Shown here: positions 1 through 37,215 of the stretch, piece after piece
How the letters are laid out: the number at the start of each line of letters is the position of its first letter
Numbering within the stretch: the stretch's first letter is position 1
NCBI GenBank assembly: GCA_944380395.1
Contig: CALWHM010000016.1
Span: 1-37,215, forward strand
From: an uncultured Clostridia bacterium
GTDB taxonomy: Bacteria > Bacillota > Clostridia > Christensenellales > UBA3700
Direction: 5' to 3'
Length of the DNA: 37,215 bases
Notes under the pieces: generated by a model
What the model saw: the letters and a program-made list of their open reading frames with translations, nothing else
Databases searched by the model: none
What the model was told of the DNA's origin: nothing
Translations under genes and position numbers: made by a program

Positions 1-162
1 TACTAATATTTTAGTAAAACGGTGCTCCCGTATTAATATTTTAGTAAAGCGGGGCTTCCGTACTAATATTTTAGTAAGGCGGAGCGCTCATACTAATATT
101 TTAGTAAGGCGGAGCGCTCATACTAATATTTTAGTAAAACGGCACGCTTATACTAATATTTT
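1..162. repeat. Tandem array of 30-bp palindromic units (about 5.4 copies)
   Basis: Five full units of exactly 30 bp start at 1, 31, 61, 91 and 121, and a 12-bp partial unit starts at 151. Each begins with the inverted repeat TACTAATATTTTAGTA (6-bp arms, 4-base centre; TATTAA in unit 2) and ends in a variable GC-rich 14-mer. Units 3 and 4 are identical. The array starts at base 1, so it probably continues upstream. There is no unique spacer, so it is not CRISPR. It may be an operator array or an unstable intergenic repeat. Confidence 0.9.
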
Positions 163-267
163 CCTATTATTAGAGTATTGATTATAGTTATATTGGTTTG
201 GGGAGGGGCTGCAGGGGCGGCGGTTTGGGATAAAATTTTATAAACGGCATAAAATAGAGGTATGGAT

Positions 268-981
268 ATGAAAGCTGTGATAATGGCGGGAGGCAGAGGG
301 ACGCGGCTGCGCCCGTTGACGGGAAGTATGCCCAAGCCGATGGTGCCGATTTTGGATAAGCCCGTGCTGGCGCTGACGGTCGGCGCTCTGGTGCGCGCGG
401 GTATAACGGACATAGCAATGACGTTGGGGTATATGCCCGAAAGGATAATAAACTACTTTGGAAACGGCAGCAAGCTGGGCGCGAGGATAACTTACTTTAC
501 GGAAGAAGTCCCGCTGGGCACGAGCGGCGGCGTGAAGAATGCCGCAAGGTTTATAGACCGCCCGTTTATTGTGATGAGCGGCGACGCGCTCACGGATATG
601 GATATTGCGGCTTTTGCAAAGTATCACAAGGATATGTCTTGTTTGTGCACTTTGGCGGTGAAGCGCGTGGCGGATCCGCGAGGCTTGGGAGAGGTGGTGC
701 TCAAAGAGGACGGCAGAATAGAACAGTTCAGGGAAAAGCCGAAAACATATATTTCAAATATGGTGAATATGGGGATATATGCAATGAGCGAGGATATATT
801 AAAGTATATCCCTGCGGGGGCAAGCGACTTTTCCAAAGATATTTTTCCCAAGATAATAGACGATATGCGCGCATATGTCGCAAATTGCTATTGGTCGGAT
901 ATAGGTACGCTTATCGGATATTATTCCGCGAATATTGACGCAGCCAAATGCCCCGAAAAGTTCGGACTCAAAATAGTTTAA
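268..981 (+). CDS. Sugar-phosphate nucleotidyltransferase (NTP_transferase family)
   Basis: This enzyme of 237 residues is expected to transfer an NMP group from an NTP to a sugar-1-phosphate, giving a nucleotide sugar for glycan synthesis in the cytoplasm. The N-terminal signature GGRGTRLRP is at residues 8-16, followed by the Lys of MPKP (K23), LGTSGG at 83-88 and the metal-binding GD pair at 105-106. The ATG at 268 is preferred over the in-frame ATG at 262 because AGAGG at 256-260 lies 7 nt from 268 but only 1 nt from 262, and family members begin MKAVIMAGG. Only the catalytic domain is present; there is no left-handed beta-helix or mutase domain. Mannose-1-phosphate guanylyltransferase-like and glucose-1-phosphate thymidylyl/uridylyltransferase-like activities are both possible. 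The substrate cannot be assigned from sequence alone. Confidence 0.85.
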   Translation: MKAVIMAGGRGTRLRPLTGSMPKPMVPILDKPVLALTVGALVRAGITDIAMTLGYMPERIINYFGNGSKLGARITYFTEEVPLGTSGGVKNAARFIDRPFIVMSGDALTDMDIAAFAKYHKDMSCLCTLAVKRVADPRGLGEVVLKEDGRIEQFREKPKTYISNMVNMGIYAMSEDILKYIPAGASDFSKDIFPKIIDDMRAYVANCYWSDIGTLIGYYSANIDAAKCPEKFGLKIV

Positions 982-1079
982 TGTATTTTTTGTGCACTTA
1001 GTCCCGGAGCGCTACGGCGATAAAGCCGCAAACTCCTTACCCGAAGAGGGTTTATAACGGCTTGACATCTCTATATATC

Positions 1080-1101
1080 GCCGCGCTTTGCGGCTTTTTT
1101 T
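1080..1101 (+). terminator. Rho-independent terminator after the nucleotidyltransferase
   Basis: GCCGC (1080-1084), a 5-nt loop and GCGGC (1090-1094) are followed directly by seven T residues (1095-1101). It lies about 100 nt downstream of the nucleotidyltransferase stop, in the 325-nt gap before RNase J. The rest of that gap holds no gene that I can support. Confidence 0.75.
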
Positions 1102-1245
1102 ATATGCGGGCGGCAGGGTATTATCGCGGAGAAATACCCGATTAAACTGTCTTGTTTATGCACTTTAACGGAGTTTTGCCCATTTTGGCTTAATTTGCGA
1201 TATATGCGCGAATAATTGCGCACAAGCGGCGGCGCGTGCAAGCGC

Positions 1246-1274
1246 TTGATTTGCGCGCGCAAAAATGTTATTAT
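1246..1274 (+). promoter_or_regulatory. Candidate sigma-A promoter for the rnj operon
   Basis: TTGATT (1246-1251), a 17-bp spacer and TATTAT (1269-1274) lie about 33 bp upstream of the GTG start of RNase J. The -35 box has one mismatch to consensus and the -10 box one. Confidence 0.5.
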
Positions 1275-1306
1275 ATTTGAGATGATTTAAGACGGAGGAA
1301 GTTGTT

Positions 1307-3247
1307 GTGACCGACAAGGAAAGAGCCGTTGCGGCAAGCGTCAAGAAGGATAATAAAGCGGCAAAGGGCGCCAGGAAGGACGCCAAGAAGGATAAAAAGA
1401 AGGCGGCTTCAAAAAAGGGCGGAGCGGCAAGCGCCGCAAATAAGAGCGTAAGGGGCGCAGAGGGCAAGAAAAAGGGCGGCTCTAAGAAGGCGGTCAAGCT
1501 CAGCGGCGCTGCGGGCGCAGGCGTGAATAAGGCGGATACTTCCGCCCCCGTTGTGAAAAGGCACGGCAAACTCGTGGAGCAGACGGGCGGCAAGGCGGTG
1601 CACGCAAATAAAGGTCTGGAAGTTATTTTTTTGGGCGGCGTGGGAGAGATAGGCAAGAATATGACCGCTTTGAGGTACGGCGACGACATTCTGCTTATCG
1701 ACTGCGGTTCGTCCTTCCCAACCACGGATACTCCGGGGGTGGATCTTATCATTCCCGATTTTTCCTATATTGAAGAAAATGCGGACAAGGTGAAGGCTTT
1801 GGTGATAACGCACGGGCACGAGGATCACATCGGCGCGGTGCCGTATCTGGCGGAAAAACTGCCGGGGCTGAAGATATACGCAAGCTCACTTGCCTGCGCG
1901 CTGATAAAGCATAAATTGGAAGAGCGCGGCATACATACGCCGGGAACGATAGTCGTCGAGGGAGGCGGCGTGGTCAGAGCGGGCTGTTTTTCCGTGGAAT
2001 TTATTCGCGTGAGCCACAGCATATCGGGCGCGTTCGCGCTGAGCATAACCACGCCCGTGGGCAAGGTGTTCCATACGGGCGACTACAAGATAGACTTCAC
2101 GCCGGTGGACGGTCAGGTGATGGACTTGACGCGCATAGCCGAGATAGGCGATTCGGGCGTAAAACTTATGCTGGGCGAGAGCACGAACGTGGAAAAGCCG
2201 GGCACCACCATATCCGAAAGAAAGGTGGGGGAAACGCTGGAACGCATATTCGCCACCAATAAGGACAAGCGCATAATCATAGCGACTTTTGCCTCCAACG
2301 TGAACAGATTGCAGCAGATAGCGGACATCTGCGAACGCTGCGGGAGAAAGATAGTTTTCAACGGCAGAAGTATGATAAACGTGTCCGGAATGGCGCGGGA
2401 GCTGGGCTTGCTGAAAGTAAAGGACGGCACCGTTATAGAACAGGAGGAGATGAACAAGCACCACTACTCCAAGCAATGCGTGATAACCACGGGTTCGCAA
2501 GGAGAGCCGATGAGCGCCCTGACGCGTATGGCTGCGGGCGAAGATAAGATGGAAGTCACCCTTCACGATTTGGTGGTAATCTCTTCAAATCCCATTCCCG
2601 GCAACGAAAAATTGGTGTATACGGTGATAAATAACCTGTATCGCCGCGGAGCCAAAGTGCTTTACGGTTCGCTGGAAGCGCTGCACGTTTCCGGTCACGC
2701 CTGCCAGGACGAGCTGAAACTTATGCTTTCTTTGGTCAAACCCGAGTTTTTCATACCCGTGCACGGGGAGTACCGTCACCTCAGGCAGCACGAGGCTTTG
2801 GCGCAGTCTTTGGGCATAAAGCCTTCCTCGATAGCCATAGCGGAGATAGGTTCGCGGTTTATTTTGCACAGGCATTCGCTCAAACAGGCGGAGGGCGTAG
2901 AGGCGGGCAACGTGTATGTGGACGGACTCACGGACGTGGACAACGTGACGCTGCGCGACAGGAAGGTGATGAGCAACAACGGTATGGTGATAGTGCTTGT
3001 GACGGTGGCGCTTGCGGAAGGTCGGCTGCTTGCGCCGCCCGAAGTGATAGCGCGCGGACTGCCCGTGGACGAGGCGCAGACGGAGGAAGTCAGGGACTTG
3101 GTAATGCAGGTGATGGAAGAGCGCGATTACAGATCCGCCGACGACAGAGCCAACTTCAAGCGCAAGTTAAAGCGCACTCTTACCCGCTATTTTGACGCGC
3201 AATGCAGGCAAAAGCCTATGATATTGCCCATTGTGATAGAAGTATGA
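1307..3247 (+). CDS. rnj: Ribonuclease J with a Lys/Ala-rich N-terminal extension
   Basis: RNase J is a metallo-beta-lactamase/beta-CASP endo- and 5'-exoribonuclease central to mRNA decay and rRNA processing in Bacillota. The zinc motif HGHEDH is at residues 169-174. The HTGDYK and GSQGEP segments and the C-terminal domain ending LKRTLTRYFD are all present. The protein is 646 residues; the usual length is about 555. The difference is a low-complexity tail over residues 1-101, rich in Lys, Ala and Gly, before the conserved core begins at GLEVIFLGGVGEIGKN. The start is GTG at 1307, supported by GGAGGAA at 1294-1300. The tail is strongly basic and probably disordered, perhaps binding RNA or ribosomes (inference). 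Whether it is RNase J1 or J2 type cannot be decided here. Confidence 0.93.
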   Translation: MTDKERAVAASVKKDNKAAKGARKDAKKDKKKAASKKGGAASAANKSVRGAEGKKKGGSKKAVKLSGAAGAGVNKADTSAPVVKRHGKLVEQTGGKAVHANKGLEVIFLGGVGEIGKNMTALRYGDDILLIDCGSSFPTTDTPGVDLIIPDFSYIEENADKVKALVITHGHEDHIGAVPYLAEKLPGLKIYASSLACALIKHKLEERGIHTPGTIVVEGGGVVRAGCFSVEFIRVSHSISGAFALSITTPVGKVFHTGDYKIDFTPVDGQVMDLTRIAEIGDSGVKLMLGESTNVEKPGTTISERKVGETLERIFATNKDKRIIIATFASNVNRLQQIADICERCGRKIVFNGRSMINVSGMARELGLLKVKDGTVIEQEEMNKHHYSKQCVITTGSQGEPMSALTRMAAGEDKMEVTLHDLVVISSNPIPGNEKLVYTVINNLYRRGAKVLYGSLEALHVSGHACQDELKLMLSLVKPEFFIPVHGEYRHLRQHEALAQSLGIKPSSIAIAEIGSRFILHRHSLKQAEGVEAGNVYVDGLTDVDNVTLRDRKVMSNNGMVIVLVTVALAEGRLLAPPEVIARGLPVDEAQTEEVRDLVMQVMEERDYRSADDRANFKRKLKRTLTRYFDAQCRQKPMILPIVIEV

Positions 3248-3837
3248 GTAAAGAAGAGATATTGCTCAGGGCGTATGAGAACGCAAAGGCGGCGTTCATA
3301 CCCGTATGCGACGAAGAATGCGCGCGCGTGCTGCGCGAGCAGTGTGAAAAGACGGCGCCTGAGCGCATTTTGGAGATAGGCACGGCGGTGGGGTATTCCG
3401 CGGCGGTGATGGCGCTTGCCTGCGGCGCGCAGGTGGATACGATAGATATGGATGAAGAGCGTCTGCTTGCGGCGCAGAAGCTGTGGAAAGAGCTGGGCAT
3501 AAGCGGACGGATACACGCGTTTTGCGGGGACGTAAAGGCGATTCTGGAACAGGTGACGCACGGGAAAAAGTACGGCTTGGTGTTCATTGACGGTCCCAAG
3601 AGCGCATACAGATACATATTCGACCATATGAAGGGGCATGCGGAGGAGAACGCGGTCATCATATCAGACGACGTAAATTATCTGGGACTTGTGCAGGGGG
3701 AGGGCTATCCTCCGCACAAGCACCGCACGATAGTGGTGAATATGCGCAAATATCTCGAATACATATCGGCTCCGCCCTTTGAAACAAGCATATTTTGGGA
3801 GGACGGCATTGCCGTGACAAAGGTGAAAAAATGGTAG
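3244..3837 (+). CDS. trmR: SAM-dependent O-methyltransferase, probable tRNA 5-hydroxyuridine methyltransferase (TrmR)
   Basis: This 197-residue class I methyltransferase carries the SAM-binding motif ILEIGTAVGYS at about residues 42-52 and the acidic post-motif DTIDMD near 65-70. A later FIDGPKS segment is typical of the YrrM/catechol-O-methyltransferase-like family. The ATG at 3244 overlaps the RNase J stop as ATGA, implying translational coupling; an in-frame ATG at 3202 would overlap more and add residues absent from the family. In Bacillus, TrmR (YrrM) methylates ho5U34 of tRNA to mo5U34 and is encoded beside U32 proteins that help make ho5U. Here the next gene is a U32 protein, so context supports the assignment. 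A small-molecule O-methyltransferase remains possible. The stop is TAG and is used as a real stop. Confidence 0.82.
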   Translation: MSKEEILLRAYENAKAAFIPVCDEECARVLREQCEKTAPERILEIGTAVGYSAAVMALACGAQVDTIDMDEERLLAAQKLWKELGISGRIHAFCGDVKAILEQVTHGKKYGLVFIDGPKSAYRYIFDHMKGHAEENAVIISDDVNYLGLVQGEGYPPHKHRTIVVNMRKYLEYISAPPFETSIFWEDGIAVTKVKKW

Positions 3838-5018
3838 AACTTCTCGCCCCGGCGGGGGATACGGAAAAGCTGAAAACGGCGTTGCATTTCGGCGCGGACG
3901 CGGTGTATGCCGGCGGCGGATTTTCCCTGCGCGCGGATAAGAGTATGGACAATGATTTGGAAGATGCGATTCTGCTTGCGCACGGAGCGGGGAAAAAGTT
4001 CTATGCCGCGGTGAACATATACGCAAACGACGCGGACTTTCCCGCGCTTTCCGACTATATAAAGCGGCTGGACGTGCTGGGCGCGGACGGAGTTATCGCC
4101 GCAGACCCGGGCATTATTTCGCTGATAAGAAAGACTGCCGAGGATATGCCCGTGCACGTATCCACGCAGGCGAACACGACCAACTTTTACGCCGCCGCGT
4201 TTTGGGCGGATATGGGCGTAAAGCGCATTGTCACGGCGCGGGAGATGAGCTTGGAAAACATAAAGCGTATGCGCGATATGCTGCCCGATAATGTGGAGAT
4301 AGAGTGCTTTGTGCACGGGGCGATGTGCATATCTTACAGCGGCAGGTGCCTTTTGTCCGACTATTTGACGGGCAGGGGGAGCAACCGCGGGGACTGCGCC
4401 CAGCCGTGCAGATGGGAGTACACGCTCACCGCGGGCGGGGATACGCCGCTGACGATAGGGGAGAGCGAACGCGGCAGCTATATCCTGAACAGCGCGGATA
4501 TGTGTATGATAGAGCATTTGAAGGAGCTTAAAGACGCGGGCGTTTATTCTTTCAAGATAGAGGGAAGAATGAAAACGCGTTACTATTGCGCTTCCGCGGT
4601 GTCCGCTTACCGCGCGGCGATAGACGCAATGGAGGCAGGGCGCGAACTGCCCGACTTCGCGCGCGCCGAGGTGGAAAAACACAGTCATAGGGCGTACTCC
4701 ACCGGCTTTTACTTCGGAGCAGCCAAGGTGAGTTATCAAACGTCCCGCCCCGCGCAGGAGTACGACTTTGTGGGGATAGTGCTGGGGCGCGAAGGCGGCG
4801 AATACATCGTGGAGCAGCGCGGCAGGTTCGCGTGCGGGCAGGTGCTGGAAACGCTGTGCGCGGACGCGGAAAACACGGCGCGCACCTTTACTTTGGAGCA
4901 TATGCGCGGGGAGGACGGCGCGCAAATTTTCGACGCCAAGCTGGTGCGCGAGAAGGTGAGGATAGTCTGCCCCGTCCCCTTGAAGGAGGGGGATATGCTG
5001 CGCAGGAGGAGAGTATGA
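3831..5018 (+). CDS. trhP: Peptidase U32 family protein, probable tRNA wobble-uridine hydroxylation protein (TrhP-like)
   Basis: The protein has 395 residues and starts MVELLAPAGD, the standard U32 N-terminus. The U32 signature runs over about residues 158-176 (ECFVHGAMCIS to CLLSDY). It is followed by GSNRGDCAQPC, giving four cysteines at about 166, 173, 189 and 193 that fit an Fe-S site. ATG 3831 has AGGTG upstream and overlaps the trmR stop by 7 nt. U32 proteins of this type (TrhP/YegQ, YrrN/YrrO) act in prephenate-dependent formation of 5-hydroxyuridine at tRNA position 34 rather than as simple proteases. Next to trmR this is the likely role. Bacillus has two tandem U32 genes; only one is seen here. 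Confidence 0.85.
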   Translation: MVELLAPAGDTEKLKTALHFGADAVYAGGGFSLRADKSMDNDLEDAILLAHGAGKKFYAAVNIYANDADFPALSDYIKRLDVLGADGVIAADPGIISLIRKTAEDMPVHVSTQANTTNFYAAAFWADMGVKRIVTAREMSLENIKRMRDMLPDNVEIECFVHGAMCISYSGRCLLSDYLTGRGSNRGDCAQPCRWEYTLTAGGDTPLTIGESERGSYILNSADMCMIEHLKELKDAGVYSFKIEGRMKTRYYCASAVSAYRAAIDAMEAGRELPDFARAEVEKHSHRAYSTGFYFGAAKVSYQTSRPAQEYDFVGIVLGREGGEYIVEQRGRFACGQVLETLCADAENTARTFTLEHMRGEDGAQIFDAKLVREKVRIVCPVPLKEGDMLRRRRV

Positions 5019-6184
5019 ACGACTGCATAGTGCTTATAGGCAAAAAAGGACTTTTCGACAATGCCGCAGCCGCCGTGCAAAGGCGCTTTGAAGGCACGCT
5101 TACGGACGTGGTGTTCGTGGACGAAAGTGAGCTGGGGTTGGGCAGCGGCATTAAGGGATATATTTTGGCGTCGCGTTACTGCCCTTCGCTGAGCGGCGCG
5201 TTTTTGAAAAAGTTTTATAAGCGTTACAAGGTTAAAGAGCAAAAGCCGCAAAAGTTCAGGCAGGGCAAATTGCCGCGCGTGGTCCCGCCGAGCGAGAGGT
5301 GCGAAAACGTGCTTTACCGCTTTGCACCCAAAGCCGTGGTATGCTTTACGTCGCGAGCCTTGGCGCTGACGCTCTCCGCCGCCGGGACGACGGGATACAA
5401 AGGTTGCGTTATCTCGGGGGCGCTGGACTTTGCCCCCGCCTGCGGTATGAGCGTTAAGGGTGCGGACGTATATCTTGCCGCCACCGATGAGAGCGGGGAG
5501 ATATTGGCGCGGCGCGGCATAGAGCGCGGGCGCATAAAAGTGACGGGTATGCCCGTAACTCCTTCCGGCGCGGCGCGGGATAAGGCGCTCAAGCAGCTGG
5601 GCATAAGCGGAGAAAAACCCGTGGCGTTCATCGCGGGCGGCAGGTATTGCTCCCGCCGCGCAATGCGGGCGGCGCAGGCGTTTTCCGCTTATGCGGATGT
5701 GCTCACGCCCCTTCTTTCGGGAGGTGAGCGCGGAGCGGATTTTGTGGAAAAACATTGCCCCAATGTGATAGTCGCGGCGGAAGAGAGTATGGACGTTTTG
5801 TATGCGGCGGCGGACATAGCAGTCATCGCGCCCACCGCGTTCATCGCCGCGGAGTGCGCGGCAAACGGTTTGCCCGTGGTATTGCTACCCCCCGTGAATA
5901 AAGCGCAAAAAGGGGTGTATAAAGCGCTGAAAAAAATATACCCCGCGGCAAAGAGTGAGGAAGAAGCCGTCAAGCTTGCTATGGAACTTATTATGGATAA
6001 ATCCGCGCAGGAACGCTGCCGCGCGGCGGCACGCGAACTTCTGCCCGCAGGCGGAGAAGAGCGCTTAACGGGCGCGCTTAAAGAGGTGCTTGAACGCTAT
6101 AAGGATGTAGAGGTATTTCCCGCTTCCGCAATTGAAGAAGGGGCGGACGGCTCCCATACCGATCCGCAAGAAGACGGAGAATAA
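5015..6184 (+). CDS. MGDG-synthase/UgtP-like GT-B glycosyltransferase (divergent)
   Basis: The 389-residue protein overlaps the U32 stop as ATGA and has AGGAGGA at 5004-5010. The central segment ADVYLAATDESGEILARRG, followed by RIKVTGMPV, matches the link region of processive diacylglycerol glucosyltransferases and MurG-like GT28 enzymes. These transfer sugar from UDP-sugar to a membrane lipid on the cytoplasmic face. The C-terminal donor half has AAADIAVIAPTAFIAAECA then NGLPVVLLPP, a diverged version of the usual GGxGT-AE-AAGLPV motif. The glycine pair is replaced, so substrate and activity are uncertain. The C-terminal 20 residues are acidic and low-complexity. It shares the operon with RNA-modification genes without an obvious functional link. 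Confidence 0.65.
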   Translation: MNDCIVLIGKKGLFDNAAAAVQRRFEGTLTDVVFVDESELGLGSGIKGYILASRYCPSLSGAFLKKFYKRYKVKEQKPQKFRQGKLPRVVPPSERCENVLYRFAPKAVVCFTSRALALTLSAAGTTGYKGCVISGALDFAPACGMSVKGADVYLAATDESGEILARRGIERGRIKVTGMPVTPSGAARDKALKQLGISGEKPVAFIAGGRYCSRRAMRAAQAFSAYADVLTPLLSGGERGADFVEKHCPNVIVAAEESMDVLYAAADIAVIAPTAFIAAECAANGLPVVLLPPVNKAQKGVYKALKKIYPAAKSEEEAVKLAMELIMDKSAQERCRAAARELLPAGGEERLTGALKEVLERYKDVEVFPASAIEEGADGSHTDPQEDGE

Positions 6185-6199
6185 AATTTTACACTACAA

Positions 6200-6208
6200 G
6201 GTTTACAA
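6200..6208 (+). promoter_or_regulatory. Possible BirA half-site upstream of bioY
   Basis: GGTTTACAA matches the right arm of the biotin-repressor operator known from Bacillota and Enterobacteria. I do not see the expected left arm (TTGTAAACC) at the usual 14-16 bp spacing. A second related nonamer, AATTTACAA, lies at 6243-6251 over the -10 box. This is at best a degenerate site. Confidence 0.25.
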
Positions 6209-6223
6209 GTCGCAAAAGTAAAG

Positions 6224-6252
6224 TTGACAAATATACGCCTTTAATTTACAAT
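6224..6252 (+). promoter_or_regulatory. Strong promoter of bioY
   Basis: TTGACA (6224-6229), a 17-bp spacer and TACAAT (6247-6252). Transcription would begin near 6258-6260, essentially at the annotated GTG, implying a leaderless mRNA or a later start codon. Confidence 0.75.
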
Positions 6253-6259
6253 TTTATGC

Positions 6260-6916
6260 GTGAACAGGGCGTATACTCAATTTGAAGACGGCGGCGACAT
6301 CAACGCCTGCGTGATAGGCAAAGAAGAGCGCGGAGATAAAACTCCGCCGCGCAAGCGCAAGCGGCGTGCGCGCGAAGTGGCGCTTATCGCGCTTTTCGTG
6401 GCGGTTACGGTTGTGTTCGGGTTTATCAAAATCCCTATGCAGCCGGTGGCTGTTTCCCTGCTCACTTTGGCTACTGCGCTTGCCGGCTGTTTTCTTACGC
6501 CGCTTTCTGCCGCGCTTTCGCAGATAATATATGTGGTTATGGGGCTTATCGGCATACCCGTATTCACCGCGGGCGGAGGACCCGCATACGTATTTCAGCC
6601 GTCTTTCGGGTTTTTGCTCACTCTGCCATTTATGGCGGCGGCTATCTCCTTTGCGGTCAGACACGACAAATTTTTACCGCCCAAAGCGCGCTTTTTATGG
6701 AGGCATTTTGCCTGCCTTGCAATTTCGCTCGTGCAGCTTATCGCGGGCACGTTCTATTATTATCTGCTGTATAAATACTATATGCATTCCGACCTTACCT
6801 TGGCGGCGGCGATGATGTCCTGCTTTGTGCTGTTTATCCCCGGCGCGATAATAAAATCGGCAGTTTCCGTCGCGCTCTTCGATATGCTCAAAAAACGCCT
6901 GCGCTTAACCGCATAG
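6260..6916 (+). CDS. bioY: BioY family biotin transporter S component
   Basis: BioY is the substrate-binding membrane component (ECF-type) for biotin uptake. The diagnostic segment GLIGIPVFTAGGGPAYV and FQPSFGFLL is at about residues 95-120. Five to six hydrophobic helices run from about residue 38 to the C-terminus. Before the first helix is a 37-residue hydrophilic, basic stretch (KTPPRKRKRRARE). The GTG at 6260 has no ribosome-binding site and coincides with the predicted transcription start. A later GTG at 6311 (residue 18) is an alternative, also with a weak site, so the true N-terminus is open. No energising EcfA/T genes are nearby; they may be encoded elsewhere. The stop is TAG. Confidence 0.88.
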   Translation: MNRAYTQFEDGGDINACVIGKEERGDKTPPRKRKRRAREVALIALFVAVTVVFGFIKIPMQPVAVSLLTLATALAGCFLTPLSAALSQIIYVVMGLIGIPVFTAGGGPAYVFQPSFGFLLTLPFMAAAISFAVRHDKFLPPKARFLWRHFACLAISLVQLIAGTFYYYLLYKYYMHSDLTLAAAMMSCFVLFIPGAIIKSAVSVALFDMLKKRLRLTA

Positions 6917-7018
6917 CGCCGTTTTAAGAGAGATCCGCTGTCCCGCCAAGATACAAGATATTTGAAATTTTGAACGCCAACTTTGAACTTTTAGCAATAA
7001 CTTTGAACTTTTAAGCGG

Positions 7019-7140
7019 CAACTTTTTATCAACCGTTTTCAGCTTCTCGACAATAACTTTTATCGACCTTATTCAGCTTCTCTGCAACAACTTTTTATCA
7101 ACCGTTTTAAGCTTTTCGGCAACAACTTTTTATCGACCTT
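7019..7140. repeat. Degenerate tandem repeat of about 34 nt (3.6 units)
   Basis: Units starting at 7019, 7051, 7085 and 7120 share the pattern CAACAACTTTTTATC plus an AC-CTTTT/AGCTTCTCG tail. Alternate units carry AACCGTTTT versus GACCTTATT, giving a higher-order period of about 68 nt. Two shorter relatives (CAACTTTGAACTTTT) occur just upstream, at about 6978-7013. Confidence 0.75.
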
Positions 7141-7141
7141 A

Positions 7142-7307
7142 TTGAACAGTTGTTCAATTGTTCAATTGTTCAATTGTTCAATCGTTCAATTAGTCAAAAT
7201 GAAAAACACAAACTATATGTTTGAAAATCCGTATAAAAATCAATTTTTCAAAATTTTAGCTTGATGTGTTCGGAAAAATTGCGGCAAGTTATTGAACGAC
7301 TGTTCAA
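7142..7307. promoter_or_regulatory. Pair of matched 16-bp palindromes (TTGAAC-N4-GTTCAA)
   Basis: TTGAACAGTTGTTCAA at 7142-7157 and TTGAACGACTGTTCAA at 7292-7307 share both arms and differ in the centre. Their centres are 150 bp apart, and the second lies about 57 bp upstream of the candidate LRR -35 box. Conserved arms with a variable centre resemble a dimeric repressor operator pair; the regulator is unknown. Confidence 0.45.
7150..7197. repeat. Octamer microsatellite TTGTTCAA, six units
   Basis: Four exact copies of TTGTTCAA (7150-7181) are followed by TCGTTCAA and TTAGTCAA. It lies about 230 nt upstream of the LRR gene. The unit length is not a multiple of three and the tract is of the kind that changes copy number by slippage. 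Confidence 0.85.
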
Positions 7308-7363
7308 TTGCCATTGCCGAAAAGCCGTGGAAATGATGGGATAATTTATATGAATAAAGGTAT

Positions 7364-7391
7364 TGACCGATAAAAAATAATATGCTATCAT
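7364..7391 (+). promoter_or_regulatory. Candidate promoter of the LRR gene
   Basis: TTGACC (7364-7369), a 16-bp spacer and TATCAT (7386-7391). This would place the start of transcription about 29 nt before the ATG at 7427. Confidence 0.5.
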
Positions 7392-7426
7392 TAAATCGAA
7401 CATAAAAATAACTATGAGAGGGATTT

Positions 7427-10378
7427 ATGGAAGATTTTATAATCGAAGACGGCGTTCTAAAGGAATATGTCGGTGAAGAAAGCGACGTGGTTATACCCGA
7501 AGGCGTAACCGCAATAGGCGATGAAGCATTCTATGGTGACGAGTCGCTTACAAGCATTGTGATACCCGAAGGTGTAACAAGCATAGGCTACCACGCATTC
7601 GCAGGTTGCGATTTGCTTATTATATATTGCGAAGTTTCAAGTAAGCCGAGCGGTTGGAGCGATTTATGGAATAGTAGCCATCGTCCTGTTGTTTGGGATT
7701 GCAATAACAATGAGGTTGCCGATAACGACTCGATATATTATATCCTTAACGGTATAAGATATACGCTTAGAGGAAGAGAGGCTACTGTTGAATGTCAGCC
7801 GAATAATTTAAGCGGGAAAGTGGTTTTGTTCAAAAATATTGTATATAACGGCAAAACTTATAAGGTAACAAGCATAGAAGAGGGGGCGTTCTATGGTTGC
7901 GAGTCGCTTACAAGCATTGTGATACCCGACAGCGTAATAAGCATTGGCGAGGGGGCATTCTCCGATACTAATCTAATTCAAGAAGAAAACGGTATTTACT
8001 ATGTAGATAAATGGGTCGTAGGTTGTGATAGTTCGTTGAAACACGTGAAATTGCGTAATAACACGGTGGGCATAGCAGCTCTCGCATTTTATGAGTGTGA
8101 GTCACTTTATGGTTGCGAGTCGCTTACAAGCATAACTATACCCGACAGTGTTAAGAATATAAATTGCGCATTCGGCTCGTTCGAGGATTTCGCGAATATT
8201 AATGTTATTCAAGAAGAAAACGGTGTTTACTACGTAGATAAATGGGTCGTAGGTTGCGATAGTTCTTTGAATCACGTGAAATTGCGTAATAATACTGTAG
8301 GTATTGCCGGCGGCGCATTCGGTGAGAACGATTCGATTACAAGCATTGTGATGCCCGATAGTGTAACAAGCATAGGCAGCTACGCATTCAAGAGTTGCTA
8401 TTTACTTGCAAGCATAACTATACCTGCCGGCGTAACTAGCATAGGCAATCACGCATTCTATAAATGCAGCTCGCTTACAAGCATAAAAATACCCGATAGT
8501 GTAACAAGCATAGGCGATGACGCATTCAATGGTTGCAGTAAACTTGAAAGCATTACCGTAGAACAAGGTAATCCTATATATCACAGCTCGGGAAATTGTC
8601 TAATAGAAACAAAAAGCAAAACGCTTATAGCCGGTTGTAAAAACAGCATTATTCCCGCCGACGGCAGCGTAACAAGTATAGGTTGGGCAGCATTCGCGAA
8701 TAGCGTTAGTTTAACAAGCGTAACGATCCCGTACGGTATAACAAATATAGGTGGGTACGCATTTGTTAATTGCCAGTCGCTTACAAGCATTGTCATACCC
8801 GACAGCGTAACAGAAATAGATGGCTGGGCTTTTTTAGGCTGCAATTCCCTAAAAACCATTGAATATACGGGCTCGGAAGAGCAGTGGGAGTGGGTGAAAA
8901 AGGGCGATGGCTGGAATGAAGGCAAGGCCGAGATAGTTTATTTGGGAAAAAATATACAAAAAGCGCCTGTGCAAATTGATAACACCGATTTTGAAATCGA
9001 AGACGGCGTTTTAGTAGAATATGTCGGTGATGAAAGCGAAGTGGTTATACCCGACGGTGTAACTGCAATAGGCGATTACGCATTTGAAGGTTGCAAGTCG
9101 CTTACAAGTATTGTGATACCCAAAGGCGTTACAAGTATAGGCGATTATGCATTTTGGGGTTGTAGTGTCTTGACAAGCATAACCATACCTGCCAGCATAA
9201 CAAGCATAGGAGAAAAAGCATTCATCGGGTGCAATTCTCTCATTATATATTGCGAAGCTTCAAGCAAGCCAAGCGGGTGGCATAGTAATTGGAATTTTTG
9301 GGAGTGCCCCGTTGTTTGGGATTGCAACAATAACGACATTGCCGATGACGGAAATATATATTGTGTTCATAATGGTATAAGATATAGGCTTAGAGAAAGC
9401 GAGGCTACTGTTGATGGTCAGCCTAATAATTTAAGCGGGAAAATGGTTTTGCCGAAAAGTATTTCGTATAACGGAAATACCTATAACTTAACAAGTATAG
9501 GTGATTGGGCATTCGATGGTTGCAGTTCGCTTACAAGCATTGTGATACCCGGCAGCGTAACCAGCATAGGTGAAGACGCATTCTCAGGTTGCAGTTCTCT
9601 TACAAGCATTGTGATACCCGAAGGCGTTACAAGCATAGGCGAAAGCGCATTCTCAGGTTGCAGTTTGCTTACAAGCATAACAATACCCGACAGCGTAACC
9701 AGCATAGGCGATAAAGCATTCTCAGGTTGCAGTTTGCTTACAAGCATAATAATACCCGACAGCGTAACAAGCATAGGTGAGGACGCATTCGATGATTGCA
9801 GTTCGCTTACAAGTATAACCATACCTGCCGGTGTAACAAGCATAGGCAATCACGCATTCGATGGTTGCAGTTCGCTTGAAAGCATAACTATACCGAATAG
9901 TGTAACAAGTATAGGTGATTACGCATTTTGGTCTTGCAGTTCGCTTACAAGCATAACCGCAGAACAAGGTAATCCTATATATCATAGTGCAGGGAATTGT
10001 CTAATAGAAACAAAAAGCAAAACGCTTATAGCCGGGTGTAAAAACAGCGTTATTCCCGTCGGCGGCAGCGTAACAAGCATAGGCGATTACGCATTCTATT
10101 ATTGCGATTCGCTAACAAGTATAACCATACCCGAAAGCGTAACAAGCATGGGTGAGGGCGCATTCTGGGGCTGCAGTTCTCTTACAGGCATAACAATACC
10201 GGATAGCGTAACAGAAATAGAGGGCTGGGCTTTTTCAGGCTGCGATTCCCTAAAAACCATTGAATATAAAGGCACGGAAGAGCAGTGGGAAAATGTTGAG
10301 AAGGGTGAAGATTGGAAGCCAAAAGATACGCAGGTTATATGCACGGGCACATATTACGGCAACTCCAAAAGCATTTGA
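7427..10378 (+). CDS. BspA-type leucine-rich-repeat protein with two duplicated halves
   Basis: This 983-residue protein is built almost wholly of 23-residue repeats of the form SLTSITIPDSVTSIGDYAFxGC, the TpLRR/BspA type common in gut and oral bacteria. ATG 7427 follows GAGAGGG. The protein is an internal duplication. The opening DFIIEDGVLKEYVG recurs as DFEIEDGVLVEYVG near residue 520. An inserted non-LRR block (PVVWDCNNN to NNLSGK), an EQGNPIYHS block with GNCLIETKSKTLIAGC, and a terminal SLKTIEY-EEQWE block also each occur once per half. A QEENGxYYVDKWVVGC module occurs twice in the first half. I see no signal peptide, LPXTG motif or membrane helix, so secretion by the Sec route is not supported. 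BspA proteins usually bind host or bacterial surface ligands; the role here is open. Confidence 0.88.
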   Translation: MEDFIIEDGVLKEYVGEESDVVIPEGVTAIGDEAFYGDESLTSIVIPEGVTSIGYHAFAGCDLLIIYCEVSSKPSGWSDLWNSSHRPVVWDCNNNEVADNDSIYYILNGIRYTLRGREATVECQPNNLSGKVVLFKNIVYNGKTYKVTSIEEGAFYGCESLTSIVIPDSVISIGEGAFSDTNLIQEENGIYYVDKWVVGCDSSLKHVKLRNNTVGIAALAFYECESLYGCESLTSITIPDSVKNINCAFGSFEDFANINVIQEENGVYYVDKWVVGCDSSLNHVKLRNNTVGIAGGAFGENDSITSIVMPDSVTSIGSYAFKSCYLLASITIPAGVTSIGNHAFYKCSSLTSIKIPDSVTSIGDDAFNGCSKLESITVEQGNPIYHSSGNCLIETKSKTLIAGCKNSIIPADGSVTSIGWAAFANSVSLTSVTIPYGITNIGGYAFVNCQSLTSIVIPDSVTEIDGWAFLGCNSLKTIEYTGSEEQWEWVKKGDGWNEGKAEIVYLGKNIQKAPVQIDNTDFEIEDGVLVEYVGDESEVVIPDGVTAIGDYAFEGCKSLTSIVIPKGVTSIGDYAFWGCSVLTSITIPASITSIGEKAFIGCNSLIIYCEASSKPSGWHSNWNFWECPVVWDCNNNDIADDGNIYCVHNGIRYRLRESEATVDGQPNNLSGKMVLPKSISYNGNTYNLTSIGDWAFDGCSSLTSIVIPGSVTSIGEDAFSGCSSLTSIVIPEGVTSIGESAFSGCSLLTSITIPDSVTSIGDKAFSGCSLLTSIIIPDSVTSIGEDAFDDCSSLTSITIPAGVTSIGNHAFDGCSSLESITIPNSVTSIGDYAFWSCSSLTSITAEQGNPIYHSAGNCLIETKSKTLIAGCKNSVIPVGGSVTSIGDYAFYYCDSLTSITIPESVTSMGEGAFWGCSSLTGITIPDSVTEIEGWAFSGCDSLKTIEYKGTEEQWENVEKGEDWKPKDTQVICTGTYYGNSKSI

Positions 10379-10380
10379 CG

Positions 10381-10395
10381 GCGGTGAGCCACCGC
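10381..10395. repeat. Dispersed hairpin family, member 1 (GCGGTG-AGC-CACCGC)
   Basis: A 6-bp perfect stem with loop AGC, starting 3 nt after the LRR stop codon. It is followed by CTGATTACTCGTTGAAG, a flank shared in part with members 2, 3 and 4. Confidence 0.7.
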
Positions 10396-10473
10396 GGGCT
10401 GATTACTCGTTGAAGCAGAAACATAGAGTTTTGCCGCCTTGCTTCTGCGCAATGCTTTTGGTAGTGCTCAAAT

Positions 10474-10508
10474 AATAGTCTTGTCAAGTACCACTTGACA
10501 AGACTATT
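10474..10508. repeat. Perfect 16-bp-stem hairpin containing palindrome A1
   Basis: AATAGTCTTGTCAAGT (10474-10489), loop ACC, then its exact complement at 10493-10508. It lies 95 nt past the LRR stop and could end transcription or protect the 3' end, though no T-tract follows. The core is the first copy of the A-type palindrome. Confidence 0.85.
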
Positions 10509-10565
10509 TAGAGTATGGCAATAAGTGCTTATGTAAGTTATTAACTGACACGGGAGCGTGTTGCG

Positions 10566-10580
10566 GCAGCGAGCCGCTGC
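10566..10580. repeat. Dispersed hairpin family, member 2 (GCAGCG-AGC-CGCTGC)
   Basis: Perfect 6-bp stem with the same AGC loop as member 1 but a different, still fully paired stem. It is followed by ACCCTGATCAGTCCTTGAAG. Confidence 0.7.
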
Positions 10581-10785
10581 ACCCTGATCAGTCCTTGAAG
10601 TAACGGAAAAATTTTATTGCTTTTCTTCTTCGCAAAGTTTTTGCTTATACTCAAAAAATAGGCATGTCAAGTACCACTTGACAAGACTACTACGAGTATA
10701 GGCATAAGTCCCCATGTAAGTTATTAACTGACACGACTATTAAAACAATTAACAATAAATACTCATGTCAAGCAGTACTTGACAA

Positions 10786-10801
10786 GGAGTGAGGGCACCC
10801 C
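10786..10801. repeat. Dispersed hairpin family, member 3 (degenerate)
   Basis: GGAGTG-AGGG-CACCCC, five of six pairs intact. It is followed by TTATCCGCATTGAAG, nearly the same flank as member 4. Confidence 0.5.
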
Positions 10802-10966
10802 TTATCCGCATTGAAGTAAAGGAACTTTTTACTGCTTTCTTCTTCGCAAAGTCTTTTCTTGTACTCAATTATATAGCTTGTAAGTTATTAACTGACAAGA
10901 TTATCAAAACAATTAACAAAAAATACCCGTGTCAAGTACCACTTGACAAAATTACTTTTAGTTATA

Positions 10967-10988
10967 AAATTCCATAATATTGGAATTT
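10967..10988. repeat. 8-bp inverted repeat, AT-rich
   Basis: AAATTCCA, a 6-nt loop and TGGAATTT. It lies just past the last A-type palindrome. Confidence 0.6.
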
Positions 10989-11150
10989 CGTCCGACAAAA
11001 TACGGCAGAATTGTCGAGATTATGCCAAAACGGCATATTTGATAACTATATGTTATGTATTTGCGCAAAATTTTAAATATTTAAAATTTTATAATTAAAA
11101 GTTTTGCAAACAAGTTGATTGTATGAAGGCATTTACTATAGATAAAGAGC

Positions 11151-11169
11151 GGCAAAATCGTATTTTGCC
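11151..11169. repeat. Hairpin GGCAAAAT-CGT-ATTTTGCC
   Basis: Perfect 8-bp stem with a 3-nt loop, placed 5 nt before hairpin-family member 4, so the two stems stand side by side. Confidence 0.7.
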
Positions 11170-11174
11170 AAGCG

Positions 11175-11191
11175 GGAGCGCGTGGCGCTCC
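11175..11191. repeat. Dispersed hairpin family, member 4 (GGAGCGC-GTG-GCGCTCC)
   Basis: Perfect 7-bp stem with loop GTG, followed by ACCCATTAACCGCATTGAAG. The same 17-mer recurs at 18345 and 18463, and a variant at 12911. Confidence 0.85.
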
Positions 11192-11266
11192 ACCCATTAA
11201 CCGCATTGAAGTGACTACGGTTTAAAGCCAAAGCAACACTCCTTGCAAGTGCGTGGGCATAATAAA

Positions 11267-11321
11267 ATATCCGCCACCGAAAACCACGCTTTTCGGTGAG
11301 CGCACCTATAAAAGCGGATAT
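11267..11321. repeat. Nested inverted repeats
   Basis: The outer arms ATATCCGC (11267-11274) and GCGGATAT (11314-11321) enclose a perfect 9-bp hairpin, CACCGAAAA (11275-11283) with TTTTCGGTG (11290-11298). The folded form would be a coaxial stem with a 15-nt bulge on one side. Confidence 0.65.
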
Positions 11322-11348
11322 TGCTTTGTTAGGGCATCTCGTAGCCGC

Positions 11349-11407
11349 AAAGTGTTTTGCGTACAATAAAACCAGGCTTTTTGCATAGCCTTATCGCAAA
11401 ACACTTT
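11349..11407. repeat. Long stem-loop with perfect 13-bp outer stem upstream of der
   Basis: AAAGTGTTTTGCG (11349-11361) pairs with CGCAAAACACTTT (11395-11407). An inner AGGCT/AGCCT stem (11374-11378 with 11387-11391) sits inside the loop. It ends 21 bp before the der -35 box, so it lies upstream of the transcript rather than in its leader. Confidence 0.7.
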
Positions 11408-11428
11408 CATTCGGCGCTTATTTTCTGT

Positions 11429-11457
11429 TTGCTTTTCTTCTTTCAATATAGTATAAT
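11429..11457 (+). promoter_or_regulatory. Promoter of der
   Basis: TTGCTT (11429-11434), a 17-bp spacer and a perfect TATAAT (11452-11457), about 28 bp before the ATG. Confidence 0.7.
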
Positions 11458-11485
11458 CATTTACAGAATATAAGGCGATAAAGAA

Positions 11486-12802
11486 ATGAAACCTACGGTA
11501 GCCATTGTGGGCAGACCCAATGTGGGCAAGTCCACGCTTTTTAATAAACTCACGGGCAAGCGCGTATCCATTGTGGAGGACGTGCCCGGCGTCACGCGCG
11601 ACAGGGTGTACTGCGACGCGGAGTGGTGCGGGCACGAATTTACGCTGATAGATACCGGCGGCTTGGAGATAAAGAGTGAGGACAAGATGTGGCGGCATAT
11701 TCGCTTGCAGGCGGATATGGCTGTGGATTTGGCGGACGTGATAGTGCTGCTTGTGGACGGAAAAGCGGGACTTACGGCGGGCGACAGGGATGTGGCGCAA
11801 TATCTGCGCAAGAGCAAAAAGCCCGTCATAGTCGCGGTGAACAAGCTGGACAACAACGAACAGGATAAAATATACGACTTCTATGAGCTGGGAATGGACG
11901 AAGTCATCGGCATTTCCGCAGAGCAGGGCAAGGGCTTGGGCGACCTTCTGGACGAGATAACCAAGGGCTTTGCTTTGGCGGAAGAAGGCGAAGAAGAAGG
12001 CGGAATAAAAATTGCGGTCGTGGGCAAGCCGAACGCGGGAAAAAGCTCCGTGACCAATAAGCTTTTGGGATATGAAAGGGTGATAGTAAGCGACGTGGCG
12101 GGCACTACGCGCGACGCGATAGATACGCCTTTTATAGACGCCAAGGGCAGAAAATTCACCATTATAGACACCGCCGGCATGCGTAAAAAGTCCAGCGTGG
12201 ACAAGGGCGTGGAGCAGTATGCCGTAATGCGCGCACTGGCGGCGGTGAGAAGGGCGGACGTGTGCCTTATCGTCATAGACGCGAGCGAGGGCATAAGCGA
12301 GCAGGACGTTAAGATATGCGGATATGTGGACGAGCAGAACAAGCCGTCCGTCATACTTATGAACAAGTGGGACTTGGTGGAAAAGGATACAAACACCGTG
12401 AACGTTTTCAACAAGCAGTTGGATACGGAACTTAAATTTATGGACTATAAGAGCGTGGCGTATGTGTCCGCAAAGACGGGGCAGAGGCTGGAAAAGGCGC
12501 TGGATATGCTGGAAGAGGCGTACGAGCAGTCTTGCAGGCGCGTGACAACGGGCGTTTTGAACGACGTGGTTCGCGACGCGGTGCTTGCCACGGAGCCGCC
12601 TTCATACAACGGGCGCAGACTGAAAATACTCTACGCCACGCAGGACGGGGTGTGTCCGCCCACGTTCGTGTTCTTTGTGAACGACGCGAAGCTGCTGCAT
12701 TTCAGCTATAAGCGCTATCTGGAAAACAGACTGCGCACCGCGTTCGGATTCAAGGGCACGCCCATACGGCTGATATACCGCAGCAGGGCGGAGAAGGAGT
12801 AA
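11486..12802 (+). CDS. der: Ribosome-assembly GTPase Der (EngA)
   Basis: Der is an essential double-GTPase that acts in maturation of the 50S ribosomal subunit. The 438-residue length is normal. The first P-loop GRPNVGKS is at residues 9-16 and the second GKPNAGKS at 180-187. DTGG and DTAG switch motifs and NKLD and NKWD base-recognition motifs are present for the two domains. A KH-like C-terminal domain follows, ending in the typical GTPIRLIYRSR. The ATG at 11486 has AAGGCG about 8 nt upstream. It appears to be transcribed alone from the TATAAT promoter, with repeat-rich DNA on both sides. Confidence 0.97.
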   Translation: MKPTVAIVGRPNVGKSTLFNKLTGKRVSIVEDVPGVTRDRVYCDAEWCGHEFTLIDTGGLEIKSEDKMWRHIRLQADMAVDLADVIVLLVDGKAGLTAGDRDVAQYLRKSKKPVIVAVNKLDNNEQDKIYDFYELGMDEVIGISAEQGKGLGDLLDEITKGFALAEEGEEEGGIKIAVVGKPNAGKSSVTNKLLGYERVIVSDVAGTTRDAIDTPFIDAKGRKFTIIDTAGMRKKSSVDKGVEQYAVMRALAAVRRADVCLIVIDASEGISEQDVKICGYVDEQNKPSVILMNKWDLVEKDTNTVNVFNKQLDTELKFMDYKSVAYVSAKTGQRLEKALDMLEEAYEQSCRRVTTGVLNDVVRDAVLATEPPSYNGRRLKILYATQDGVCPPTFVFFVNDAKLLHFSYKRYLENRLRTAFGFKGTPIRLIYRSRAEKE

Positions 12803-13121
12803 GGGCTTAAATCGGCGCTCCGATAAGATAAATAAAAACTCTACACCCGTACACGAGGTTGGAGAAAGCGTTTCAGCGTAGAGATTTTCGAGCATATTTG
12901 CGCAATGCCGGGAGTGTGTGGCGCTCCACCCACGATAATCTCCGAAGAAACAAAGCATTTAACGTAATGTCGTCCGCTTCGAAGAGCAATCGGCCTGCGG
13001 CGGCTCGCCGCCAGAGCTACGTCGAGCGAGGTGTTGCGCAAAGATGCCGGAAAGATCACGCTCAAACGATTTCGCAAAACGCGGGGACGGGTGGAAAAAA
13101 TTTAAGAGGTAAGAGGTATAT
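12803..13121. other. Intergenic region between der and the aminotransferase
   Basis: These 319 nt hold no gene I can support. They contain hairpin-family member 5 (12911-12927), distant arms CTCTAC and GTAGAG around 12840-12882, and a GC-rich inverted repeat GGCGG-CTCG-CCGCC near 12997-13010. An 88-codon ORF at 12859-13125 overlaps the next gene's start and has no family resemblance. Confidence 0.6.
12911..12927. repeat. Dispersed hairpin family, member 5 (GGAGTGT-GTG-GCGCTCC)
   Basis: Same GTG loop and right arm as member 4. The left arm carries two C-to-T changes that become G-U pairs in RNA, so the stem is kept as RNA but not as DNA. It is followed by ACCCACGATAA. Confidence 0.65.
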
Positions 13122-14396
13122 ATGAACTACACTCAGATGAGCAAAGAAGAATTGCAGCAGGCGCTGGACGAACAGAACAAAGTGCTTGCGGAGATCAAGA
13201 AGAGAAAGATCTCTTTGGACATTTCGCGCGGAAAGCCTTGCGCGGAGCAGCTGGACATAGCTATGAGCATGCTGGATATGATAAACTCTTCCACCAAGTT
13301 TCCCAAGCCCGATTACAGGAACTACGGCATTGTGGAGGGCATACCCGAACTGCGCGCGCTGTTCGGCAAACTGCTCGGCGTGGACAAGGAAGAGACGATA
13401 GTGTGCGGCAATTCCAGCCTGCAGATTATGTACGATACCATTCAGCGCAATATGCAATTCGGCGTGTGCGGCGGCAAGCCGTGGAACGAAGGCAAGATAA
13501 AGTTTATCTGCCCCGTGCCCGGATACGACAGACACTTTGCCATTACCAAGCATTTCGGAATAGAGATGATAAACGTGCCTATGACGCCCTCCGGTCCCAA
13601 TATGGATCTGGTGGAAACGCTTGTTGCGGGCGACGACAGCATAAAAGGCATTTGGTGCATTCCCAAATATCAAAACCCCACCGGCTACACTTTCAGCGAC
13701 GAAACGGTGGAGAGGCTGGCAAAGATGAAGACCGCCGCCAAGGACTTCCGCATATTCTGGGACAACGCTTACTGCGTGCACGATTTGTACGAGCAGGGCG
13801 ACAAGCTGGCGAACATTATGGCGATAGCCAAGGAAGCGGGCACTGCGGACAGAGTTTACGAATTTGCCTCCACGTCCAAGGTAACTTTCGCGGGCGGCGG
13901 CGTCGCCGTGGTGGCGGCAAGCAAGAACAATATCGCGGACATTCTTTCGCATATGAAGTTCCAGACGATAGGCTTTAACAAGGTGTGGCAGTACGCGCAC
14001 TATCTTTACTTGCAGTCCCCCGAACACATAGCGGAGATAATGGCTAAGCAAGCCGCCATCATCCGCCCTAAGTTTGAAAAATTCGAGGAAGTGTTCTTTG
14101 AGGAGTTCGGAGAGGACAGCGGCATTGCAAGGTGGACAAAGCCGCGCGGCGGATACTTTATCAGCCTGGACGTTATGGACGGCTGCGCCAAGGAAGTGGG
14201 CAGACTGTGCAAGAGCGCGGGGCTGACAATCACCACCGTGGGCGACACGTTCCCTTACGGCGTGGACGACAAGGATACCAATATCCGCATTGCGCCCACC
14301 TACGCCACGGAAGAGGACTTTGCGCAGGCGCTGCAAGTGCTGGTGTGCTGTATAAAAGTGGCGTGCTTTACCAAGCTGGTGGAGCAAAAAGCGTAA
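13122..14396 (+). CDS. Class I PLP-dependent aminotransferase (aspartate aminotransferase, MocR-like subgroup)
   Basis: The 424-residue protein resembles the subgroup of fold-type I aspartate aminotransferases known from Corynebacterium and Clostridia (Pfam Asp_aminotransf). It would interconvert aspartate/2-oxoglutarate and oxaloacetate/glutamate. Visible marks are NPTGYTFSDE, the WDNAYCVHDL cofactor Asp/Tyr region, the PLP lysine in STSKVTF (K253), and C-terminal TKPRGGYF and NIRIAP with the carboxylate-binding Arg. ATG 13122 follows AAGAGG. Substrate range is inferred. An alternative role as the branched-chain transaminase missing from the nearby ilv block is possible but not supported by sequence. 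Confidence 0.85.
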   Translation: MNYTQMSKEELQQALDEQNKVLAEIKKRKISLDISRGKPCAEQLDIAMSMLDMINSSTKFPKPDYRNYGIVEGIPELRALFGKLLGVDKEETIVCGNSSLQIMYDTIQRNMQFGVCGGKPWNEGKIKFICPVPGYDRHFAITKHFGIEMINVPMTPSGPNMDLVETLVAGDDSIKGIWCIPKYQNPTGYTFSDETVERLAKMKTAAKDFRIFWDNAYCVHDLYEQGDKLANIMAIAKEAGTADRVYEFASTSKVTFAGGGVAVVAASKNNIADILSHMKFQTIGFNKVWQYAHYLYLQSPEHIAEIMAKQAAIIRPKFEKFEEVFFEEFGEDSGIARWTKPRGGYFISLDVMDGCAKEVGRLCKSAGLTITTVGDTFPYGVDDKDTNIRIAPTYATEEDFAQALQVLVCCIKVACFTKLVEQKA

Positions 14397-14402
14397 AAAA
14401 AA

Positions 14403-14424
14403 CGGGCGGGTTCGCCCGCTTTTT
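14403..14424 (+). terminator. Rho-independent terminator after the aminotransferase
   Basis: CGGGCG (14403-14408), loop GGTT, CGCCCG (14413-14418), then C and five T residues. A run of eight A residues precedes the stem, so it may also work on the other strand. Confidence 0.85.
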
Positions 14425-14488
14425 GTCGAGGCGCGGCGCTTGAATCATAGCCGCGCCGCCTTATTAAAAGATATTCGGCGGAGAATTT

Positions 14489-16099
14489 ATGGGCAGAGCG
14501 ATAGACACTCATCAAACCATGTTTAACTATGTTGCGGACGGGCTGAGCGATTTTCCCGATTCCAAAACTGTCGTATATTTCAAGGGAAATAAGATAAGCA
14601 AGGGCAGACTTTTGCGTGACACGGACAAGTTCTGCGCCTATCTTTGCTCCTTGGGTATAGGCAAGGGGGACGCGGTGACCATTCATCTGCCCAATCTGCC
14701 CAACGCCGCGTGCGCTTTTTACGCGGTGAACAAGCTGGGCGCGATAGCCAACCTCATTCATCCGCTTATGCCTCCGCTGCCTTTGGGGGAGATGACCCGC
14801 GCGGCGGGAAGCAAACTCATCGTCACCTTTGACGAATATTACGCCAAAAACGCGGACAAGCTGGACTTGAATTGCAAGGCGGTGGTGTGTTCCGCTTCGG
14901 ATTATCTGCCGCCCGTGCTCTCCGCGCTTTATAAGCTGAAAGAGCCCAAGTTAAAGGGCGTGACGCGTTGGCGCGACACTATGAAATTCCCCCGCCACAC
15001 GGGCGCTCCTGCGGGAGAGGGGGAGGACGTTGCCGTCTATATGTATTCGGGCGGCACCACGGGCAAGCCCAAGACGATAGAACTTTCCCACCGCGCCTTC
15101 AACGAACTCACCGAATGCCTTACCTACGTGATAGCCGATTACGACGGGAACAAGGACGTATCCTTAATGGTTCTGCCCATATTCCACGGCTTCGGGCTGG
15201 GCGTGTGTATGCACTCTATGCTCTCCCGCGCCATAGAAAGCGTGATGATCCCCAAGTATTCCACAAAGGAAGTGCTTGCGGACGTGAAAAAGCGCGGCGT
15301 GACCATAATAGCGGGCGTGCCGCTTATGTATAAGAAAATGTTGGGCGGAGGGGACGCCTTTGCCGCAATGAAGGGCGTAAAGCACATCTTCTGCGGTGGG
15401 GATAAACTCACTTCTTCCCTTAAAAATCAATTTGACGCCGCACTCAAAAAAGTCGGCTCCACTGCCTGCCTTTTGGAAGGATACGGGCAGACGGAGTGCG
15501 TGACCGTGTGCTGCGTGAACGAACCGGGCGAGTATATCAAAGGCTGTATGGGCAAGCCCCTGCACGGCATAAAGATAGCTTGCGCAAGTGAGAGAAAACT
15601 GCTCCCCGCGGGGCAGACGGGAGAGATAGTCGTGTCCGCGCCCACGCTGATGAAAGGCTATCGCGAGATGGACAATTCGCAGGTGTTTATGCACATAGAC
15701 GGAGAAAAATGGCTGCGCACGGGCGATTCCGGAATGGTAGACGACAAGGGCAGAGTTTTCTTCAACGACCGCATTAAGGCGGCGGAGAAAGTCAGCGGCG
15801 TGGTGGTCTATCCGCAGGAGATATGCGAGGTGGCGGGCGACGTGCCCGAAGTTTCTGAAAGCTATGCCGTGAAAGTCACCGCGGGGGACAGGGAGTTTAT
15901 GCGCCTTTATTGCGTCTGCGATGGCGACAAGGAGAAGGTCAAGGAGAAAATAGACGAGGCGTGCAGCCGCAAACTCCTCGTTTACGCCCGCCCTAAGGAA
16001 ATAGTTTTTGTGGACAGGCTCCCCCGCACCGCCGTGGGAAAAGTGGACGTGGGCAAATTAAAAGAGATGGCGCTAGCCGAACAGACGGACAAAAAATAA
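14489..16099 (+). CDS. AMP-binding (ANL superfamily) acyl-CoA synthetase-like enzyme
   Basis: The 536-residue protein has the adenylation P-loop-like motif SGGTTGKPK at residues 187-195, the GYGQTE motif, the hinge region with TGDSG followed by an RIK segment, and a C-terminal PRTAVGKVDVGKL with the catalytic lysine. ANL enzymes activate a carboxylic acid as acyl-AMP and then usually form the CoA thioester. Overall layout fits a fatty-acid or aryl-acid CoA ligase acting in the cytoplasm. No partner such as an acyl carrier protein, thioesterase or polyketide gene is next to it, so the substrate is unknown. ATG 14489 is preceded by GGCGGAG. It is separated from the aminotransferase by a strong terminator. 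Confidence 0.85.
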   Translation: MGRAIDTHQTMFNYVADGLSDFPDSKTVVYFKGNKISKGRLLRDTDKFCAYLCSLGIGKGDAVTIHLPNLPNAACAFYAVNKLGAIANLIHPLMPPLPLGEMTRAAGSKLIVTFDEYYAKNADKLDLNCKAVVCSASDYLPPVLSALYKLKEPKLKGVTRWRDTMKFPRHTGAPAGEGEDVAVYMYSGGTTGKPKTIELSHRAFNELTECLTYVIADYDGNKDVSLMVLPIFHGFGLGVCMHSMLSRAIESVMIPKYSTKEVLADVKKRGVTIIAGVPLMYKKMLGGGDAFAAMKGVKHIFCGGDKLTSSLKNQFDAALKKVGSTACLLEGYGQTECVTVCCVNEPGEYIKGCMGKPLHGIKIACASERKLLPAGQTGEIVVSAPTLMKGYREMDNSQVFMHIDGEKWLRTGDSGMVDDKGRVFFNDRIKAAEKVSGVVVYPQEICEVAGDVPEVSESYAVKVTAGDREFMRLYCVCDGDKEKVKEKIDEACSRKLLVYARPKEIVFVDRLPRTAVGKVDVGKLKEMALAEQTDKK

Positions 16100-16152
16100 T
16101 TGTTGCAGCGCCGCACTCAAGCTGAGAAAATAACTGCTTTAACATAATTTCC

Positions 16153-16281
16153 AATCGGAAGTAGTGTAATTTTTAACGTAAGTTCCGATTTGAAAAAAAT
16201 AAAAACCCCGACATTTTCCGTATAGGCGTGATATACTGTACTCAATCGGAAGTAGTGTAATTTTTAACATAAGTTCCGATT
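16153..16281. repeat. Two copies of a 38-nt inverted-repeat element
   Basis: Copies at 16153-16190 and 16244-16281 begin AATCGGAAGTAGTGTAATTT and end in AAGTTCCGATT. They differ at a single internal base (AACG versus AACA). The ends AATCGGAA and TTCCGATT are complementary. Their starts are 91 nt apart. Confidence 0.9.
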
Positions 16282-16484
16282 GTAAAAGGGTATGCGGGCA
16301 ACGCGGATTTTGAGTATATAGAGCTTTATGCGATCGTTGCCGACGGCGATTGATTTTCATTGCAAAAATGTAATTTAGGGAAGAGGTATCAGGCATAGCA
16401 GAAAATTTTAAAATTTTAAAATTCGGGCATGATCAACGCAATTTATTAACCGATAGTTATAAAATTTTAAAAAATTAAAATTTA

Positions 16485-16577
16485 GCGCGAAAGCCTGACA
16501 TAAGTAATCAAAATACGCCGTGAAAAGCTTTCACTTGCGGTTCTTCGGTTTCGTCTTGGTTATTTTGCTTTTCGCGC
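16485..16577. other. Candidate structured element upstream of ilvB
   Basis: GCGCGAAA (16485-16492) pairs with TTTCGCGC (16570-16577). Inside it CAAAATA (16509-16515) pairs with TATTTTG (16561-16567), and an apical hairpin GTGAAA-AGC-TTTCAC sits at 16520-16534. It ends 40 bp before the ilvB -35 box, so it is outside the ilvB leader. It could be a small RNA, an element of the upstream transcript, or chance pairing. Confidence 0.35.
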
Positions 16578-16617
16578 CCCTGTTTTCCCTATTTATCGCG
16601 TGAAATTAAAAAAACGC

Positions 16618-16646
16618 TTGACAATAAACCGCCGTAAGACTATTAT
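16618..16646 (+). promoter_or_regulatory. Strong promoter of ilvB
   Basis: TTGACA (16618-16623), a 17-bp spacer and TATTAT (16641-16646). Transcription would begin near 16653, leaving a leader of only about 24 nt. That excludes a T-box or leader-peptide attenuator for this start site. Confidence 0.85.
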
Positions 16647-16676
16647 ATCTATAATATATCTATTCAGGGGTGGACT

Positions 16677-18341
16677 ATGAAGATCAACGGTTCGCAGATA
16701 GTTATCGAGGTGCTCGCCGAACAGGGCGTGGATACCGTTTTCGGTTATCCCGGCGGCGCCATACTCAACATTTACGACGCTCTTTATAAAAATTCGGACA
16801 GGATAAAGCACATCACCACCGCTCACGAGCAGGGCGCCGCACACGCCGCGGACGGCTATGCGCGCGCTACCGGCAAGACGGGCGTGGTGTTCGCAACCTC
16901 CGGTCCCGGCGCGACCAATCTGGTCACGGGCATTGCCACCGCGTTTATGGACAGCGTGCCCGTTGTGGCTATCACCGCCAACGTGGCTTCCGACCTCATC
17001 GGTCTGGACAGCTTCCAGGAGGTGTATATCGCGGGTATCACCATGCCCATAACAAAGCATAACTTTGTGGTGCGCAAGGTGGAGGAGCTGGCGGATACGC
17101 TGCGCGAAGCGTTCAAGATAGCCTGCTCCGACCGTCCCGGTCCCGTGCTTGTGGATATAACCAAGGACGTCACCGCCGCGGAGTGCGAATTTACGCCCGC
17201 GCCCAAGGTGCAGCCCGTCAAACACGACAAGTTCACGGAGGAAGACATTGAAAACGCAGCCAAGATGATAAACGCGTCTTCCCGTCCCGTGGTGCTTTAC
17301 GGCGGCGGCGTGGTCAGTTCCGGCGCTTCCGATGAGCTTTCCGAGTTTTTGAACAAGGGCGGCTTCCCCTGCACGAATACGCTTATGGGTACGGCGGCTT
17401 GCACGAACGCTCCGCTCGACCTCAAAATGCTGGGACATCACGGCTACCGCTCCGCCAATATGGCTGTGGCGGAATCCGACCTTGTCATAGCCGTTGGCAC
17501 GCGTTTTTCCGACCGCGTAGCCACCAATAAGAAGAAGTTCGCCACAAAGGCAAAGGTCATTCATATAGACATAGATTCTGCGGAGATAAACAAGAACGTG
17601 TCCTCTTCCTACTCGCTTGTGGGCGACGTGGCGCACGTGCTCAAAGCGCTTTTGCCGCACGTGGAGAAAAAAGAGCGCAAAGAGTGGCTGGAACACTTGA
17701 AGAAATTGCAGAGCGAGGACATCTATCCCAAACACAAGGAGGGCATTTTGCAGCCCTTTGAAGTGATAAACGCCGTTTGCGACCACTTGGGCAAGGACGG
17801 CATTATGGTCACGGACGTGGGTCAGCACCAAATGTGGGCGGCGCAATATTGCAAGAACCTTTCGCCCCGTTCCTTCCTTTCGTCCGGCGGCTTGGGCACG
17901 ATGGGCTTTGCCTACGGCGCAAGCATAGGCGCCAAGGCGGCTTTCCCCGATCGCATAGTCGCGGACATCACTTCCGACGGCTGCTTCCATATGAACCTGA
18001 ACGAATTGTGCACGGCGGTCACGTACAAGCTGCCCGTCATATCCGTGGTGCTCAACAATAACGTGCTGGGTATGGTCAGACAGTGGCAGACGCTGTTCTA
18101 CGGCAAGCGTTACTCCTGCACCACCTTGGACAGGCAGACGGACTACGTCAAGCTGGCGGAGGCGTTCGGCGGGGTGGGCTTTAAGTGCACCACGCTTGAA
18201 GAGCTGAACGCGGCTTTGGACAAAGCCGTAAAAGTAACGGACAAGCCCGTGGTGATAGAAGCGGTGATAGACAGGGACGAAATGGTCTTCCCTATGATCC
18301 CCGCAGGCAAGACGATAGACGATATAGTCACCATGCATTAA
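16677..18341 (+). CDS. ilvB: Acetolactate synthase large (catalytic) subunit
   Basis: IlvB joins two pyruvates to 2-acetolactate, or pyruvate and 2-oxobutyrate to 2-aceto-2-hydroxybutyrate, using ThDP, Mg2+ and FAD. The 554-residue protein has GYPGGAILNIYDALY near residue 24, the catalytic Glu of AHEQGAAHAADG (E51) and the C-terminal VRQWQTLFYGKRYS. The ThDP motif normally written GDG...NN reads SDG at 433-435, with NNN at 460-462; the first Gly is Ser. AGGGGTGG lies just before ATG 16677. No small regulatory subunit (IlvN/IlvH) follows. It may be elsewhere, or the enzyme may act alone, as catabolic AlsS-type synthases do, although the rest of the sequence looks anabolic. Confidence 0.95.
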   Translation: MKINGSQIVIEVLAEQGVDTVFGYPGGAILNIYDALYKNSDRIKHITTAHEQGAAHAADGYARATGKTGVVFATSGPGATNLVTGIATAFMDSVPVVAITANVASDLIGLDSFQEVYIAGITMPITKHNFVVRKVEELADTLREAFKIACSDRPGPVLVDITKDVTAAECEFTPAPKVQPVKHDKFTEEDIENAAKMINASSRPVVLYGGGVVSSGASDELSEFLNKGGFPCTNTLMGTAACTNAPLDLKMLGHHGYRSANMAVAESDLVIAVGTRFSDRVATNKKKFATKAKVIHIDIDSAEINKNVSSSYSLVGDVAHVLKALLPHVEKKERKEWLEHLKKLQSEDIYPKHKEGILQPFEVINAVCDHLGKDGIMVTDVGQHQMWAAQYCKNLSPRSFLSSGGLGTMGFAYGASIGAKAAFPDRIVADITSDGCFHMNLNELCTAVTYKLPVISVVLNNNVLGMVRQWQTLFYGKRYSCTTLDRQTDYVKLAEAFGGVGFKCTTLEELNAALDKAVKVTDKPVVIEAVIDRDEMVFPMIPAGKTIDDIVTMH

Positions 18342-18344
18342 GCG

Positions 18345-18361
18345 GGAGCGCGTGGCGCTCC
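18345..18361. repeat. Dispersed hairpin family, member 6
   Basis: GGAGCGC-GTG-GCGCTCC, identical to member 4, starting 3 nt after the ilvB stop codon, as member 1 does after the LRR stop. In RNA it would be a stable stem at the ilvB 3' end. Confidence 0.85.
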
Positions 18362-18462
18362 ACCCATTAGGGGCTGCGCAGACGCGGAACAAAAATGCAA
18401 AGCCTTTCGTCTTTGAAGGGGCTTGGATAAAAACGGAAATATGCCTGTTGAAGACGAAGGCG

Positions 18463-18479
18463 GGAGCGCGTGGCGCTCC
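18463..18479. repeat. Dispersed hairpin family, member 7
   Basis: Identical 17-mer, 118 bp downstream of member 6, within the tandem duplication. Confidence 0.85.
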
Positions 18480-18658
18480 ACCCGTTAGGGGCTTTGAAGA
18501 TACATAGTGCAAATACAAGCCTTTCGTCTTTGAAGGGGCTTGGATAACAAGGGAATTATGCCTGTTGAAGACGAAGCGCTCCGCCGAGGATAAAACAGGC
18601 TGGAACAAAAAAATCAATGCCTGCCTAAAATCAAACGGGCAGGAACGGAGGATTATAG

Positions 18659-19666
<1,008 letters not shown>

Positions 19667-19700
19667 GGTAAAAGCAAGCGGTTTGCGAAAGTGCAAACCA

Positions 19701-19755
19701 TTATCCGCCCGTATTGTTCGCGGGTACCGTTCACAAAACGAACGGATAACTTTTT
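19701..19755 (+). terminator. Terminator-like structure between ilvC and ilvD
   Basis: CCGTTC (19727-19732) and GAACGG (19740-19745) form a hairpin followed after 5 nt by TTTTT (19751-19755). TTATCCG (19701-19707) can instead pair with CGGATAA (19743-19749), which would break the first stem. Such mutually exclusive pairing is typical of an attenuator. Further on, GCCGCCGC/GCGGCGGC (about 19776-19798) forms another hairpin just before ilvD. Confidence 0.5.
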
Positions 19756-19842
19756 AATTTGATCAAATAATATCCGCCGCCGCGCATAATGCGGCGGCGG
19801 GAGTATTGCGTTATGTGTGCGGCGCGCCGCACGGGAGGAAAT

Positions 19843-21510
19843 ATGCAGCTTCGCAGTGATTATTTTGTGGGAAGAGCGGAAACCGCGCCTCAGCGTTCTT
19901 TGTTGAAGGCGTGCGGTTTTACGGACGAAGAATTGAAAAAGCCGCTGATAGCCGTGGTTTCGGCTCACAGCGAGATTGTGCCCGGGCATATAAATCTGGA
20001 TAAGATAGCCCAAGCCGTCAAGGCGGGCGTGTACGCGGCGGGAGGCACTCCCGTGCTTATACCCGCAATAGGCGTATGCGACGGCATTGCGATGGGGCAC
20101 ATCGGTATGAAATATTCTCTGCCGTCCCGCGAACTCATCGCAGACAGCGTGGAAACAATGGTAAACGCGCATCTGTTTGACGGAATGGTGCTCGTACCCA
20201 ACTGCGACAAGATAGTGCCCGGAATGGTAATGGCGGCGTGCAGGCTGAATTTGCCCGCCGTGGTGGTCAGCGGCGGTCCCATGCTTGCGGGCAACGTGTG
20301 CGGGGAGGAGGTATCCCTGTCCAAGATGTTCGAATCGGTGGGCGCTCACAAGGCGGGACTTATCGACGATAAGCAGTTGGACGACATCACCGCTCATTGC
20401 TGCCCCGGCTGCGGCTCGTGCGCGGGTATGTATACGGCAAACTCTATGAACTGTCTGTGCGAGGCGGTGGGCATAGCTCTGCCCGGCAACGGCACCATTC
20501 CCGCCGTGTACAGCGAAAGGACGATACTTGCCAAGCACGCGGGCGAAGCCATTGTGGATATGGTAAAAAAGAATATCACCGCGCGCGATATAATAAACGA
20601 GCGTTCCATACGCAACGCAGTCACCTGCGATATGGCGCTGGGCTGTTCTTCCAACTCCGTTCTGCATCTTCTTGCCATCGCGCACGAAGCGGGCGTGGAG
20701 CTGGACTTGAATATGTTCAATGAAATAAGCGAAAAAACTCCCAACCTCTGCCATCTGGCGCCCGCGGGTCCCACGCATATACAGGATCTGTATTTTGCGG
20801 GCGGTGTGCAGGCGGTGCTCTCCGAGCTTATGCGCGGCGGGTATCTGGACGGCGATTGTATGACCGTCACGGGCAGGAAGGTGGCGGAAAACTTAAAGGA
20901 CGTGAAGCTTTCCAAGGCGCAGAACGCCATTCGCCCGCTGGAAAACCCTTACACCAAAACGGGCGGACTTGCCATACTTTTCGGCAATATAGCCAAGTGC
21001 GGGTGCGTGGTCAAGCGCAGCGCGGTGGCGCCTGAAATGCTGGTGCATGAGGGCAAAGCGCGCGTGTTTAACGGCGAAGATGAAGCCATTGCCGCCATAT
21101 ATGCGGGAAAAATCAACCACGGCGACGTGGTGGTCATCAAATACGAAGGTCCCAAGGGCGGACCGGGAATGCGTGAAATGCTCAATCCCACTTCCGCGCT
21201 TGCGGGTATGGGACTTGACAAGTCCGTTGCGCTCATCACGGACGGCAGATTCTCGGGCGCGAGCCGCGGCGCAAGCATAGGGCACGTATCGCCCGAAGCC
21301 GCTGCGGGCGGAGAGTTCGCCTTGATAGAAGAGGGCGATATCATTGAGATAAATATCCCCGAATACAAGGTGCACCTGCGCGTTGGCGATGAAGAGCTTG
21401 AAAAGCGCAGAAAGGCGTGGAAGTGCCCGGAGAAGGAGATTCCCGGCAAGTGGCTGAAACGCTATGCGGCTATGGTGAGCAGCGCGGATAAAGGAGCTAT
21501 ACTTTCATGA
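19843..21510 (+). CDS. ilvD: Dihydroxy-acid dehydratase
   Basis: IlvD dehydrates the dihydroxy acids made by IlvC to 2-ketoisovalerate and 2-keto-3-methylvalerate. ATG 19843 is chosen because GGGAGGAA precedes it and the family start is close to [21 protein letters not shown]; the in-frame upstream ATG at 19789 adds an unrelated tail through a hairpin. The 555-residue protein has the Fe-S cysteines in [10 protein letters not shown] (C121) and [11 protein letters not shown] (186-193), and the C-terminal [11 protein letters not shown] motif. The site aligned with the third cysteine of the [2Fe-2S] enzymes reads VPGH, as in E. coli-type oxygen-sensitive [4Fe-4S] enzymes, which fits an anaerobe (inference). 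The stop overlaps ilvA as ATGA. Confidence 0.96.
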
Positions 21511-22715
21511 AGAAAAAGGACGAACTCACCTTAGACAAGGTGTATCATGCGGCGTTCGTGTTAAAGGACGTTATCCGCAAAACGGATATTATCCCCGCAG
21601 TAAGACTCAGCGACAGCTGCAAAGTGTACTTGAAAACGGAATGTCTGCAAGTCACCGGCTCGTTCAAGGTCAGGGGCGCGTACTATAAGATATCCCAACT
21701 CTCCGATGAGGAGAAAAAGCGCGGCGTTATCGCCTGTTCCGCGGGCAATCACGCGCAGGGCGTGGCGCTTGCCGCCACCAGAAGCGGCGTTAAATCGCTC
21801 ATCTGCCTGCCGGACGGCGCTCCCATATCCAAAGTGGAAGCCACAAAGGCGCTGGGCGCGGAAGTGTGCCTTGTAAAGGGCGTTTATGACGACGCTTACG
21901 CCAAGGCGATAGAATTAAAGGATAAGTACGGTTACACCTTTATCCACCCCTTTGACGACGTGGACGTCATAGCAGGACAGGGCACCATAGGTTTGGAAAT
22001 TCTCGACCAGCTCTCCGACGTGGACGCTATCGTCGTACCCGTGGGCGGCGGCGGTCTTATCTCGGGCTTGGCGTTTGCGGTCAAATCCCTGCGCCCCGAT
22101 GTGAAAGTGTACGGCGTACAGGCGGCGGGCGCGCCGAGTATGTACAACGCTATGCGCGATAAGAAGATAGAAACGCTGGACAGCGTGTCCACCATAGCGG
22201 ACGGCATCGCTGTGAAAACGCCCGGCGAACACACTTTTGAGTATGTGTCCGAATACGTGGACGGCATAGTCACCGTTACGGAAGACGAGATATGCTCCGC
22301 CATACTTGCGCTGATAGAAAAGCAGAAGATGATAGCAGAAGGCGCGGGCGCGGTGTCCGTGGCGGCGGTTATGTTCGACAAAGTGCCCGTCAAGGGCAAA
22401 AAAGTGTGCTGCCTTGTTTCCGGCGGCAATATAGACGTGACCATTCTTTCGCGCGTGATAAAGCGCGGCTTGCTCAAATCGGGCAGGACTTATTCCGTAT
22501 GCATAGAACTTATGGACAAGCCCGGTCAGCTTAAAGAAGTTTCGCGCATAATAGCGGAGCTGGGCGGCAACGTGATAGCCGTGCACCACGAAAGGGGCAA
22601 CGAAAGCAGCGATATCAACGGCTGCTTCCTGCGTATCCTTATGGAAACGCGTAATTTTGAACATATACAGGCAATAAAATCCGCACTCTTACAGGCGGGC
22701 TTTAAGTTGACGTAA
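21507..22715 (+). CDS. ilvA: Threonine ammonia-lyase with C-terminal ACT domain
   Basis: The enzyme deaminates threonine to 2-oxobutyrate, the entry to isoleucine. Of 402 residues, the first 320 or so form the fold-type II PLP domain: PLP lysine K54 in [15 protein letters not shown] at 78-85, phosphate-cradle GGGGL at 180-184 and SGGNID. An ACT-like domain of about 75 residues follows ([20 protein letters not shown] onward). This is the single-ACT form common in Bacillota; E. coli IlvA has two ACT-like regions. Start and stop overlap ilvD as ATGA, and the stop overlaps the ridA ribosome-binding site. The operon position argues for a biosynthetic rather than catabolic role. Confidence 0.94.
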
Positions 22716-22725
22716 GGAGGTAAAT

Positions 22726-23097
22726 ATGAATATCATCAGCACTAAAAACGCGCCCGGCGCGATAGGTCCCTATTCTCAGGCGATAGTAACGGGCGGAATG
22801 GTATACACTTCCGGTCAGATAGCCATTGATCCCGCCACCGGCAATATGGTGGAGGGCGGCATTGTCGAGCAGACCGAGCAGGTGTGCAAAAACGTCAAGG
22901 CGCTTTTGGAAGCCGCCGGCACGAGCATAGACAAAGTGGTAAAGACCACCTGCTTTTTGGCGGATATGGCGGACTTTGCCGCTTTTAACGAAGTTTACGC
23001 CAAGTATTTCACTGGCAAACCCGCGCGCAGCTGCGTGGCGGTGAAAACGCTCCCCAAGGGCGCGCTTGCGGAAATAGATACCGTGGGGGTGCTGTGA
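22726..23097 (+). CDS. ridA: RidA family 2-iminobutanoate/2-iminopropanoate deaminase
   Basis: RidA hydrolyses the reactive enamine/imine intermediates released by PLP enzymes such as threonine ammonia-lyase, protecting other PLP enzymes. The 123-residue protein shows the RidA marks GPYSQA, YTSGQI, the conserved Arg in PARSCVAV (R101) and Glu in EIDTVGVL (E116). A consensus AAGGAGG at 22714-22720, overlapping the ilvA stop, supports ATG 22726. Placement directly after ilvA matches its chemical role. The stop overlaps the HAD gene start as TGATG. Confidence 0.95.
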   Translation: MNIISTKNAPGAIGPYSQAIVTGGMVYTSGQIAIDPATGNMVEGGIVEQTEQVCKNVKALLEAAGTSIDKVVKTTCFLADMADFAAFNEVYAKYFTGKPARSCVAVKTLPKGALAEIDTVGVL

Positions 23098-23783
23098 TGA
23101 TATTGCTCATCGACGCCGACGATACGCTGTTCGACTTCAAAAGATCCGAACGCGAAAGCATAATCGCAACCGCGAAAAAATTCGGCGCCGCCGATCCCGA
23201 AGGGGCGGCAGATATCTTCACACTCATAAACAAGGCGTGCTGGCTGGATGTGGAGAAGGGCATTCGCACCCGCGAGCAGATAGCCGTGGACAGATTCCGC
23301 GAACTGAAAAGCCGCCTCTCACTTGACGCGGACGCGGAGACGATCAACGAATATTACAAGGCGCAGATGCGCGGCTCTCACCACCTTCTTCCCGGCGCGG
23401 GGAAATTTTTGCGCGACCTCAAACTCAGGGGGCACAGCCTGTATTTGATAACCAACGGCGTGGAAGCCACCCAAAAAAGCCGCCTTGAAGGCAGCGGCAT
23501 ATTCGGCTTTTTCGACGGAGTATTCATCTCCGAAGCTATGGGGTGCAGAAAGCCCGAACGCGAATTTTTTGAACTCGTAGGGCGGCAGATAAAGCACTTC
23601 GACCCCGCCGACTGCTATGTGATAGGGGATTCCCTCACCGCTGACATAAAAGGCGCAAACGCCGCCGGACTTAAATCGATATGGTTCAACCCGACAGGCA
23701 AACCCCTCACCGAAGAAGGCGTCCCCACCCACCAAGCCCGCTCCTATTCCGATGTCCTGAACATTTTGGACGCCGCCGCATAA
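23097..23783 (+). CDS. HAD-superfamily hydrolase, YjjG-like nucleotidase type
   Basis: The 228-residue protein has the four HAD motifs: DADDT with nucleophile D6 and D8, LITNG, the lysine of CRKPEREFF, and GDSLTADIKGA. A helical cap sits between motifs I and II. It most resembles the YjjG/PynA group that removes phosphate from (non-canonical) pyrimidine nucleotides, but substrate assignment in this family is weak. The start is ATG 23097 sharing a base with the ridA stop (TGATG); a GTG at 23094 is the alternative. It is the last gene of the ilv block. Confidence 0.85.
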   Translation: MILLIDADDTLFDFKRSERESIIATAKKFGAADPEGAADIFTLINKACWLDVEKGIRTREQIAVDRFRELKSRLSLDADAETINEYYKAQMRGSHHLLPGAGKFLRDLKLRGHSLYLITNGVEATQKSRLEGSGIFGFFDGVFISEAMGCRKPEREFFELVGRQIKHFDPADCYVIGDSLTADIKGANAAGLKSIWFNPTGKPLTEEGVPTHQARSYSDVLNILDAAA

Positions 23784-23819
23784 CAAACATACTTTAATAA
23801 AAACGGATTTTTAGCAGAC

Positions 23820-23848
23820 GCCGTTGAAGTTCGATTCAAGGCTTTTTT
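23820..23848 (+). terminator. Rho-independent terminator ending the ilv block
   Basis: GCC-G-TTGAA and TTCAAGGC pair with a single bulged G, loop GTTCGA, then six T residues (23843-23848). It lies 36 nt after the HAD stop. Confidence 0.75.
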
Positions 23849-23895
23849 ATTATTGCGGAAGCAGATGCTCGAATGCTTAACAACCGAAGGTTTTC

Positions 23896-23924
23896 TTGAC
23901 AAATAGCAAATATTGAGCTATAAT
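23896..23924 (+). promoter_or_regulatory. Perfect consensus promoter of the glycan island
   Basis: TTGACA (23896-23901), a 17-bp spacer and TATAAT (23919-23924), matching the sigma-A consensus at all twelve positions. Transcription would begin near 23931, giving a leader of about 140 nt before ATG 24071. Confidence 0.9.
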
Positions 23925-24003
23925 CTACATAATAAGGGTTGAATGGTTTAAAGATGGGGTGCTCATCATAAGCCGGCACGTGGCGATTGTTCCGCATATG
24001 TAC

Positions 24004-24060
24004 TTTATCGCAAGATAAGTAAAAGTCAGTATCCTTTTGCGATAAACAGTCTTATTTTTT
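24004..24060 (+). promoter_or_regulatory. Leader hairpin and T-run before the first island gene
   Basis: TTTATCGCAA (24004-24013) pairs with TTGCGATAAA (24037-24046), a 10-bp stem with a 23-nt loop. A T-run follows at 24055-24060, and CTTAT before it could pair with an ATAAG inside the loop. Two exclusive folds ending in T residues in a long leader suggest attenuation. The 9-nt gap between stem and T-run argues against a standard terminator. Confidence 0.4.
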
Positions 24061-24070
24061 GAGGGGGAAT

Positions 24071-24901
24071 ATGAACTTGGATATTTATAAAGAATGTTTG
24101 CATTATCAATATAAAATTAAAAAAAAGAGCGCCTTTTTTCAGGAATTCCCTATATTCATAAGACAAAAACTACTTGGAAAGTTTGAAATTCCGTATATTG
24201 AATTTTTTATAACAACAGAATGTAATTTAAAGTGTGAGCATTGCTCTAATCTGATACCGTTTATCGAAAAAAAGGAACATATTGCTTTTTCCGAATTTAA
24301 GCTTGATTTAGATGTGCTGCTGTCAAAAATAGATCGTCTTTACAGATTGAAGCTGCACGGAGGAGAAGTCTTTTTACATCCGGAGCTTTGCGAGATGGTT
24401 AATTATGCCGACAGTTTGAAAAAAATCAAATCCATTAGAGTTGCTACAAACGGCACGGTTATACCGTCTGAGAAAGTTTTAAAAGTTTTGGCTGCGAGTA
24501 AAGCAGTTGTGCAGATCAGCGATTATCCAGCGTTTTCCGGTAAAGCGGAAAAAATAGCGGAGCTTTTCCGAATGTATGGGGTAAAATATGTCAAATTAAC
24601 GGGGCAAAAATGGCGTGATATGGGGGAGATCAAAAAGCGTGAAACAAATAGGTTTAAATCTTGTTCGATAACGCGCTGTACGTCGTTGTATCGCGGAAAA
24701 ATATATGTTTGTTCCCGCGCGGCGATGATGGAGGAACTTGGCTGCCATTTTTATGACGGGATAGATATTGCAAGCGATAAAAGAACATTACGAAGAGATA
24801 TATTGCGCATATATAACGGGGAACATTGCAAGGCTTGTTTTTATTGCGACGGAGATACGGATTTTGCAGAAGAAATTCCGGCGGGGAAGCAGTTATTATG
24901 A
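24071..24901 (+). CDS. Radical SAM protein with C-terminal cysteine cluster
   Basis: The 276-residue protein has the radical SAM cluster motif C51-x3-C55-x2-C58 (TECNLKCEHCS). LKLHGGEVFLHPEL resembles the GGE SAM-binding motif, and RVATNGT is also typical. The C-terminal part holds C198, C203, C214, C253, C256 and C259, a spacing that fits an auxiliary Fe-S (SPASM-like) site. GAGGGGG at 24061-24067 supports ATG 24071. The stop overlaps the next gene as ATGA. Such proteins often accompany glycosyltransferases in surface-glycan clusters and may modify a sugar or peptide; the substrate is unknown. Codon usage is clearly more AT-rich than in the ilv genes. Confidence 0.82.
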   Translation: MNLDIYKECLHYQYKIKKKSAFFQEFPIFIRQKLLGKFEIPYIEFFITTECNLKCEHCSNLIPFIEKKEHIAFSEFKLDLDVLLSKIDRLYRLKLHGGEVFLHPELCEMVNYADSLKKIKSIRVATNGTVIPSEKVLKVLAASKAVVQISDYPAFSGKAEKIAELFRMYGVKYVKLTGQKWRDMGEIKKRETNRFKSCSITRCTSLYRGKIYVCSRAAMMEELGCHFYDGIDIASDKRTLRRDILRIYNGEHCKACFYCDGDTDFAEEIPAGKQLL

Positions 24902-27900
24902 AAATTATCGGTATAATTACGACAAAGAATAGATTTCAGTATTTTGAAAGAGCGTTAAAATCCGCTATTTCGCAAAAAAGAGCATTAGACGAACTCATAG
25001 TTGTCAGCGATTCGGAAGCCGATATAAAAGAGAAGGAGCGGCAGCTGGTGCAAAGCGTCAATGCAATTTTCTTGGAGGATGAACGCGAACATAATTATGC
25101 GGGTTCATTGAATACGGCTATTCATGCTATCCTTGCAAAAAGCCTGTTTGGCTTGAAGGATAGCCGGCAAACTTATTTGGCGTTTTTAGATGATGATGAT
25201 ATATGGGAAGAAGAATATATTTTTGCATGTGAAAAGGTTTTAATCGACGAAGATTTTGTTGTAAGCGGAATTCTTTATTGCAATGAGCAGGGGGAACAGC
25301 CGCTGTCTATTCCGCATGAATTGAGTATGGAGAGTTTTTTGCGCGGCAATCCGCATTTGCAAGGTTCCAATACTTTTGTGAAATTATCGACTCTTCTTAA
25401 AGCGGGGCTATTTGACGAAAATATGAGCTCGACAACAGACAGAGATGTCTTTACACGCATTATGCTTTTAAACCCGTCGTATGCGGTTGTGAATAGACAT
25501 CTTGTTAAAGTCGACGCGTTTAATTCTCGCGAAAGAATTACCAACGGAAGAATAATGAAAACTGACGGACTGCGTAAATTTTTTTATAAATACGGCGGAT
25601 ATATGTCCGAAGAGGTTAAAGGAGCGTTTTTCTTGCGTGCGAAAAATCTTTTCGGGATAGATAAAGAAAGCATTTGCAAAATTCCACAGGGTCCAACAAG
25701 GCCGTGTATGCGTTATACAAAAGACAAATACCGCGGTAATCTGGTCATAGGTTTTATAGTTACCGAATATGACCTTGGACTCAGAATATTAAACGAAGTG
25801 GCTTCATTGAGGCGAGATAATACAAAAGTAGTTATATTTATCAATTTTACGCAGAGCCGAAAGCAGTTTATAGAGATTCTGGAAAACAGCGGATACGCCT
25901 ATGAGTTGATTGACAGAGAGTGTGTTCGTCGAAAAATCGGTAAGGGCGGATTCGATCAATTTGTGACGGAGGATAAACTTATCGAGCCTGTTATTAAAGA
26001 TATTGCGGTAACGCGTACGATTTTACAAAAATATCTTTATCAGACTACGGCCGAAGGCGACGTTATTTGGATTCTTGACGAGGATATGCGGCTTAAAGAG
26101 TTGCTTTATGATAATGAAGGGCTTAGGGAATATCCGCTGGATATCGACGCTGTAATCGGAGAATATATCGGAGAATATGATGCAGTCATCGGAGGTTATG
26201 CGTTGGATGCTCCGCTGCCGGCAATGTCTACGCTTCGCACATCGCTTTTAGACTATGTATATGCGAAAGTCGGGCTTTGCGGAAAATGCACGCTTGATTC
26301 TTTTCGGGATTATTATTACGATCTTTCGGATGAAACGGCAAAGCATTTGGAAACGCCTGTAAAATGCGCTGCAAATTATGCGTTGTCCGATGTGTTTAGC
26401 GGCAAAGCCCGTTCAAGGCCTTTATTTATACAGGATAGTGTGATCAAGGAAGCGATTAGCCGCGGGGGAAATACGATAGTTTTCAATCGCGAACTCCTTA
26501 ATATTCCCAATTGGTCCATACAAATCGGTGACAAAATCGGGCGGAGAAGTGATTACTTTTGGGTATTGCTTGCTAAGAAAAAAGGATATAAGATAATAAA
26601 TGCGCCGTTTGCTACTTTGCACGACCGATCGAATGCGGAATTCGACTTTGAAAAAGAAAAGGAAAAACTGCTGTTGGATTTGATTGGGTCTTCTTTTACA
26701 AAGGCGGTCGCAGAGGTTGGTATTGACGCGCGGGAAGAAGATTTTTGCTGCAGTTATAAAAAGTTCTTTTTATCTCGTCTTACTAAATTCGTTGCAAGTT
26801 TTTACAGGATACAAGGATTGCTCTCCATTATAAAGGATGAAAAGTATTTGGAATATTTTACGGATAACGAGCTGTACTCCTATTTGAAATCTATGCAATC
26901 ATATCTTGAAGCGGAAAAAATCGTGTGTGCGTACGACGATATTTGCAGGAAATTGCATATGCAGAAGCATATGCGGAATAAAGATACATTTCAAAAAAAT
27001 ATAGAAGAATATTTTCATCTTTCGAAAAATTCGCTGAGGCTTCTCGGAAACGGCGGGGAAGGCGTTGTATTTACCGACGGGGTTTATGTGTATAAATATT
27101 TTTTTAAGCCGCTGAAAAATATTTCATTCTTGAAACAGATATCAAAAAAGTTTCAATACTGCAAACAACTCCATAAACTGGACTTTTTTGAAATAGCAGA
27201 TACTACCATTATAAGGTATAGATATGAAGATTCGGCTCCGTATCGCGGCGGCTGTACAAATGATTTTGCGGAATTGTTGCGCTTTGCCGAGCAGAACGGG
27301 TTTATATTCGATAATTTCAAACAGAGTAATTTTATCGTGGTCAATGGCGTTGTTAAGTTGATCGATTACGGAAAATCCTTTCTTCCTTTTTCGCAGAAAG
27401 GTATGGATAAGTCAATAACGCGTGTTTATGAGATGCTGCGTTACCCCTTTTTGAGTGAGGCAGAGTTCAAGCAACTGATTCAACGTTCTTATAATGGCCT
27501 GACATTATACATAGACGATGGAAAAGAACGGTTTGGCAAGCTTGTGAGCAGGCGTTATAAGGAGGATATTCACGACTCTAAAGTGTTGGATTTAGTTCGG
27601 CAGATAAAGCCTTCAAAGGTGCTTGATTACGGGGCGGGGAAATGCAAGATAGCAAACGAGTTGGCTGAAAATTATGATGTCAGTGCGTACGATATAGATA
27701 TCGATACCATAAGCGCCCGTGCACAGCCGAAAGTAAAAGTTCTTATAAATCGTACTGAATTGCAGAAGGAGCATTATGATTTGATTATATGCAACCTAGT
27801 CTTATGCTGCGTGCCGAACGATACCGCGCAAGAAATAATGTGCGACATAAATGCAGTTTTGAAAAATGGCGGGAAAGCCATCGTCAGCATCTGTAATCCG

Positions 27901-28263
27901 TTGTTCAATGCGGTACAGCATACGGAATTAAGGAGGAGCGGATTAAAAGGGGATTACAGGCATTCGGAATATTTTGAAAAACTTGCGACTGTAGGAACCC
28001 CCGTTCGCGGAGAATATCACCGTCCGATAGAATACTATCAAAACCTTTTTTCAAGAAACGGCTTTCAGGTAGAGCAGACGGTTGAAGGGGATGGTATAGA
28101 CGTGGATACGCTTATGCCGATTTCCGAGCATCTCATATTTGTTTGCAAAAAGGCGACAGACGCAAAACAATATAAAGATTGCACGTTGATGATAAAAACC
28201 AACCCGATGGAATGGCGGTCTATTTATAAAAATGTGTGCCATATTGTAAATTCATTGGAATAG
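24898..28263 (+). CDS. Giant multidomain glycosyltransferase: GT2 / GT-A-like / kinase-like / methyltransferase
   Basis: This protein of 1,121 residues starts at the ATG overlapping the radical SAM stop. Domains in order are: GT2 glycosyltransferase (about 1-280), with IIGIITTKNR and the DDDD metal motif at 98-101; a second GT-A-like domain (about 285-650), with WILDEDM (D394-D396) and GRRSDYFWV then HDRS; a kinase-like domain (about 705-880), with glycine loop GNGGEGVVF (717-725), Lys K733, and D805, N811 and D823 in place of the APH/kinase catalytic loop and DFG; and a class I SAM methyltransferase (about 900-1100), with VLDYGAG at 908-914. The last 35 residues look like the first strand and helix of another GT domain. 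That domain continues in the same frame after the TAG stop, so this frame may be one piece of a split protein. Substrates are unknown. Confidence 0.8.
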   Translation: MKIIGIITTKNRFQYFERALKSAISQKRALDELIVVSDSEADIKEKERQLVQSVNAIFLEDEREHNYAGSLNTAIHAILAKSLFGLKDSRQTYLAFLDDDDIWEEEYIFACEKVLIDEDFVVSGILYCNEQGEQPLSIPHELSMESFLRGNPHLQGSNTFVKLSTLLKAGLFDENMSSTTDRDVFTRIMLLNPSYAVVNRHLVKVDAFNSRERITNGRIMKTDGLRKFFYKYGGYMSEEVKGAFFLRAKNLFGIDKESICKIPQGPTRPCMRYTKDKYRGNLVIGFIVTEYDLGLRILNEVASLRRDNTKVVIFINFTQSRKQFIEILENSGYAYELIDRECVRRKIGKGGFDQFVTEDKLIEPVIKDIAVTRTILQKYLYQTTAEGDVIWILDEDMRLKELLYDNEGLREYPLDIDAVIGEYIGEYDAVIGGYALDAPLPAMSTLRTSLLDYVYAKVGLCGKCTLDSFRDYYYDLSDETAKHLETPVKCAANYALSDVFSGKARSRPLFIQDSVIKEAISRGGNTIVFNRELLNIPNWSIQIGDKIGRRSDYFWVLLAKKKGYKIINAPFATLHDRSNAEFDFEKEKEKLLLDLIGSSFTKAVAEVGIDAREEDFCCSYKKFFLSRLTKFVASFYRIQGLLSIIKDEKYLEYFTDNELYSYLKSMQSYLEAEKIVCAYDDICRKLHMQKHMRNKDTFQKNIEEYFHLSKNSLRLLGNGGEGVVFTDGVYVYKYFFKPLKNISFLKQISKKFQYCKQLHKLDFFEIADTTIIRYRYEDSAPYRGGCTNDFAELLRFAEQNGFIFDNFKQSNFIVVNGVVKLIDYGKSFLPFSQKGMDKSITRVYEMLRYPFLSEAEFKQLIQRSYNGLTLYIDDGKERFGKLVSRRYKEDIHDSKVLDLVRQIKPSKVLDYGAGKCKIANELAENYDVSAYDIDIDTISARAQPKVKVLINRTELQKEHYDLIICNLVLCCVPNDTAQEIMCDINAVLKNGGKAIVSICNPLFNAVQHTELRRSGLKGDYRHSEYFEKLATVGTPVRGEYHRPIEYYQNLFSRNGFQVEQTVEGDGIDVDTLMPISEHLIFVCKKATDAKQYKDCTLMIKTNPMEWRSIYKNVCHIVNSLE
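28261..28263 (+). other. In-frame amber codon separating two halves of one reading frame
   Basis: TAG lies in frame between the reading frames at 24898 and 28294; 28294 minus 24898 is an exact multiple of three. No other stop occurs from 24898 to 29737. Reading through gives ...NSLE-X-FGRFEHRIAVV, where X would be Gln if the codon was CAG. Confidence 0.9.
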
Positions 28264-28293
28264 TTCGGTCGTTTTGAGCACCGCATCGCTGTT

Positions 28294-29739
28294 GTGGATC
28301 TGAGTAAGGTAGAAGAGAGAGCGAGAAGGTATGATTCGGATGATGAAGAAAAACTCAAAAAAGCACTATTATCGGCAAAAGAAAACAATTTGCTGGATGA
28401 AATCATTTTTGCAGAAGACAACAATGACGAAAAGGAAAGAATTTATAGTAGATATTTCGGAGTCAAATCAAAGAACGGCCATTCTTTAAACGGTCAGGGG
28501 CTGTATGCGACAGTGTACGCCTTTGAAAAAATCAGGAGTAAGTTTGTATTTCAAACAGATAGCGATATTATCTATTTTATAAATTCAGATGCCGTACAGA
28601 AGGGGATCGATGCGTTAAAAGCAGGTGCTGCAACCGTATCGCTCGGGGTTGCAAGGTTTGTTTCAAAAGAGATAATATACGGCGCAAGAACCGAAGTAAG
28701 GACGTGCTTTCTAAATCTGGACATATTGAAGGCGCGCTTGCCGCTGCCAAACAACATCATACAAGGACGGTTGCAACTTCCATGGCACAGAAGTTTCGAT
28801 CTTGTACTTGAAGGGAAAGAGAGCGTTCGTTTTGTCGACGGCGACGCGTGGTTTATTCATCCCGAAAATCAAACAAAGACAGAACAAAACTTTTTAGCAA
28901 CGGCAGCGGAGCGTATCGAAAACGGTTGGTTTTGTCCAAAACAGAAAGAACAAGTCAATTTGCAGGGTTCGCGGGATGAATGGACGGAAAAAACAAATGC
29001 AGATGTGGTAGTGTATGTTCGCGGTTATAATACGCCGTGTAAAAAATTGAAACGGCTGTTTGATAGTTTTAAGCGTCAGACCTTCCAGCGCTTTGACATT
29101 GTCTATATCGATGACGCGTCCACAAACGAAAGTGCAGATTATGCAAAATTGATTATGCGTTACGATCCGTATTTTGCAGGAAGAACCGCAGTTTGTTGGA
29201 ATGACGTAAGAGTAGGCGAATTGAGCAACTTTGTCTTTGCAATGCAAAACATGGTGATAAACAAAAATGCCATTGTCATAAATGTTGACAACGACGATTA
29301 TCTGGTCAACGACAGAGCAGTGGAAATCATTGTCGGAAAGTTTTCCGGAGGGGTTGAAGTAACTTGCGGAAATTGTGTTCGATGGGACAAACCGCTCAAG
29401 CATTATCGCGTATATTCGTTTGATAAAGTTTGGGAGAGAGGAGGCGATAACATTTGGCTGCACCCAAAATGTTTTAGGAGATATTTATTCGATTGTATCG
29501 ATATAGAAAACGATTTAAAGATCAACGGCGAATATGTAGATATAAATACAGATTTTGCATTTATGCTGCCGATGATTCAAAATGCGGACAGAACGGAATT
29601 TATAGATGAAATATTGTATTACTTTGAGCCAAGCCCCGAAAACAATAAGCGAACGGGAAAGTATAGTGAGCAATACAAAGCAGAAGTTAAAAAAAGTCTT
29701 TTAGAAAAGGCAAAGGGGAGGATGTATGAAAAAAAATAA
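28294..29739 (+). CDS. Glycosyltransferase with two GT-A domains, probably the C-terminal part of the preceding protein
   Basis: From GTG 28294 this gives 481 residues. There is no ribosome-binding site before the GTG, unlike every other gene in the island, and the frame is the same as that of the preceding gene with only the TAG between. The first domain (to about residue 220) has the metal motif TDSD at 88-91 and VDGDAWF. It lacks the opening strand of a GT-A fold, which is found instead at the end of the preceding frame. The second domain (about 230-460) is a complete GT2 with VVVYVRGYNTP, VYIDDAST and NVDNDD at 330-335. It may be a remnant, a readthrough product, or a separately started protein. 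The end overlaps the next gene by 14 nt. Confidence 0.65.
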   Translation: MDLSKVEERARRYDSDDEEKLKKALLSAKENNLLDEIIFAEDNNDEKERIYSRYFGVKSKNGHSLNGQGLYATVYAFEKIRSKFVFQTDSDIIYFINSDAVQKGIDALKAGAATVSLGVARFVSKEIIYGARTEVRTCFLNLDILKARLPLPNNIIQGRLQLPWHRSFDLVLEGKESVRFVDGDAWFIHPENQTKTEQNFLATAAERIENGWFCPKQKEQVNLQGSRDEWTEKTNADVVVYVRGYNTPCKKLKRLFDSFKRQTFQRFDIVYIDDASTNESADYAKLIMRYDPYFAGRTAVCWNDVRVGELSNFVFAMQNMVINKNAIVINVDNDDYLVNDRAVEIIVGKFSGGVEVTCGNCVRWDKPLKHYRVYSFDKVWERGGDNIWLHPKCFRRYLFDCIDIENDLKINGEYVDINTDFAFMLPMIQNADRTEFIDEILYYFEPSPENNKRTGKYSEQYKAEVKKSLLEKAKGRMYEKK

Positions 29740-31648
29740 AATATGTTACGAGTTGAATTCGTTGGAATTACTTAATGCCGGTGTTGACGAGATATATCAA
29801 AGAAAGAAACATTATATCTCAGGAAAAGATACAATATACCTGAAAAGCATGGTAGCAGGTATGGTTCTTACATTTGAAAGAATGTGCAGATATGTATACT
29901 ATTCCGATATTAATATCCCTGAATCATGTTATAACCGAGTGTTCAAGGAGCAATTTCCTTTCTTATACGAGCGCTTTTATGACAAAAAATACTATTTGGT
30001 ACGGCATGGGGAACGTATTTTGGTAAATGGTATCACTTATTTTACGCGAATTTTGGAATACATTCGAAATATCAATGTGCATGCGGTCATTTCCGCTCCC
30101 ATTTCAACGGAAATGCGGATAGATTCCGCCTTTATCGATGAATTTCCAAAAATCTCCGAAAATGTCGATTATCTTAAAAACGGTGTTCTGACAATTGCAG
30201 GTATGCTTATAATGATATTTTCCGTTATGAGATCAAATCCCAATGGCAGTAAAGAGAAGGGTAGTATAGAGAACGATTTGAAAAAATGCATCAACCATTT
30301 TTCCAATATATGGGGCAATGCAATTTGGGGAATTGCGCAGAGAGGTCAGAAGACAGGAGAGTTGTACAAATATCTTCAAGGGGTTTTTCGAGCAAACTAT
30401 GAAATTGAAATAAGAAAACACACAGTTACCGATGATATTCTTGAAATGATTTTCGGTGAGCTGTATCCCGATACGGTTAAACAGATGCATGGAGATAAAT
30501 TGTATTTTTCACTCGACCTTTCATCAAGGCAACGCGCTCCGTATTTTGGAGCAACAGGGAATATATCGGCAGAGAAAGACAGATATATTCTTACCATTGA
30601 TAAAGGCAGTAATATCGGTAAATATTTTTTTGAGGATTACGAACTTTTAATAGAAGATAAAACAGTCTTTATGGAAATATGTAATTGCGTGCCGCCGTTT
30701 TTGGCTGTCGCATATCTATATCATAATGGTATTTGCAGGCTGTCCGAGATTACTGCCGACGATATCCAAAAGATCAAAAAATTAAATCAACCCAAATTTT
30801 ATCGCAATAAGGATATAACTATATTATCCAGCGGAACACGTTATGCAGATATGCGCGAGATAAGTAAAAGCCTTACGGAAGGAATGATGCGCTTTCTTCT
30901 GCAACTTGAGAACGATACAATTTTTTGGCTGAATATTCCGGTCTATTTCGGTTATTCCAAGTTAGCCGATATATTAGGCAGGTTAAGATTATCCGAAGAA
31001 ATAAGAGAGAAAGTAATAGTGCTTCGAAATTTTTGTGCGCATTACGGGATACTTAATAATTTCAATAATAAGGATAGGAAGACGGGATATTATATAGATA
31101 TTCCATTTGTCGTGAAAACGATCTACGGCCTGATAGATGAATTGGATAGAAACGGATATTTCGAAATTGCACGAAGTGTGAGAATGAATTTTCATGAAAA
31201 AGCGATAAATAATCTAATAGGAGTAAAGTATAAGCGACTTTTTGAAATGTCACTTGATATGTTTTCTTTGCCGAAGGAAAAAGTAGTTCAAGTGCTAAAC
31301 GATTTCAATCGTTCATGGAAAGCGGTAGAAAATTCTGTTATCGATAGTGATGCGGAAAAGATTCTAATGCAGTCGGCTTTACCATTTAGTTTTTCGAGCA
31401 AGAGGCCGATTTACCCTAATTGTAGCAATAAATTTACGTTTCACTGTCTTTCTTTGGTATGTGTCGAATGCGCCGGTCTTAAATTCAGAGGGGTTGAGGT
31501 GCCGCAATCTAAAATTATGTTTTTTAGGACAGGGACAAAAAATCCCGATTTATTTTCGATTGACGATAAAAAGGTATCGTTAGAGCTTGTATCGGAAAGG
31601 CAAGACGGATTGATAAAAAAATTATTTTACAAGGCGATGCAAGAATGA
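29726..31648 (+). CDS. Unrecognised 640-residue protein with a HEPN-like RNxxxH motif
   Basis: I do not recognise the full protein. GGGGAGG at 29715-29721 supports ATG 29726. It is mostly helical-looking and charged, with one moderately hydrophobic stretch (VLTIAGMLIMIFSVM, about 153-167) that may be buried rather than membrane-spanning. Residues 434-439 read RNFCAH, followed by YGILNN. This resembles the R-x4-H motif and trailing Asn of Abi_2/AbiD-type HEPN domains, which in many proteins form an RNase active site. No antitoxin or nucleotidyltransferase partner is next to it; its neighbours are glycan genes. It could be a helical scaffold of the glycosylation system or an RNase. The 133 nt after it hold nothing recognisable. 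Confidence 0.6.
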   Translation: MKKNKICYELNSLELLNAGVDEIYQRKKHYISGKDTIYLKSMVAGMVLTFERMCRYVYYSDINIPESCYNRVFKEQFPFLYERFYDKKYYLVRHGERILVNGITYFTRILEYIRNINVHAVISAPISTEMRIDSAFIDEFPKISENVDYLKNGVLTIAGMLIMIFSVMRSNPNGSKEKGSIENDLKKCINHFSNIWGNAIWGIAQRGQKTGELYKYLQGVFRANYEIEIRKHTVTDDILEMIFGELYPDTVKQMHGDKLYFSLDLSSRQRAPYFGATGNISAEKDRYILTIDKGSNIGKYFFEDYELLIEDKTVFMEICNCVPPFLAVAYLYHNGICRLSEITADDIQKIKKLNQPKFYRNKDITILSSGTRYADMREISKSLTEGMMRFLLQLENDTIFWLNIPVYFGYSKLADILGRLRLSEEIREKVIVLRNFCAHYGILNNFNNKDRKTGYYIDIPFVVKTIYGLIDELDRNGYFEIARSVRMNFHEKAINNLIGVKYKRLFEMSLDMFSLPKEKVVQVLNDFNRSWKAVENSVIDSDAEKILMQSALPFSFSSKRPIYPNCSNKFTFHCLSLVCVECAGLKFRGVEVPQSKIMFFRTGTKNPDLFSIDDKKVSLELVSERQDGLIKKLFYKAMQE

Positions 31649-31781
31649 AGCATATTGCGGCTGATGTTATCGACGATAGCAGAGTAGATTAGGGGGCAAA
31701 ATGTAAGCAGGCCTTTGCAACAGGAAAGACGATTGTTAAAACAAATTGTCATAAATAAATAATTTTTAAAGGGGATATAAA

Positions 31782-32543
31782 ATGAAGATAGGTATTGTCG
31801 GCTACGGCCATGTAGGGAAAGCTATGCATAAATTATTTCAAGACGCCGTCATCTATGACGAGCCGTTGGAATTGGGCGCACGGAGCGATATTAACGGGTG
31901 CGACACCGTGTTTGTATGTGTGCCTACGCCGCAAGGTGACAACGGAAATTGCGATACGAGAATAGTTGAAGAAGTTTTAAGCTGGATAGAGGCGCCGCTG
32001 ATAATCCTGCGTTCAACCGTCAGGGTGGGATTTACAGATAAAATGATGAAGAAGCTTCATAAAGAGATTGTTTTTCAACCCGAATATTACGGTGAAACCG
32101 TAGCGCATCCGTTTGCAGATTTGAATGAAAGGTCTTGGCTGGTTTTTGGCGGAACAAAGCACGGGATCAGCTTGGCAATAAAGACTTATCAAACAGTAAT
32201 AAACTCCAACATACGCATTTATCAGGCCGATGCAAAAACGGCCGAAATGGCGAAATATATGGAGAATGCTTTTCTCGCGTTGAAAGTAACCTTTTGTAAC
32301 GAGATGTATGATATAGCAAATGCGCTGGGGGCGGATTATAATATCGCAAGGGAAATTTGGGTTGCGGACCCGCGCATAGGAACCAGTCACACATTCGTAT
32401 ACGAAGATAACAGAGGGTATGGAGGAAGTTGCCTTCCGAAAGATATAGCTTCAATCGTTGCGCAATCAAATGAAAGCGGAGCAGATTGTTCTCTTTTGCA
32501 GAGCGTAATTAAAAAGAATAATATTTATCGGGGAAAAGAGTAA
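31782..32543 (+). CDS. Short UDP-glucose/GDP-mannose dehydrogenase-like protein
   Basis: UGDH-family enzymes oxidise the sugar C6 of a nucleotide sugar to a uronic acid. The protein has the NAD-binding GYGHVG (7-12), FVCVPTPQ, the LRSTV strand, the KYMENAFLALKVTFCNE dimer helix and the catalytic cysteine in GYGGSCLPKD (C217). At 253 residues it is well short of the usual 400 or more. The C-terminal nucleotide-sugar-binding domain is missing, with a normal-looking stop and no remnant after it. Either this is a stable short form with another substrate or it needs a partner protein. AAAGGGG before ATG 31782 is a good ribosome-binding site. The stop overlaps the next gene as TAATG. Confidence 0.8.
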   Translation: MKIGIVGYGHVGKAMHKLFQDAVIYDEPLELGARSDINGCDTVFVCVPTPQGDNGNCDTRIVEEVLSWIEAPLIILRSTVRVGFTDKMMKKLHKEIVFQPEYYGETVAHPFADLNERSWLVFGGTKHGISLAIKTYQTVINSNIRIYQADAKTAEMAKYMENAFLALKVTFCNEMYDIANALGADYNIAREIWVADPRIGTSHTFVYEDNRGYGGSCLPKDIASIVAQSNESGADCSLLQSVIKKNNIYRGKE

Positions 32544-33298
32544 TGATAAATAACCCAAAAGGTGAACCTTATTATGATTATTTAATTCACTCCGGATATG
32601 TTTTCTGCAATTACAGCGAAAAACACTACATATTCGAAAAAGACGGACGCATCATCAAAATTGCAAAGAGTATTTATAATAATGATGATACAGACGAATC
32701 GTATTTTATAGAAAGAATGGCGCATTCCGTTTTACAGGCATATAATTTGCCGATTGCGGAAATATATGACGTGTACCCAAAAGGGGAGTTTCTAGAAGGA
32801 TTCGTCGTTTTAGAGGAAGAAAAGGTTGAAGGCGAAATCTATTATAGAAAAGATTGCCCTGAAAGTTGCTTATTACAGGCAGTGCATTTGATGCAGGAAG
32901 CATCGAAAATTAAAGGAAAGAGCTTTGGCATGATGGAAAGGGACGGACAGGCAAAGTTTTCATCGTGGAAAGATTTTTTATACAGCATTTTAGACAAAAT
33001 GCCCGAAAAAGAACGCGCCAAAAATCGTTGCAAATTAGACGATATGCCCGAGTTAACCGAGGCGTCGTTTGTCTTTACAGATTGCAATATGGCAAATTTT
33101 GTATTCAATACGGAGCGATTGAAAAAAGCAATTGACATTGAGCGGCCGCTATGGGGCGACCCGTTATTCTTAAACGGAATAATAAAAAAACGCAATCCAT
33201 ATATGTACGCTTTAATGAATCGTGAGGGGGAATCTTATATTGTTGACCTGTACGCAGAATTATCTCCGTATATTTTTAATTCTATCGGTAAAGTATAA
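32543..33298 (+). CDS. APH-like phosphotransferase (aminoglycoside/choline kinase fold)
   Basis: The 251-residue protein shows the catalytic pattern of APH/choline-kinase-like enzymes. FVFTDCNMANFVFN corresponds to the H-G-D-x4-N loop, with Thr-Asp where His-Gly-Asp is usual. IDIERPLWGDP corresponds to the metal-binding ID-E-GDP segment. An N-terminal IIKIAKS with later E and VVLEEE hinge-like residues fits the ATP-binding lobe. The start shares a base with the UGDH-like stop (TAATG). In this setting it probably phosphorylates a sugar, glycan or small alcohol rather than conferring drug resistance (inference). It is the last gene of the island and ends convergent with the MMPL gene. Confidence 0.75.
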   Translation: MINNPKGEPYYDYLIHSGYVFCNYSEKHYIFEKDGRIIKIAKSIYNNDDTDESYFIERMAHSVLQAYNLPIAEIYDVYPKGEFLEGFVVLEEEKVEGEIYYRKDCPESCLLQAVHLMQEASKIKGKSFGMMERDGQAKFSSWKDFLYSILDKMPEKERAKNRCKLDDMPELTEASFVFTDCNMANFVFNTERLKKAIDIERPLWGDPLFLNGIIKKRNPYMYALMNREGESYIVDLYAELSPYIFNSIGKV

Positions 33299-33360
33299 TT
33301 GATCTATATGTTTATAAAATTTCGATATACGGTTTTTTGTAAGAGATAAAAGCCGTAAAA

Positions 33361-33412
33361 TACCGGAAATGCGACAAACGATATGGATGAAAAACCAAAT
33401 CGTCTACCGGTA
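33361..33412. repeat. Nested inverted repeat between convergent genes
   Basis: The outer arms TACCGG (33361-33366) and CCGGTA (33407-33412) enclose ACGATATGG (33378-33386) and CCAAATCGT (33395-33403), eight pairs with one A-A mismatch. It lies in the 180-nt gap between the kinase and the MMPL gene. It may help terminate both transcripts, although no T-run follows on either strand. Confidence 0.4.
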
Positions 33413-33478
33413 AATGCCTATCAAGTGAAATTCGAATATCTTGGGTTGTGAGATTACAGCGAACGCGGACGGCGGCGG

Positions 33479-36430
33479 TCAAGACTCGTCGTCCGTGTGT
33501 TTCGTATTGGCTGAAGTATCCGCCGTGTTATCCGTGTTGTCCGCGGGGGTATTTGCATTGCCGGCGGCGGAGTTATCCGCTGAGTTGTCGGCGGAGGTAT
33601 GCTCGTCGTTCAGGCGGCGGGAGGAGAGATATTCTTCGTAGGGCACGCCCTCTTTTTTGGCGGCTTTTTTGGCTTGTTTGGTAAGGGCGGCTTGCGCCTT
33701 GGCTTCCGCGCGCGCCTGCTTTCTTGCCGCCATATCCGCCTTTATCTGCTTGATGTCTATAAAGGGGGCGTTCGGGTCGTAGTCAAAGCCGAACTCCGCG
33801 GCTTTTTCGCGCATCATCTCTTCGTGGCGTTCGCGCTTTTTGATGCGGCGCGTTTCGTTGTAATCCTCGGCGGCGTCGTCATATACAAGCTCCTTGCCCT
33901 TGCGCTTTAAGATGGCGGCGTGCGCTTTCTCCTTAAAGAGCATTATGGAAGGGAGCAGGGTGAACACCAGAATATAGCTGAAGAAAGTGCCGCGGGCGAT
34001 AAGTTCGGTTATCTGTCCCACGATTATATTGCTTGTTATCACGTTCACGGCAAGGCACACGGCTATGAGTATCGCCGCGGAAGTGGTGACGGATGGCGCG
34101 GAGCGGTAGATGGCGTTGCGGATAGCCCTTTCCGGACGGCAGCCCTTTTGTTTTTCCTCATTGAGTTTGGAGGTGAAGAGTATGGCGTAGTCCACCGTTG
34201 CGCCCAGCTCTATGGCGGAAACGATGAGGTAAGCCATAAAGTTTATCTGCCCGGAGAATACGGAGAGTATGCCGGGCGCGAAAGGCGCGAGCAGGGACAC
34301 GAAGTACACTATGGCAAGGTTAAAGAATATGCCCGCTTCTATGACCGCCAGCAATATCAGCGAAGTGATAAAGGAGCGGAAGGTGAACAGCAATATTATG
34401 AAGATTATCACCGCGGAGAGAATGTTTACCAGCATAAAGTCGTTCGGGGTGACGGAGGCAAGATCGCTTGCGCCCTGGGCAAGACCGGTGATTATCACCT
34501 CATTTTCCGCAATGCCGAAAGAGCTTGCCACATAGGAACGAATGGCTGCTATGGAAGCGTAAGATTCGGCGTCTTCCGGGTGTCCTTCCAAATTTACGGT
34601 GTAAAGCATATATTCGCGCGTTGTGCCGTCCGCACCCGTGTAGCTGTTCACAAAGTTGCCTTGGATAAAGGTCATCACTATCTTATTCGCGGCTATCTCG
34701 TCGTATCTGTCTTGAGAAATTATCGTGCAAAGCGAAAGTATGTCCTCCGCCTTATGTTCGCCGTCCTCGCTGCCCAAAGTGTTGCGCAGATAGTTTACAA
34801 ATTCGTACTGCTTGGCCACATAGTCCGTGCTGTCGGATTCGTCGCCTTCTTTGGCGGAGAAGGGCACCACGATTATCACTTGGTTGGAGTAGTCCTGCAA
34901 GACGTATTGCGGCGTAGTAATATCCTCAGTGGCGGTGGCTTCCGTGGTGGAGATATACCCAAGAGGCGCCAGCGACTGGAAGTACGCGCAGGGCAGGCAC
35001 ACCACCGCGCAGATGGCTATAACGGCTATCGCCACGCCTTTTTTGGTTATGTTTTTGGAAACAAAGCCAAGGTGCGGCTCCACCACCCAGGAGTGCTGCG
35101 ACTTCATAATCGGCTTGTTGAACAGCAGAATGAGCACGGGCTGCAAAATTATCACCGTGAGCAGGGAGAGCAGCACGCCTTTGGCAAGTACGAATCCCAA
35201 ATCGTAACCCATACCGAATTGCATAAAGAACAGCGCGATAAAGCCGCCTATCGTGGTCAAAGCGCTTGCGGAAATGGATGCCAGCGTTTTGGGCAGCGCG
35301 GAGATTATGGCTTCGCGCGGGTGCAGTTTTATGCGCAGTTCTTCATAATAAGTGTGCATTAAGAAGATGGCGTAGTCCATTGCAAGGGCAAGCTGCAATA
35401 TGGTGGAGCAGGAGGACGTTATCGTGGAAATGGTGCCCACGGGATTGCCCGCGATGATGTTGGAACCCATATTAAGCAGTATGGAAATGCCCAGCGTAGC
35501 CAAAAAGATGAGCGGCTCAAAGTAAGAGTGCGTGGTGAGCAGGAGTATGAAGAACACCGCCACCACCGCGATAGCCACGAATATGGGCATATCGTTTACG
35601 GAGCTGTCCACCAAAAGGCGCGCGTTTTCCGCCGTTCCGCCGAAGTAGTAGCAAGACTCCGCGGAGATGGTTTCACTTATCAGTCCCGCGTCTTTTTGCT
35701 GATTGATATTGTCGTTGATTATCTGTTCTATCCTGTTTAACGCGTCTATCGTCACATTGTCGCTTGCGGCGCTTTTCAGGTAGAAGGAAACTATGTAAGT
35801 GGTCACAACGGCGCCGTTGCCCAGCTCCGTTTGCTTCACGTAGTTGCCCGCCGCGCTTTCGTATATCTGCTCGGCTACAACGGGATCTATGCCCTCTACG
35901 TGGATCGGACCTATGTCCAAGCCGCCGTCGCCCAATTCCAGCACCATATCGAACGTGCCTATCCACACGCTCTTACTGATGATGGTGGAGGTCACTTCCT
36001 TGCCGTCCTTGCCCTCCGTAACGTACATACGGTTAAGCTCTTTATCCCCGACGATGGAGTCGTAGATGGTTTGGACTTGGTCTTTGCTTAAATAGGAGAT
36101 GGCAATATTCAAATCGCCCTGAATGGAGTAGGCTTCTTCCAGCACGTTTTTGCCTATCATCGTGTTGGTGTCGTCTTTGAGGTAAGAAGTGACGTCGCCG
36201 TTCTTCTTCACGAACAAAAGCCCGATGAAGGAGAGCACCAAAAGCGCGGCTATAACGCCCACGACCACCCACTTTTTATCCAGTAGACGACCCGCAAACG
36301 CCGCGGTCAGCGCACCTTTTTCCCGCTTTTGTCCGCCTTTTTTACCGAAGACGCGCCTTTTGCCCGCCTTCTTTTGTTTGCCCGAACCGGCGCCTTCCGG
36401 CGCCTGCCGCTCCGTTTGTTCCTCTTCCAT
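33479..36430 (-). CDS. MMPL/RND-superfamily transporter
   Basis: The 983-residue membrane protein has the RND two-fold layout. A first helix (WVVVGVIAALLVLSFIGLLF) and a large extracellular domain precede five helices around MDYAIFLMHTYYEE. A second copy follows, with another extracellular domain and helices around VDYAILFTSKLNEE. The paired DYAI segments carry the proton-relay-type Asp. MMPL proteins export lipids or hydrophobic compounds using the proton gradient. The N-terminus has a basic stretch (residues about 14-40). The C-terminus has a cytoplasmic Lys/Ala-rich tail and an Asn/Asp/Thr-rich end. The ATG at 36430 is preferred because GGGAAG precedes it; a GTG at 36451 is possible. Export of a product of the adjacent island is possible but unproven. 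Confidence 0.9.
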   Translation of the reverse strand: MEEEQTERQAPEGAGSGKQKKAGKRRVFGKKGGQKREKGALTAAFAGRLLDKKWVVVGVIAALLVLSFIGLLFVKKNGDVTSYLKDDTNTMIGKNVLEEAYSIQGDLNIAISYLSKDQVQTIYDSIVGDKELNRMYVTEGKDGKEVTSTIISKSVWIGTFDMVLELGDGGLDIGPIHVEGIDPVVAEQIYESAAGNYVKQTELGNGAVVTTYIVSFYLKSAASDNVTIDALNRIEQIINDNINQQKDAGLISETISAESCYYFGGTAENARLLVDSSVNDMPIFVAIAVVAVFFILLLTTHSYFEPLIFLATLGISILLNMGSNIIAGNPVGTISTITSSCSTILQLALAMDYAIFLMHTYYEELRIKLHPREAIISALPKTLASISASALTTIGGFIALFFMQFGMGYDLGFVLAKGVLLSLLTVIILQPVLILLFNKPIMKSQHSWVVEPHLGFVSKNITKKGVAIAVIAICAVVCLPCAYFQSLAPLGYISTTEATATEDITTPQYVLQDYSNQVIIVVPFSAKEGDESDSTDYVAKQYEFVNYLRNTLGSEDGEHKAEDILSLCTIISQDRYDEIAANKIVMTFIQGNFVNSYTGADGTTREYMLYTVNLEGHPEDAESYASIAAIRSYVASSFGIAENEVIITGLAQGASDLASVTPNDFMLVNILSAVIIFIILLFTFRSFITSLILLAVIEAGIFFNLAIVYFVSLLAPFAPGILSVFSGQINFMAYLIVSAIELGATVDYAILFTSKLNEEKQKGCRPERAIRNAIYRSAPSVTTSAAILIAVCLAVNVITSNIIVGQITELIARGTFFSYILVFTLLPSIMLFKEKAHAAILKRKGKELVYDDAAEDYNETRRIKKRERHEEMMREKAAEFGFDYDPNAPFIDIKQIKADMAARKQARAEAKAQAALTKQAKKAAKKEGVPYEEYLSSRRLNDEHTSADNSADNSAAGNANTPADNTDNTADTSANTKHTDDES

Positions 36431-36478
36431 ATATACTTCCCGTATGCGCACACACGCGCAAAAAACTTTATTGTTAAT

Positions 36479-36507
36479 ATACTATCATATTTATAAAACG
36501 ATGTCAA
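36479..36507 (-). promoter_or_regulatory. Promoter of the MMPL gene
   Basis: On the minus strand TTGACA (36507-36502), a 17-bp spacer and TAGTAT (36484-36479), about 50 bp before the ATG at 36430. Confidence 0.8.
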
Positions 36508-36563
36508 TGAGGATAAATATGCATTTATGTGTGATTTATGTAAAGCGCGTATATGTCGTCCAT

Positions 36564-36593
36564 AAAAATATCCCCGCGGAAAACCGCGGGGAT
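36564..36593 (-). terminator. Rho-independent terminator after glucose-6-phosphate isomerase
   Basis: On the minus strand ATCCCCGCGG, loop TTTT and CCGCGGGGAT form a perfect 10-bp stem (36593-36570). TTTTT follows one base further on, within 36569-36564. It begins 21 nt after the isomerase stop. Confidence 0.9.
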
Positions 36594-36613
36594 CACGCTT
36601 TGATTGCGTCGTA

Positions 36614-37215
36614 TTATATGATGTATTTGCTCTGCTTGGCGGGGGCGGAGTCCAGCTCGCGCTTCTTCTCCTCGTAGCCGCCTCTGCCCAAAAGCGCGTA
36701 GGTGGCGTTCTTGCCTTCCTCCACGCCCGGCTGGTTGAACGCGTCTATGTTCAGCATCTCGCCGCAATATGCCGTTTCCATCATAAACAGCATCAAAAGC
36801 TGTCCCAAAGTGAACTCGTTCACCACGGGCAGGGTGATGGTGTAATTCATCTTGCCCGCCTTGGTGACGGCGTACTCGGTGGCTTGCTGTTCGGCTTTGA
36901 TAAGCTCGCTCATCGTGTGTCCGGACAAAAAGTCCACGTCGGGAATTTCCTCGCAGCCGCCGGGGATAGTCACGTCCGTGCGGTAGGAATCCACGCCGAG
37001 GAAGGTTATCACCTTGTCAAACGGTCCTTCCGTGTAAAGCTGCACCTGGGAGTGCTGATCGGTCACGCCGAGCGCCTTGACGGGCGTCTGACCCACGTTG
37101 CAGTCCTTGCCGTCCAGCGTCTTGTTCTTGCCCAAACTCTCCGCCCACAGCTGAGCGTACCAGTCGGCGATATATTGCAGGCTGTCTGCGTAGGGCATCA
37201 TAACGGAGATGTTCT
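36614..37215 (-). CDS. pgi: Glucose-6-phosphate isomerase, C-terminal part (runs off the window)
   Basis: The frame is open to the last base of the window, so the gene begins beyond it. The visible 199 or so residues include VMMPYADSLQYIADWYAQLW and ESLGKN, GVTDQHSQVQLYTEGP and, near the C-terminus, NIDAFNQPGVEEGKN with the conserved lysine. All are typical of bacterial glucose-6-phosphate isomerase, which interconverts glucose-6-phosphate and fructose-6-phosphate in glycolysis. The ATG pair at 37199-37201 and just inside is internal. It ends in KQSKYII, followed by a strong terminator, so it is the last gene of its transcript. Confidence 0.95.
   Translation of the reverse strand, partial: NISVMMPYADSLQYIADWYAQLWAESLGKNKTLDGKDCNVGQTPVKALGVTDQHSQVQLYTEGPFDKVITFLGVDSYRTDVTIPGGCEEIPDVDFLSGHTMSELIKAEQQATEYAVTKAGKMNYTITLPVVNEFTLGQLLMLFMMETAYCGEMLNIDAFNQPGVEEGKNATYALLGRGGYEEKKRELDSAPAKQSKYII

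Follow-up and report, generated by a model that had tools for sequence, protein, structure and literature searches.

Can a single bacterial polypeptide build and cap an oligosaccharide? The question is raised by a large gene from an uncultured Clostridia bacterium. It lies in a 37,215-nucleotide stretch (contig CALWHM010000016.1, assembly GCA_944380395.1), which we call the window. The original prediction was that, if an in-frame amber codon is read through, one protein carries four sugar-transfer domains, a kinase-like domain and a methyltransferase. We conclude that this six-module protein family is real, rare, mobile, and interrupted in the source genome. We give about even chances to the large protein being a self-contained glycan assembly enzyme, encoded by a horizontally moving gene cassette. 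That such a candidate enzyme builds and caps an oligosaccharide unaided is a fair guess.

The large gene and its neighbours

The predicted frame, 24898..29739, is correct. From the ATG at 24898 to the TAG at 28261-28263 there are 1,121 codons, and the same frame remains open for 491 more, up to the TAA at 29737-29739. Note that the predicted length of about 1,613 residues includes the amber codon (1,121 + 1 + 491 = 1,613 codons). The features are as follows.

24071..24901, + strand: radical SAM protein with C-terminal cysteines (PF04055, E 2.9e-8)
24898..28263, + strand: large gene up to the TAG, 1,121 aa, comprising modules 1-4 and roughly 30 residues of module 5 (open reading frame and Pfam profile search)
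24898..25692, + strand: module 1, GT2 glycosyltransferase (GT-A) with LDDDD motif, D98-D101 (PF00535, E 4.4e-11)
25729..26982, + strand: module 2, GT75/MtdL-like GT-A fold that includes C-terminal helices (predicted fold; D394-x-D396, R447, R549-x-x-D552, H575)
26983..27555, + strand: module 3, protein-kinase fold with G-loop, K733, N806, N811 and D823-Y-G (predicted fold and alignment)
27556..28161, + strand: module 4, SAM methyltransferase of class I, with its motif near residues 909-914 (PF13489, E 2.4e-8; PF08241, E 8.4e-7)
28165..28971, + strand: module 5, GT-A glycosyltransferase-like domain with QTDSD motif, split by the TAG (predicted fold)
28261..28263, + strand: in-frame TAG within module 5 (sense codon in 10/10 aligned relatives)
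28264..29739, + strand: large gene, part after the stop; remainder of module 5 and module 6 (frame, Pfam and divergence from relative G042)
28972..29736, + strand: module 6, GT2 glycosyltransferase with VDNDD motif (PF00535, E 8.7e-15)
29726..31648, + strand: 640-aa protein without known family, RNFxAHYG motif (no Pfam match; overlaps the large-gene end)
31782..32543, + strand: short UDP-glucose/GDP-mannose dehydrogenase-like protein, 253 aa (PF00984, E 1.3e-24)
32543..33298, + strand: aminoglycoside-phosphotransferase-like (APH-like) kinase, 251 aa, weak assignment (NF000107, E 0.038; no Pfam match)

Intact relatives of the six-module protein

As the original prediction proposed, metagenomes were searched for the same domain order. 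Eleven intact six-module proteins were found (G042, G005, G012, G127, G265, G192, G267, L036, L037, L114 and L185). All are colinear with the large gene along its length and have no internal stop. Hence, the predicted order of modules in one polypeptide is seen unbroken in relatives. Furthermore, divergence from G042 is alike on both sides of the TAG (pN/pS 0.28 before and 0.26 after). Together with the uninterrupted relatives, this indicates an architecture that is more than chance.

The window copy and the G-numbered relatives from its order are referred to as clostridial. Identity to G042 is 69% for the window protein and 62-48% for the other six clostridial intact proteins, and L036, L037 and L114 have 40-41% identity in the best segment. 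L185 aligns to L034, the G127 contig, over residues 3-1612 (27% identity, E 7e-156).

Matches are sparse. In the nearest-relatives draw (41 genomes) seven match at E <= 1e-3, three of these weakly and over the methyltransferase alone. The family sample (47 genomes) gave five matches at E <= 1e-10: the own genome, G005, G012, G042 and a remnant in G007. In the order sample (397 genomes) there were eight at E <= 1e-25 (own genome, G007 remnant, G012, G042, G127, G192, G265 and G267). The class (391 genomes) and phylum (398 genomes) samples had no match beyond the own genome at E <= 1e-20. A scan of genome contigs showed that at least 214 stretches encode a relative; among the best 80 of these loci, five are full length (L034-L038). 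Of these, L035 and L038 are the G192 and G012 contigs, while L036 and L037 are Bacteroidales MAGs. On viral contigs, 43 loci were found among the matches listed, one of them full length (L114). Partial matches also came from three plasmid records and a single phage record. Using module 5 as the query added L185; modules 2 and 6, used likewise, found no further relatives.

Some full-length relatives carry more. L036 (1,947 aa) has an additional N-terminal epimerase (PF01370, E 2e-46), L114 (1,799 aa) has SLOG at its C-terminal end, and L185 (1,964 aa) ends in a histidine phosphatase (PF00300, E 1.4e-13). Other proteins have parts of the set. Methanosarcina L041 (1,106 aa) combines the kinase module, a stretch without methyltransferase match, modules 5 and 6, and a histidine phosphatase. 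In Kordia L040 the set is limited to modules 1-3, and the Pseudoalteromonas plasmid L020 has the order 1, 3, 2. On the Salinivibrio plasmid L021, besides a GT2 gene, another gene combines a GT2 with a kinase-like stretch and modules 5 and 6. Hence, the modules also occur in other combinations. At the Methanosarcina locus a radical SAM gene adjoins, and a separate gene (L041:15122-16750, 542 aa) fuses a short dehydrogenase to a module-1-like GT2. A Bacilli contig, L039, has a large-gene start, a radical SAM gene with its first half seemingly replaced, and nearby a transposase that is IS30-like by eye.

Three transferase-like modules and a methyltransferase

Modules 1 and 6 belong to GT2 according to Pfam, with PF00535 scores of 43.4 and 55.5 bits against a cut-off of 23.3, and both carry a DxD motif. 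Profile searches matched module 1 to 5hea (GalT1) and 9jma (E 1e-4 to 2e-4), and module 6 to 5hea (E 1e-5). Profiles A4, A5 and A12 found no relative among PDB sequences. For modules 2, 3 and 5, folds were predicted with AlphaFold, each model being built from eight sequences. Module 5 has a predicted GT-A fold with a DxD motif. Recent internal duplication of the GT-A modules was considered and rejected; hhalign comparisons of 2 with 5, 5 with 1, and 2 with 1 all gave a probability of 2% or less.

The predicted placement of a kinase and a methyltransferase in the middle of the protein holds, with module 3 modelled as a kinase fold and module 4 assigned to its class from the Pfam profile (PF13489, 34.3 bits against a cut-off of 27). 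In module 4, D910, G912 and G914 are kept in 11/11. As for the catalytic residues named by the original prediction, D98-D101, D394, D396, K733, N811, D823 and the 909-914 motif are present in the window and invariant in an alignment of seven relatives. The exception is D805, discussed below.

Module 2 resembles a sugar mutase in its predicted fold

The count of four sugar-transfer domains needs revision. While modules 1, 5 and 6 are transferase-like, the predicted fold of module 2, a GT-A core with a C-terminal helix region, is closest by VIA Z to MtdL, a GT75 NDP-sugar mutase. This is not so by Foldseek E-values, which rank COLGALT1, PcManGT, Mnn9, mannosylglycerate synthase and LH3 above MtdL. 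Matching residues to those of GT75 by spacing, we found D394, D396, R447, R549 and D552 to be invariant (9/9). The column of the metal-binding His has His in seven of nine; Kordia has Gln, and L185 has His one place on. No GT75 match was obtained in Pfam or PDB sequence searches. We conclude that module 2, as modelled, appears to have a GT75 fold feature and largely the GT75 residue pattern, with no GT75 sequence similarity.

Alternatively, module 2 could be an ordinary GT-A glycosyltransferase, giving four transferases in the protein. The GT-A fold, the Foldseek ranking and the missing GT75 sequence match are all in favour, and in GT-A transferases, too, an Asp can act as base and a His can bind the metal. 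We consider the ordinary transferase a strong contender, at slightly under even odds. A match to the TET-associated glycosyltransferase family (PF20691, E 0.12, in 1/10 and 1/9 members) was dismissed as chance.

Module 3 has a predicted kinase fold without the catalytic aspartate

Structure prediction could have spoken against a kinase in this position. Instead, module 3 was modelled as a two-lobe kinase fold, with G-loop, Lys, Asn and DFG-like Asp all present. However, the predicted catalytic role of D805 is not supported. This residue is Asp in only 6/11, and the HRD-Asp position is N806, which the alignment pairs with the Asp in the HSD of TTK. The HRD-Asp position is Asn in 15 of 16 sequences (the window, the eleven intact relatives, L020, L021 and L040), and Asp solely in Methanosarcina L041. 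Note that for four of these sequences (L185, L020, L021 and L041) the residue was identified by visual inspection, and the stretches were assigned to the kinase module by tblastn, for L021 via L185 only. G007 and L039 end before this position and are outside the 16. We rejected a link between loss of the kinase Asp and presence of the methyltransferase, since relatives without a methyltransferase have Asn too.

A cassette that moves between lineages

In the sequence ATGA, the start codon of the large gene and the stop codon of the radical SAM gene overlap. Hence, the two are probably co-translated. Cysteines C51, C55, C58, C198, C214, C256 and C259 of the radical SAM protein are invariant in 8/8 aligned sequences, two of them distant. 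Viperin was rejected as an identity for this protein, the pVip match (E 2e-11) being taken for general family similarity. In the 640-aa protein, the RNFxAHYG motif is invariant in 6/6 homologs and resembles the R-x4-H pattern of HEPN/Abi proteins; one of the six has a weak Csx1_HEPN match (E 0.06). The 251-aa APH-like kinase keeps D-x-N-x-x-N, as judged by eye.

We counted these genes in eight clostridial copies, meaning the window and seven intact loci. The dehydrogenase gene is present in 8/8, and also adjoins the large gene in L114. The radical SAM gene is in 7/8 (the window and six of seven intact loci), the 640-aa protein gene in 6/8, and the APH-like kinase gene in 5/8 (the window and four of seven; cut by the contig end in G127). 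A SLOG gene occurs in 4/8 and was not found at the window, G005, G192 and G267 loci (SLOG and module matches were confirmed by tblastn). SLOG also follows the large gene in L036 and L037, is fused to it in L114 and lies nearby in L185. Radical SAM gave no match at the L036, L037, L114 and L185 loci. Directly downstream of the window cassette is an MMPL-family transporter gene (33479-36451, - strand). Elsewhere in the window, 7427-10378 encodes a 983-aa BspA-type leucine-rich repeat protein (PF13306).

Outside the cassette, the window reading frames and the relatives' 14-20 kb stretches share one 28% match, between two PLP-enzyme paralogs. G012 and G127, from different families, have large proteins 88% identical and Der GTPases 59% identical. 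Conversely, for the window and G005, from the same genus, the values are 64% and 94%. This contrast indicates gene transfer between lineages. L114 has integrase, anti-repressor and replication-initiation genes. These temperate-phage genes suggest that the contig is phage-derived, and we refer to it as phage-like from its gene content. At L114:6130-14152 the large gene, fused to SLOG, has the short dehydrogenase gene next to it and a type II DNA methyltransferase gene in front.

Genes of defence type lie near the cassette or its remnant at L031, L032 and L017, namely an AbiE pair, HsdS with a TIR protein, and a DUF262-type (Orf5/HEC-06) protein. Note that this check covered ten proteins chosen by eye over six loci, without a control, and 8/10 matched some model.

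Could the cassette serve phage-host conflict, by lysogenic surface conversion or by altering a phage or host molecule, and not a house glycan? Such a role would fit carriage beside a DNA methyltransferase gene on a contig with temperate-phage genes, the patchy spread, the SLOG partner, the HEPN-like motif of the 640-aa partner, and the defence genes near three clostridial loci, with the by-eye choice noted above. However, the window cassette sits between amino-acid-metabolism genes and the MMPL transporter, and PADLOC gave only general radical SAM (pVip), methyltransferase (mad2) and two weak dehydrogenase matches. We regard a conflict role as unlikely.

The large protein is not a WbdD

The original prediction took O-antigen chain terminators of the WbdD type as its model. 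This does not fit. The WbdD pairing of a methyltransferase and a kinase with active Asp is absent; here, the kinase-like module comes first and its HRD Asp is replaced by Asn. By domain borders there is also no room for the WbdD coiled coil, since module 4 runs to about residue 1088 while module 5 begins at about 1090. We conclude that the whole large protein is not a WbdD.

A broader version would have the glycosyltransferases polymerise a surface polysaccharide, and the kinase and methyltransferase cap it, as a polymerase-terminator of the WbdD or Klebsiella O7 ORF6 type. The same module classes are indeed joined in one polypeptide by ORF6, which the accessible part of its report describes as methyltransferase-kinase-coiled coil-GT2-GT2, with the kinase Asp needed and ABC export of the product (PMC11231755). 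Against this stand the different module order, the replaced Asp and the missing space between modules 4 and 5. Moreover, WbdD-type terminators act on ABC-transporter-dependent O antigen on LPS, and a search of the 88%-complete own genome gave no match for Wzt_C or LpxC; controls were positive in 2/14 and 4/14 genomes respectively. Hence, a polymerase-terminator is a decidedly poor prospect.

The amber codon interrupts the gene

The earliest in-frame start past the TAG is a GTG at 28294, with no upstream ribosome site recognisable by eye. Among 25 tRNA genes found in the 88%-complete genome, none has a CUA anticodon. Of 17 hand-picked window reading frames, one other (3202-3837, an O-methyltransferase by eye) also ends in TAG. 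Readthrough or recoding of the amber codon, yielding the full protein in the source genome, would account for the part after the TAG being as conserved as that before it, but is very improbable given the sense codon in all ten aligned relatives, the lack of a CUA tRNA among those found, a TAG that closes at least one other window frame, and a G007 remnant showing that the gene does decay. That remnant (549 aa, L017:2909-4558) itself ends in TAG; with the window copy, it makes two decayed copies in the family. In our reading, the TAG of the window copy either arose recently as a lesion or is a base error. Since the gene is interrupted in the source genome, the full-length enzyme is probably not made there.

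Proposed working of the assembly enzyme

From the module set, we infer the activities of an assembly line, the order of its steps and its acceptor. Modules 1, 5 and 6, as three GT-A transferases, would add sugars successively. Module 2, built like GT75 NDP-sugar mutases, might supply a furanose donor in place or hold a sugar on Arg447. Module 4 would methylate the product. Module 3, kinase-shaped and lacking the canonical catalytic Asp, would more likely be an ATP-binding regulator, or perform non-standard transfer, than be an ordinary kinase. Production of a uronic acid donor would fall to the adjacent dehydrogenase, and modification of a sugar or the acceptor to the radical SAM protein.

Several observations speak against the assembly enzyme. 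No lipid-carrier enzyme, flippase or exporter was found among cassette genes of recognised family. Module 2 may be a plain transferase, as the sequence searches, the Foldseek ranks and the His column, which deviates in two of nine, would allow. Methanosarcina L041 lacks a recognisable methyltransferase, and partial module sets or a different order occur in several relatives.

A bolder reading, which we consider possible but doubtful, is a class of all-in-one glycan synthases. An embedded metal-dependent mutase would pass a furanose, or an Arg447-held sugar, to the flanking transferases; the Asp-less kinase fold would do non-canonical nucleotide chemistry. Phages and other mobile DNA would have spread the class over Bacillota, Bacteroidales and, in parts, Proteobacteria and archaea.

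Relation to known systems

Glycan enzymes of several modules, with kinase and methyltransferase caps among them, are already known; no earlier description of a six-module protein of this architecture was found in the open-access literature (PMC), subscription papers being outside that scope. If our reading is right, a conserved line of three transferases, a mutase-like module, a kinase-like module without its Asp and a methyltransferase, with one module order across two phyla and a phage-like contig, would amount to a glycan factory that is compact and can be transferred. It would also offer an example in which a GT75-type mutase feeds transferases of its own chain, and a family for testing the roles of kinase folds past loss of the catalytic Asp.

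Modules 1 and 6 have profile matches to the GT2-like structures 5hea (GalT1) and Listeria monocytogenes RmlT (8bz4 series; E 0.007), whereas here GT2 is joined to three other enzyme types per chain. As far as the accessible part of the source goes, GT75 proteins (MtdL, UAM and RGP) share with module 2 the fold, including the C-terminal helices, and the DxD, Arg, Arg-x-x-Asp and His at like spacing (PMC9937993). They differ in having no detectable sequence similarity to module 2, which is a single module of six. In the portion of the Legionella report available to us, Lcin_0519 and Lani_1194 are kinase-methyltransferase proteins called distinct from WbdD, and Lcin_0519 adjoins O-antigen export and glycosyltransferase genes (PMC9758233). 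They likewise join a kinase fold to a methyltransferase but, on the same partial source, keep the catalytic Asp residues and have no glycosyltransferase modules (PMC9758233). Going by the accessible text, kinase and methyltransferase are joined, as here, in Klebsiella O7 and in WbdD (E. coli O9a and K. pneumoniae O3), and the Klebsiella pneumoniae O7 and O12 systems also carry capping and GT2 modules on a single polypeptide (PMC11231755). By comparison with Klebsiella O7, the protein described here has its kinase-like module before the methyltransferase, glycosyltransferases on both sides, Asn for Asp, and no room for a coiled coil between modules 4 and 5.
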